Positions 1 to 64,000 of a stretch of 64,000 nt of DNA are shown here, piece after piece. The translations under genes were made by a program, and so were the position numbers. The notes beneath the pieces were generated by a model. That model did not search any database, was not told the origin of the DNA, and saw only the letters and a program-made list of their open reading frames with translations. Numbering within the stretch: the first letter of the stretch is position 1; each line of letters begins with the position of its first letter. Source of the stretch: Pseudo-nitzschia pungens (taxonomy: Eukaryota; Bacillariophyta; Bacillariophyceae; Bacillariales; Bacillariaceae); NCBI GenBank assembly GCA_037355855.1, contig CM074760.1:4766501-4830500 (forward strand), given 5' to 3'.

Positions 1-1
1 C

Positions 2-1838
2 CCCAAGAACACCAAGCAACTCAAGATGTTCCTTGGGATGGTGAATTTCTACAGAGATATGTGGAAGCGACGCTCCCACATCTTGGCCCCCCTCAATAAA
101 CTTGCAGGGAAAAAGGGCAAAATGAACTGGTACTGGGGTCCAGCAGAGCAGAAAGCTTTCATGGAGGCAAAACGAATGCTCGCAGACGAAGCAAAGCTTG
201 CATTCCCAGACTTTACAAAACCATTTCATCTCTACTCAGACGCCAGCGACAGGCAACTGGGAGCAACTGTATGCCAAGATGGCAAGCCCCTTGGTTTCTA
301 CACCCGGAAGCTGAACTCGGCGCAGCTCAACTACACTGTTGGAGAAAAAGAACTCCTGGGCATAGTAGAAGGCCTAAAGGCATTCGAGGGAATCCTACGA
401 GGACAAGATGTGATTATTCACACAGACCACCTTAACCTGCTCTATCAGCAGATGCCCACCCAAAGGATGGTCTGGTGGAGACTCCTTATGGAGGAGTTCC
501 ACCCAGTAGTCAAGCACGTTGCTGGCAAAGACGATATCACTGAGGATCCAGCGGACACAGTCGAGTGGCTACCACCGAATAAGCCCCTCACCTACGCGGA
601 TGAGGAAGAGCACCTCCGGCAGCTCCTATTCCCACTTGGGGAATACCCGGAAGAATTCCAGGGCAATAATGCATTCCCACTTGCCCCAGACATGATCCAG
701 TTCTACCAACAAAAGGACACAGGAATCATGAGTGCTCTGGAAAAAGACAACCGGCTAACCACCAAAATGGTGGAAGGTTACAGTCTAATCCACAAAGAAG
801 GAAAGATCCTGATCCCGGACAAACTCAAAGATAGAGTTATGGAATGGTATCACAGCATGCTGGTCCATCCCGGAGAAAAGAGAATGGAACAGAGCATTCG
901 CTCAGTGTTCACCTGGAAAGGCCTACGAAAGGACGTCCAGGACCTCTGTAAACACTGCCACACGTGTCAGATGTTCAAAAAGAGTGGCCGGAAGAAGTAT
1001 GGACTACTACCGGAGAAGGCAGTTGAGGTTACCAAATGGCAAAGGGTCAATGTGGACCTCTGGGGACCTGCAACTGTCCACAACAAAAATGGTAAAGACT
1101 ACCACATCCATGTCCTCACCATGGTGGACCCAGTGACCGGATGGTTTGAACTGGCTCACCTGAAGGACTCGCCAAATGCAGCATAGACTCAACGATTGTT
1201 GGACAGTACTTGGCTAGCACGATATCCGCGCCCAAAGGAAATTGGCTTTGACGGCGGGAGTGAGTTCAAAGCAGAGTTCCAGGAGCTCTGTGACAACATG
1301 GGGATGAAAAGAAAGCCCAGTGGCGCCTGGAACCCCCAATCCAACTCAGTGCTGGAAAGAATCCACCAGGTCCTGAAGGACTGCCTATTGTCCTTTAACC
1401 TGGAGCAAAGAGATCTCCACGAGAAGGACCCTTTTGAGGAAGTTCACCACCAAGGCAGCGTACGCCATCAGAAGTGCCATCCACACCACCCTGGGATATT
1501 CCCCAGCGCAACTGGTGTTTGGAAGGGACATGTTTATGCCCCTGAATTTCCCAGTGGATTGGGAAGCAATCCAAGCAAGGAAACAAAAGAGTATCCACAA
1601 GAGCAACATCAGGGAGAATCGCAAGAGGATCCCCCATACCTATAAGGAAGGAGACTATGTCACCCTGGAAAGGAAGGGCATTATTCCAAAACTATCCTTC
1701 CCATGGCAAGGACCTTACAAGGTACTCAAGGTCCACGACAATGGAACTGTAACTATCGAAACTGCTCCCTTTGTAACCGACCGGGTTAATATTAGGAGAG
1801 TCCATCCCTATTATTGCAGGGATCCCATTAAACCATAA
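2..1838 (+). pseudogene. Ty3/gypsy pol fragment: RT end, RNase H, integrase
   Basis: Polyprotein remnant of a gypsy LTR retrotransposon, entering from the left edge. It opens with the end of reverse transcriptase (FLGMVNFYR...LAPLNKL), then RNase H (YSDASD near 238; acidic residues in GEKELLGIVE and HTDHLN), then integrase: an HHCC zinc module ending CKHCHTCQ (near 950-970), catalytic Asp in VDLWGPA (near 1052), Asp in FDGGSEF (near 1240), Glu in NSVLERIHQ (near 1350), and the GPY module typical of gypsy integrases (PWQGPYKV near 1700). The frame is broken by an in-frame TAG at 1184-1186 and a frameshift near 1430, so it cannot make an intact integrase. The stop at 1836-1838 lies 18 bp before the LTR. 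Domains are clear; activity is not expected. Confidence 0.93.
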
Positions 1839-1856
1839 CAGTACCATGGAGGAGTA

Positions 1857-2046
1857 TGCCGTGCACCAAAAATACAGTCACAAGTACACGCAGGACTGGA
1901 TTAAGGATAAGGATAAAAACAATTGGCGAGCCGATAGAATCGCCGATCTGGAGAGCTCTTAGAACTGTAGCAAATAGACTAACCAATAGGGCTCACAATT
2001 TGCATATCACTACTATCTCAATCACTAGTAGACCCGGGGTATGGCA
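1857..2046 (+). repeat. 3' LTR of the gypsy element (about 190 bp)
   Basis: Starts TGCC and ends GGCA, a 4-bp inverted terminus with the canonical TG...CA. It directly follows pol and a purine-rich GGAGGAG that could be the polypurine tract. The boundaries are supported by a homologous segment in the opposite orientation at 35563-35743, next to a gypsy gag gene, and by a partial copy at 44157. Very short LTR. Confidence 0.72.
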
Positions 2047-3543
2047 CAACCGATCCCTAAGTACCTCCTACTTAGTGCACTCTTGTTTCCAAGACTACAG
2101 CTACTACCGCCCCTTGTTTTCAAGACTACAATTTCCCTGGTCCCTAAGTGTTTGCGAGTTCCCTGATCCCTAAGTGTTTTCGCTATTAAGCAACCCCTAA
2201 GTGTTCCTGAGTTCCCCGATCCCTAAGTGTCTTTGCTATTAAGCAACCCCAAGTTGAACTTCAAGTTCGACACTGTTTTCAAGACACAAGCCTCCCCCTG
2301 GTCCCTAGGTGTTTCAAGTACAGCCCCTGTTTTCAAGCAAGAAGCAGCTTCCCTGGTCCCTAAGTGTTCGCGAGTTCCCTGCTCCCTAAGTGTTTTTGCT
2401 ATTAAGTAACCCCAAGTTGAACTTCAAGTTCGACACTGTTTTCAAGACAAAAGCCTCCCCCTGGTCCCTAGGTCTTCCTACTAAAGCCCCTGTTTTCAAG
2501 CAAGCAGCTTCCCTGGTCCCTAAGTGTCTCGCTCAAGGTACCTGTTTTCAAGCCAATTGCCCCTGGATACTGTTTCTATTTCCCCCCTCTACGTAAATTC
2601 TACAGGGCCAAAAGTGGTACTTCTATTCCATTTGCCCGCACCTCCAGACAGAACTACCAGAATTTTCCCTGTAGAATTCTACAGCAGCTCTGTTCCGTGA
2701 TATCCCCCTAACGTTCTACGTTCTTCAAGGTCCTTGCAAGTTTGCGAGCATATCTTCCAGTTTCCTCCCTCTTTTCAAGCCAATAGCCCCCTGCTCTTAA
2801 GTGCCTATCATTTAAGAGCTACCCTGTTTCCTCGCTCAGCCCCCCAGTCCCTAAGTGTTTTCGCTTAAGGCTCCCCCACTACATCTGTTTTCAAGCCAAG
2901 ACCAACTGATCCCTAAGTACCTCCCACTTAGTGCACTCCTGTTTCCAAGACTACAGCTACAATCGCCCCTTGTTTTCAAGACTACAGTCTCCTTGGTCCC
3001 TGTTCGCGAGTTCCCTAAGTGTTTTGCTATTAAGCACCCCCTACTGTTTTCAAGACACAAGCCTATCCCTGGTCCCTAGGTCTTTATACTAAAGCCCCTG
3101 TTTTCAAGCAAGCAGCTTCCCTGGACCCTAAGTGTCTCGCTCAAGGTACCTGTTTTCAAGCCAATTGCCCCTGGATACTGTTTCTACCCATAATTACTTC
3201 CCTTGTTTCCAAGCAAGCAGCTTCCCTGGTCCCTAAGTGTCTCGCTCAAGGTTCCTGTTTTCAAGACAATTGCCCCTGGATACTGTTTCCACTTATAAGT
3301 ACTCGCGAGTTTGAACTTCAAGTTCCCTCCTGAGCCTTTTAAGTGTGCCCTGCCATTGATATCCCCCGGTCCCTAAGTGTTCCTACTAAAGCCCCTGTTT
3401 TCAAGGTCCAAGCTTCCCTGGGGCTGCTGTATTTCAATTCAAATCGCTTACGATTCGAATTTGCAAGCCTACAAGCCTACACGATTTGCAGTAGTAGTTG
3501 CAAAATTGTTCAAATTTGCACAATTTTCAAGCTACGCGTACGA
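2047..3543. repeat. Degenerate repeats, non-coding
   Basis: About 1.5 kb of pyrimidine-rich DNA made from reshuffled copies of a few phrases: TGTTTTCAAG, CCCTGGTCCCTAAGTGT, CTATTAAGCAACCCC, CTCGCTCAAGGTACCTG. A longer unit recurs around 2230-2400, 2400-2580, 3010-3180 and 3200-3290, with blocks in different orders. Short ORFs here only read through the repeat. The 3430-3543 stretch holds AT-rich 'caagcctacacgatttgca' phrases that resemble the start of the LINE 5' region, so part of this could be an extended LINE leader. No gene seen. Confidence 0.7.
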
Positions 3544-3800
3544 GTACTAGCTTCCCGGAAATTTTCAAGCCTACACACAATTTGCAGAGTTCTGCGTGTG
3601 TGCTCCAAGTGTGAGACAATCTGACTCGACCGCTCCGAGTGTGAGACAAATTTTGCTCGTTTTTTAGCAAAAATTCCTACACGAAAATCCTACACGACAA
3701 TCCTACACGTTTGCAGAGTTCTTCCGCGCAGAGTTTTTGGGCTCCAAGTGTGAGACAAATTTTGCTCGTTTTTTAGCAAAAATTTCCAGGTTCCCCGGTG

Positions 3801-3895
3801 ACTTTTGTGGGTGTGCTCCAGTATATTTTTTGGATCCCCAGGGACCTTTTCCTTGTCCAGACCAAGGTTACCCTTGTTGTTGCTGCTGTACCCTG
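3801..3895 (+). promoter_or_regulatory. 5'-leader module shared with other elements
   Basis: A segment running from CTTTTGTGGG to GCTGCTGTACCC in the LINE leader. It recurs nearly unchanged at about 14652-14746 (copy B), diverged at 13139-13200 (LINE X), and recognisably at about 22762-22855 and 28200-28295 inside the unrelated gag-only LTR elements. Its position upstream of ORF1 suggests an internal promoter or leader element, which is inference. Confidence 0.4.
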
Positions 3896-3995
3896 TTTCC
3901 AGGATACACCCATCTGTATATATACATACAGGTTAACACTGACAGCCTACCAGCGCCCGAGCCAACACGCCTATTCAGCCTATACTTGCCCCACC

Positions 3996-6900
3996 ATGCC
4001 TCTTCCCCCGCCAGCTTCCAGGCAAAAAAGGCCTCCCTTGACTGCCACTCCTTCAAACAAACGCGCCTTTATGGGGACTCCTTCCCGCTGACCACCTGCT
4101 GGTTCCGTTCAGGCTACTCCCTCTCCCCCTCCCTCTCTCCGTCCAGCTAGGGATTCGCTCCCTTCTGATGATGATATGTCCTTCACTTCTGCTGTGTCTA
4201 CTGGTGCACTAGATGATGTTGATATGAGCACTGAGCAGTCAGGCACTGGGCATTCAGACACAGGGCATTCAGGCAGTGGGCAGTCCAACAGTGGGAAGTC
4301 TGACAGTGGGAAGTCCACCAGTGAGAAGTCCACCAGTGGGGAGTCCAACAGTGGGAAGTCCAACAGTGGGAAGTCCAACAGTGGGACGTCCAACAGTGGG
4401 AAGCCCAGCAGTGAGCAGTCCAACAGTGAGACGTCCGTGGATGGTCAGCCCGGCTCTGAGCACTCAGACTCTAAGCACCCTCCTTCCAAGGTCTCTCCTT
4501 CCAAGTCTAGTCTGAAACAAGCTACTCTTGCATTTCGCTCTGACACACCGTCTGCAGAGCGACATGCCCTACTGCCAGAAAGCCCTGGCTGCTGCCAACA
4601 AAGCTCACTCAGATTCCTTCCTCTGGTGCTTCTACGGTAAGGGGCCTTTTACTGGTCGTGCTTCCATTCCCACCCCCACCCAAACTCTTCGTAAAACTCC
4701 AGCAGGATCCCGGCTATGGACTGGGTGTCCAAGTCCCACTCACTTCTTCAGCAAGAAAGATGGGAATGACAAGAAATCCATCCATGATGTCTGTCAGTCT
4801 GCCATCCCTCCAGCATATGCTCACGCTTTTCCTGACAACCCTGAGTGGAGAACTGCTTCTGTGGAGTCCCTGGTTTCCCTTGCTACTCTCTGCTTTCAAG
4901 CCTCTGAAGACTGGACCAAGCAACCTTCCGGCCATGCTCTGAGGAGATGTCTTATTGGTTTGGCCAAGATGTCACCTGAGTGTTTTGAAACCATGTACTG
5001 TGAAGGCAACCTTTTGCCCAGCACTGAAGGCAAAGTTTGGTTGGCAGCTAACCAGGTACTTGGATCCCACTGGCATTTCAAGAAGAGACCTCCACCACCT
5101 GCGCCAACTGCGGTTGATGATGCTTCCACTTCCAAATCAGTGTCCTTTCTTCCTGGTGGTGGTGATGCTACTGTCTTGTCCTCTTCTGCTGGGCATTTCC
5201 TCCAACGCCGAGGGGTTTGCTCAAGTGATTCCCGAGCTCCAGTGGATGTCACTGCTGGCACCAAGTGTTCTCATAGTTCTTTTGTCACTCTGTCCCTTCC
5301 ACGGTTGATGTCACAACGCCCTGGGGAACTGTATGATGAACTGCTCAAGTCTCTCAAGGAAGCTTTGGATCTACTTTGGACTGTTGACAAGCGCCTGGTG
5401 TTGTATGTTTTTCCCTCAAGAGCCCGGCTCAACCCCAAGGCCAAGCCTGTTACCAAGCTTTGGACTACCCTTCCCAACAGGAAAACCTTGGAATTGTATG
5501 TTGCTCAGCTCTGGCTTCGCAGTAGAACTGCTCCTCACTTACGCTTCTTTGTGGGCCATAGTGTTTCCCTGGAGACTCTATTGTCTGTCCAGTTGCTCCA
5601 GAGACTCAGAGACCGTGACATGGACTTGAAGTTTGACCACATCCAGGCCCCAGTTATTGTCACCTGTGGCTTTCTCCTTGGATCATACATGCAGAGTTTT
5701 GATCTTGACCACTACAACGAATTGCTTCAGACTCATCCCAGGTTTCAGGCATGTCCTATTGCTGTCATCAGGAAGAATATCAGCCTGGACAACTCCAGAA
5801 CTCCTGATCCCCATCCGGTTCTGGCTGCTCATGTTTTATGTGATGCTACAAAGCGCGCCCAAACCGTTAAGCTCCTCAAAGCCCAGTTCAATCGGTGCAA
5901 ACCTTCCGACATTGCCTCTCTCCCTGATGGTAAATTCTACAAGTTTATTGAGACAGCTACCAATCCTTCTGACAGGCCCCTCCCCCCTTCCAAGCTCAAG
6001 ACTGTTCGCCAAGCTAAGCACCGCCAAGCCAAATTTATTGAGAGCCATGAAACTGCTCCTGTTCTGGGGGTAGTTGATCTTGATCTTCCTGTTGACTTGG
6101 GCCAAGGGCTGGGTTTGAAGACACTGCGCAGTGTGCTTCTGGGCATCAGAACCCGTGACAATTGGTCATGGCCTCTTTTTCTTTCTGTTGATACCAGTTC
6201 ATACCGGGGTGAGATCCTTGCTTTGTACAACATCACTACCAAGGCTGAAGCAATGGCCATGTTGTCTTTCCTGCCTATTTTTCTGGAAGCTCATTATGGT
6301 TCTTGTGTTCGACAATGGTTCTCTTCTGAGTGCTTGACTGAAATGGAAGCTTACCATTGGGATGCTGCTGTCAATTGTGTTGTGGAAACTGCACCTGCTG
6401 AAGATCCAATGCAGGATAACTCTCTTCCCTTTTTTGGTGATGGGGATGCCAGAGATTGGGAGCTTGTTGATGATGACTTGTCAGTTGACCTTGCCCCAGA
6501 CCTCACTTTTGATCTGGATTTGTACTTTAACCTCCAAGCTCGTGCTGACAGTGGTGGTGGTGGCTTTGATGACTCCCAATCAATGGATACTTTAGCTACA
6601 GGCACTTCCAATCTCACTGCTGTCCAGGCTTCACCGCCTGCAGGTGGTGCTCCTCCTGGAGGTGACCCTCCCAATGCTGCCAAGGCTGGTGCCTCCCCTG
6701 GTGTCTCTCCTGATGTCTCACCTGCAGTTCCTGATCCTCCCAATGCTGCCATGGCTGGTGTCTCCCCTGTGGCCTCTCCTGATGCCTCAACTGCAGTTCC
6801 TGCTGTCCTGCCTTCTGGTTTGCCTGGTGGTGAGGAAGATGCAGCCTCTGCTTTGAGGGTTGGAGTTGCTGCTATTGCATTCTCCTCCAGCCATGATGCT

Positions 6901-6999
6901 AGTGTCAGTGATTTGAGCCATGCCAATGTCTCCACCAAATCAGCTCCGGCAACTCTTTCTTCCATGCGACAGACTCGGTTTCCTTCTGATCATGGTTAG
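3996..6999 (+). pseudogene. LINE ORF1, copy A
   Basis: First ORF of the LINE, presumably the RNA-binding or assembly protein; no zinc knuckle or RRM is recognised. ATG at 3996 sits in a good context (CCACCATG). The N-terminal part is low complexity with Ser-Asn-Ser-Gly-Lys repeats, followed by a conserved segment ending LAAANKAHSDSFLWCFYG, a middle region of Leu/Arg-rich helices, then an Asp-rich and Ala/Pro-rich C-terminus. An in-frame TGA at 4089-4091 lies 31 codons in and is also present in copy B, so translation may start at ATG 4176. Copy A has one extra base near 4572 relative to copy B, shifting frame; from there the ORF is open to TAG 6997-6999. It ends 10 nt before the ORF2 start codon. 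Confidence 0.8.
4227..4432 (+). repeat. 15-bp tandem repeats in ORF1
   Basis: Imperfect repeats of AACAGTGGGAAGTCC coding for Ser/Asn/Gly/Lys pentapeptides in the disordered ORF1 N-terminus. The same array is present in copy B (about 15078-15283) with only point differences, so it predates the two copies. Confidence 0.85.
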
Positions 7000-7009
7000 A
7001 TTTTCTGGT

Positions 7010-10000
7010 ATGAGGTTTGATGGGATGCCTTCCACTCCAAATCCCATCAATGCTTCTACTGATTCTCCCTTTTCCCCCTCCGCCTCTTTCCCTGCTTCTC
7101 AATTTGTACAATTAACTCTTCATGGAGACTCTCTTGCTGCTAAGGATTCTGATAGTTTTGGTCATCCTTTTCCTCAAGCTCCATCATCTAATTCCACCAT
7201 CATCACCTTTCAAAACATTGGGCCTCAGCGTCGAGCTGCTTTTATGTCCAGGTCCAAGCACAACTCTCGTCAATTTGTCAAGAGCAACGCCAGTGTGGCG
7301 CTTTTTGCTGAACATTGTTTGAATGAATCCAAACTCCTGCCCTGTGATCTTTTCAATCGGCGCATGAAGAATGTCTGTCCCTCAAGTTTTTCCTATCTTG
7401 CCAACAACAAGCATGAAGCTTCTGACTGCACATGGCTTCAGCCTGGAGGCACAGGTTTTTCCATTGACCAATTGTTCAGTTCCCACAAGGTTGCTCATGG
7501 GGCTGATCCTTCTGGTCTTGGCAGATGATCCTTTGTCAAGTTTCAGGGCAGGAATGGCTACACTGTCACCATGTTTTCTGCTTACTGCCCAGTTGAAAAT
7601 GATAGGGATCTTGGCTCAGTCTGGAATCAACAGTACCGCTACTTTCAAGCAGCTGAAAATCTTTTCAGTCCCAATCCACTGCATTCTTTTTCACAGGGAT
7701 TTGACTGCTGCCCTTCAGGCTTGTATGGGGGCAGGTGATCAGGTCATTCTTGGGATTGATCAAAATGCTGATGTTCGGTCTGATGGCTTGTCCTTTGAGC
7801 TCCAGGCTCTTGGTTTCAGAGAGGCCATTCTTACCCTTCATTGTCAGTCTTCTCCTCCTGCCACCCACAACAGAAACACTACCAGAACACCAATTGATGC
7901 CATTTGGGTCTCTGAGAATGTTGATGTTCTCAGGGCTGGGTATTGTCCCTTTGGTGGTGCCCAGGGTATGGACTCGGACCATTGCTATGCTCTGGATTGA
8001 AGTCTGTAATGGCAGCATCATGGGCAAACATCTACCACCTCCTGTGAGCTTCTCTCATTCCAAACTCCAGTCCTCCCACCCTCATTTACGCCAACGGTAT
8101 TTCAAGCGAGTGAGGCACAGCTTTCTCAAGGCTGGAGTGGTCTCTCTCCAAGCTAAGCTGGAGCACCTACTGGCTCAGTTTCAGACTGGGGATATTTCTG
8201 TGCGCGCTGATCTCATCAATACATATGAAGTCCTCCATGAAACCTCCACCTCTCTCAGGCTCTCTGTTGAACAAAACCTCTGCCACGCTAGAGCTGGTTT
8301 GGTTCCATGGTCACCAAAGCTGCAAGTTTATCGTGATACAATTGACTTTTGGAGGCGTGTTGTTAAGTTGCGGCAGGGTGTGTCCACCAGTCATACTGTT
8401 TTGAAAAGGTTGGCCTGCAAGCTTTCTCTCTACAAAGGAGAACACAGTGACCTTTCCAGTGCTCTCCTCCATCTGAAACAAGCTTACAGACAATACCGGG
8501 CAGTGAAGAAATTGGCCCCCTCATGGAGAGACTCCTTCAATCAAGGCCTGGTGGATGCACTTCTTGCTGAAGGCAAGCCTCACAACCAGAGTGCTTCCCA
8601 GATCCGTGCCAGGATGCGCAGGGAACAGCTTCAACGAGAGCTTGGTCTTGCTGCTCGGTCTATTCGGGGACGTGTCAACAAGTCAGCAGTCTTGAGAGCT
8701 ATTGCAGTTGGCCATGATGGTGTTGAACAGGTCTTGGAGTCTCAGTCTACTATGGTTCCAGCTATGGCTAAATCCAATGTCAGGCGTCAACAGCAGTGTC
8801 TTGGCACTCCTTCCATGAATCCCTCCTTCATTCAAGATTTCGGATACCTAGGCACTGCCCATGCTTCTGCTCATGTCCTTGATGGCACTATACATTCCTC
8901 CTCCTGCCACTGACAAATACCTTTCTGAATTTCTTTCCTGTCTCAAAGTCTCTGACTCTATCCTGAGTTTGCCCCCCTTTGACTATTCAGTGTGTCCAGC
9001 TGACAATGCTGCTGCCTGGAAACGCCAGAGGGAACGCACAGCAAGTGAACCTTCTTGTTTGAGTTTTGCCCACCACAAGGCATTTGCCCTTGATCCCCAG
9101 CTGAACAAGTTTGACACTCTCCTGAGATCAGTCCCATTGATTGTTGGCTTCTCTCCTTCTGCTTGGCAGGTCATCACTGATGTTGAGATCTTCAAGAAAC
9201 CTGGTGAATATAGAGTGGATAAGATGAGGCTTATCCAGTTGATGTCTCCTGAGTTCCAAATCAACAACAAGATGATTGGCAGACGCATTCTTGCCTATGC
9301 TGAACTTGCCAATGCAGTGGCTGTTGATCAACATGGTAGCAGGAAACACCACAAGGCCATCAACATCTGCCTGAACAAGAAGCTCATATGTGATGTGTTG
9401 CGGCAGAAGCGCAGATCTGGTGCTGTTGCTATGAATGATGCCAAGGGCTGTTATGATAGAATCTCTCATCCGATTGCAGGTCTCACTCTCCAGAGCTTTG
9501 GGGTTCCTGCACATGTGTGTGAAGTTCTTCTGTCTACTCTGCAACATGCCAAGCACCACATCAAAACTGGTTTTGGTCGGTCCGGCCCTGTGTATGGTGA
9601 TGAACCTGTTCCTCTCAGTGGTTGTGGCCAAGGCAACGGTATTGGTCCAACTCTTTGGGCTTTGGTGTCAACAATTGTCTTCCGAATGATGCAACAGGCT
9701 GGGCATGGTGTCCATCTTATCACTTCATTGTCACTGCAACTGGTTTCTCTTGTGGGTTTTGCCTTTGTGGATGACACAGATTTGTTTTGTGCTGGCTCTG
9801 ATTCCTCAACATCTGGTGAGGAATTGGCTGTTGACTTTCAGGGAGCTCTTGACAGATGGGCTGGTGGGATTATTGCCACTGGTGGTGCTATTGAACCTGC
9901 CAAATCCTTCTGTTATTTGATTGATTTCAAATGGAATGGATCCGGCTGGGACTATCGCTCAATTGCTGACATGCCTGGTGACTTCTCTGTTGCTGACAAG

Positions 10001-12831
10001 AATGGCAATCGAGCTACCCTGGATCGGTTTGAAGTTGACCATGCTGACAAGACCCTTGGGGTTTTTATCTCCATGGATGGCAATGAGGAAGCACAGATTG
10101 CTCACATGCAGTCCCAGTCTCAGTCTTTTGGCTCTCAACTCAAGGCTTCCAAGTGTGAGAAGCGAGCATCCCTTTACACCTTCAAGTATTCGTTCATGAA
10201 GTCTGTTGAATACCCCATGCCTGTCACGCAACTTGATGAGGTCACCTGGACTAAGATTATTCACCCAGCTCTTGTTCCTGTGCTGAACAAAGCAGGTATG
10301 TCCCGGACATTTCCTAGACAAGTATTCTATGGTCCTTCCCTCTATCAAGGCTTTGGTTTCATTCATCCATACCTCCTCCAAGAGTTTAGTCATATTGCCA
10401 CTCTCTTTCAGGAATCTGTCAGGTCCTCTCAAACTGGTAGGATTCTCAGGCTAACTGCTGAGTCTCTCCGGCTTGAACTTGGATTTCCTCTCCATCTTGG
10501 TGTCACACCCTATCATCCTTTTGCTTCATATGTCACTCCCTGCTGGTACAAACATGTGTGGAAGTTTTTCTCTGTTCACCCTGTGAGCTTGGTTGAAGAC
10601 TTCCCAGATCTTCCTCTGCTACATTCCAATGACTGTTATCTCATGCAGGCCTTTGTCAACGCTGGCTTCAGAGGTGCTGACTTGTCCCTCTTGAATCACA
10701 TTTGAATGTCACTCAAGGCTATTTCCCTTGCTGATATTTGTACTCCAGATGGGAAAAGACTCTCTCCCCTGGCTTTCCAGCTGACATCCTCCAATCACTT
10801 GAGGGATCATCTTGACTGGCCTAGATGTCCTCCATCTTGGCCTCCAGCAGCACAGCGCTTATGGATCAAGGCTCTTCAGACCTGTTTTCTTCCCCCCTGT
10901 CCACCCCCTGCAGCCAGGGCACTGGCTCCTTCTTTTCACCTTGGGCATTGGCTCTCTCCCCAGACAGCTTCTCTTTGGCCTTGGTTTATGTCTTTATCCA
11001 CCAACAGAATATTCTCCAAAACTTCTACTGGCTGGATTGTGAGCACCTCCCAGGGCAGGGGCAGATACAGGGTCACTTCTGAAATCATTTCTGACAAACC
11101 AGCATGTGCTGTTGTAGCTTGTCTGCCCTGTTATCTTCGACCAAGTTGTACGCGTGGTTGGGTCCTCAGCCTTTGTTTCTGAACCTCCTGACATGGATCC
11201 TCTGGAGTACAATCCATTTGATTCTCTTCCAGACTCCCCAGTCGATGCCTTTGATGCACTCTGTGAGTCTCCAAGGGTACTTCTCCACAAATATTCCCTG
11301 CCACAGGCTGGCTGTCAGCACCTTGTTGATGCTATTCAGAGTGGTACTGCCAGTGCTGTATGTGATGGTTCATTTGATCCAGACCTTCTCAGAGGCACTT
11401 CTGCTTTCATTCTATCACCCAATATCTCCACCAAGACTGCTTCATTGTTCCTCACTGGCTGTAATTTTGTCAGTGGATCCCCTGAGGATCAGTCATCCTA
11501 TAGGAGTGAACTGGCAGGTATCATTGGGGTTCTCACCTGTTGCACTGCTCTGGTGAGTCTTTTTGATATTGCTTCTGGCTCTATCACCATTTCTCTGGAT
11601 GGTGACACAGCTCTCAAACAGGCTCAGGGATCCTGGCCTTTGGTTATTTCCCAGAAGTCTTTTGATTATGTTTATGTCATCAGAAACATGATTTCTGCCC
11701 TGCCCATCTCTGTGCATTTTCAGTGGGTTCAGGGACATCAAGCTGGAATCTTTCTTGATTGGTGGGCCCTTCGCAATCATCAGGTTGACAGCATGGCAAA
11801 GGCATTTCTCTCTGTCCATAGAGCTTCTGCCCATCACTATCCCAGACTGGTGTTTGAGCCTTGGGCTTTTTCTCTCAATGGAAGCAAATGTTCAAGGTTT
11901 GATCAGACTGCTTTGCATGTTGCCATTTTGGGTCCTCCTCTTCTTAAATACTGGCAGACCCACCATGATATCCCCATTCCACAACCTGTTTTGAGTTCCA
12001 TCCATTGGTGTGCCCATCTGTCTGCCTTTAAGCGTTTACCTCCCGGCATGCAAAGGTGGTTTGTCAAATTTGCTTCTGGATGCATTGGTGTTGGCAACCA
12101 ACTACTTCACTACCAGTATCAGGATCACTCCAGGTGCCCATTGTGTGATGCAGACAATGAGAAGGTTTCTCATGTGCTCTCCTGCAAGGAATCCTGGGGC
12201 TGTCACGCATAGTGTGTCTGCCTTCAAGGGACCCCTGCAGAAGAGGCTTGAGGCTGAGCAGACTGATCCATCTTTGGTTGTTGCCATTGTGGATCTTCTT
12301 ACCAGAGTTCGGAAGGGGCAGAACATTTATCCATCATCCTACTCCCTTGCAATTGCTTCTGCTGTCAGGGCACAGAGGACTATTGGTTGGCACAACTGGC
12401 TTCTTGGTAGGTGGTCTCCTCGCTGGTATCAAATCCAGGCTGACTACTACCCCCACATTGGAAGCAAGCGCTCTCCCAAACGTTGGGCTACAGCTATCAT
12501 CCATCAGTTCTTTCTTACCTCCTGGGATCTTTGGACCTATAGGAACGAACGACTCCATGGTCCTGGGGGTACCCTTGATGCTGAACAACACCAATCTCTT
12601 TATGCTTCCATTTCCTCTGAATTGGCCATTGGTGCAGCTGGTGCACTTCCCCAGTCACACTCCCTTTTACAAACCCCTTTCCAAGTCCTACAAGGTTACA
12701 CCCTGACTGCCAAGAGGCAGTGGCTTGCAATCATCCACCTTGCCAGGAAGCAGTATGCAGCGCCTGTCCAACCAGTGCAGCCATACCAACGAGAGGCTGC
12801 TCTCCTAAGAGCCTGGCTTACTGGACCCTAG
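7010..12831 (+). pseudogene. LINE ORF2, copy A: endonuclease-RT-RNase H
   Basis: Would nick the target and copy element RNA into DNA. ATG 7010 follows the ORF1 stop by 10 nt. In order: APE-like endonuclease (GIDQNADV near 7755, IDAIWVS near 7893, SDH near 7975), reverse transcriptase (MNDAKGCYDR near 9431; SGCGQGNG near 9618; FVDDTD near 9763), RNase H (CDGSFD near 11362, RSELAG near 11505, LDGDTAL near 11597, VQGHQAG near 11731) and a C-terminal CPLC...H...C finger near 12139. Against copy B it carries a TGG-to-TGA nonsense change at 7526-7528, a CGA-to-TGA change at 10703-10705, and single-base insertions near 7679, 7985, 8888, 11117 and 12190. Each lesion is absent from copy B, so the damage arose after the two copies separated. 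Confidence 0.92.
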
Positions 12832-13062
12832 GGTTGATTCCACTTTGTACTTTGGTTTTGTCTTCTGTTCCTGCTTCTCATCCTGTCATTTACCTTTTGA
12901 TACTGGATCTTATCCCAATATCTCCATTCCCATCTCACTTTCTCTCAAGTCCCTATTTTGTGGGACTTGTTTGTCTTTTTCCCTGTCTGATGTTCAAGGT
13001 TTGTTTGAAAATTTGTCGTTCTGCCACTTGGGGTCCTGACTCTCTGATGGAGGCGACGTTAA

Positions 13063-13078
13063 AGTCTGGTTACAGACT
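13063..13078 (+). promoter_or_regulatory. LINE 3' UTR stem-loop, copy A
   Basis: AGTCTG-GTTA-CAGACT, a perfect 6-bp stem with a 4-nt loop about 60 nt before the (ATT)n tail, in the 12832-13138 3' UTR. Identical in copies B and C. Many LINE RTs recognise a 3' hairpin in their RNA; that this is such a signal is inference. The rest of the UTR shows no ORF. Confidence 0.6.
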
Positions 13079-13138
13079 GAGTAATTTAGTTTCACCTTTG
13101 GTGATTAAAGTTATTTAAATACGTATATTATTATTCTT

Positions 13139-14389
13139 TTGGTTCCCCTGGAGCTTTTCCTTGTTCAGACCAACTCTGGACCTGTTGATGCTGCTGTACC
13201 CTGTTTCCCAGCATACAACCTATCACCTGGCTTCTCTCCAACCACGCGTCGGTTCTGTTGTTGCTTCTGCATCCAGCTGGTGCTTCCATTTCCCTGTCGT
13301 TTGTCATCATCAGGCATTTCTGTACCCAAGTGGTGTTCTGTTGTTGCTTCTGCATTCAACTGGTGCTTCTACTGCCCTGGCAATTGTCACCACCTGGCAC
13401 CTCTACCTCCAGCACGGCGTGTCTGTTGTTGCTCTCGCACCCAGCTGGTTGCTTTTCTGCTCTTGCTTTTCAGCATCCAAGTGGCTTTTCTGTTGCTGCC
13501 TCTGCACTCAACTGGTGTTTCTTTTGCCCCGGCTGTTGCTATCACCTGGCATCTTTCCATCCAAAGCGGTGCCTCTGTTGTTCCTTCTGCCCTCAGCTGG
13601 TGTCTCTGCACTCAGCTGCTCCCCTTCTGGTACAATACCTCCCCCTCCTAATAAGGGGTGGCCCACCTCCCAAGCTGCTTCCCGGAAGAGAAAGATCTTC
13701 CACGCCTCCGTCTTCTGCTAGGTCTGCCTCTGGGTCTCGGTCTAGCAAGCGCCCCTTTGTGCAACAGACCCCTCCAAGACAATCTAGTGCCAACTCTGCT
13801 CTTGCCACTCCTTCTCCTGCCCTTGCTACCAGATCATCCTCTTCATCAGCCTCATCAGCCTCTTCATCCTCTATGCATGGGTCTTCTGTTGATGATATGT
13901 CTTCCTCTTCTTCTGTGTCCTCATCTGCAGGTGTGCTTTCTGATGTTGATATGCTTGGCACTGAATCTGCACCAGGGGATTCCTTGCCGCCTTCTTCTCT
14001 GTCAGCAGCTTCTCAGTTAGGCTCCCAGACGTCAGGCTCTCTGCCGTCAGGTACTCTGTCAGGCTCTCAGTCGACAGGTACTCTGCAGTCAGACCCCCAG
14101 CTGACAGGCTCCGAGCCGTCAGGATCCCAGCAGCGAGGCTCCCAGCAGCCAGGATCCAAGCAGCCAGGCTCCCAGCTGACAGGCCAACAGCCGTCCAGAC
14201 ACACACCAATGGGTTCTTTGACCTCCGGCAAGGTTCCTGCTTCATCTATCCTCAAGCAATCTACTCTTGCCTTTTCCTCTGCCCAGAAGTCTGATCCCTC
14301 TCAGCAGAAAGCACGTTGCTCCCAACGCAAGGAGGCTCTGGCTGCTGCAAACAGGGCTCATTCTGATTCCTTCTTCTGGTGTTTTTATT
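13139..14389 (+). pseudogene. 5' fragment of a related LINE (leader and ORF1 start)
   Basis: Begins directly after the tail of copy A with a diverged version of the LINE leader (CTTTTCCTTGTTCAGACC ... GCTGCTGTACCCTGTTTCC), then an open Ser/Gln/Pro-rich frame with the ORF1 hallmarks DDMSSSS, SDVDMLGTE, LKQSTLAF and LAAANRAHSDSFFWCFY. It stops abruptly at 14389 where the copy B leader begins, so it is cut exactly in the conserved ORF1 box. Leader segments hold CAGCTGGTG/TGTTGTTGC repeats. Clearly the same LINE superfamily, but a distinct subfamily. Confidence 0.75.
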
Positions 14390-16001
14390 GTACTAGCTTC
14401 CCGGAAATTTTCAAGCCTACACACAATTTGCAGAGTTCTGCGTGTGTGCTCCAAGTGTGAGACAATCTGACTCGACCGCTCCGCTCCGAGTGTGAGACAA
14501 ATTTTGCTCGTTTTTTAGCAAAAATTCCTACACGAAAATCCTACACGACAATCCTACACGTTTGCAGAGTTCTTCCGCGCAGAGTTTTTGGGCTCCAGGT
14601 GTGAGACAAATTTTGCTCGTTTTTTAGCAAAAATTTCCAGGTTCCCTGGTGACTTTTGTGGGTGTGCTCCAGTATATTTTTTGGATCCCCAGGGACCTTT
14701 TCCTTGTCCAGACCAAGGTTACCCTTGTTGTTGCTGCTGTACCCTGTTTCCAGGATACACCCATCTGTATATATACATACAGGTTAACACTGACAGCCTA
14801 CCAGCGCCCGAGCCAACACGCCTATTCAGCCTATACTTGCCCCACCATGCCTCTTCCCCCGCCAGCTTCCAGGCAAAAAAGGCCTCCCTTGACTGCCACT
14901 CCTTCAAACAAACGCGCCTTTATGGGGACTCCTTCCCGCTGACCACCTGCTGGTTCCGTTCAGGCTACTCCCTCTCCCCCTCCCTCTCTCCGTCCAGCTA
15001 GGGATTCGCTCCCTTCTGATGATGATATGTCCTTCACTTCTGCTGTGTCTACTGGTGCACTAGATGATGTTGATATGAGCACTGAGCAGTCAGGCACTGG
15101 GCATTCAGACACAGGGCATTCAGGCAGTGGGCAGTCCAACAGTGGGAAGTCTGACAGTGGGAAGTCCACCAGTGGGAAGTCCACCAGTGGGGAGTCCAAC
15201 AGTGGGAAGTCCAACAGTGGGAAGTCCAACAGTGGGACGTCCAACAGTGGGAAGCCCAGCAGTGAGCAGTCCAACAGTGAGACGTCCGTGGATGGTCAGC
15301 CCGGCTCTGAGCACTCAGACTCTAAGCACCCTCCTTCCAAGGTCTCTCCTTCCAAGTCTAGTCTGAAACAAGCTACTCTTGCATTTCGCTCTGACACACC
15401 GTCTGCAGAGCGACATGCCCTATGCCAGAAAGCCCTGGCTGCTGCCAACAAAGCTCACTCAGATTCCTTCCTCTGGTGCTTCTACGGTAATCCGAAGTTT
15501 TCTCGGATGAGCACGTGTACTCGCGGATGGGCACGTGCACTCGCACCTAAGTAATAATTTTAAATAATTTGAAAAAGTGCGCGCAATGGAAAAAATGAGT
15601 GTCATTTCTTTAGTAATGGAGTTATTTCTTTGGTAATGGATCGCATTTCTTTGGTAATGAGATCGCATTTCTTTGGCAATGAATTGCATTACTTCGGAAT
15701 TGCTTCGAATTGATCCTCCCAGAACGCACAAGGGCACTCACCGGAAAGGGACAAAGCATATGCCAAAAATAAAGCTGAGAGTGGTCAAATGGACCCATTT
15801 CTTGCCAGAGAGCACACCGTGGTGGATATTTAGGCTGTAGATGCCAAAATCCCTGCAAAATGAAGGTGACTTGTACAACAGAAAACAGAGCTTGGAGAAC
15901 GCGTAGAACGCGTAGAACGGTAGAACGGGTAGAATTGCGCTCGTAGCGAACCCCAAGAAATGGACATGTAGATCAGGTAGAAATGCGCTTGTAGTAGAAA
16001 G

Positions 16002-16070
16002 CAACCTCGTGCTGGGCTGCTGTTTGTCCTCGGCTTCGCCTCGTACAAACAGCAGCCCAGCACTTGGTTG
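16002..16070. repeat. Hairpin H1 with CTCGGC..GCCTCG apex
   Basis: A 19-bp perfect stem (16009-16027 with 16045-16063), extended outward by CAACC/GGTTG. The loop contains CTCGGCTTCGCCTCG. It is part of a 116-bp unit repeated at 16118. Confidence 0.85.
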
Positions 16071-16117
16071 TCATAGTGGACATGTAGATCAGGTAGAAAT
16101 GCGCTTGTAGTAGAAAG

Positions 16118-16186
16118 CAACCTCGTGCTGGGCTGCTGTTTGTCCTCGGCTTCGCCTCGTACAAACAGCAGCCCAGCACTCGGTTG
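16118..16186. repeat. Hairpin H2, tandem duplicate of H1
   Basis: Same arms and apex as H1 at a 116-bp spacing. Here the right arm is followed by CTCGG (CTTGG in H1), giving CCTCG-arm-CTCGGC-TTC-GCCTCG-arm'-CTCGG. Confidence 0.85.
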
Positions 16187-16257
16187 TCGTAGGGAATTGC
16201 GCTCGTAGCAAACCCCAAGAAATGGACATGTAGATCAGGTAGAAATGTGCTCGTAGA

Positions 16258-17229
16258 TTAATATCGTGAAAAACGATCATCTTCTCTTCTTCTGTAGGGA
16301 TTACGAGGACGCGCTTCAGGGCCAGGTCGAAAAGGATGGTGGTGATCAGGCTCAAAAGAGACGCGCCTGCTGTGTTCCCTTTCCATGGGAGAGAGCCTGT
16401 GGTGTTCCTCATAGGTGTGATAGTGATTATCCCCAAAAGAGACACGGTGAGGGCGTTCTTGCTGACGAGAGCGTTCTCGTGGAGCACAAACTCCATACGA
16501 TGAAGAGGACCACCGAGCTGCTCCCCTTTCACCAAGAGTGGGGGGTTCCTGAGGGCGTTCCTGAGGGTGTTCCTGAGGGCGTTCTTGTGGAGCATAGAAA
16601 GACCGACGAGCTCGAGGAGGAGGATAGTACTCCTCGTCCTGGTGGTGGTACTCAGCAGTGCGTCGTGGTGTATCATAGTAAGACAAGCGACGCGGGTAGT
16701 AATTCTCGTAGTATGATGATTGCTCATCGCGCTCATGATAGTGTCGGTCGGGAGGATAGGGCATCCGACGCTGATCTTCAAAAGAGAGAGATCGAGGGCA
16801 GTAGCGGCCGCGCCGATCCTCATATCGATCCTCGTGCTGGTGTTGCCAGGATTCCTCGTATCGTTGCTGATTGCGCTCTTGCTGATTCTTGTTCGTAAGC
16901 TCAATAAATGGAGGGGGGGCAGGAGACGATCCTTCTTGCGATTCGGAAAGAGTAATATTGGATGGGATATTACGACTAGTAGCCTTGATTGCTGGTGGTA
17001 CCTCAAATCTCTGCGTCATCAAACCCAGATCTCCAGCCGCTTGTTGAGAAGAACATGAATTCTGGTCGTCCTTGGAGCCATCATTGAACGAACCTAGTGT
17101 GTGGATTGTTCCCAGAGGGGAATCACTGTAGGGATCTGAAGAATCATTCAAAAATTGATTGCAAGCAGCTTGATCATCTGCACGAGAGAGAAGGCTCTTA
17201 CTCAAATCTTCAGTTGTAGTAGAGTTCAA
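16258..17229 (-). CDS. Tyr/Arg/His/Pro-rich hypothetical protein (open frame, start uncertain)
   Basis: Open minus-strand frame of about 323 codons ending at TAA 16258-16260. The first half is Ser/Asp/Asn-rich (KSLLSRADDQAACNQF); the second is dominated by Arg, Tyr, His, Glu and Pro with repeats such as PQERPQEHPQERPQE and RRVSFEPDHHH. The frame has no clear ATG at its 5' end: it opens with TTG at 17229 and continues open upstream, so a further exon or start may lie beyond. It is bracketed by hairpins H2 (downstream) and H3 (38 bp upstream). The composition suggests a disordered or RNA-binding-like protein, but no domain is recognised. It may be cargo of the insert or a captured host gene piece, and chance openness of a biased sequence cannot be excluded. 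Confidence 0.42.
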   Translation of the reverse strand: MNSTTTEDLSKSLLSRADDQAACNQFLNDSSDPYSDSPLGTIHTLGSFNDGSKDDQNSCSSQQAAGDLGLMTQRFEVPPAIKATSRNIPSNITLSESQEGSSPAPPPFIELTNKNQQERNQQRYEESWQHQHEDRYEDRRGRYCPRSLSFEDQRRMPYPPDRHYHERDEQSSYYENYYPRRLSYYDTPRRTAEYHHQDEEYYPPPRARRSFYAPQERPQEHPQERPQEPPTLGERGAARWSSSSYGVCAPRERSRQQERPHRVSFGDNHYHTYEEHHRLSPMEREHSRRVSFEPDHHHPFRPGPEARPRNPYRRREDDRFSRY

Positions 17230-17266
17230 TGATGCTGGAGAGCAAAAAGCACTCGACTCCCTCCTC

Positions 17267-17320
17267 GTACTGGCTGCTGTTTGTTCTCGGCTAGCGCCTC
17301 GTACAAACAGCAGCCAGTAC
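17267..17320. repeat. Hairpin H3, different arms, same apex
   Basis: 18-bp stem GTACTGGCTGCTGTTTGT (17267-17284) pairing with 17303-17320; the loop contains CTCGGCTAGCGCCTCG. The left arm is preceded by CCTC, the right arm followed by CTCGG. Confidence 0.85.
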
Positions 17321-18019
17321 TCGGATATCGTTGAAACTTACCAGTGAAGAGAGCTGATCCCATGGTCAAAAGCAAAAAAGCGATTGTCGTCAGTCACTGG
17401 AATTAACTGACGAGTCGTCGAAAACACTTCCGCAGCGCTCCCTGAGCACACAAAACACACCAGATGATACTCTTGCACTTACAGACTAGTATATAAACTT
17501 GGATACAGTTGAAATAGGATGGAAAGAGTCGAAAAGCAGAATCCCATGGTCCGACGCGTTTTGTAAATCGAATTTTTTGAAATAATGATTTGGTTGAAAT
17601 CCAAGCAAATCCAAGCAAGAAGCAAAAAACACCTGTGTACACTCGTTGAAACTTAAAAATACAGTACATATCATACAGAGCCGTACGTACACAACTTTCA
17701 ATCGCGCCTGTTGGATCTCTCTTAATGCGCGCAGGGCACGACTCATTTGCTCAAAGCACGGAGTTGTGTGTGAAAATCGTCCCCTCATTTCTCTCCTACA
17801 CAACACTGTGTACTGCTCACCTACAGAGTCCCACAACAAAAAACAAACTTATTACTCCAGTAACGTTCTCCAGTTTTTGTGTACCTTTGCCTAAAAGTGC
17901 AGTACACATCGTTATCGTTACGGGATAGAAATACAGTAATGCAAATCAAGTTTTCGTGTACCGTTGCCATTAACTGCAGTATACACACAGGTTTTTGTGT
18001 ACCGCAACGAAAACACGCT

Positions 18020-18107
18020 GCAGCAGCAACAAGCAGCAAGCGCTGCTTGCTGGCAAAGATGTTGCAGCAGCAACAAGCAGCAAGCGCTGCTTGCTGGCAA
18101 AGACCTC
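18020..18107. repeat. 44-bp direct duplication
   Basis: Two copies of a unit containing CAGCAGCAACAAGCAGCAAG and CGCTGCTTGCTGGCAAAGA, at 18021 and 18065. Each unit is itself nearly self-complementary around AAGCGCTGCTT. Confidence 0.85.
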
Positions 18108-18180
18108 CTCCTCCTTTTGTGCTCACCTCGAAACTTCGGATTACGCAATTAATATACCTTACCTCCTTAACCTCCTCCTC

Positions 18181-18282
18181 GTGGTCCCCAGAAGCAGCGC
18201 TGTAACATCCCCGGCTCTTTTCCCTCGGCTAGCGCCTCGAAGAAAGAGCAGGGGATGTTGCAGCGCTGCTTCTGGGGACCAC
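18181..18282. repeat. Hairpin H4, about 41-bp stem, same apex
   Basis: Left arm 18181-18222 pairs with 18242-18282 with only a few mismatches (starts GTGGTCCCCAGAAGC, ends GCTTCTGGGGACCAC). The loop contains CTCGGCTAGCGCCTCG; outer flanks are CCTCG and CTCGG. Confidence 0.88.
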
Positions 18283-18293
18283 TCGGAGTCGGA

Positions 18294-18387
18294 TTGGTTG
18301 GCACGTGTCTCACCCTAAGTATTGAATATTCCTCGGCGCGCGCGCCTCGGAATATTCAATACTTAGGGTTCGACACGTGCCAACCAA
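18294..18387. repeat. Hairpin H5, two-part stem, same apex
   Basis: Outer stem 18294-18309 with 18372-18387 (TTGGTTGGCACGTGTC), small internal loop, inner stem 18313-18331 with 18350-18368 (CCCTAAGTATTGAATATTC). Apex CTCGGC-GCGCGC-GCCTCG. It lies only 12 bp from H4, next to the right end of the insert. Confidence 0.88.
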
Positions 18388-18623
18388 AACAGGAGGACGG
18401 TATATTACTTTCAGTAAGGGGCCTTTTACTGGTCGTGCTTCCATTCCCACCCCCATCCAAACTCTTCGTAAAACTCCAGCAGGATCCCGGCTATGGACTG
18501 GGTGTCCAAGTCCCACTCACTTCTTCAGCAAGAAAGATGGGAATGACAAGAAATCCATCCATGATGTCTGTCAGTCTGCCATCCCTCCAGCATATGCTCA
18601 CGCTTTTCCTGACAACCCTGAGT

Positions 18624-19123
18624 NNNNNNNNNNNNNNNNNNNNNNNNNNNNNNNNNNNNNNNNNNNNNNNNNNNNNNNNNNNNNNNNNNNNNNNNNNNNN
18701 NNNNNNNNNNNNNNNNNNNNNNNNNNNNNNNNNNNNNNNNNNNNNNNNNNNNNNNNNNNNNNNNNNNNNNNNNNNNNNNNNNNNNNNNNNNNNNNNNNNN
18801 NNNNNNNNNNNNNNNNNNNNNNNNNNNNNNNNNNNNNNNNNNNNNNNNNNNNNNNNNNNNNNNNNNNNNNNNNNNNNNNNNNNNNNNNNNNNNNNNNNNN
18901 NNNNNNNNNNNNNNNNNNNNNNNNNNNNNNNNNNNNNNNNNNNNNNNNNNNNNNNNNNNNNNNNNNNNNNNNNNNNNNNNNNNNNNNNNNNNNNNNNNNN
19001 NNNNNNNNNNNNNNNNNNNNNNNNNNNNNNNNNNNNNNNNNNNNNNNNNNNNNNNNNNNNNNNNNNNNNNNNNNNNNNNNNNNNNNNNNNNNNNNNNNNN
19101 NNNNNNNNNNNNNNNNNNNNNNN
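18624..19123. other. Assembly gap (500 N)
   Basis: Exactly 500 Ns, i.e. a scaffold gap of conventional size, within ORF1 of LINE copy B. The 36 bases to its right (19124-19159) are the reverse complement of ORF2 sequence found at 10651-10687, which does not belong here and points to a local assembly error. Confidence 0.97.
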
Positions 19124-21751
19124 GGACAAGTCAGCACCTCTGAAGCCAGCGTTGACAAATGGTTTGGTCAAGATGTCTCCTGAGTGTTTTGATGACCTAT
19201 ATTGTGAGGGCAACCTTTTGCCTAGCACTGAAGGCAAAGTATGGTGGGCAGCCAATCAGGTGCTTGGTTCTCATTGGCATTTCAAGAAGCGACCTCCTAC
19301 ACCTGCGCCACCAGTGGCTGATGATGCTTCCACTTCCAAATCTTCCCCTTCCAAATCAGTGTCCTTTCTTCCTGGTGGTGGTGATGCTACTGTCTTGTCC
19401 TCCTCTGCTGGGCATTTCCTCCAACGCCGAGGGGTTTGCTCCAGTGATTCTAGAGCTCCAGTGGATGTAACTGCTGGAACCAAGTGTTCTCATAGTTCTT
19501 ATGTCACTCTGTCCCTTCCAAGGTTGATGTCACAACGCCCTGGGGAACTGTATGATGAACTGCTCAAGTCTCTCAAGGAAGCTTTGGATCTACTTTGGAC
19601 TGTTGACAAGCGCCTGGTGTTGTATGTTTTTCCCTCAAGAGCCCGGCTCAACCCCAAGGCCAAGCCTGTTACCAAGCTTTGGACTACCCTTCCCAACAGG
19701 AAAACCTTGGAATTGTATGTTGCTCAGCTCTGGCTTCGCAGCAGAACTGCTCCTCACCTACGCTTCTTTGTGGGACACAGTGTTTCCCTGGAGACTCTAT
19801 TGTCTGTCTCCTTGCTCCAGAGGCTCAGAGATCGTGACATGGACTTGAAGTTTGACCACATCCAGGCCCCAGTTATTGTCACCTGTGGCTTTCTCCTTGG
19901 ATCATACATGCAGAGTTTTGATCTTGACCACTACAACGAATTGCTTCAGACTCATCCCAGGTTTCAGGCATGTCCTATTGCTGTCATCAGGAAGAATATC
20001 AGCCTGGACAACTCCAGAACTCCTGATCCCCATCCGGTTCTGGCTGCTCATGTTTTATGTGATGCTACAAAGCGCGCCCAAACCGTTAAGCTCCTCAAAG
20101 CCCAGTTCAATCGGTGCAAACCTTCCGACATTGCCTCTCTCCCTGATGGTAAATTCTACAAGTTTATTGAGACAGCTACCAATCCTTCTGACAGACCCCT
20201 TCCCCCTTCCAAGCTCAAGACTGTTCGCCAAGCTAAGCACCGCCAAGCCAAATTTATTGAGAGCCATGAAAGTGCTCCTGTTTTGGGGGTAGTTGATCTT
20301 GATCTTCCTGTTGATTTGGGCCAAGGGCTGGGTATGAAGACACTGTGCAGTGTGCTTATGGGCATCAGAACCCGTGACAATTGGTCATGGCCTCTCTTTC
20401 TTTCTGTTGATACCAGTTCATACCGGGGTGAGATCCTTGCTTTGTACAACATCACTACCAAGGCTGAAGCCATGGCCATGTTGTCTTTCCTGCCTATTTT
20501 TTTGGAGGCTCAGTATGGTTCTTGTGTTAGACAATGGTTCTCTTCTGAGTGCTTGACTGAAATGGAGGCTTACCATTGGGATGCTGCTGCCAATTGTGTG
20601 GTGGAAACTGCACCAGCTGCAGACCCAATGCAGGATGACTCTGTTCCCTTTTTTGGTGATGGGGATGCCAGAGATTGGGAGCTTGTTGATGATGACTTGT
20701 CAGTTGACCTTGCCCCAGACCTCACTTTTGATCTAGATTTGTACTTTAACCTCCAAGCTCGTGCTGACAGTGGTGGTGGTGGCTTTGATGACTCCCAATC
20801 AATGGATACTTTAGCTACAGGCACTTCCAATCTCACTGCTGTCCAGGCTTCACCGCCTGCAGGTGGTGCTCCTCCTGGAGGTGACCCTCCCAATGTTGCC
20901 AAGGCTGGTGCCTCCCCTGGTGTCTCTCCTGATGTCTCACCTGCAGTTCCTGATCCTCCCAATGCTGCCATGGCTGGTGTCTCCCCTGTGGCCTCTCCTG
21001 ATGCCTCAACTGCAGTTCCTGCTGTCCTGCCTTCTGGTTTGCCTGGTGGTGAGGAAGATGCAGCCTCTGCTTTGAGGGTTGGAGTTGCTGCTATTGCATT
21101 CTCCTCCAGCCATGATGCTAGTGTCAGTGATTTGAGCCATGCCAATGTCTCCACCAAATCAGCTCCGGCAACTCTTTCTTCCGTGCGACAGACTCGGTTT
21201 CCTTCTGATCATGGTTAGATTTTCTGGTATGAGGTTTGATGGGATGCCTTCCAATCCAAATCCCATCAATGCTTCTACTGATTCTCCCTTTTCCCCCTCC
21301 GCCTCTTTCCCTGCTTCTCAATTTGTACAATTAACTCTTCATGGAGACTCTCTTGCTGCTAAGGATTCTGATAGTTTTGGTCATCCTTTTCCTCAAGCTC
21401 CATCATCTAATTCCACCATCATCACCTTTCAAAACATTGGGCCTCAGCGTCGAGCTGCTTTTATGTCCAGGTCCAAGCACAACTCTCGTCAATTTGTCAA
21501 GAGCAACGCCAGTGTGGCGCTTTTTGCTGAACATTGTTTGAATGAATCCAAACTCCTGCCCTGTGATCTTTTCAATCGGCGCATGAAGAATGTCTGTCCC
21601 TCAAGTTTTTCCTATCTTGCCAACAACAAGCATGAAGCTTCTGACTGCACATGGCTTCAGCCTGGAGGCACAGGTTTTTCCATTGACCAATTGTTCAGTT
21701 CCCACAAGGTTGCTCATGGGGCTGATCCTTCTGGTCTTGGCAGATGGTCCT

Positions 21752-22121
21752 TGTTACGGTCTAAGGTAGAATTAGATGGCGTAATACGGGATAGAGGTAT
21801 TTTAAAGATGAAAGGTTAATAAATTGTGTTATAAAAGAGAATGGTTGAATACTTTACGAGATGGGAATGATTCCTTGAGTATGGAATGAATGATCGAACA
21901 ATGATATTATTGTTCGTCGGGCATAATATCAATAATCGTTGAGTCACTTGAATCTTTGTTTATCTTGATATTTGAATATCCAATTAGTATTGGATTGCAT
22001 GTGTATTCTTGTATGTTGAATATTCAATATATGTACATGAATATCCTACATATTGGAGTATATGTGGGATTCAATAATCATTTAGAGTCTCTCGTAGGGA
22101 TGCCTACGCCAGCCCGTCACA
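21752..22121 (-). repeat. LTR (3' in element sense) of gag-only element 1
   Basis: 370 bp, TGTTACGG...CCGTCACA. Nearly identical to 24203-24572. Confidence 0.93.
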
Positions 22122-23092
22122 TAGTTCCCCAATGATTAGGTGAATTTTGCATGTGGTTCAATACAATAAGGTTCGGAGTTGAGTAGTATCGATGGAAAGA
22201 GATATGCTTGTTCGGAGAACCGGTTGAAGATGATATATGCCATTGGAAATATTTCGAAGATATATGGTAATGTAGATTAAAGTGGGATTGAAGAAGGTTC
22301 TTTGACACTGAAGGAATCGAAGATTTGTTTCTTGTTCGTTGTCGTGCTTGGAGTTTTCATCACGACATATTGTTAAAAATAGAAAAAGAGTCGAAGAAAA
22401 TTCTTTTCCTCCCCCAACTGTGATGTACCTCTCGGGGTAGTGGAGCTGATTTGAAATTAAGTTGATTTTGAAATCGGGTGCGTGTAGGCATAAAAACACC
22501 TCCTGTTGTAATAGGAGTTGAAGGTAGGTGAAAAGCCGGAGCGTTGAGTTGTTGTTATCGTTGTTCAAAGCCGTTGCTATGTCTGCGATTGTATAGTGAC
22601 GCAGAGAGGGGACGCATTGTTTGTTACGGTTTGAATTGATATGTAAATTCAGTTGCGATTTGCCGGATACTTTGCCGGTCTTTATTTAGGTGTATTTGCA
22701 GCAGTCGACTGGAGTTCTGAATTTTTGTAACTTCAGAGCACCTCTGTGGGTTTTGAATATGGTTTTTGTGGGATTGCTGTTTTATCTTTGGAGCTCCCTG
22801 TGGACTATTCGTTTGCCCGGAACAAGGTTGGCCTTGTTATTGCTGCTGTACCCTTTAGTTTGTTTGCGTCTGTACCCATATCGATATCGATATTGTCGAT
22901 TCGATTGATTGATTGATTCATGGCATTCTTAGCGTCTGTACCCATTGCAACTGGTTCGCGTCCGAACCGATCTGCGTCCAGATCTTTATTGCGTTTGTTT
23001 GTATTTGCCATTGAATCTTTATTTATTTAATGTGGTTGATTGTCGCCGTCACTCTGGATCGGTCTTGAGCACGTGTATTTAGTTCAAACATT

Positions 23093-23935
23093 TTATTTGT
23101 TGCAACAGGGCTCATCTCTGTAGGTTCCTTCCCTTCTTTTCTTTGGGAGTTCTCCTCCATGCGTCATCCCAGACAGCAGAAAAGAATTTTTGTTGTCAGC
23201 GTCCGAATTGGAGCTGTTGTCGGCGTTTGAATCATATAATTGATTGCTCACGCTGTCGATATCCGAGTCGTATGGATTGTCGATGGAGTTCTTGATTAAT
23301 CGCTCAAGGGAGCTCATATGGTCCACTATGAATTGAATAGTGGTGTGCGGTCTGATTCCGCTATGGATTCTGCAATAGTCTTCGATCCATTGATTGGGAA
23401 AGCTGTGAAGCAGGATAGTCATCTGTTGTAGATGGTTTAGGTCAGCAGCAAAGCCTTGTAGTTTTGCAGTGTATTTGAAGAGCTGTTTCATTCGGTCTGC
23501 GTGGTCTTTGCATGATACTTTGCTGGATTTCTTCAGCATTCGAAGGTATGTATGCATGATATCTTTTGCATATTCGGCGCTGCAGTATTGTTTGATAAAG
23601 GCTGAAAGTGCTTGCTTGTATCCATTCCTTGTAGTTGGATAATCGCGTTGGTTTCTTGTTAAGGCTCTCCACTTGGTTTGGGCATCGACGCAAAGGCATC
23701 GACCAAAGTATTTGATATATTTGGTTACTGATAGATCAAGGTCTTCAGCTGCGTTTTGGAAGGCTTCTTCGGTGTGTAGGAGTTCTTCTAGTCCTCCTTT
23801 GTCAGTGAATAGAGGGACTTTGACGCTGTCTTCTTGGTCTTCGTTATTGTAAACTGTTAGTGTAACAAGCTTGGGATTCGTGCTGTCGAAGGCTCTCTTG
23901 TAAGGAATTGGAGGATCTCTGTATAATCCTGCCAT
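23093..23935 (-). CDS. Gag-like protein, element 1 (C-terminally shortened)
   Basis: 280-codon ORF from ATG 23935 (MAGLYRDPP). It matches the gag of element 2 along its length: charged N-terminus, a helical capsid-like region (LLHTEEAFQNAAEDL, HADRMKQLFKYTAKL, LLHSFPNQWIEDY, IVDHMSSLERL), then an Asp/Asn/Ser-rich linker. A deletion just after the linker removes the part holding the zinc-knuckle-like motif seen in element 2 and joins gag to 'SGMTHGGELPKKRREG', which in element 2 is downstream non-gag sequence. It would supply structural protein for virus-like particles; whether it functions without the nucleic-acid-binding end is doubtful. Confidence 0.85.
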   Translation of the reverse strand: MAGLYRDPPIPYKRAFDSTNPKLVTLTVYNNEDQEDSVKVPLFTDKGGLEELLHTEEAFQNAAEDLDLSVTKYIKYFGRCLCVDAQTKWRALTRNQRDYPTTRNGYKQALSAFIKQYCSAEYAKDIMHTYLRMLKKSSKVSCKDHADRMKQLFKYTAKLQGFAADLNHLQQMTILLHSFPNQWIEDYCRIHSGIRPHTTIQFIVDHMSSLERLIKNSIDNPYDSDIDSVSNQLYDSNADNSSNSDADNKNSFLLSGMTHGGELPKKRREGTYRDEPCCNK

Positions 23936-24202
23936 GTTTCTTGGTTTAGATGTTTCAATCGATTCGGTGTTCGATCGATCGTATCGGTCGTTTCGTAGTA
24001 GTCGATTGTTTCGTTGTGCGATCGATTCGTATCAGCGTTTCGTAGATATCGATCGTTTCGTTCGATCGGTTATTATTGTTTGGTTTGTAGGATTTTGCTT
24101 GTCAGGGTATCATTGTATCCCTGTTGTTTAGGATAAAGGATGTTTTGGATTCAGTACTGAGTTGGTTCTGTTTCTACTTTAAAGCACAAACAGTAATTAC
24201 TG

Positions 24203-24572
24203 TGTTACGGTCTAAGGTAGAATTAGATGGCGTAATACGGGATAGAGGTATTTTAAAGATGAAAGGTTAATAAATTGTGTTATAAAAGAGAATGGTTGAA
24301 TACTTTACGAGATGGGAATGATTCCTTGAGTATGGAATGAATGATCGAACAATGATATTATTGTTCGTCGGGCATAATATCAATAATCGTTGAGTCACTT
24401 GAATCTTTGTTTATCTTGATATTTGAATATCCAATTAGTATTGGATTGCATGTGTATTCTTGTATGTTGAATATTCAGTATATGTACATGAATATCCTAC
24501 ATATTGGAGTATATGCGGGATTCAATAATCATTTAGAGTCTCTCGTAGGGATGCCTACGCCAGCCCGTCACA
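24203..24572 (-). repeat. LTR (5' in element sense) of gag-only element 1
   Basis: 370 bp, TGTTACGG...CCGTCACA. The adjoining internal bases (CAGTAATTACTGTTTG, read on minus) are shared with element 2 but do not resemble a TGG-type tRNA primer site. Confidence 0.92.
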
Positions 24573-27207
24573 GTCCTTTGTCAAGTTTCAGGGCAGGGAT
24601 GGCTACACTGTCACCATGTTTTCTGCCTACTGCCCAGTTGAAAATGATAGGGATCTTGGCTCAGTCTGGAATCAACAGTACCGCTACTTTCAAGCAGCTG
24701 AAAATATTTTCAGTCCCAATCCATGCATTCTTTTTCACAGGGATTTGACTGCTGCCCTTCAGGCTTGTATGGGGGCAGGTGACCAGGTCATTCTTGGGAT
24801 TGATCAAAATGCTGATGTTCGGACGGATGGCTTGTCCTTTGAGCTCCAGGCTCTTGGTTTCAGAGAGGCCATTCTTACCCTTCATTGTCAGTCTTCTCCT
24901 CCTGCCACCCACAACAGAAACACTACCAGAACACCAATTGATGCCATTTGGGTCTCTGAGAATGTTGATGTTCTCAGGGCTGGGTATTGTCCCTTTGGTG
25001 GTGCCCAGGGTATGGACTCGGACCATCGCATGCTCTGGATTGAAGTCTGTAATGGCAGCATCATGGGAAAGCATTTGCCACCTCCTGTGAGCCTCTCTCA
25101 TTCCAAACTCCAGTCCTCCCACCCTCATCTGCGCCAACGGTATTTCAAGCGAGTGAGGCACAGCTTTCTCAAGGCTGGAGTGGTCTCTCTCCAAGCTAAG
25201 CTGGAGCACCTATTGGCTCAGTTTCAGACTGGGGATATTTCTGTGCGCGCTGATCTCATCAATACATATGAAGTCCTCCATGAAACCTCCACCTCTCTCA
25301 GGCTCTCTGTTGAACAAAACCTCTGCCACACTAGAGCTGGTTTGGTTCCATGGTCACCACAGCTGCAAGTCTATCGTGATACCATTGACTTTTGGAGGCG
25401 TGTTGTTAAGTTGCGGCAGGGTGTGTCCACCAGTCATACTGTTTTGAAAAGGTTGGCCTGCAAGCTTTCTCTTTACAAAGGGGAACACAGTGATCTTTCC
25501 AGTGCTCTCCTCCATCTGAAACAAGCTTAGTACAGGCAATACCGGGCAGTGAAGAAATTGGCCCCCTCATGGAGAGACTCCTTCAATCAAGGCCTGGTGG
25601 ATGCACTTCTTGCTGAAGGCAAGCCTCACAACCAGAGTGCTTCCCAGATCCGTGCCAGGATGCGCAGGGAACGGTTTCAACGAGAACTTGGCCTTGCTGC
25701 TCGGTCTATTCGGGGACGTGCCAACAAGTCAGCTGTCTTGAGAGCTATTGCAGTTGGCCATGATGGTGTTGAACAGGTCTTGGAGTCCCAGTCTACTATG
25801 GTTCCAGCTATGGCTGAATCCAATGTCAGGTGTCAACAGCAGTGTCTTGGCACTCCTTCCATGAATCCCTCCTTCATTCAAGATTTCGGATACCTAGGCA
25901 CTGCCCATGCTTCTGCTCATGTCCTTGATGGCACATACATTCCTCCTCCTGCCACTGACAAATACCTTTCTGAATTTCTTTCCTGTCTCAAAGTCCCTGA
26001 CTCTATCCTGAGTTTGCCCCCCTTTGACTATTCAGTGTGTCCAGCTGACAATGCTGCTGCCTGGAAACGCCAGAGGGAACGCACAGCCAGTGAACCTTCT
26101 TGTTTGAGTTTGCACACCACAAGGCATTTGCCCTTGATCCCCAGCTGAACAAGTTTGACACTCTCCTGAGATCAGTCCCATTGATTGTTGGCTTCTCTCC
26201 TTCTGCTTGGCAGGTCATCACTGATGTTGAGATCTTCAAGAAACCTGGTGAATATAGAGTGGATAAGATGAGGCTTATCCAGTTGATGTCTCCTGAGTTC
26301 CAAATCAACAACAAGATGATTGGCAGACGCATTCTTGCCTATGCTGAACTTGCCAATGCAGTGGCTGTTGATCAACATGGTAGCAGGAAACACCACAAGG
26401 CCATCAACACCTGCCTGAACAAGAAGCTCATATGTGATGTGTTGCGGCAGAAGCGCAGATCTGGTGCTGTGGCTATGAATGATGCCAAGGGCTGTTATGA
26501 TAGGATATCTCATCCCATTGCAGGTCTCACTCTTCAGAGCTTTGGGGTTCCTGCCCATGTGTGTGAGGTTCTTTTGTCTACTTTGCAACATGCCAAGCAC
26601 CACATCAAAACTGGTTTTGGTCGGTCCGGCCCTGTGTATGGTGATGAACCTGTTCCTCTCAGTGGTTGTGGCCAAGGCAACGGTATTGGTCCAACTCTTT
26701 GGGCTTTGGTGTCAACAATTGTCTTCCGAATGATGCAACAGGCTGGGCATGGTGTCCATCTTATCACTTCATTGTCACTGCAACTGGTTTCTCTTGTGGG
26801 TTTTGCCTTTGTGGATGACACAGATTTGTTTTGTGCTGGCTCTGATTCCTCAACATCTGGTGAGGCCTTGGCTGTTGACTTTCAGGGAGCTCTTGACAGA
26901 TGGGCTGGTGGGATTATTGCCACTGGTGGTGCTATTGAACCTGCCAAATCTTTCTGCTATTTGATTGATTTTAAATGGAATGGGTCTGGTTGGGACTATC
27001 GCTCAATTGATGAAATGCCTGGTGACTTCTCTGTTGCTGACAAGAATGGCAATCGAGCTACCCTGGATCGGTTTGAAGTTGACCATGCTGACAAGACCCT
27101 TGGGGTTTTTATCTCCATGGATGGCAATGAGGAAGCACAGATTGCTCACATGCAGTCCCAGTCTCAGTCTTTTGGCTCTCAACTCAAGGCTTCCAAGTGT
27201 GAGAAGC

Positions 27208-27535
27208 TGTTACGGTCTAGAGTAGAAATACACGATAGGAGTATTTTAAAGATGAAAGGTTAATAAATTGTGTTATAAAAGAGAATGGTTGAATACTTTA
27301 CGAGATGGGAATGATTCCTTGAGTATGGAATGAATGATCGAACAATGATATTATTGTTCGTCGGGCATTATATCAATAATTGGTGAGTCATGGGAATCTT
27401 TGTTTGAATTGTATGTATATTCCTGTACGTTGAATATTCAGTATATGTACATGAATATCATACATATTGGAGTATATGCGGGATTCAATAATCATTTAGA
27501 GCCTCTCGTAGGGGTACCTACGTCAGCCCGTAACA
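27208..27535 (-). repeat. LTR (3' in element sense) of gag-only element 2
   Basis: 328 bp, TGTTACGG...CCGTAACA with perfect 8-bp inverted ends. Confidence 0.93.
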
Positions 27536-28739
27536 TAGTTCCCCAATGATTAGGTGAATTTTGCATGTGGTTCAATACAATAAGGTTCGGAGTTGAGTAG
27601 TATCGATGGAAAAGAGATATGGTTGAAGATGATATATGCCACTTGAAATATTTTGAAAGATATATGGTGATGTAGATTGAACTGGGATTGAAGAAGGTTC
27701 TTCGTGATACTGAAGAAATCGAAGATTTTGTTTTTTTGTTCTCTTATTTGTTTCTTGTTCTTGAGAAGGGTCATAATGACATGCGAAAAGTAGCAAAAAG
27801 AGTCGAAGAAAATTCTTTTCCTCCCCCAACTGTGATGTACCTCCCCTTGGGTAAGGTACGAGTAGTGGAGCTGATTATATAAATTCGGTTGAGTTGAAAA
27901 TTTGAAATCGATGTCAAAATCAGTTGCTCTTGGTAGGCATAAAAACACCTCCGGTTGTAATAGGAGTTAAGGTAGGTGAAAAACCGAGCGTTGGATGTGT
28001 ATTGTTGTTGGTCCGTTGCTGTCTGCGATTGTAAGGCAGAGAAGGGACGCATTGTTAGTTTTGTATTGAATTTTGTTTGAAGTTAATTGCGATTTGCCGT
28101 ATACTTTGCCAGTCTTTTTTTTTTTGGGGGTGTTTGCAGCAGTCTATTGGAGTTTCGAATTTTGTAACTCCAGAGCACCTCTGTGGGTTTTGAATATGGT
28201 CTTTGTGGGATTGCTCTTTTATCTTTGGAGCTCCCTGTGGACTATTTGTTTGTCCGGAACAATGTTGCCCTTGTTATTGCTGCTGCTGTACCCTATTTTT
28301 TGTTTTGCGTCTGTACCCTTATCGATATCGATATATGATTCGATTCGATTATTATGTTTTGCGTCTGTCACCGTATCGATATCGATACGATTCGATTGAT
28401 TCATGGCTGTTGCGTCTGTACCCGTGCAATTGGTTCGCGTCCGAACCTTTTGCTATTATTTATTTGCCATATGAATCTGTTATTTTTATTTGATTTGGTT
28501 GATTGTCGCCGTCACTCTGGATCGGTCTTGAGCGCTTGTATTTAGTTCGAACATTTTGTTTGTTGCAACAGGGCTCATCTCTGTAGGTTCCTTCCCTTCT
28601 GTTCTTTGGGAGTTCTCCTCCATGCGTCATCCCAGACAGCAGTGCTGTACTGGCAATCAGGGCCAGTGGCGCTGAAGGCACGGTGTGGTGGATATCATGA
28701 TCCTGGATTCGTGATCCTTTTGTTTGTTGTTTGGTTTGG

Positions 28740-29822
28740 CTATGGTTGCCAAGTAAGGCTGCCATCGAAGTTTCTTTCGACGCGGCCGCCATGTTCCATG
28801 CAATAGGATTCTACTGCTTGCCTGATATGGGCTTGGAATGTTTCGTTGGTGGAAGCAGCAGTGCTGCCATTTTCATTGCCAGGAGCCGAAGCAGTACTGT
28901 TGTCGCTGCTATTGCTCTTATTTCTTTTGGAATATTTATTTTTTGGGCATTCAGACCAATCATGGTCGTGTCCTGCAATTCTGCAAGGGTTTCGGTACTT
29001 GTGCTTGCTGGTATTGCTGTTGTCTGCTTCTTCTTCTGCTTCAGATTCAGCGTTGCTGTCACTGTCTGCATTAGAGCTGTTGCTTTCAGCGTCCGAGTCA
29101 GAGTTGTTGTTTGCAGCGTCCGAATTGCTGTTGTTATCAGAATCGTATGGATTATCGATGGAAGACTGTTTTCGTTTGCTGAGTCTGTCCAGGGAGCTCA
29201 TATGATCCACTATAAATTGCGCGGTGGTGTGCTGTCTGATTCCACTATGGATTCTGCAGTAGTCTTGAATCCATTCATTTGGGAAGCTGTGGAGCAAGAC
29301 TGTCATCTGTTGTAAGTGGTTTAGATCAGCTGCAAAGCCTTGTAGTTTTGCAGTGTATTTGAAGAGCTGTTTCATTCGGTCTGCATGGTCTTTGCATGAT
29401 ACGTTGCTTGGCTTCTTGCATGATGTGGAGCTTTGGAGATAAGCGTGCATGATGTCTTTTGCATCCTCGGCGCTGCAATGTTCTTGCTTGATGAAGGCTG
29501 AAATTGCTCGCTTGTATCCATTTAGTGTTTGTGGATATCCTTGTCTTGTTAAGGACCTCCACTTGGTTTGGGCGTCAACAGATAGACATCGTCCGAAGTA
29601 TTTGATATACATATTTGCTGGTAGGTCAAGATCTTCTGCTGCGTTTCGAAAGGCTTCTTCGGTATGTAGGAGTTCTTCTAGTCCTCCTTTGTCGGTGAAT
29701 AGAGGAACTTTGACACTGTCTTCTTGGTCTTCGTTATACACTGTTAGAGTAACCAGTTTGGGATTCGCGCTGTCAAAGGCTCTTTTGTAAGGAAGTGGAG
29801 GATCTCTGTATAATCCTGCCAT
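28740..29822 (-). CDS. Gag-like protein with zinc-knuckle-like motif, element 2
   Basis: 360-codon ORF from ATG 29822. N-terminal capsid-like region as in element 1, then a Ser/Asp/Asn-rich acidic linker (near residues 220-270), then CRIAGHDHDWSEC followed by a Lys-rich stretch; C-x6-H-x4-C knuckles of this kind are common in diatom copia-type Gag proteins. The tail is acidic to mixed. Intact from start to stop, consistent with a recent insertion. It would package element RNA into particles; pol functions must be supplied in trans by a copia-like partner that is not in this element. Confidence 0.88.
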   Translation of the reverse strand: MAGLYRDPPLPYKRAFDSANPKLVTLTVYNEDQEDSVKVPLFTDKGGLEELLHTEEAFRNAAEDLDLPANMYIKYFGRCLSVDAQTKWRSLTRQGYPQTLNGYKRAISAFIKQEHCSAEDAKDIMHAYLQSSTSCKKPSNVSCKDHADRMKQLFKYTAKLQGFAADLNHLQQMTVLLHSFPNEWIQDYCRIHSGIRQHTTAQFIVDHMSSLDRLSKRKQSSIDNPYDSDNNSNSDAANNNSDSDAESNSSNADSDSNAESEAEEEADNSNTSKHKYRNPCRIAGHDHDWSECPKNKYSKRNKSNSSDNSTASAPGNENGSTAASTNETFQAHIRQAVESYCMEHGGRVERNFDGSLTWQP

Positions 29823-30089
29823 TGTTTGTCTTGATTCGGAGTTTCGATTGATTAGGTTTACGATCGATTAGGTTTGCGATCGATTCGGTTTACGATCGAT
29901 TCGGCGTTCGATCGATTCGTATCGGCGTTTCGTAGTTCTTGATTCGATCGGTTCGTTCAGAGGTTCCGACTGTAGGATTTTGCTTGTCAGGGTATCGATG
30001 TATCCCTGTTGTTTAGGATAAGAGATGTTTCTTGGATTCAGTACTGAGTTGGTTCTGTTTCTACTTTAAAGCACAAACAGTAATTACTG

Positions 30090-30417
30090 TGTTACGGTCT
30101 AGAGTAGAAATACACGATAGGAGTATTTTAAAGATGAAAGGTTAATAAATTGTGTTATAAAAGAGAATGGTTGAATACTTTACGAGATGGGAATGATTCC
30201 TTGAGTATGGAATGAATGATCGAACAATGATATTATTGTTTGTCGGGCATTATATCAATAATTGGTGAGTCATGGGAATCTTTGTTTGAATTGTATGTAT
30301 ATTCCTGTACGTTGAATATTCAGTATATGTACATGAATATCATACATATTGGAGTATATGCGGGATTCAATAATCATTTAGAGCCTCTCGTAGGGGTACC
30401 TACGTCAGCCCGTAACA
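30090..30417 (-). repeat. LTR (5' in element sense) of gag-only element 2
   Basis: 328 bp copy of 27208-27535, differing at about one site (ATTGTTTGTCGG against ATTGTTCGTCGG). Confidence 0.93.
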
Positions 30418-33318
30418 GAAGCGAGCATCCCTTTACACCTTCAAGTATTCGTTCATGAAGTCTGTTGAATACCCCATGCCTGTCACGCAACTTGATGAGG
30501 CCACCTGGACTAAGATTATTCACCCAGCTCTTGTTCCTGTGCTGAACAAAGCAGGTATGTCCCGGACATTTCCTAGACAAGTATTCTATGGTCCTTCCCT
30601 CTATCAAGGCTTTGGTTTCATCCATCCATACCTCCTCCAAGAGTTTAGTCATATTGCCACCCTCTTTCAGGAATCTGTCAGGTCCTCACAAACTGGTAGG
30701 ATTCTCAGGCTAACTGCTGAGTCTCTCCGGCTTGAACTTGGACTTCCTCTCCATCTTGGTGTCACACCCTATCATCCTTTTGCTTCATATGTCACTCCCT
30801 GCTGGTACAAACATGTGTGGAAGTTTTTCTCTGTTCACCCTGTGAGCTTGTTTGAAGACTTCCCAGATCTTCCACTGTTACGTTCCAATGACTGTTATCT
30901 CATGCAAGCCTTTGTCAACGCTGGCTTCAGAGGTGCTGACTTGTCCCTTTTGAATCACATTCGAATGTCACTCAAGGCTATTTCCCTTGCTGATATTTGT
31001 ACTCCAGATGGGAAAAGACTCTCTCCCCTGGCTTTCCAGCTGACATCCTCCAATCACTTGAGGGATCATCTTGACTGGCCTAGATGTCCTCCATCTTGGC
31101 CTCCAGCAGCACAGCGCTTATGGATCAAGGCTCTTCAGACCTGTTTTCTTCCCCCCTGTCCACCCCCTGCAGCCAGGGCACTGGCTCCTTCTTTTCACCT
31201 TGGGCATTGGCTCTCTCCCCAGACAGCTTCTCTTTGGCCTTGGTTTATGTCTTTATCCACCAACAGAATATTCTCCAAAACTTCTACTGGCTGGATTGTG
31301 AGCACCTCCCAGGGCAGGGGCAGATACAGGGTCACTTCTGAAATCATTTCTGACAAACCAGCATGTGCTGTTGTGCTTGTCTGCCCTGTTATCTTCGACC
31401 AAGTTGTACGCGTGGTTGGGTCCTCAGCCTTTGTTTCTGAACCTCCTGACATGGATCCTCTGGAGTACAATCCATTTGATTCTCTTCCAGACTCCCCAGT
31501 CGATGCCTTTGATGCACTCTGTGAGTCTCCAAGAGTACTTCTCCACAAATATTCTCTACCACAGACTGGCTGTCAGCCCCTTGTTGATGCTATTCAGAGT
31601 GGTACTGCCAGTGCTGTATGTGATGGTTCATTTGATCCGGACCTTCTCAGAGGCACTTCTGCTTTCATTCTATCACCCAATATCTCCACCAAGACTGCTT
31701 CATTGTTCCTCACTGGCTGTAATTTGTCAGTGGATCCCCTGAGGATCAATCATCCTATAGGAGTGAACTGGCAGGTATCATTGGGGTTCTCACCTGTTGC
31801 ACTGCTCTGGTGAGTCTTTTTGATATTGCTTCTGGCTCTATCACCATTGCCCTGGATGGTGACACAGCTCTCAAACAGGCTCAGGGATCCTGGCCTTTGG
31901 TTATTTCCCAGAAGTCTTTTGATTATGTTTATGTCATCAGAAACATGATTTCTGCCCTGCCAATCTCTGTGCATTTTCAGTGGGTTCAGGGACATCAAGC
32001 TGGAATCTTTCTTGATTGGTGGGCCCTTCGCAATCATCAGGTTGACAGCATGGCAAAGGCATTTCTCTCTGTCCATAGAGCTTCTGCCCATCACTATCCC
32101 AGACTTGTGTTTGAGCCCTGGGCTTTTTCTCTCAATGGATGCAAGTGTTCAAGGTTTGATCAGAATGCTTTGCATGTTGCCATTTTGGGTCCTCCTCTTC
32201 TCCAATACTGGCAGACCCACCATGATATCCCCATTCCACAACCTGTTTTGAGTTCCATCCATTGGTGTGCCCATCTGTCTGCCTTTAAGCGTTTACCTCC
32301 TGGCATGCAAAGGTGGTTTGTCAAATTTGCTTCTGGATGCATTGGTGTTGGCAACCAACTCCTTCACTACCAGTATCAGGATCACTCCAGGTGCCCATTG
32401 TGTGATGCAGACAATGAGAAGGTTTCTCATGTGCTCTCCTGCAAGGATCCTGGGGCTGTCAGGTACAGTGTGTCTGCCTTCACGGGACCACTGCAGCAGC
32501 GGCTTGAAGTTGAACAAACTGATCCATCATTGGTTGTCGCCATTGTGGATCTTCTCACCAGAGTTCGGAAGGGCCAGAGGATTTATCCATCATCCTACTC
32601 CCTTGCAATTGCTTCTGCTGTCAGGGCACAGAGGACTATTGGTTGGCACAACTGGCTTCTTGGTAGGTGGTCTCCTCGCTGGTACCAAATCCAGGCTGAC
32701 TACTACTCCCACATTGGAAGCAAGCACTCTCCCAAACATTGGGCTACAGCTATCATCCATCAGTTCTTTCTTACCTCCTGGGATCTTTGGACCTATAGGA
32801 ATGAACGACTCCATGGTCCTGGGGGTACCCTTGATGCTGAACAACACCAATCTCTTTATGCTTCCATTTCCTCTGAATTGGCCATTGGTGCAGCTGGTGC
32901 ACTTCCCCAGTCACACTCCCTTTTACAAACCCCTTTCCAAGTCCTACAAGGTTACACCCTGACTGCCAAGAGGCAGTGGCTTGCAACCATCCACCCTGCC
33001 AGGAAGCAGTATGCAGCACCTGTCCAACCTGTGCAGCCATACCAATGAGAGGCTGCTCTCCTAAGAGCCTGGCTTACTGGACCTTAGGGTTGATTCCACT
33101 TTGTACCTTGGTTTTTTGTCTTCTGTTCCTGCTTCTCATCCTGTCCCATCCCTTTGGATACTGGGTCTTCTCCCACTATCATCCCTTCTCACTTTCTCTC
33201 AAGTCCCTCTTTTGTGGGACTTGATTTGGTCTTTTCCCTGTCTGATGTTCAAGGTTTGTTTGAAAAATTTGTCGTTCTACCACTTGGGGTCCTGACTCTC
33301 TGATGGAGGCGACGTTAA

Positions 33319-33334
33319 AGTCTGGTTACAGACT
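33319..33334 (+). promoter_or_regulatory. LINE 3' UTR stem-loop, copy B
   Basis: AGTCTG-GTTA-CAGACT identical to copy A, within the 33047-33393 3' UTR and about 60 nt before the tail. Confidence 0.6.
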
Positions 33335-33393
33335 GAGTAATTTAGTTTCACCTTTGGTGGTTAAAGTTATTTAAATACGTATATTATTATTAT

Positions 33394-33517
33394 TGGAGCA
33401 TCCGGTGTCCAGTAGTCCCCGGAGCATCCTCCCCCTTCCCTTGTGGTCCAGCACCTCCACACAGATGTCCGCAAACCTGTTGATTATGCAAGGTCTGGTG
33501 TGGATGGTGTCGGCCAT
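33394..33517 (-). pseudogene. Gypsy protease start, truncated
   Basis: Reading leftward from ATG 33517 (MADTIHTRP), the frame runs to LLDTGCS, the D-T-G active-site motif of retroviral-type aspartic proteases, where the sequence ends at the LINE copy B tail. The ATG directly follows the gag stop TGA in the same frame. The remaining pol of this copy is not in the window. Confidence 0.8.
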
Positions 33518-34883
33518 TCAGTTATGGGATCCTTTCTTTTTGAAGGTCTTCCTGTACTTCCTTCTGTAATCTTTGAGGTCCCTCTCTGAGATATCGATCT
33601 TGTCATCGGAGACCTCGTGGTCTGCTTGGGCTGTGGCCAGTACATAGGAGTACTTGTGGTTGGAGAGTTTCCTTCCCCAGTGGGGTTCGGAGTGTTGCTC
33701 ATTGTCTGAGTCTTCCTTTGCCACAAAATGCTCCTTGAGCAGATTGATGGTTTCCCGGTCAAATTTTCCCTTCTTAGAGGAACCTCCGGTTAGCTTCCAG
33801 CATTTGCCGGCATGGACCTTGCCACAGGTTTTGCACAGTTGCTTGTTGTTGTCCATTGGGTGCTTCTTTTTGTTGGGAGACTTTCCGTGTCCGTGTCCTC
33901 CCCCAGAAGTGGCCTTGGAGTTTTTCTTGGCACTGTTCTGTTTTTCCAGTTCGGTAATGCGCTTTTGTAGTTCTTCCTCCTTTTGGATGGTGGTTTCCAA
34001 GTTTTTGAGTTTATCGATAGTGGTGTTGAAGGAGTGGGCATATGCGTCCCACTCTATATGTTCCAGTTTGTCCCTCTGGGTGTGGGTCATGTTAGAATCC
34101 AGGATTTCCTTCATTTCTGCTTCCGTGAAGCTGGAAGGTGCCATTCCTGTTGCTGCGCCACTTTCCCAGAGACATTCTGGTAGAAAGCTCTGTAGTTCGG
34201 CCATTCGGTTGGCCCAGGAGCGAATGTCATGTTTCATGTTGACGCCAAAGGAGAATGTAGGCTCTCTTGCCGTTCATGTCGTTGCCAAAGATTTTGAGTT
34301 TGAGGGCATGCACGGATTCTTCAATGACGTCCTTCTTGTACTCCTCTGTTTGGTAGTACTGAGTGAGGGCATCTGGTACCCTTTTCTTTGGGATTGGCGG
34401 GTCGAGCTCCTCGGGCTCTGTTTCCTCATCCAACGTTGCTGTAGCAGTCGTTTTGGTTTTCTCGGCTTGGGTGGCTTTGCCCTCCACCATCTCCCTGGTT
34501 GTACCAGAAGGAGATTCTGTTAATGTTTTGGTTTTCCAATTTGCTGGATCCTCTTTTGGACCAGTTTGTTGTTGTGTATCTTGTGCCCCGGCTCAGCGTA
34601 GGAGGACTGGCCTAAGGTCATCTGGACAATGGACAGTGCCTCGTGAGAGAGAATTCTCTGGAGGACATCCAGTTTCTGGTCTCCTTGGAGTTTGTCATTG
34701 CCAGCAATTTTCTGGTCAAAGTCTCTTTTCCAGATAATGAAGAGTTCTGGTCTTTTGGTACCGGTGAGTAAAGGCTACTCCTCCCTTTTTGCTGTCAATG
34801 CTCATCTTCACGGTGGTGGCATCTTCCGGCCAATCCTCTCGTGTGAATTTGAATGGTACCTGTTTGGTTCCTTTAGACGCCAT
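33518..34883 (-). pseudogene. Gypsy gag, minus strand
   Basis: Starts at ATG 34883 (MASKGTKQVPF) and ends at TGA 33518-33520. The frame is broken near 34715 and near 34235, so three pieces must be read in different frames. The C-terminal piece has a coiled-coil-like stretch (LKNLETTIQKEEELQKRITELEK) and a compact zinc knuckle CKTCGKVHAGKC, placing it in gypsy-type Gag. It belongs with the LTR at 35563-35743 and is probably the same family as the pol at 2-1838, because the LTRs match. Confidence 0.82.
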
Positions 34884-35562
34884 GGTGGGTTAATCAGTTA
34901 TCTAATTTAATTTGGTTACACTATTTCTGTTATCTGTTAATTTCAGTCTGGAAATGAGGAAGAATCATTGCCCTAGTTCCTCCAGTTTTTGTTCCGGATT
35001 TTGCTGCTCTCGTGATAACTCGTGTTGTAACTGATTTTGGTTCCATCCATTTCAGTGGTGGGAGTTGTCTCTCTCTTTAGTTCCCGGGAATCCTGTGGTT
35101 CCCCAGAGTTGTTTCTGTTTTTATTTTGTGGGAATCGATTCCTGTGGTTCTCCGGCGTTGCTCCTCTATTAAGCACTCGCCGGGCCGGTCCCACTTCCCG
35201 TTTCCCGTGGGATTCGTGGTGGTTGAGTATTCATTATATACCTCTCCGGATATCCGTATATTTTGGTTTTGGTTGGCATCCCCTCTCTGGTCTGTCCATC
35301 CACTCAGTGTTGGTCCAATTAGTCCACTCACTGGATTTTGTGTCACTTTTTCGACACTTATTTTATTCGATTATTCCTTTTGTCGACCATGGTCCTGTTT
35401 AGGTCCTTAGGCGTCTCTGTTGTTGCTGTTGCTCCATCTAATGGTGCCAACTGCTACTGGGATTATTGTTCCTTAGGCAGTTTCCTTCTCATCGGCTTTT
35501 TCGGCCAACCAAGTGGTTGTTTCTGCTCATGGTCATCAGCGCTCAGCTTGATTTTAAAATCA
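34884..35562 (-). other. Gypsy 5' leader
   Basis: About 680 bp between the LTR and gag, pyrimidine-rich on the plus strand, without a convincing ORF. Next to the LTR the minus strand reads TGATTTTAAAATCAAGCTG, the position of a primer-binding site, but it does not begin with the usual TGG. Confidence 0.6.
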
Positions 35563-35743
35563 TGCCATACCCCAGGTCTACTAGTGAATAGAATAGTAGT
35601 GATATGCAAATTGTGAGCTCTATCAGTAAGTCTATCTGCTATTGGCATCAGCAGTCTCCAAATCAGCGATCCAGAGACTCGCTAATCGTATTTTATTCCC
35701 AGTCCCGAGTGGACTCGTGACTGTATTCCGGTGCACGCCGGCA
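35563..35743 (-). repeat. Gypsy 5' LTR, about 181 bp
   Basis: Inverted homologue of 1857-2046 with the same TGCC...GGCA ends. Similarity is strongest at the 3' part of the LTR (GATATGCAAATTGTGAGC) and at the 5' end (TGCACCGGAATACAGTCACG). The two LTRs are well diverged, so the insertions are old. Confidence 0.72.
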
Positions 35744-35847
35744 CTAGCACCTTGTAGACAGTTACTGGATGCTGATACCTGTATCCCCAGTACAGTTCCC
35801 TACACAGGAGTCTTAGCACAGTCTATAGCACCTTGAATATCTTCACA
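35744..35847 (+). repeat. End fragment of the 12-bp-minisatellite element
   Basis: Matches 56739-56842 (GTTACTGGATGCTGATACCTG ... in shorter blocks: CTACACAGGAGTCTTAGCAC, CACCTTGAATATCTTCA). Only the last 100 bp of that element is present here. Confidence 0.65.
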
Positions 35848-36095
35848 AATGGTTGAATACTTGACAAAATGGGAATGATTTCTGGAGTATGACATCAATG
35901 AGAGATCTTGGAGAGCTTCGTGTTCTTTGCATTGCCATCATTGTCAAGCCGTGCCAATATTGTTCTTCAATTGGTGTGTGTTATGGTCATGTATGTTGTT
36001 GCGTATTGAACATACATACATGTATATCATTTATTTTGAAGTACTTGCAGGCTTAAATTCATCATTTAAGAGCCTTCAGGATCATAAAACTAGAG
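35848..36095. repeat. Relic solo LTR related to the gag-only elements
   Basis: Reads like an eroded copy of the 328/370-bp LTRs: TGGTTGAATACTT, GATGGGAATGATT..TTGAGTATG and AATTCATCATTTAAGAGCCT have direct counterparts at the same order and spacing. Termini are lost. Confidence 0.55.
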
Positions 36096-36660
36096 TATGA
36101 CATGGATGACTAATGCAACCATGGTCTTTGTATTTTATGAGTGCAGGGAATCAAATGCATGATAATTGCAATCTTTTGCCAGTGCTCAGAACCAAATAGA
36201 AGATGATCCCAGTCTTTGGGGAATGCATGGAATCAAATACATGATGATCCCAGTCATTTTTGTATTGCAGTCTTCCTAGAGTGCAGGGACCGCAGTACAC
36301 AATGTAAGGAAATAACTACAGAATGATCTTTGTCTTTTGTGAGTGACTGGGATCAAATAATGGTCCTGGTCTTCTGGCAGTGCAGAGAATTTAAAATAAA
36401 ACGATCCCTGTCTCTTGGGAATGTATGGAGTCAAATACATGATGATCCCAGTATTTTGTGAGCAACTGCAGGGAACCAAACACATGATGATCCTGATCTT
36501 CTGTGAGTGCAGGGAAACAAAAACACCAGCATGCAGAGAATCAAATACATGATCATCCCAGTCTTTCATGAATGCACGGAACCAAATTCATGATGATCCC
36601 TGACTTTTGTGAGTGCAGGGAATTGAATAAACAAGGCTCCCAGTCTTTCAGGACTGCAGG
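36096..36660. repeat. Decayed tandem repeat, unit about 60 bp
   Basis: Recurring phrase 'aatcaaatacatgatgatcc' / 'cagtctttngtgagtgcaggg' about ten times with many differences. Non-coding. Followed by two short CTG runs at 36681-36740. Confidence 0.7.
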
Positions 36661-37240
36661 GGAATGCATACAAGAAAGTGATGCTGCTGCTGCTACTGCT
36701 GTTGTTTATCACAATTGCAAACCTGCTGCTGCTGCTACCAAAAAGCTGTCAGTCAGTCTACTACATTAATCCACTGCACCCACAGGTACTTGTTGAGACA
36801 GCAATTAAAGGGTTGTATTTGTATTAAACTGCACACCCTGTATTGTTTCTATCAATCCATTGCATTCCTTCATTTTTCATATGTAGCAGTCATTATGTTC
36901 ATCCCTACAATCTGCGTGATGTCCATGATTTCATCTTGCACCTCTTGACAATCATGCATCCTGTTGGACATGCCATGCTGCTTTGGCAAATAGACCTTTT
37001 GTGTAAGACATTTTGCTTGCTGGAGACCAATAGGATTATTTTGTCAAGCATGATGGGTATTTCTAGTGAGTATTGTAATTATACTTGTTCGTCTAATAAC
37101 TGTCACGCGACCCAACGCGACCCAACGCAACCTATTTTCAAAAAAATCATGCCTAAATTATGCCACGCGCAACCTTAACCTTTATTTTCGCGAGGTTTCT
37201 TCAAAGTTTTTCTCAACCCCCCCCACCTCGCGACAAAAAT
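36661..37240. other. No gene seen
   Basis: AT-rich unique-looking sequence after two CTG triplet runs. Contains a short CGACCCAACG repeat (37101-37130) and a C-run near 37218. No ORF with recognisable features. Confidence 0.5.
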
Positions 37241-37342
37241 ACTATGCTACCATACCATGCTACCCTATTATGCTACCGTCGGGGTACGGTCATCGTGTAC
37301 GATTTGTACTATAACCAGACGCCTGACCCAGACAGTGACTTA

Positions 37343-38881
37343 ATTAATTAATTAATTAATTAATATACTTATTTAAATAACTTTAATCACCAAAGGTGAA
37401 ACTAAATTACTCAGTCTGTAACCAGACTTTAACGTCGCCTCCATCAGAGAGTCAGGACCCCAAGTGGTAGAACGACAAATTTTTCAAACAAACCTTGAAC
37501 ATCAAGCAGGGAAAAAGACAACCAAGTCCCACAAAATAGGGACCTGAGAGAAAGTGAGATGGGAATGGAGATATTGGGATAAGATCCAGTATCAGAAGGT
37601 AAATGACAGGATGAGAAGCAGGAACAGAAGACAAAACCAAGGTACAAAGTGTAATCAACCCCGAGGTCCAGTAAGCCAGGCTCTGAGGAGAGCAGCCTCT
37701 TGTTGGTATGGCTGCACTGGTTGGACAGGCGCTGCATACTGCTTCCTGGCAAGGTGGATGGTTGCAAGCCACTGCCTCTTGGCAGTCAGGGTGTAACCTT
37801 GTAGGACTTGGAAAGGGGTTTGTAAAAGGGAGTGTGACTGGGGAAGTGCACCAGCTGCACCAATGGCCAATTCAGAGGAAATGGAAGCATAAAGAGATTG
37901 GTGTTGTTCAGCATCAAGGGTTCCCCCAGGACCATGGAGTCGTTCATTCCTATAGGTCCAAAGATCCCAGGAGGTAAGAAAGAACTGATGGATGATAGCT
38001 GTAGCCCCATGTTTGGGAGAGCGCTTGCTTCCAATGTGGGAGTAGTAGTCAGCCTGGATTTGGTACCAGCGAGGAGACCACCTACCAAGAAGCCAGTTGT
38101 GCCAACCAATAGTCCTCTGTGCCCTGACAGCAGAAGCAATTGCAAGGGAGTAGGATGATGGATAAATGCTCTTGCCCTTCCAAACTCTGGTGAGAAGATC
38201 CACAATGGCAACAACCAATGATGGATCAGTTTGTTCAACTTCAAGCCGCTGCTGCAGTGGTCCCGTGAAGGCAGACACACTGTACCTGACAGCCCCAGTG
38301 TCCTTGCAGGAGAGCACATGAGAAACCTTCTCGTTGCCTGCATCACACAATGGGCACCTGGAGTGATCCTGATACTGGTAGTGAAGGAGTTGGCTGCCAA
38401 CACCAATGCATCCAGAAGCAAATTTGACAAACCACCTTTGCATGCCAGGAGGTAAACAGCTTAAAGGCAGACAGATGGGCACACCAATGGATGGAACTCA
38501 AAACAGGTTGTGGAATGGGGATATCATGGTGGGTCTGCCAGTATTGGAGAAGAGGAGGACCCAAAATGGCAACATGCAAAGCATTCTGATCAAACCTTGA
38601 ACACTTGCATCCATTGAGAGAAAAAGCCCAGGGCTCAAACACAAGTCTGGGATAGTGATGGGCAGAAGCTCTATGGACAGAGAGAAATGTCTTTGCCATG
38701 CTGTCAACCTGATGATTGCAAAGGGCCCACCAATCAAGAAAGATTCCAGCTTGATGTCCCTGAACCCACTGAAAGTGCACAGAGATTGGCAGGGCAGAAA
38801 TCATGTTTCTGATGACATAAACATAATCAAAAGACTTCTGGGAAATAACCAAAGGCCAGGATCCCCCAGCCTGTTTGAGAG
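37343..38881 (-). mobile_element. LINE copy C, 5'-truncated
   Basis: Minus-strand insertion corresponding to copy A from about 11609 to the 3' end: the last part of RNase H (VQGHQAG), the CPLC finger, ORF2 terminus (LLRAWLTGP), 3' UTR and a (TTAA)n tail at 37343-37364. It is flanked by the 20-bp duplication CTGACCCAGACAGTGACTTA (37323-37342 and 38882-38901), the signature of target-primed reverse transcription with 5' truncation. The ORF2 remnant is frameshifted near 38460. Otherwise close to copies A and B. Confidence 0.93.
37413..37428 (-). promoter_or_regulatory. LINE 3' UTR stem-loop, copy C
   Basis: Same AGTCTG-GTTA-CAGACT hairpin as copies A and B, read on the minus strand. Confidence 0.6.
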
Positions 38882-38958
38882 CTGACCCAGACAGTGACTT
38901 AGCGTGCGCTGTAGCGCTGTATTCCTGTATGTCTAATAACTGATTTTCGACCATTTTA

Positions 38959-39031
38959 ACAGGCTTAGCAACAGGCTTAGCAACAGGCTTAGCAACAGGC
39001 TTAGCAACAGGCTTAGCAACAGGCTTAGCAA
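38959..39031. repeat. 12-bp minisatellite, six units
   Basis: Six consecutive AACAGGCTTAGC units. The related element at 56631-56708 has six units of the inverse sequence. The apparent 'KPVA' protein repeat here is only its translation. Confidence 0.92.
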
Positions 39032-39590
39032 CAGTCCTATCCTGTTTGGTATGGGTGCTAGCTCCGAAGATACTAGGGTTGTCCCGTACGATTTGTACCA
39101 GTTGTACGTACCCCGAGTATAGCACCGCAATACTGTAGCTAAATGCTACAAGGTTAGGGTTGCTAATGCTACGAAATACTGGAGATGCTAACCTACCATG
39201 ATACCATGCTAAGATACTATGCTACCGCCGGGGTCGGGTCATTGGTGTATAATATGTACTATGACCAGATACCTGACCCAGACAGTTACCCAACGCGCTA
39301 GCACACCTTTGAATCTAATTAATAAGCGGAGCTACGCTACTACGCTACTCCGTACACTACGCTACTCCGTACGCTACCCGTATAATACAGTACTGGAGCT
39401 ACAGAGCTCTATTATCTATGAGTTATCGGAACGCTGTCACGATACGATACAGAGCTGAGCTGCGCTCATCCCCTGTAGCGCTGTAGCGCTGTATCCCCTG
39501 TAGCGCACCCTGTAGTGCTGTATCCCATGTTGCGCTGTATCCCCTGCAGCGCCGTAGCGTAGCGCTCAATATTATTACGGTATTATTATT

Positions 39591-40005
39591 ATTTGGTATC
39601 TTTTACGTCATTATGACAATATGGGTGTCAAAAATGACACGACCCGACGACACCCACCGGTTGAGCCAATCAAAAAATTCGAATTTTTGCAGTACAAACT
39701 GTACAGGAATATCAGTGAAAAAAAAATCGATCCTATTGTAAGGTTTACCGGTAGCTAATCATGTCATTATCTCAATTTTACTTCTAGTATTTATTACTGT
39801 ATTTGGTATCTTTCACGTCATTATGACAATAAAAGGACCCGACCCGACGACACCCACCGGTTGAGCCAATCAAAAAATTCAATTTTTCAGTACAAACTGT
39901 ACAGGAATATCAGTAGAAACATTTGGTATATTTTACGTCATTATGACAATATGGGTGTCAAAAACGACCCGGCCCAACGACACCCACCGGTTTTGCAAAT
40001 CTCTG
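39591..40005. repeat. Three copies of a repeat of about 120 bp
   Basis: TTTGGTATCTTTTACGTCAT..ATGACAATA..CCCGACGACACCCACCGGTT followed (twice) by GAGCCAATCAAAAAATTC..CAGTACAAACTGTACAGG, at 39591, 39803 and 39923. The third copy ends after CACCGGTT. Contains the palindromic CAGTACAAACTGTAC segment. Possibly a small non-autonomous element. Confidence 0.75.
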
Positions 40006-40347
40006 TATTAATTCACTGTATTTTTCTTTTGCAAATCACTGTATTTTAAATCACTGTATTTTGCTCCTTCCCATGGTCACTTTTTTTGTGCTCCACTCAC
40101 TATTTTCTTCAGGAATAACACAAATCACTGCTGTTTCGATTCACAATCCGACTTATTTTGAGTAGAGTTGCTTTATTGCACTCCGTCCCGAGAACGAAGA
40201 GAACCCCTACGGTAGGCTCTTGCTCATTGTATTTTAGTCCAAATAACCTCCTTGAAGTGGAAAAAGAAGGAATACCGATTGGTAGGACTTCAACACGCTC
40301 AAGTTCTTTGTTTTCGCGTCGAAGGATTAAGAAGAGAACGTCAGTGT

Positions 40348-40686
40348 TCTTCAGCAACCCTACTATGATTCATCCCAAACCCCGATCGATTCAGCAACCC
40401 TACTATGATTCATCCCAAACCCCGATCGATTCAGCAACCCTACTACGATTCATCCCAAACCCTGATCGATTCAGCAACCCTACTATGATTCATCCCAAAC
40501 CCCGATCGATTCAGCAACCCTACTACGATTCATCCCAAACCCTGATCGATTCAGCAACCCTACTATGATTCATCCCAAACCCCGATCGATTCAGCAACCC
40601 TACTACGATTTTTCCAAACCCCGATCGATTCAGCAACCCTACTATGATTCATCCCAAACCCCGATCGATTCAGCAACCCTACTACT
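40348..40686. repeat. 40-bp minisatellite, about 8 units
   Basis: Units of CGATTCAGCAACCCTACTAY + GATTCATCCCAAACCYCGAT. Two variants (TATG..CCCGAT and TACG..CCTGAT) largely alternate, implying amplification as an 80-bp dimer. One unit near 40605 has an internal deletion. Confidence 0.92.
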
Positions 40687-40890
40687 CCTTTTTCCGCTGC
40701 TTTTTTACCAGTGTCTGTCCTTTGTCCTTTTTCCTTGTCGGTGCGCCAGGTTTTGGAGTATTCTTAGCAGTAATTAACCTAAATTAAATGTAGTCAAAAA
40801 TTATGGCGCGGACTGAAATGAGTACATACCGGTATGCAAAAAAAAGCAAGCACAAAATGCACATAAAATGTGTGTGGCAAACTTCACAAA

Positions 40891-41690
40891 ATTACTGAAA
40901 TACAATCCGACGGTGAGTGAACTGCATCAAGATTGGGCGGGGGTATCGATCATGGAGTTCACTTCTAACCATGCATTTAATTGCCTGCTTGCTCCTGGTA
41001 GGGAAGAATACACTGAACGCAACTGAAATTAGATGCAATGGTAACTGCAATACGAAAATAGGATGCAACGGCAACTGAAATACAATCGAACCATGCATTT
41101 GATTGCCTGCTTGCTCCTGGTAGGGAAAAACTTCTGAACGCAACTGTAATAAGATGCGACGGGAACTGAATACGAAAATACGATACGATAGGAACTATGA
41201 ATTGTTTCAGAATAGTGTGACATGGATTTTCGCAACCAAATAGACTGATTTTCTCAACCACATACAAATTGTTTTAGAATAGTAGGACGTTGATTTTTCG
41301 CAACCACATAGACTGATTTTCTCAACCACATACGAATTGTTTCAGAATAGTAAGACATTGATTTTCGCAACAGCATAGACTGATTTTCGCAAGCAACCCC
41401 TTATGAATAGTTTCAGGATAGTAGGACATCGATTTTCACAACCCATATTGCGACCCAAACCGTGTGACTACCTTGAACGTAGGGGTTGTGAGACGCAAGG
41501 TGATGCAAACATAGAAGGACATTGATTTTCGCAACCCCATAGACTGATTTTCGCAACCACATAGGAATTGTTTCAGAATAGTAGGACGTTGATTTTCGCA
41601 ACCCCCTAGCGCGACCCGAACCGTGCAATAACCTTGAACGTATGGGTTGTGCAACGCAAGGTGATGCATACATATGTTGTGTTAAATTTG
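40891..41690. repeat. Two interleaved tandem repeat families
   Basis: 40960-41170: two copies of a unit of about 120 bp (ATTGCCTGCTTGCTCCTGGT ... GAACGCAACTG). 41190-41600: a unit of about 72 bp (GAATTGTTTCAGAATAGTAG ... CATAGACTGATTTTCGCAAC) four to five times. A third phrase (CCTTGAACGTAGGGGTTGTG) occurs twice, near 41470 and 41632. Non-coding. Confidence 0.8.
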
Positions 41691-42895
41691 CACACAAATG
41701 AGGTTGCCATGGGGGGTCGCTACGGGGTTGCGTGACATTTATCAGACGTTGTTGTTTTGTTGTTTTGGCATTTTGTGTGTTCCTTGTTGGAATCCACATT
41801 TATGTGTTTGTTGTTGTTGTTGTTGTCAAGATTTGGGCCTTGGCGCTCTATTTGTTGTCTTTTTGATTGAAGAGTCTCAACCCGCTGTACACACATGCTG
41901 TATGCACATGGTAGAATTTTTGATTGGTTGAATTTACTTTTGATGAAAGTAATCTTAGTTACTTTACTGTTTCAGAAAAAAGGACCATTATTCTAAGAGG
42001 GGTGTCTGACACTGCTTTGGCATACGTACTCGTAATTTTATTTTAATTGACACGTACTTGTATTATTACCATTAATTTTTTACACGTACCAGTAGGTGAC
42101 CATCATACTTCGTATTTTTTTATTTTTTGTAGTACATGCAGTTTTCCAAGAGTCTTACTGGCATTTCGCCGAAGATAAAAAAACTTTCTTGGGCTATAGT
42201 AAATTATGTTCCCCTCTATCGACGTTGAACGTGTCTGGATCTCAGCGCAACTCCAATTTTCAGTGCCAGTATAAAGTCATCATTAGTTCTTCCGTGCTTA
42301 TTGAAAAACGTAGTAGTAGTAAATCTTTTAAGGTTTACTACCGGTAAGGCTTACGTAATGATTACAGCAACAACGTTCTGATGATATCCAAAAAGGGAAT
42401 AACATAGTTGTTTTCATCATTTTTCCATCCGTTGAATTATTTTGTAATTGGTGCCCTTCTAAAAGAAAATCTGGATTTAACGGATTTGACGGTATTGGAC
42501 GGTTATTCAACTTTCTTTGATTCTCACACGCCCACAACTTGTGAGGAGTTTTCCTCTTGGCACGAATCAGCCAAATCTGCATTACCAAAATAAAGGATTG
42601 TGTCGTATGTCCCTTCTTTTAAGGGGAGACGGTGCATCGTTCAGACCAGGGTAAAGTAAGGTTTACTTCTCAGCCGTGTTTCAACATTGTTTGGTACGAA
42701 ACGATCTTGTATACCGGGATTTCTTCGACGAAAACCAGATGTCCGCAACACATGTGAAACGACTCGTGTGATACCTAATACATACTCGACTATCAACTCA
42801 CCAAAACGTTGGAATTACCGCACAATTCTGACCGATTTCTGAAAGCTTACTCGAACGGAAAAGAAAAAGTATTTCAATACCTATAACGTCAAGCC
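41691..42895. other. Intergenic, 5' flank of the gene at 42896
   Basis: A (GTT)n run at 41805-41823, AT-rich stretches, and a short open frame at 42408-42593 without recognisable features. No convincing promoter motif. The TAAAGTAAGGTTTACTT inverted motif near 42651 may be incidental. Confidence 0.45.
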
Positions 42896-43459
42896 ATGGT
42901 GTCATCATCGGTATTCAGAGATTTGAATTTCGATTCTTTCTTTCCACTTCGCGCCCGACGTTCAGAGGAAGAGGAGGAGGAGGAGGAGGAGGAAGACTTT
43001 CCAACATGCCAAGCGAAGAATGTGATGTTTGTTGAAAGGGTGAAAGTTGTAGAAATTCCAAGTCTAAAACACTTGACAAAGAAGGAAAAAAAGGTTCTTT
43101 GGTACTCCGATCCAGGAGAAAGTTTTATGAAAAGATCTAGGATGCGACAATTGTTATGTGGGATGGAAGACAGAGACGATTCGAACGATAACGCGGACGA
43201 CGAATATGACTTTGGGTTCAGTCGTTCAGAAGAGAGAATGAGACTTCCTGTTTCGGCAGTGCTGGCGGAGCAAAGAAGCCAACGAGAACTAGGAATAGAA
43301 GATCCCGACTTCATTGCAAAAATATACAAACAGTGTTCAGCACATTCTACAATGAAAGCTCAAATACGAGCGATGCAAGACGAGGAAGAGGCACGGAAAG
43401 AATACATAGCGACACGGAGAAAGTCAAAAACAATATTTCAAAGAATCCGAGAACGATAG
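42896..43459 (+). CDS. Conserved diatom-type hypothetical protein, 187 aa
   Basis: Single uninterrupted ORF starting GCCATGG. N-terminus hydrophilic with a Glu10 run (residues 24-33, from a GAG/GAA microsatellite), then VERVKVVEIPSLKHLTKKEK followed by LWYSDPGE, an Asp/Asn-rich linker, and AVLAEQRSQRELGIEDPDFIAKIY leading to a charged helix. To my knowledge the pattern (V.V.EIP....L.KKEKK.LWYS..E, later VL.EQ..QR..GI.DP..IA..Y) recurs in many uncharacterised diatom proteins; function unknown. No membrane segment or signal peptide. Basic C-terminus (RRKSKTIFQRIRER). An AATAAA lies about 40 bp downstream. It is the only intact non-transposon ORF between 35 and 57 kb. Confidence 0.75.
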   Translation: MVSSSVFRDLNFDSFFPLRARRSEEEEEEEEEEDFPTCQAKNVMFVERVKVVEIPSLKHLTKKEKKVLWYSDPGESFMKRSRMRQLLCGMEDRDDSNDNADDEYDFGFSRSEERMRLPVSAVLAEQRSQRELGIEDPDFIAKIYKQCSAHSTMKAQIRAMQDEEEARKEYIATRRKSKTIFQRIRER

Positions 43460-44156
43460 CACTAGCTCCAGGACATATTGAAAGAAAGCGGGAAATAATA
43501 GAATAAATCGACGAATATGATGATCACGTCGCGATCACTTTGAGGCTCGCACGACCTTCTCAAACTGAATTCTTATCATAGAAGTTGGTGCGGCGCAATT
43601 CTAGATCGAGTGCAGTACAAAAGTTTTGCACTTCCTTCCACCATGATACTACATTATCGACGGGAAAATCCCTTTAATTGAGGTATCTGTGTGCCACATC
43701 CGACAATTGCAGCAAGAATGTCCCTCATAGTAATCGTAGTAACGTCATTCATTTTGTCAGAGGACAAATTTTTGGATTTCTTCTACCGAAGCCGTTTTTT
43801 TTGTCAATCTATGAAGATCGGGCTATGCTGTGACCAATAAAAGGCGGTAAAGACCCTGCATGGTTGCTCCAAGTACCTCTTTTGTTGTCATGTTAAATCA
43901 GTTCTAGTACTACTTTAAGTAGTACTAGTAGTGTGAGTGCTGGTGGTGTGTAGCACCATTGTCAAAGTAGGACTACATCATGGCGCAATCAACCCCTGGC
44001 CTTCACTTGTGCTACTGTGCCCAAGGAAGATTCTTGCTATTCTGGACAATACAAAGGGAGGATTCAAGATGGCAACTAGGGAAAATGCTTGCCTGGGAGT
44101 TTACTTAATTCCTGCATTAGGGACTAAAATTACTTACATGTATCAGGTACAGTATG
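43460..44156. other. Intergenic with a 25-nt palindrome
   Basis: No gene seen. 43904-43928 is CTAGTACTACTT-T-AAGTAGTACTAG, a perfect 12-bp inverted repeat followed by further TAGT repeats. Confidence 0.6.
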
Positions 44157-44230
44157 TGCCATACCCCAGGTCTACTACTGGTTAGAATAGTAGTGATATG
44201 CAAGAAATTGTGAGCTCTAAGGATTAGTCT
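44157..44230 (-). repeat. Gypsy LTR fragment
   Basis: TGCCATACCCCAGGTCTACT..GTAGTGATATGCAA..TTGTGAGCTCT matches the end of the LTRs at 35563 and (inverted) 2046. Truncated where copia coding sequence begins. Confidence 0.7.
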
Positions 44231-44236
44231 AAAAGG

Positions 44237-45670
44237 CTGTGGGCTTTCTACGGTGAGCTTGTTGCTGCAATCAGACAGCGCACCGCCTCCAGTGATCCCA
44301 CTACAATGGGACGAACTCCGTTTGAGATGGTACATGGGTACATGCCAGATATATCCCTCTACCAAGCCCATGAATGGTATGACTTTGTCTATTGGATTGA
44401 CCTCTCTGATGGAACCAAGAAGTTGGGACGATGGCTTGGTTCATGTGGCGACCAATTTGGAGGAGGAGACTGTCACTGGATTCTAACTGAAGCCGTGATG
44501 CCTGTAAGCACTAACACTGTCTGTGCTGTCACTGAAGAGGAATGGCAAGCTCACGACGTGAAGCGATATATGGACTCATTTGACCAAGCACTTGAATCTA
44601 AGATCAGGGACAAGGTTGAGGATACCGACACGAAGTTTCAAGCAACCTACCCTGATCTGCCTGACAATCTATTTGAAGGACACCAAGAACTGATGGGAGC
44701 TTGCCAAGCCAGAAGCCTCCATCCCTGATGTTGACAATCTCATACCTGATGGTGATGACTATGATGAGTATATTGGTAACAATGTCATGATCCAGACGGG
44801 CAACGAGTGGTTGAGGTGTGTTGTGAAGAACCGATCTGCTTATCTCAACAGCAATCTGATCAGCAAGAGGAATGATAACCCTATCCTTGATACCAGGATG
44901 TACAATTTGCAGTTCCCAGATGGTTCCATTGAGAAGTACACCACCAATATTGCTGCTGGGAACATACCTTCAGTAGTGTACCAAGCAGAGATTCAGTCTG
45001 TATCTTCTTCCTGTTGGTGGCGCTGAACAATTTGGATGTCCTGTCTGCTGATATTCAGAATGCCTACCTCACTGCACCAATCAAGAAGAAGTACTATTTG
45101 ATCGCTTGTGCCAAAATGGTTTTCCCCCACTTGGTAGGTCAAGTATGTAAGATAGTACAAGCGCTGTGTGAACTGCCTGTCGCAGGCGCTTCATTTCAAT
45201 TCTATTTGACCAAGAACCTACAAATCCTGGGATACCAACCATGCAAGGCCAATCCCGATGTTCATATGAGAGTCAAGACAAGAAAAGATGGCTCCCTGTA
45301 CTGGGTCTACTTGATTGCCTACGTGGATGACATCATTTGCTGCAGTGAAGATCCTTGGAAACATTTGGAGAGTATCAAGTAGCGATTCAGATTGAAGGAC
45401 ATGACTATAGAAGTCGCAATAGAAGTCCCAATGCTGTATTTGGGAGCTGATATCCATTCCTTTGTGATTGAAAGGGATGACGTCCCAAAGTGGGCAATGT
45501 CCTTGGAGAAGGATGTCAAGAAAGCAATTGACGCAGTGGAAAAGGAGCTTGGCACTGAGCAATATGGATACAAGCACCTTCTGAACAAGGTTTCCACTCT
45601 GTTAACATCTGAGTATTGACCCGAGGTTGATTTGACAGCCAAACTGGATCCAAGCAATCAGAACTACTAA
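44237..45670 (+). pseudogene. Ty1/copia pol fragment A
   Basis: Decayed copia polyprotein: the integrase C-terminal part (WAFYGELVAAIRQ, GRTPFEMVHGY, LGRWLGSCGDQFG), then linker, then RT (LDVLSADIQNAYLTAP near 45034; AYVDDIICCSEDP near 45320). Reading needs four frames (44306-44728, 44787-45026, 45014-45382, 45392-45619), with stops at 45380-45382 and 45617-45619. Part of the RT fingers is deleted near 45005. It stops near NQNYY at 45669 where fragment B begins. Confidence 0.85.
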
Positions 45671-45741
45671 CAACGCAAATATTCAACATTTGGGTCCCTG
45701 ACACCAACAAGATTGTCCCTTGGAGCAATGTCCACACGGCT

Positions 45742-48465
45742 TTGAACGCCTCTACTCGCAACCAACGTGCTGGCACTTTCACTGATGATGCCTTCCTCCC
45801 CTGGAGTCAACACCTCAATTCCTCTGCCATCCCCTCTGCCTCTGGTGACACTCCGTCTCGCATTGCGTCTGATCCCCTCCCTGTCTCACCTGCTTCCTCT
45901 TCTGTTTATCGTGCCTCTGACACCTATGCCCAGATTGATGGTAAATGGCAAATTGTTCCACTCAAGCACAACTATGGGGAGATGAGTGATGCACCTTCCC
46001 GTCAGGTGGTCTACACCAAAGACAAAACCGGTACTCCACGTCTTGAATCAGATTTTGGCGATCCTGAACTCGCCTACCTTGATACAAACGCTTCTCCCGC
46101 TGACCCAAGCCTTGATTACATCCCTGACACAGGTCCATCAAAGGTAGTTCTACTTGACCATGATGGCAATCCTGTATGTGACCAACATGGGGAGCTACAA
46201 ACCATTGATGCCATTTCTCCTGACGACCTTATAGGACGTTCATTCCTTATTTCCAATCCTGATGGCACACGAACCCGAACCACTGTTGTCAGCATCCTTG
46301 ATAAGCTCCAAACAAACCCTGACCTCATCAAGTTTAAATGCAATCACGATAATGACACCGTTGATGACGTCATAGCATACAATGACATCATGAATTACAT
46401 CCATCGTGATGAAAGCCAAGAAGACGGTCCATTGTGGGCATTCCGACGCATCCTTGGACACCAAGGCCCATTAAACCATAGACACCCAGACTACAAGGGT
46501 AGCCTTTACAACTTATGGGTCGAATGGGAAAACATGGAACGTACTTTTGAACCACTCAACATAATGGCAGCTGATGACCCCATCACTGTGGCACAATATG
46601 GCAAGGAACACAACCTCTTACAAACCAGAGGCTGGAAACGCCTTCGGCGCATTGTCAAACTGGCTAAACGTACAAAACAGTTGGAGCGCCTCACCAAACA
46701 AGCCAAACTCAGATCCTTCAACACCAGTCCCAAATACCAATATGGATTCCAAGTCCCCAACAATCATGAAGAAGCTGTCCAACTGGACATCAAGAATGGC
46801 AACACCAAATGGCAAGATGCCATCAAGCTTGAAATGCAACAACTCCATGACTATGACACCTTTATTGACAATGGACCCTTTGAAGCATCCAACATTCCTT
46901 CTGGATATCAACAAATCAAGGTCCACATGATCTTCGCAGTCAAACATGATGGACGTCACAAGGCCAGACTCGTAGCCAATGGCAATCTCACAGATGTGCC
47001 ACTTGACAGTGTGTATGCTGGCGTGGTGTCACTCCGGGGCCTTCACATGTGCCTGTTTGCAGCTGAACTCAACTCCCTTGATGCATGGGGCACAGACATC
47101 GGCAATGCTTATTTAGAAGCCCTCACTTCTGAAAAGGTCTGCATTAAAGCAGGTCCAGAGTTTGGTCCACTCAAAGGTCACATGCTGCTTATCCACAAAG
47201 CTCTTTATGGCCTACGCTCCTCTGGGAAATGTTTTGGTGATCTCCTCGCTGCATGCCTCATTGAACAAGGTTTTGAATGGTCCAAGAATGAAGCTGAAAT
47301 CTTCATGCGTCCTGGCGTTAACAAACATGGGGAGCCTGTTTATGAATATGTTGCAACCTATGTTGATGATCTTTGTGTGTGCATGTCAGACCCAAACCAA
47401 TTTCTTGAAGTCCTCCAAGCTGAACCCTACAACTTCAAACTCAAAGGTTCAGGACCTATGCAATTTCACCTTGGATGTGGTTTCACAAGAGACAAACATG
47501 GGATCCTCTGTATGGATCCATCCAAATTCATCTCCAAACTTGAAACCTCTTATCAACAGATGTTTGGCTGCGCACCTAAAACAAGAGCACAGTCTCCACT
47601 TGAAGAAAATGACCATCCTGAACTTGACACATCTGACTTCCTTGATGAAGAAGACACCAAGAAATACCAGACCATGATTGGATCCCTCCAATGGCTTGTC
47701 ACGATTGGACGTTTTGATATTCAAACAGCTGTGATGACAATGTCCAGTTTTAGAGCTCAACCAAGACAAGGTCACTTGGAACGTACAAAACGCATCTACG
47801 GTTATGTAACAAAGTTCAAAGGATTCAAAATTCGCTTTCGCACCCAAGCTCCAGAACTCCCAGTTTCTGCCCCTGACAACAAATCTCACAATTGGTCACT
47901 CAGTGTGTATGGTGAATGCAAGGAAGAACTGCCAACTGATGCACCAACACCACTTGGCAAACCTGTTGTCCTCAACCATTTCTATGATGCAAATCTCATG
48001 CATGACATCGTATCTGGGAAAGCTGTCACTGGCATTCTGCATTTTGCAAACAAAACACCAATCATGTGGTTCTCCAAGAAACAATCCACTGTGGAAACTG
48101 CAACTTTTGGTGCTGAATTTGTTGCAGCAAGGACATGCATTGAACAGATTGTAGACCTACGCCAATCATTTCGATACATGGGTATCCCTGTAAAGGACAC
48201 ATCATTTGGATGGGGAGACAACGAAAAGCAAGTGCTCAGTGCTTCATTTCCTTATGCAAGACTCCATAAGAGACACAATATCCTTACATACCACTATGTT
48301 CGAGGCATGATTGCACGAGGCTTCATCAACCTGCAACACATTGTTGGTAAGGACAACTGTGCTGACATCCTCACCAAACATTGGAGTCACAATTCTGTCT
48401 ATTCCCTGATTAAACCCATCTTCAACTATGAAGGCAACACCGGTGATCTCTTCATCCAAGATTGA
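45742..48465 (+). CDS. Ty1/copia pol, 5'-truncated but open (integrase end, RT, RNase H)
   Basis: Continuous frame of more than 900 codons, open upstream to about 45645 without an ATG. It begins at the end of integrase (FNIWVPDTNKIVPWSNV), passes a long Asp/Pro-rich linker, then RT: DAWGTDIGNAYLEA (near residue 450), ALYGLRSSGKC, TYVDDLCVC (near 540), LGCGFTRDK. RNase H follows: FYDANLMHD (near 745), TFGAEFVAAR (near 790), WGDNEKQVL (near 824), KDNCADILTKHW (near 871). Gag, protease and the integrase core are absent, so this copy is 5'-truncated, yet it has no internal stop, suggesting a young or recently constrained sequence. Followed by a polypurine tract (GATGGGGAG) and its LTR. Confidence 0.9.
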   Translation: MNASTRNQRAGTFTDDAFLPWSQHLNSSAIPSASGDTPSRIASDPLPVSPASSSVYRASDTYAQIDGKWQIVPLKHNYGEMSDAPSRQVVYTKDKTGTPRLESDFGDPELAYLDTNASPADPSLDYIPDTGPSKVVLLDHDGNPVCDQHGELQTIDAISPDDLIGRSFLISNPDGTRTRTTVVSILDKLQTNPDLIKFKCNHDNDTVDDVIAYNDIMNYIHRDESQEDGPLWAFRRILGHQGPLNHRHPDYKGSLYNLWVEWENMERTFEPLNIMAADDPITVAQYGKEHNLLQTRGWKRLRRIVKLAKRTKQLERLTKQAKLRSFNTSPKYQYGFQVPNNHEEAVQLDIKNGNTKWQDAIKLEMQQLHDYDTFIDNGPFEASNIPSGYQQIKVHMIFAVKHDGRHKARLVANGNLTDVPLDSVYAGVVSLRGLHMCLFAAELNSLDAWGTDIGNAYLEALTSEKVCIKAGPEFGPLKGHMLLIHKALYGLRSSGKCFGDLLAACLIEQGFEWSKNEAEIFMRPGVNKHGEPVYEYVATYVDDLCVCMSDPNQFLEVLQAEPYNFKLKGSGPMQFHLGCGFTRDKHGILCMDPSKFISKLETSYQQMFGCAPKTRAQSPLEENDHPELDTSDFLDEEDTKKYQTMIGSLQWLVTIGRFDIQTAVMTMSSFRAQPRQGHLERTKRIYGYVTKFKGFKIRFRTQAPELPVSAPDNKSHNWSLSVYGECKEELPTDAPTPLGKPVVLNHFYDANLMHDIVSGKAVTGILHFANKTPIMWFSKKQSTVETATFGAEFVAARTCIEQIVDLRQSFRYMGIPVKDTSFGWGDNEKQVLSASFPYARLHKRHNILTYHYVRGMIARGFINLQHIVGKDNCADILTKHWSHNSVYSLIKPIFNYEGNTGDLFIQD

Positions 48466-48522
48466 TGACATCATCCCCTGTTGGTAGATTGAACATGGCA
48501 AAACCAAGGAACAGATGGGGAG

Positions 48523-49001
48523 TGTTAAATTGTAACCAAAATTGGTTGACAGTTGGCAAACCCTTAACCCTACATACATTACATATGAACGCTCACACAC
48601 TGCGCGAAAAGAAAATAAATAATTTTCTACTGGGTTCTCAGTACAAGAAAACACAAGCAGCAGCAGAACCACCCAGTAGAATTAACAAAACAGCAACATC
48701 GAATCCCCGACAAGTTGCTGTCCTCACATCTTTAGTTTAACTCTGATTTGAATACCTTGATACTTACATCCTGCTCCCTGAGCAGCTTCCTGTAGAACTA
48801 CAAGCCTAAGGTCTAACTGACTGAGCCCATAAGAGGTAGTAGTTAGAATAGATCTGGTTGATCTCGCTCGATCGGCCGTAGTGGTGAATCTGAGACTATC
48901 GAATAGAACAGACCAGCACCTCAACCGGTTTGCTGCTCCTGCTGTATATCTCCAAGCTTGCCTTAGGACCTATCAGCTTAAACCAGTTTCAGCTACATTT
49001 T
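48523..49001 (+). repeat. 3' LTR of copia B
   Basis: Begins TGTTAAATTGTAACC right after GATGGGGAG. Its last 300 bp (from CTTTAGTTTAACTCTGATTT on) are almost the same as the LTRs at 50500 and 55631 (opposite orientation), while its first 200 bp differ. It ends ...CAGCTACATTTT and lacks the terminal AACA, where fragment C begins. Confidence 0.8.
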
Positions 49002-49888
49002 GTCAGAAGTATGAAATCAAGCATGGGCTTACCCTGCATAAGAACCCAATCCCTATGCCCACGAAATGCAGGCCGGAAGAAGATACCTCAGAGTTTTTAG
49101 ATCCAGCGGGACACAAGGAGTTCCAACATATCATCGGGGGTTTATGCCAATGGGTAATTTTGACTAGTAGGATTGATATAGGGTATGCAGTGTCGTCACT
49201 TTCGAGGTTCTCAGCAAGTCCAAGGAAGAATCATCTTGAGATGGCAAGATACATATTGGGGTACCTCAAGAAGTACAAGAATAAAGGGTTGGTGATTGAC
49301 GCAACGCCCCCAAGAACTACCATAGATGAAGAGCCTACAAGAATGGAGGATTTCACTCACCAGTATAAATACTACAAGGAAGAGCTAGATCCTATGTTCC
49401 CTATCCCGAAAGTCAAAGAACTACAGATAACCATCTTCTGTGACAGTGACCATGCGCACAATTTGGTAACTGGTAGGAGCATCACAGGTCTTCTCGCTTT
49501 TGTTGGGTCCACTCCGGTATACTGGAAGTCCAAATGCCAAACCTCAGTCCATACCAGCACTTTTGGAGCAGAGTTTACAGCGTTGAAGGATGCAGTGGCC
49601 CTGGCCATCAGACTGAGATATCATTTGAGATCTATGGGAGTTGCTGTGACCAAACCGGGCGATATCTATGTGGATAATAAGAGTGTGGTTCTGAATTCAA
49701 CTAATCCTGCAAGTTCCCTCAACAAGAAGTCCATTGCTTTGGCATACCATTTTGTGAGACAACACCAAGCAGGCAAAGTGATCTCTGTGAACCACATCAG
49801 ATCTGAGGATAACTATGCTGATGTCCTTACCAAGCCGCTCCCGCAAACTACCTTCCATAGTCTCATCAACGAATTTATGACCAAATAA
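49002..49888 (+). pseudogene. Ty1/copia pol fragment C (end of RT, RNase H)
   Basis: Open frame with RT C-terminus (IPMPTKCRPEEDTSEFLDP, IIGGLCQWV) and a complete copia RNase H: IFCDSDHAHN, TFGAEFTAL, IYVDNKSVVL, NYADVLTKPL. Different family from fragments A and B. 5'-truncated by the LTR at 48523-49001. The first part of the frame lies inside that LTR and is not real coding sequence. Confidence 0.85.
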
Positions 49889-50034
49889 GTTAAGTACCCT
49901 AAAAACCTTTTTAAAAAAAGAGTCCAATTGAAATTCAGAACAATAATGTGTGCCTCAGTAATCATGTTCGTTTCCTCAATCATCACTAGATCCTTACGCC
50001 ACACATTAAGGAGGGAACAACGTGAAAACAGGGT

Positions 50035-50499
50035 TGTTAAGCACAAAGAAACAGAAACCGCGCATAGAACTGCGCGAACGCGAGCATTAGATCATACTAC
50101 ACGTGGAATCGTATTGAGCACTACTAGATATGCTCCGACCACACGCAATCAGCATGTTACAGGTGGAGTTGTATTGAGCAGTTGCTCCAACCACACGCAT
50201 GGACTCGCGAATACTAAACACGGCCATGTTAAGTATGCATTGCAAAGTATATATGTCACTGAATAAAACAGAATAAACACATACAAACGCACGCACGGAA
50301 TCTGCGAGCAAGTGTTAACGATCAAGTGTTAAGCGATCATCGCTAGTCAGTCCAATCGCTAACACAGAGCTCAACACACAGCTCACACAGAGTGATCGGG
50401 TGTTAACACAGAAAACACATGATTTGCTAAGATAGAACACTAAGCTCATAATTCCAGTTAAACAACTTGTTATAAGGTTAAGGGTTTCTCAAACAGAAT
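50035..50499 (-). repeat. LTR relic split by the element at 50500
   Basis: 50035-50499 and 57078-57093 appear to be two parts of one LTR. Read on minus, 57093 starts TGTTAAATTGTAACC as in the other copia LTRs and continues past the insertion with GAGAAACCCTTAACC, matching the copia B LTR in order. The other end is CTTAACA at 50035. The duplication AGAAT lies at the break. 49889-50034 between fragment C and this LTR holds no gene. Confidence 0.55.
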
Positions 50500-50998
50500 T
50501 GTTAAAATGTAGCTGAAACTGGTTTAAGCTGATAGATCCCAGGGCAAGCTTGGAGATATAGAGCAAGAGTAAAGGCATGCAAACCGGTTGAGGTGCCGGT
50601 CTGTTCTATCGATAGTCTCGGATTCACCACTACGATCGAACGAATCCACCAGGTCTATTCTAACTACCTGTGAGCTCAGTCAGTTAGACCTTAGGCTTGT
50701 AGTTCTACAGGGAGCTGCTCAAGGAGCAGGATGTAAGTATCAAGGTATTCAAATCAGAGTTAAACTAAAGATGTGAGGACAGCAAGCTTGTTGAGGATTC
50801 GACGTTGCTGTCTTGTTAGTGCTACCGGGTGTTCTACTTGGTGTTCGTGTACAAAGGTACTGTGTTTTGTTGTGTCTGTACAAGCAGTACTGGGACTCAG
50901 TAGAAAACTATTTCCGTGCACAATATGCGCATGGAAAATATGCAACGTGTGACTGGATTGAATCCAGTCATGAATCGTGTTACGGTTACAATTTAACA
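50500..50998 (-). repeat. 3' LTR of the non-autonomous element
   Basis: 499 bp, TGTTAAA...TTTAACA. On minus it is preceded by GATGGGGCG, the same type of polypurine tract as copia B. Confidence 0.9.
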
Positions 50999-51183
50999 CG
51001 CCCCATCTATGATTGCAGGAGCAAGAGGAACTTGCTCTGTATTCATGGACATAAGGACCGTAACACACAAGGAATGGAGGAGAGGATGGGCAATAGCGCA
51101 AGAATTGCGCCCCATGTTGGATGAAGGATGGGCAATAGCGTATACGGGAATACGCCCCATGTGGATGAGTAATTTCACAGAGC

Positions 51184-51298
51184 GTTAAGTCACGCCCCAT
51201 GTTGTTGGAGCGTTAAGTTATGCCCCATGTTGTTGGAGTGTTAAGTGACGCCCCATGTTGTTGGAGCGTTAAGCTATACCCCATGTTGTTGGGCAATA
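51184..51298. repeat. 28-bp tandem repeats, four units
   Basis: GTTAAGTCACGCCCCATGTT + GTTGGAGC with small changes in each unit. Confidence 0.85.
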
Positions 51299-51579
51299 GC
51301 AGCTCACAGAGCTTGGAGTTGCGCCCCATGTTGTGGACTGGATTGGGTCCAGGTATGAAAGGTGTCAAGGTTACAATTTAATACGCCCCATCCATGATTG
51401 CAGGAGCAAGATGAGCGTGCTCTGAACTCATGGACATGGTGACTGTGACACACAAACATTGGTTGGATTGGTGCGCGCGCGATGGAGTGTTGTTTGGTCT
51501 GTGACCATATCGAGCGAATGTAGATATTGTTATTTCTTGAGTTTGGATTGATCAAGTTTCGTGGATGCTTATCTTAGCA

Positions 51580-53080
51580 ATCAATCGTATTGAGCTGCAA
51601 TCATACTGAGCTGATCGAGCTACTATCTTAGCAATCGATCGTAGCATTTGATTGTATTTTAGTAATCGAACGTATTGATCTTCGATCGTATTGAGTTATC
51701 GGAGTTGAGTTATCGGAGCAATGGCGGGAGGATCGTCAATCGTATCCATCGTTGATCGTATCCATCTTCGATCGTATCCATCTTCGTCCGTATCCATCTT
51801 CGATCGTATCCATCTGCGATCGTATCCATCTTCGATCGTATCCAGTCTGTGATCGAATTGAGCTTCGATCGGATTGCGATCGATTGTGTTGTAGCAATCG
51901 ATCGTATTGGTCTTCTATTGGATTGCAATCGATCGTATTGTAGCAATCGATCGTATTGTAGCAATCGATCGTATTGTAGCAATCGATCGTAGCATTGAAT
52001 CGTATTGAGCCGTCGTAGCAATCGGCCGTATGGAGTGTCAATCGGATCGAGCTATCGTATGGATCGATCGTACTGATCAATCGTATTGAGCTTCGATCGT
52101 ATGGAGCTATCGTAGCAATCGATCGTATGTATTGATCGTATTGAGCTATCGTAGCAATCAATCTGTTGAGTTATCGGAGCAATTGCAGGAGGATCGTCGA
52201 TCGTATCCATCGTCAATCGTGTCCATCTTTGATCATATCCATTTTCGATAGTATTCAGTCGGTGATCGGATTGAGCTTCGATTGTATTGGGCTATCGCAG
52301 CAATCAATTGTATTGATCTTTGATCCAATTGATCCAAATAGTACTGGGCTTCGCCAAAGTTATCTCATGAAGTCGCCCCAGAGAACTGAATGGGGAAGAG
52401 CATCAGGGCAAACAATCAGAGCTGGGCAAAGTGGATCGTATCAATCGGTCGTAGCAATCGATCGTATTGTAGTAATCGATCGTAGCAGTGAATCGTATTG
52501 TATCAATCGATCGTATTGTATCAATCGATCGTATCAATCGATCGTAGCAATCGATCGTGTTGATCTTGTATCGGATTGCAATCGATTGATCGTATTGGGC
52601 TTCTATTGGATTGCAATCGATCATATTGTAGCAATCGATCGTAGCAATCGGTCGTCGTATTGCTCTTGGATCGGATTGCAATCGGTTGTTTTGTAACAAT
52701 CGATTGTATTGATCTGCGATCGTAGCAGTCGATCGTACTGGTAATCTGTGATCGTATCGAGCGAACGTTGATATGATTCCTTGATTCGGATTGATCAAAC
52801 TTCGTGGACGCTTGTCCTAGCAATCAATCGTATTGTGCTGCATCATACTGATCGGATCGAGTTTTCGTAGCAATCGATCATAGCAATTGATCGTGGTGAT
52901 CGTCTATCGGATTGCAATCGATCGTATTGAGCTTCAATCGCATTGAGCTTGGCTTTTGGAGCAATCGATCGTATTGGGGTTTGACCTTATTGAGCTGAGC
53001 TTGATGCTCGGTCGTATTGATCTTCGATTGTATTCAGCTCAGCTATCGTGTCGATTGATGCAGTTGCTGTAGGCGTTCGC
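51580..53080. repeat. ATCGATCGTA-rich satellite-like region
   Basis: About 1.5 kb dominated by variants of CAATCGATCGTATTG, GTATCCATCTTCGATC and GTAGCAATCGATC. 51730-51860 contains a regular 18-19-bp run of GATCGTATCCATCTTC. Long ORFs in this stretch are low-complexity readthrough. Density of GATC and CGATCG is exceptional compared with the flanks. Confidence 0.85.
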
Positions 53081-53421
53081 TCTGTTAGGGAATCGATAGG
53101 CACTTGAGTCAAGCCCTGGTGGAAGTGCTGGGGTTTGCTCGGTCATGGGATCGATGTGCTGTTGTTCTTCGCGAAGCTATCTTCGTGAATCGCCCCAGAA
53201 GACTGAATGGGGAAGAACAGAAGCAAATACAGGTGCTTGGAAGCAGAGCGCCCGCGTTTTCTGCTTGAATCGCCCCAGTGAACAGAAGGGGGGAAGAACA
53301 GGGAGATCGATGTACGCCCCATGTGAACAAGCAATGGTTGGAGTGTATCGATGTACGCCCCATGTTAGCAAGCTGTAAGCAAGGGGTGTAGTGTATCCAG
53401 CAGTTCTTTGGCAAAGTTATC

Positions 53422-54591
53422 TCATGACGTCGCCCCAGATAACTGAAGGGGAAAGAACGGAGATAGAATACAGCAAGGAGTATCAAAAAGGTGGTACAAC
53501 CGCTGGATAATGGCATCACAGTGTCGTAGGGTAATGGTATGCCACGCAGAGGGCATCCCAGCAGCCAAACCAAAAGGGAGGAGAGAAGCCAAATCAGACA
53601 GGAGTGCAGAGGCAGGAAGTGTAGTGGAAGACTCGGTAGCCGGGATGGGAGCAGGCAGGAGTGAGACAGGTGCCGGGGTCTGAACAGGAAGCACCAGAGG
53701 AGGGACCGTTGGGGATGCTGGTGCCGGAAGCAGCGAGGCCTGTGCCAAAGGTGATGCCGACGCGTTTGCAGGAAGTGTCAGGAGAGGTGTTGGTGCTGGT
53801 GCTGGTGCAGGTGCAGGGAGTGGTGCTGGTGCAATGGCCAGACCTGTCAGTGGAGTGGTAGGTGCAGTGGTAGGTGCAGTTGTTGGTGCAGTGCTGAGTG
53901 CAGTTGGAATAGCTGCCGGTGTAGGTGGCGGTGCAGTTGCAGAAGCAGGGTCAGGTGTAGTGACAAGAGCTTCCAGGCCTGGTGTCGATGCAGTTGCGTA
54001 AGCAGGCGCACGTGCCGAAGGACGTGCCCGGGCCGGAGGACGTGGCGATGCAGTTGCAGGGGCAGGAGGACGTGTCGGTGCAGTTGCAGTGGCAGGAGGA
54101 GGTGCACGAACTGGAGTACGGGACAGGATTGGTGGAGTTGCAGAAGCAGGGGCAGGGACCTTTGCTCGAACTGAAGGACGGGCCAGGATTGGTGTAACCT
54201 TTGCTCGAACTGGAGGACGGGCCAGGATTGTTGTAGGAGCAGAAGCAGGTGCAGGGACAGTTGTTCGAACTGGAGAACCCTTTACTCGAACTGGAGGAGC
54301 ATTTGCTCGAACTGGAGGACGCTTTGCGCGTACTGGAGGACCGTTTGCTTGAACTGGAGGACGCTTTGCGCGAACTGGAGGACGGGTCAGGATTTGTGTA
54401 CTGGCAGAAGCAGGTGCAGGAGCAGGTGCTGGAGCATGTACGTGGTGTTGAGCAGGGACAATCAGTGGAGTAGGGAGTGTAGACGGGAGTGATGGGCGAT
54501 ATGCATCGCGAAAATCAAGGAAGTCGTCGAGGTGATAGTTGTTAATGTCGAGGAATGCCCGTAGGCCGACAGTGGTTTTAAGGTGTGTCAT
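53422..54591 (-). CDS. Pro/Ala-rich hypothetical protein of the non-autonomous element
   Basis: ATG 54591 gives 389 codons; the frame is open upstream to about 54870 without another ATG, so a start by splicing is possible. The upstream and first 35 residues look globular (HTLRLHTLDAYM, LDINNYHLDDFLDFRDAY); then about 250 residues of PVRAKRPPVRA, TAPTTAPTT and PAPAPAPAP repeats, then a hydrophobic-mixed end (SDLASLLPFGLAAG, WHTITLRHCDAI). No known Gag motif. In an LTR element lacking pol, a structural Gag-like role is possible but unproven; captured host sequence is the alternative. Confidence 0.5.
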   Translation of the reverse strand: MTHLKTTVGLRAFLDINNYHLDDFLDFRDAYRPSLPSTLPTPLIVPAQHHVHAPAPAPAPASASTQILTRPPVRAKRPPVQANGPPVRAKRPPVRANAPPVRVKGSPVRTTVPAPASAPTTILARPPVRAKVTPILARPSVRAKVPAPASATPPILSRTPVRAPPPATATAPTRPPAPATASPRPPARARPSARAPAYATASTPGLEALVTTPDPASATAPPPTPAAIPTALSTAPTTAPTTAPTTPLTGLAIAPAPLPAPAPAPAPTPLLTLPANASASPLAQASLLPAPASPTVPPLVLPVQTPAPVSLLPAPIPATESSTTLPASALLSDLASLLPFGLAAGMPSAWHTITLRHCDAIIQRLYHLFDTPCCILSPFFPLQLSGATS

Positions 54592-55139
54592 GTATGCATC
54601 AAGGGTATGAAGGCGGAGGGTATGACCGGCGGAAATGGGAACAAAGCGCCCTTGGTCTTCGTATTGGAGGTAGTAGATGAGATCGTGGGATAAGAACCGA
54701 AATTCACCCCAGGTGTTGTAGCCATTAAAGCGGAGTGCACCACAGATGATATCCCCATCCTTGGTGTGGAGGGTATAGGATCCAGTATCCAGAAATAGGA
54801 TAAGATCCAGGAATAGGGAGTTTATATGCCTGAGGGGAATACAGGTGTTATTGCAGCTGTATTCGGGAACTTAGTGGAGGTTATATATTGCTGAGCGCTG
54901 TATTTCGAAGAAATGTTGTTGTTGTGCGAAAACGCCGTTATTGTTGTTCGAAAACAACGTTCCTGCGAAAACAACGTTCGTGTGGTGTGGATAAATCCGA
55001 GGAGGTTGTATCCGGGCAAAGGAACAGGGATATATTTGCCTGGTGGATACAAGAGGTGGATACAGCTGTATTCTGCGCTAATACAGATCTATCAGTGGGA
55101 GGTTATATGTTGCTGCGTCGTTCGAAAACACCGTTGTTT

Positions 55140-55222
55140 GGCGTTGTTGCTCAAAACGCCGTTGTTGTTCGAAACACCGTTGTTGTTCGAAACGCCGTTG
55201 TTGTTCGAAACGCCGTTGTTGT
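55140..55222. repeat. 18-bp tandem repeats
   Basis: GTTGTTGTTCGAAACGCC repeated four times with minor changes, inside a longer CGTTGTTG-rich leader (54890-55260) of the LTR element. Confidence 0.85.
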
Positions 55223-55909
55223 TTGTGGGAAGCGCTACCGTTGTATGCTCTGTTGTTGAAACAGCGTCGTGTTTAGAACAGCACATTCGTGGTGTTTGTT
55301 GTGGTTAGCAGCAATATCGTGATGGGAGAAATATCGTGACGGGAGAAATGGGTGCAGCAGCAGTAGAATTTTTGAAAAATTCTTTCTCCATCAATTCTTG
55401 GAGTTTGGAGATGCCGTTTGTACCGTTGTATCCGAAATAACAAGGAGAATAATAATACCTGGAACAGCCTTGCAACAGGGGGCTTGGTGTTCCAGTGTAG
55501 GATTGAAACTGTAATCAGCGTCGATTCCGTCTTTTGTCGTCGTTGTCGTTGTTCCTTGTTCCTTGTTATTTTCGTGTTGCTTGTAGATCTCCAGCTTTGC
55601 AAGCTTAAAATAAGCTTGCGACTGTTAATCTGTTAAAATGTAGCTGAAACTGGTTTAAGCTGATAGATCCCAGGGCAAGCTTGGAGATATACTACAGCAA
55701 GAGTAAAGGCATGCAAACCGGTTGAGGTGCCGGTCTGTTCTATCGATAGTCTCGGATTCACCACTACGATCGAACGAATCGACCAGGTCTATTCTAACTA
55801 CCTGTGAGCTCAGTCAGTTAGACCTTAGGCTTGTAGTTCTACAGGGAGCTGCTCAAGGAGCAGGATGTAAGTATCAAGGTATTCAAATCAGAGATAAACT
55901 AAAGATGTG

Positions 55910-56842
55910 CGTTGATATCCGCTCGTCAGCGGTCTTCGGGGTCTAATCGTAGAACTTAATCGGCTTGTAGATAAATCGTCTTATACTGCGTACTAAAGAT
56001 AGGGGAAAGCCTTAACAATAGTAACACATAAGGTCCTGGCAAATCGTGAGTCTACAGTGGACTGTTCAAGGTCTATTGTATACACTTAAGCAATACAAGG
56101 CACTTCCCTAGAGGTACATCGGAATCGGTCGTAAAGGAGGGCATGATAGGTGTGTTTATTTTAGAGTGAAATATAAAGAGTGAATAAAGCGAGCTGAGCC
56201 AAAGCGCTCAGCTCTGTATCGTGATATCGATCCGCTAACTCCTATAATAACAGAGCTTCTGTAGCTCTGGTACTGTATCCTACGAGTAGCGTACCGTATC
56301 GGAGTATCGTAGGGTATCTCCGATTAATTAGATCGAATCGTGTGCTAGCTCACTTATGCTAGCACGTTTGGTAACTGTTAGGGCCGGGTATCCGGTCATG
56401 GTACATATTATACACCAATGACCCGACCCCGGCGGTAGCATAGTATCTTAGCATGGTATCATGGTAGTCTAGCATCTTTCAGTATCTCGTAGCATTAGCA
56501 ACCCTAACCCTGTAGCATTTAGCTACACCACAGGAGGTGCTTTACTCGGGGTACGTACGATTGGTACAAATCGTACGCGACGACCCTAGTAAATTCTGCT
56601 AGCATCCATACTAGACAGGATAGGTCTGTTGCTAAGCCTGCTGCTAAGCCTGCTGCTAAGCCTGTTACTAAGCCTGTTGCTAAGCCTGCTGCTAAGCCTG
56701 TTGCTAACCATTTAGCACACAGCTCTAGCACTCAGCCCAGCACCTGTTAGTCAGTTACTGGAGGCTGCTGCCTGTAGCCTCAGTACACTCTCCTACACAG
56801 GAGCCTTAGCACAGATCATAGCACCACCTTGAATATCTTCAT
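55910..56842 (+). mobile_element. 933-bp non-coding element nested in the LTR
   Basis: Inserted with a 7-bp duplication AGATGTG (55903-55909 and 56843-56849); the intact LTR at 50773 has one copy. Starts CGTTGATATCCGCTCGTC and ends CACCTTGAATATCTTCAT; the ends show only weak inverted similarity (TTGATATCC against GAAGATATTC). It contains several short inverted motifs (GTGCTAGCTC..TATGCTAGCAC), a CCGGGTATCCGG box and a 12-bp minisatellite. Related copies: 35744-35847 (end only) and 37241-39590 (inverted, diverged). No protein; class unknown, possibly a non-autonomous DNA transposon. Confidence 0.75.
56631..56708. repeat. 12-bp minisatellite, six units
   Basis: GCTAAGCCTGCT/GTT units, the inverse of the 38959-39031 array. 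Confidence 0.9.
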
Positions 56843-57104
56843 AGATGTGAGGACAGCAAGCTTGTCGAGGATTCGACGTTGCTGTCTTGTTAGTGCTACC
56901 GGGTGTTCTGCTTCGTGTTCGTGTACAAAGGTACTGTGTTTTGTTGTGTCTGTACAAGCAGTACTGGGACCCAGTAGAAAACTATTTCCGTGCACAATAT
57001 GCGCATGGAAAATATGCAACGTGTGACTGGATTGAATCCAGTCATGAATCGTGTTACGGTTACAATTTAACAAGAATTGGTTACAATTTAACAATAACTT
57101 GGTA

Positions 57105-60100
57105 TTAATGGTTAATACAGGAACAAAAAGTTATGTTTCCAGCCACTTCATCCTCAATATAATCTTCCTTACAAGTTAAGTTTGTCAAGGACAAAACCAC
57201 ATCATCCTCACACATTGAAATAGCTGGAAACACAGGCAAAAGACGCAGCAAGACAAAAAAAATCAGCAAAAAAGCCTAACCACAGAAGGAAATCAAGACA
57301 AATTACAATCACAATGATTACCTTGAACAATTCTTCTGCCCAAGTTCTTTACTCACACAAATCAAGATATTCCAATCCTGTCAAAGACCCAATCTCAGAA
57401 GGAATGCTTCCAGTCAACTCATTCCCATCTGCGAACACACACCAATACACAACATGTAAAAAAAATTCAACACACACATTTAGTATATCATCAACAAATC
57501 CATTGACACAAAAACCAAAAAGCATTCACTAGCCTCCAATCTCTTACACCAAAAACAACCATTACAACATCCGCACTCACCCAAAGAAAGAGATGTCAAG
57601 CCTGTCAACAACCCTATCTCAGAAGGAATGCTTCCAGTCAACTCATTCCAAACTGCAAACACACAGGCCAATACACAACATGTAAAAAAAATTCAACACA
57701 CACATTGAGTATATCATCAACAAATCCATTGACACAAAAACCCAAAGCATTCACAAAACCCCAATCTTTCACACCATCAACAACCACAAAAACATCCGCA
57801 CTCACGCAAATAAAGACCTGTCAAGCCTGTCAACAACCAAATCTCAGAAGGAATGCTTCCAGTCAACTCATTCCAAACTGCAAACACACAGGCCAATACA
57901 CAACATGAAACAAAAAATTCAACACACACATTGAGTATATCATCAACAAATCCATTGACACAAAAACCCAAAGCATTCACAAAACCCCAATCTTTCACAC
58001 CATCAACAACCACTACAACATCCGCACTCACACAAAGAAAGATCTGTCAAGCCTGTCAACAACCCTATCTCAGAAGGAATGCTTCCAGTCAACTCATTCC
58101 AAACTGCAAACACACAGGCCAATACACAACATGTAAAAAAAATTCAACACACACATTGAGTATATCATCAACAAATCCATTGACACAAAAACCCAAAGCA
58201 TTCACAAAACCCCAATCTTTCACACCATCAACAACCACAACAACATCCGCACTCACACAAAGAAAGATCTGTCAAGCCTGTCAACAACCCAATCTCAGAA
58301 GGTATGGTTTCGTTCAATTGATTGTTGTCTGCAAACACATAATTATACACAACATGAAACAAACATTCAACACACACATTGAGTATATCATCAACAAATC
58401 CATTGACACAAAAACCAAAAAGCATTCACAAAACCCCAATCTTTCACACCATCAACAACCACTACAACATCCGCACTCACACAAAGAAAGAGATGTCAAG
58501 CCTGTCAACAACCCTATCTCAGAAGGAATGCTTCCAGTCAACTCATTCCAAACTGCAAACACACAGGCCAATACACAACATGTAAAAAAAATTCAACACA
58601 CACATTGAGTATATCATCAACAAATCCATTGACACAAAAACCCAAAGCATTCACAAAACCCCAATCTTTCACACCATCAACAACCACAAAAACATCCGCA
58701 CTCACGCAAATAAAGACCTGTCAAGCCTGTCAACAACCAAATCTCAGAAGGAATGCTTCCAGTCAATTGATTCCGATCTGCAAACACATACCAATACACA
58801 ACATGAAACAAACATTCAACATACGCATTAAGTATATCATCAACAAATACATTGACACAAAAACCAAAAAGCATTCACAAACCCCAATCTTTCACATCAT
58901 CAACAACCACTACAACATCCGCACTCACACAAAGAAAGATATGTCAAGCCTGTCAACAACCCAATCTCAGAGGGAATGCTTCCAGTAAATAGATTTAGAC
59001 CTGTAAAAACACACACCAATACACAACATGAAACAAACATTCAACACACACATTAATTATGTCATCAACAAATCCATTGACACAAAAACCAAAAAGCATT
59101 CACAAACCCCCAATCTTTCACACCACCAACAACTACTACAACACCCGCACTCACACAAATCAAGATATTCCAAGCCTGTCAATAACCCAATCTCAGAAGG
59201 AATGCTTCCAGTCAATTGATTCCGATCTGCAAACACATACCAATACACAACATGAAAAAAACATTCAACACAGATATTAATTATATCATCAACAAATCCA
59301 TTGACACAAAAACACAAATCATTCACAAACCCCCAATTTTTGTTCACACCATCAACAACCACTACAACATCTGCACTCACCCAAAGAAAGAAGTTCCAAG
59401 CCTGTCAACAACCCAATCTCAGAAGGAATGCTTCCAGTCAACTCATTCCCATCTGCAACCACACACAAATTCACAACATCAAACAAACATTCAACACACA
59501 CATTAATTATATCATCAACAAATTTAGTCACACAAAAACCCAAAGCATTCAGAAAGCCCAATTCTTTCACACCATCAACAAACTCTACAACATCCGCACT
59601 CACACAAAGAAAGATATTCCAAGCCTGTCAACAACCCAATCTCAGAAGGAATGCTTCCAGTCAATTGATTGTTGTCTGCAAACACATAATAATACACAAC
59701 ATGAAACAAACATTCAACACACACATTGAGTATATCATCAACAAATCAATTGACACAAAAACCCAAAGCATTCACAAACCCCAATCTTTCACACCATCAA
59801 CAATCACTACAACATCCGCACTCACACAAAGAAAGATCATACAAGCCTGTCAACAACCCTATCTCAGAAGGAATGCTTCCAGTCAATTGATTGTAAACTG
59901 CAAACACATACCAGTACACAACATGAAACAAAACATTCAACACACACATTAATTATATCATCAACAAATTTAGTCACACAAAAACCCAAAGCATTCACAA
60001 ACCCCCAATCTCTCACACCAAAAACAACCATTACAACATCCGCACTCACCCAAAGAAAGAGATGTCAAGCCTGTCAACAACCCAATCTCAGAAGGTAGGG

Positions 60101-63100
60101 TTTCGTTCAATTGATTGTCAGCTGCAAAACACATACCAATACACAACATCAAACAAACATTCAACACACACATTAATTATATCATCAACAAATTTAGTCA
60201 CACAAAAACCCAAAGCATTCAGAAAGCCCAATTCTTTCACACCATCAACAAACTCTACAACATCCGCACTCACACAAAGAAAGAAGTTCCAAGCCTGTCA
60301 ACAACCCTATCTCAGAAGGAATGCTTCCAGTCAACTCATTCCAAACTGCAAACACATACCAATACACAACATGAAACAAACATTCAACACACACATTGAG
60401 TGTATCATCAACAAATCCATTGACACAAAAACCCAAAGCATTCACAAACCCCAATCTTTCACACCATCAAACAACCACTACAACATCCGCACTCACACAA
60501 AGAAAGAGATGTCAAGTTTCTCAAAAACTCAATCTCAGAAGGAATGCTTCCAATCAACTCATTCCCAGCTGCAAACACACACCAATACACAACATGAAAC
60601 AAACATTCAACACACGCATTAAGTATATCATCAACAAATCCATTGACACAAAAACCAAAAAGCATTCACAAACCCCAATCTTTCACACCATCAACAACCA
60701 CTACAACATCCGCACTCACACAAAGAAAGAGATGTCAAGCCTGTCAACAACCCTATCTCAGAAGGAATGCTTCCAGTCAACTTGATTCCGATCTGTAAAC
60801 CACACACCAATACACAACATGTAAAAAAAATTCAACACACACATTAATTATATCATCAACAAATCCATTGACACAAAAACCCAAAGCATTCACAAAACCC
60901 CAATCTTTCACACCATCAACAACCACAAAAACATCCGCACTCACGCAAATAAAGATCTGTCAAGCCTGTCAACAACCTAATCTCAGAAGGAATGGTTCCA
61001 GTCAATTGATTCCAATCTGTAAACACACACCAATACACAACATGTAAAAAAAATTCAACACACACATTAATTATGTCATCAACAAATCCATTGACACGTA
61101 TAAACACAAACAGTGACAAACCCCAATCTTTCACACCATCAACAACCACTACAACATCCGCACTCACACAAAGAAAGATCTGTCAAGCCTGTCAACAACC
61201 CTAATCTCAGAAGGAATGCTTCCAGTCAATTGATTCTGATCTGCAAACACATACCAATACACAACATGAAACAAAACATTCAACACACACATTAATTATA
61301 TCATCAACAAATTAAGTCACACAAAAACCCAAAGCATTCACTAACCCCCAATCTCTCACACCAAAAACAACCATTACAACATCCGCACTCACCCAAATCA
61401 AGAAGTTCCAAGCCTGTCAACAACCCAATCTCAGAAGGTATGGTTTCGTTCAATTGATTGTTGTCTGCAAACACATACCAATACACAACATGAAACAAAC
61501 ATTCAACACACACATTAATTATATCATCAACAAATTTAGTCACACAAAAACCCAAAGCATTCACAAAACCCCAATCTTTCACACCATCAAACAACCACTA
61601 CAACATCCGCACTCACCCAAAGAAAGAGATGTCAAGTTTCTCAAAAACTCAATCTCAGAAGGAATGCTTCCAGTCAATTCATTGTTATCTGAAAAATATG
61701 AATAGATTACCACTTAGCTCCATTACATTGACAGGAACACTTTTCAAAAAAAAATATGCTACGGATTGAAACTCACCTAAAGACAATTGGGAAAATGATC
61801 GTAGCAACATAGTATATTTTGGAATTGTCCCAGAAAGTCCCAATTGGTTCAAATCCAATGCTTTTGGAGCTAAATCGTCGCAAACTATTGCAGACCAGAG
61901 ACATGTTGGATTGGAATTGATCCATGATCTTCCCCCGCCTTTCACTGGGGCGCTATAGTTCAATAGACTCAGTCCAAATCTCTCATTGAAATATTCGTCG
62001 CTACAGTCTGAATTCCCTGAGTCATCTTCAACAATCCAGTACAGAGCTTGCTTTGCATGAAAATCATTGTACAATTCAAATACATTAGCAGCCACAGAAA
62101 GCTTCTCCATCATGCAGACAGGAATGGTCAAGAACGACACACTTCCTTCCTCGCCACTGTTGCCTTCAAGGATCTTCCAATTATTTGGAACACTGCTGCT
62201 GCCTTCAATGTAAATGGAATAGTCAAAATACCAGATGGTATTGGTTTTTGCAGTTTGATTCTTCACAGTCATTAGGCAATTTGCACGATCACTGACATGA
62301 ACAGTCTCATTACCATTTGTCATGTTTTCATTGATGACAAGTGATAAAACAATTTTTCCCTCACACTCAAGGATAAGATAAGGATTGTCAACAGGATTGC
62401 CTTCTTCATACCACGTTGGATCTTTTTCTGATTCTGTAACGTTACCAAGATGGATTGTGATTGGAACCATGCTTGGATCCCTGCAGTTGGGAAATCCATT
62501 GCCAGTTATATTTGACATATTGAAAGCTTCTGTAATGGAACTAATCCCACAGACAGGATCAGAACATGTAGCAGAGCAGCAATCTCCACCATCGTATCCC
62601 AACGCCAAGTTGTTCAGATCATTATTGCATTCTCCATTACCAATCAAGTAGCAATTTTTCTCCTCATCTTGTTTCCATTTCAAAACAGACACATCAATAG
62701 GCGTGCCAGAAGCACTGTACCATCCCTCATCAAAAGCAGTCAATATGTCAAAGGTGTCCATCTTGGATGAAAATGCAAGCCCATCATCCTTTGCCTCTTT
62801 CTGACATGCATCAGTATCATTCGAGGATAGTGTCCAACGGCGATCCTCAATGCAGTACTGAAACCTTGCTGTGTCATTGTCAGCTTCTACCAGAAAATAG
62901 ACATCTCTCTTGTGTAGCTTCAAGCCTGATGACTGGCTTTGATTCATCTGTTTGTAACATCCACTGAAACCCTGGAGTTCTGTTGTCTGGAAGTTAACCC
63001 TGAAAATATAAGTACGCCATTTATTTGGGTCTGATTGGTTAAAAACAATTCCACCTATGAATGCAACAAAAATAGCACCCAGACATACCAAAGTGAAATG

Positions 63101-64000
63101 GAATCGAGTATGCTTCCGTCGTGACATGCAAGGTGGAAGTTGAAGTTTGGTGATTCTTTTTGCTTCGTGTTCAATTTCTGTACCATATTTCCCGCTCAAG
63201 GCCAACTGAAAGGCCGCATTATCCAAGCTACTTATGAAATTCTTTCCAAGAAGGCAAATGAAAGAAAGTTAATGAAGAGCAAGTGTCCAGGAAATGGAGA
63301 ACAGAGGAAAGTAGTGTGAGACAACATCTGTAATCTGATTGCAATCTGGTGTCAATTGGAAACGTAATATGGCTCTCACCACTGCAGAGAAGTTTAGGAC
63401 AATCTCAACTGCAGTTTCCGATGTTACAATTAGTAGAAAAGCTGCAAGCGTTGCCAACAAACCTTGAAGAAAACGAAGCATGCAAGAAAATACCATGCAT
63501 CCAACTTTGTCACCATGGTTGGTTTTGGAGAAATTGGGGAATTTCTCAATAGCAGTAGTAATGTCCAGCATAGATGCATCTGCAAACAAGACATAGGCCG
63601 AAATAGCTATGAACTGTGTTGCTTGTACGACTGGATCTGCATTGGCGGCAACAATTCTCGCAAGCACATCATCATCTTCTGGATTGTCATCATGCTTTGT
63701 ACCCCAGTCTGGGTGAAGAACACTTAGTAACATCATACTAACAAGTAACACTTGAAAGATGGAAACCAATATTCCCATACCAAAGAAAAGGGGTTGATCG
63801 AGGGGCCCATGGAGGGACAAGAAAGAATAGGAGTCTTTTGGATACAATGGATGTGGATTGTCCTCAACATAAAAAAATTCACTGTCTCTATCTCCTGCTT
63901 TTGTCTTTCCTTCAATTTGAATGTCCTTGTGGAATTCATCGTCGAACGCATGTGCCCCAATAATGGTATTGATAGAGTCCCTGACAATATTTTTTGGAGC
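57105..64000 (-). CDS. Receptor-like membrane protein with LNR module and 20-exon LRR ectodomain (5' partial)
   Basis: Exon A (64000-63380, partial): three hydrophobic segments (residues about 71-94, 123-144, 167-192, counting from the edge). Intron 63379-63242, phase 0. Exon B (63241-61777): a fourth membrane segment (about 255-274), an ectodomain with many N-glycosylation sites, an LNR-like cysteine module (CYLIGNGECNND...GYDGGDCC, about 404-433), then an LRR-N-terminal cap (W..S.PTCLWSAIVCDD) and a first LRR (LDLNQLGLSGTIP). Then 20 single-LRR exons (61688-57357) and a terminal exon (57223-57105) ending CSCINH. All introns from exon B on are phase 1 and begin GTGAG; acceptors are TTTGCAG-like. 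Total at least about 1,210 residues if all exons are joined. Likely a plasma-membrane recognition receptor; ligand unknown. Exons at 60720 and 61168 are 73 nt and would break the frame. The exon model is mine from splice motifs and frame. Confidence 0.82.
57357..61688 (-). repeat. Tandem array of 20 LRR exon-intron units, period about 224 bp
   Basis: Each unit is one 72-nt exon (24-residue LRR, consensus NxLTGSIPSEIGLLTGLxxLxL) plus an intron of about 152 bp. Exon left edges on the plus strand: 57357, 57581, 57806, 58032, 58257, 58481, 58706, 58929, 59155, 59381, 59604, 59826, 60050, 60274, 60497, 60720, 60945, 61168, 61393, 61617. Spacing is 222-226 bp throughout. Introns are nearly as alike as exons, so the array arose by recent tandem duplication or is homogenised. 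Confidence 0.92.

Follow-up and report, generated by a model that had tools for sequence, protein, structure and literature searches.

A multigene family of putative membrane-anchored leucine-rich repeat proteins with one repeat per exon in the diatom Pseudo-nitzschia pungens

Introduction

The closest described counterparts of the genes reported here are the LRR-ROCO genes of brown algae, reportedly the subject of a study by Zambounis et al. in 2012. Modular repertoires drawn from a choice of repeat units are also known from the lamprey variable lymphocyte receptors and from Dscam, by way of somatic assembly or mutually exclusive splicing, and the family described below resembles these systems in being built from modular repeat units. 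Dscam is likewise brought up in a study of brown-algal ROCO genes (PMC11378527). According to that study, the LRR-ROCO genes of Ectocarpus and Saccharina carry one leucine-rich repeat (LRR) per 72-bp exon, with nucleotides 3-71 encoding 23 residues, and their tandem exons undergo exon shuffling and positive selection on the concave residues 14, 16, 18 and 19 (PMC11378527). The second precedent is Tetrahymena, whose LRR genes have 90-bp exons in phase 2, mostly lack transmembrane domains, and in their youngest members lie in pericentromeric and subtelomeric regions; in the searched text of that study "positive selection", "concave" and "alternative splicing" do not occur (PMC6564038).

We analysed a window of 64,000 nucleotides (contig CM074760.1 of assembly GCA_037355855.1) from the pennate diatom Pseudo-nitzschia pungens, in which an array of 20 LRR units had been predicted and called unusual. 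In view of the brown-algal and ciliate accounts the kind of array has precedents, although full-text searches of the open-licence literature returned, among the matches listed, no title or abstract opening on single-LRR-exon arrays in a diatom. With the brown-algal genes the diatom arrays share 72-nt single-LRR exons (300 of 317 here) and a codon split of 2 + 69 + 1, termed phase 2 there and phase 1 here (PMC11378527); the brown-algal genes are ROCO GTPases with a ROC-COR module, whereas the diatom gene encodes a predicted membrane protein in which we found no ROC-COR. The Tetrahymena genes likewise have long tandem series of exactly sized exons in a single intron phase, with a junction amino acid, exon numbers that vary and ectopic recombination, but differ in exon size and phase (90 bp, phase 2, versus 72 nt, phase 1). 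Plant LRR ectodomains (FLS2, MIK2, GSO1, PEPR1) have the same 24-residue LxxLxLxxNxLxGxIP repeats and are among the best matches of the P. multiseries homologue P0001, but unlike the plant receptors the diatom family has several membrane helices ahead of the LRRs and no kinase that we could find.

We propose, with a probability of roughly 0.72, that the window gene belongs to a family of membrane-anchored LRR receptor-like proteins whose comb of exons is reshuffled by recombination and whose strand residues are diversified by selection. The fixed part of such a protein would comprise a tail, about four membrane helices and a cysteine-rich stalk; behind it would come exchangeable single-LRR exons arranged as a comb, which certain copies close with a cysteine-containing cap.

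Results

The minus strand of positions 57105-64000 carries the 3' part of a single gene that runs on past base 64000. Its 5' coding exon, partial in the window (63380..64000), is an open frame common to the paralogs, matches P0001 and would encode the tail and the first of the membrane helices. This frame continues past the window edge, and candidate start codons lie at 64966, 64885, 64351, 64255 and 64012 (coordinates above 64000 are bases of the same genome numbered onward from the window). A putative phase-0 intron (63242..63379) joins FSAV to NFISSLDN, and the spliced join matches P. multiseries P0001-P0004. The following exon (61777..63241), an open reading frame that ends in phase 1, encodes the last membrane helix and the cysteine-rich stalk.

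The LRR array lies downstream, as a tandem repeat at 61688-57357 (TRF period 223, 19.3 copies, score 6240) made up of 20 LRR units of about 223 bp, all 20 with AG acceptors and GTGAGT donors. Each exon encodes one plant-type 24-residue LRR and is in phase 1 at both ends. The original prediction of 20 tandem units at 57357-61688, one 24-residue repeat per exon in phase 1, is thus confirmed to the exact span and placed on the minus strand. Its statement that every exon measures 72 nt holds for 18 of the 20, namely exons 1 (61617..61688), 2 (61393..61464) and 4 (60945..61016) and the fifteen exons 6-20, which with their introns occupy 57357..60568, but overlooked that exons 3 (61168..61240) and 5 (60720..60792) have 73 nt and break the frame. 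The predicted GTGAG donors are general, while the predicted TTTGCAG acceptor is found in 14 of 20 units, the remaining six being close variants. The window introns are 150-154 nt long; 15 of the 19 are not a multiple of three and 4 are, and all 19 contain an in-frame stop. Beyond the array a predicted intron 20 of 133 nt (57224..57356) leads to a C-terminal cap exon (57105..57223) with four cysteines, which adds 38 further residues and ends in SCINH and a stop. The cap exon follows 6 of the 20 stretches fetched from the genome, at most 420 bases from the last LRR exon, with its reading frame intact to a common end in four (C1:5464855, C11:5500, C5:125294 and the window) and cut short at C7:1906500 and C8:4422241.

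A receptor ectodomain, as was originally proposed, is likely given the membrane part and the plant-type LRRs (as in FLS2, MIK2 and GSO1), although we detected no known signalling domain. Pfam scans of P0001, P0009, P0012, the stalk and N-terminal exons of the window and the tail of one paralog gave only LRR families above the cut-off. We rejected a ROCO identity, since the scans contain no ROC-COR and the 3' end is a short cap, as well as an LRR receptor kinase, since no kinase family appeared and four hydrophobic regions precede the LRRs of P0001. This homologue combines a plant-type LRR fold with a membrane anchor, the anchor and its topology being read from the hydropathy of P0001 alone, and on both counts it classes as a membrane LRR receptor-like protein. 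Four hydrophobic regions would place tail and LRRs on one side of the membrane, and five would place them on opposite sides. In the structure model of P0001 the LRR part has a pLDDT of 82-95, while the membrane part is low and the overall mean is 54.9; its sequence and fold neighbours include the plant receptors GSO1, MIK2 and FLS2. The stalk cysteines have what we take to be a Lin-12/Notch-like look, for which Pfam gave no support at E 0.1.

The window gene is one member of a multigene family. Its stalk exon has 73 matches across the 66.9-Mb genome. The 15 best, among them the window's own, span nearly the full exon at no less than 67% identity and contain no internal stop. A search with the array, exons and introns together, gave 113 hits, many of which overlap one another inside a single array; hits of more than 1 kb on other contigs show 66-89% identity. 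Because array-like DNA recurs in this way on other contigs, the window array is more than a chance arrangement. Across the 20 fetched stretches 321 LRR exons were detected (profile search, E up to 1). A splice site is missing from four of these: the internal exon 7 of the C12 copy has no AG acceptor, and the last exons at C5:4856061, C6:4713572 and C9:2718000 have no donor. Among the 317 exons with both sites, 300 measure exactly 72 nt and 311 are multiples of three, whereas the 299 gaps between neighbouring exons, which include two of more than 2 kb at array interruptions, are spread over the three remainders modulo 3 as 68/161/70, with 151 nt the commonest length (105 gaps). That length is held in exons and not in introns is what would be expected of exons that are spliced together and translated. 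Unbroken runs comprise 2 to 34 exons (33 of them whole in the longest), the shortest runs ending at repeats, at other sequence or at the end of the fetched stretch. Seven more distant family members were seen in a motif screen only; two have LRRs in one open frame, and five have LRR cores in changing frames at array-like spacing.

The working state of the window gene itself is doubtful in view of exons 3 and 5. Six of the 317 exons are not multiples of three, four at broken or terminal array ends and two internal, and both internal ones are in the window gene. If all 20 of its exons are joined, the frame is lost after exon 3 and a stop is met in exon 4, and a full receptor may not be made from this copy. 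That the window copy is decaying and only its paralogs are working receptors has, we judge, a little under an even chance: against decay, the remainder of the gene is open, its cap exon is intact, its 18 usable units carry the selection pattern described below, and two single-base differences could be errors of assembly.

The same two exons would be harmless if they were left out of the transcript, as in a second and rather unlikely reading, that alternative splicing skips or chooses exons and so draws many receptors from one gene. Any 72-nt exon could be skipped in frame, and alternative splicing of 72-bp LRR exons is reported in Ectocarpus ROCO genes (PMC11378527). Yet the donors are nearly uniform (GTGAGT in 298 of 317 exons), which fits constitutive inclusion equally well, and outside the window copy no internal exon with both splice sites breaks the frame, which suggests that inclusion is the rule.

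In the reading proposed above the variety comes from recombination. Since each exon has 72 nt and phase 1, repeats can be gained or lost without breaking the frame, and unequal crossing-over together with ectopic exchange between copies, some of them beside telomeres, would add, remove and recombine them. At C11:2226500 a six-unit block occurs three times, and 11 of 27 pairs at a lag of six units are at least 99% identical. The window array has no pair at this level at lags 1-13, so its last rearrangements are older. Of the 148 distinct introns, 7 have exact copies in at least two genes. The nearest relative of an intron (n=201) lay only in the same gene for 122, only in another gene for 40 and in both by a tie for 39; with shuffled gene labels 156 introns were nearest only to another gene, and the lower observed count (40) indicates that exchange within genes dominates. 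As to position, 4 of the first 17 stalk-exon copies lie no more than 25 kb from a contig end where 0.36 would be expected (P about 0.0004, for copies that are not independent where they share subtelomeres). Of the eight contig ends examined, five are made of TTGGGG/TTGTTGGGG repeats and three are not; the left end of C4 is also made of the TTGGGG/TTGTTGGGG repeat, which borders an LRR intron near base 860. Similar repeats follow contig-internal arrays at C1:5.470 Mb, C5:131.7 kb, C7:3.286 Mb, C8:4.4295 Mb and C11:8.5 kb, and none was seen behind the window array. We read the six-unit duplications, the introns shared between contigs and the copies next to telomeres as signs of unequal and ectopic recombination. 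Together with runs of 2 to 34 exons and the selection on the ligand face, they give good support to the idea, already part of the original prediction, that unequal crossing-over generates diversity at these loci.

The pattern of selection is concentrated in the strand. We take xxLxLxx to be the motif of the exposed LRR strand, and its five x positions are residues 19, 20, 22, 24 and 1 of the repeat. Pairwise non-synonymous and synonymous differences per site (pN and pS) were counted between units, a procedure that on recombining repeats is no formal likelihood test. Of the 300 exons of 72 nt, 274 entered the comparison and 26 were omitted, from C1:5232115 (7), C11:2158167 (2), C3:6142000 (15) and C6:4713572 (2); setting aside 60 exons from three diverged genes left 214, and removal of within-gene identical units left a close set of 177. 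Codons 1, 19, 20, 22 and 24 rank 1-5 of 24 by pN in all 274 units as well as in the 177 close ones, and in the close set only 1 of the 42,504 possible five-codon sets does as well. Their pN/pS in the close set is 3.64 (bootstrap over genes 2.58-5.68), compared with 0.87 (0.65-1.21) elsewhere in the repeat, and in the window gene alone (18 units) 3.02 compared with 0.57. The pN at the five codons is 0.51; intron divergence is 0.142 between genes and 0.106 within them. Residue 3, which is outside the motif, is the next most variable (pN 0.35). In the model of P0001 the strands at 713-715, 737-739 and 761-763 coincide with the fast-evolving sites. Selection would accordingly diversify five exposed residues per LRR strand, the ones expected to contact a ligand.

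These values bear on two further readings. An adhesive or surface-coat comb, in which the number of repeats matters and specificity does not, would agree with the wide range of run lengths (2 to 34 exons) and with the lack of any known signalling domain among those we found, but a selection pattern on the ligand face indicates specificity, and we hold this reading to be unlikely. Neutral repetition, with an intron-bearing unit amplified by slippage and its variation due to drift, is very improbable: units do amplify in blocks and differ in number, but replacement change at the five codons exceeds the intron rate about 3.6-fold, the intervening leucine codons are nearly constant, and exons keep their length where introns do not. 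We rejected slippage alone on the pN/pS pattern.

The splice junction falls inside this strand, with residues 19-22 coming from one exon and residue 1 from the next, and the codon of residue 24 is split, its first base closing one exon and its other two opening the following one. Each new exon neighbour would for this reason yield a different recognition strand along with a different residue at the split codon. The 18 usable exons of the window have three last bases and five first pairs, giving up to 12 possible residues, and half-exon combinations number 142 in the 214 exons and 17 in the window's 18. Co-selection of whole strands was not seen. The mutual information between strand halves across the junction is 2.98 against 2.88 in shuffles (185 pairs; 20 of 1000 shuffles reach it), no stronger a linkage than in a lag-2 control (2.91 against 2.79; 184 pairs; 7 of 1000) and weaker than between halves within an exon (3.18 against 2.98; 185 pairs; 0 of 1000), and we rejected strand-level co-selection.

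The closest named relatives of the stalk exon are from Pseudo-nitzschia multiseries (66%), which bears out the diatom origin presumed in the original prediction. Sixteen proteins match it in all: ten P. multiseries models (66-42%), one from P. multistriata (38%) and five metagenome proteins. The P0001 model closes with at least four joined LRRs; P0003 and P0004 continue past the same LRR residue into an apparent intron (CECKSC... and CEYRSC...GMCLQ), which in P0004 has the same ends as the window introns; the MCLQ of this read-through is a reading of the window's TGTGTTTGCAG acceptor. These apparent introns suggest that the exon design predates the split of the two species.

Discussion

Splicing at these sites, exposure at the surface, ligand binding and a role toward microbes or mates are what we infer from the sequences, and exon reshuffling appears to be the genome's means of continually renewing what the cell can recognise. 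With regard to the role, LRR receptor-like genes of P. multistriata change in expression during sexual reproduction and two have Ka/Ks above 1 (PMC5485032). By analogy, mate recognition is a fair alternative to immunity as the role of the family.

The diatom lineage represented here would be a third, after brown algae and ciliates, with one LRR per exactly sized symmetric exon, apparently independently acquired. In the brown-algal ROCO genes the selected sites all lie inside one exon, whereas in the diatom they comprise 19, 20, 22, the split 24 and residue 1 of the next exon (PMC11378527). By our own calculation, when the concave sites of the two systems are matched, their introns are offset by six residues in the LRR register, which argues for an independent origin of the arrays; judged from sequence, the two systems look convergent. 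What is new relative to the brown-algal ROCO genes is that the ligand strand straddles the splice site.

Although speculative, it is tempting to think that an intron within the recognition strand lets the joining of exons write new binding sites, and that this is used within single cells (through alternative exon choice) or within clonal lineages (through mitotic recombination of arrays near telomeres) as a one-locus repertoire; we regard this as improbable. The family as a whole is a concrete candidate for a mechanism by which single-celled phytoplankton might diversify their recognition of viruses, bacteria, parasites or mates.

Among named proteins, the closest to a second protein of the window (42896-43459) also comes from P. 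multiseries (81% over 68%), and one metagenome protein is 96% identical to this second protein.

Telomere-like repeats at contig ends and within LRR arrays

An irregular TTGGGG/TTGTTGGGG repeat was found at the ends of several contigs of the same P. pungens genome, namely at both ends of C1 and C3, at the left ends of C4, C6, C7 and C11, and at the right end of C8; among the ends read for it, it was not seen at C5 left, C12 left or C4 right. For Phaeodactylum the telomere repeat is named as AACCCT (PMC9266582), whereas the P. pungens contig ends carry TTGGGG/TTGTTGGGG instead, which looks like a divergent diatom telomere. The same repeat also meets the LRR arrays of the probable receptor family. 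At C4:1-900 an array intron is joined directly to it, a junction that reads as if a chromosome end had been healed within an LRR array. Contig-internal tracts likewise break off an array near 22.1 kb of C7 and terminate another near 2.2275 Mb of C11.

Possibly duplicated and altered family members

Two family copies on C1 (C1:4844178-4848617 and C1:5232115-5236554) are oppositely oriented and separated by about 385 kb. Their first seven LRR exons encode identical residues and their intron lengths are equal, and the pair represents either a recent inverted duplication or an effect of assembly. Elsewhere on this contig (C1:5456151-5465973) the stalk exon of one member, which encodes the last membrane helix and cysteine-rich stalk, is interrupted by ~8.4 kb of unrelated sequence, and in the C12 copy one internal LRR exon has lost its AG acceptor, which reads CAC (C12:167856). 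Upstream of the membrane part, the paralogs at C5:125294 and C11:5500 and their relatives possess an open N-terminal segment (HHDVACILKELLDETNDE...) that was not seen in the tail of the window copy and gave no match in a Pfam search; this segment could represent either an additional cytosolic domain or sequence captured from an element.

Candidate mobile elements

Immediately behind the C-terminal, four-cysteine cap exon of the window copy (57223-57105), TTAAATTGTAACC-containing sequence begins (57040-57105 and upstream). TTAAATTGTAACC also lies behind two other arrays, one at C1:4851 kb and one at C7:1908 kb, and this sequence may mark where a mobile element ends. Separately, the window holds two near-identical ORF sets (~4500-12800 and 18250-33050) that by eye look like long non-LTR-type retroelements; one translation from these sets contains a run of X at ~18.6-19.1 kb.
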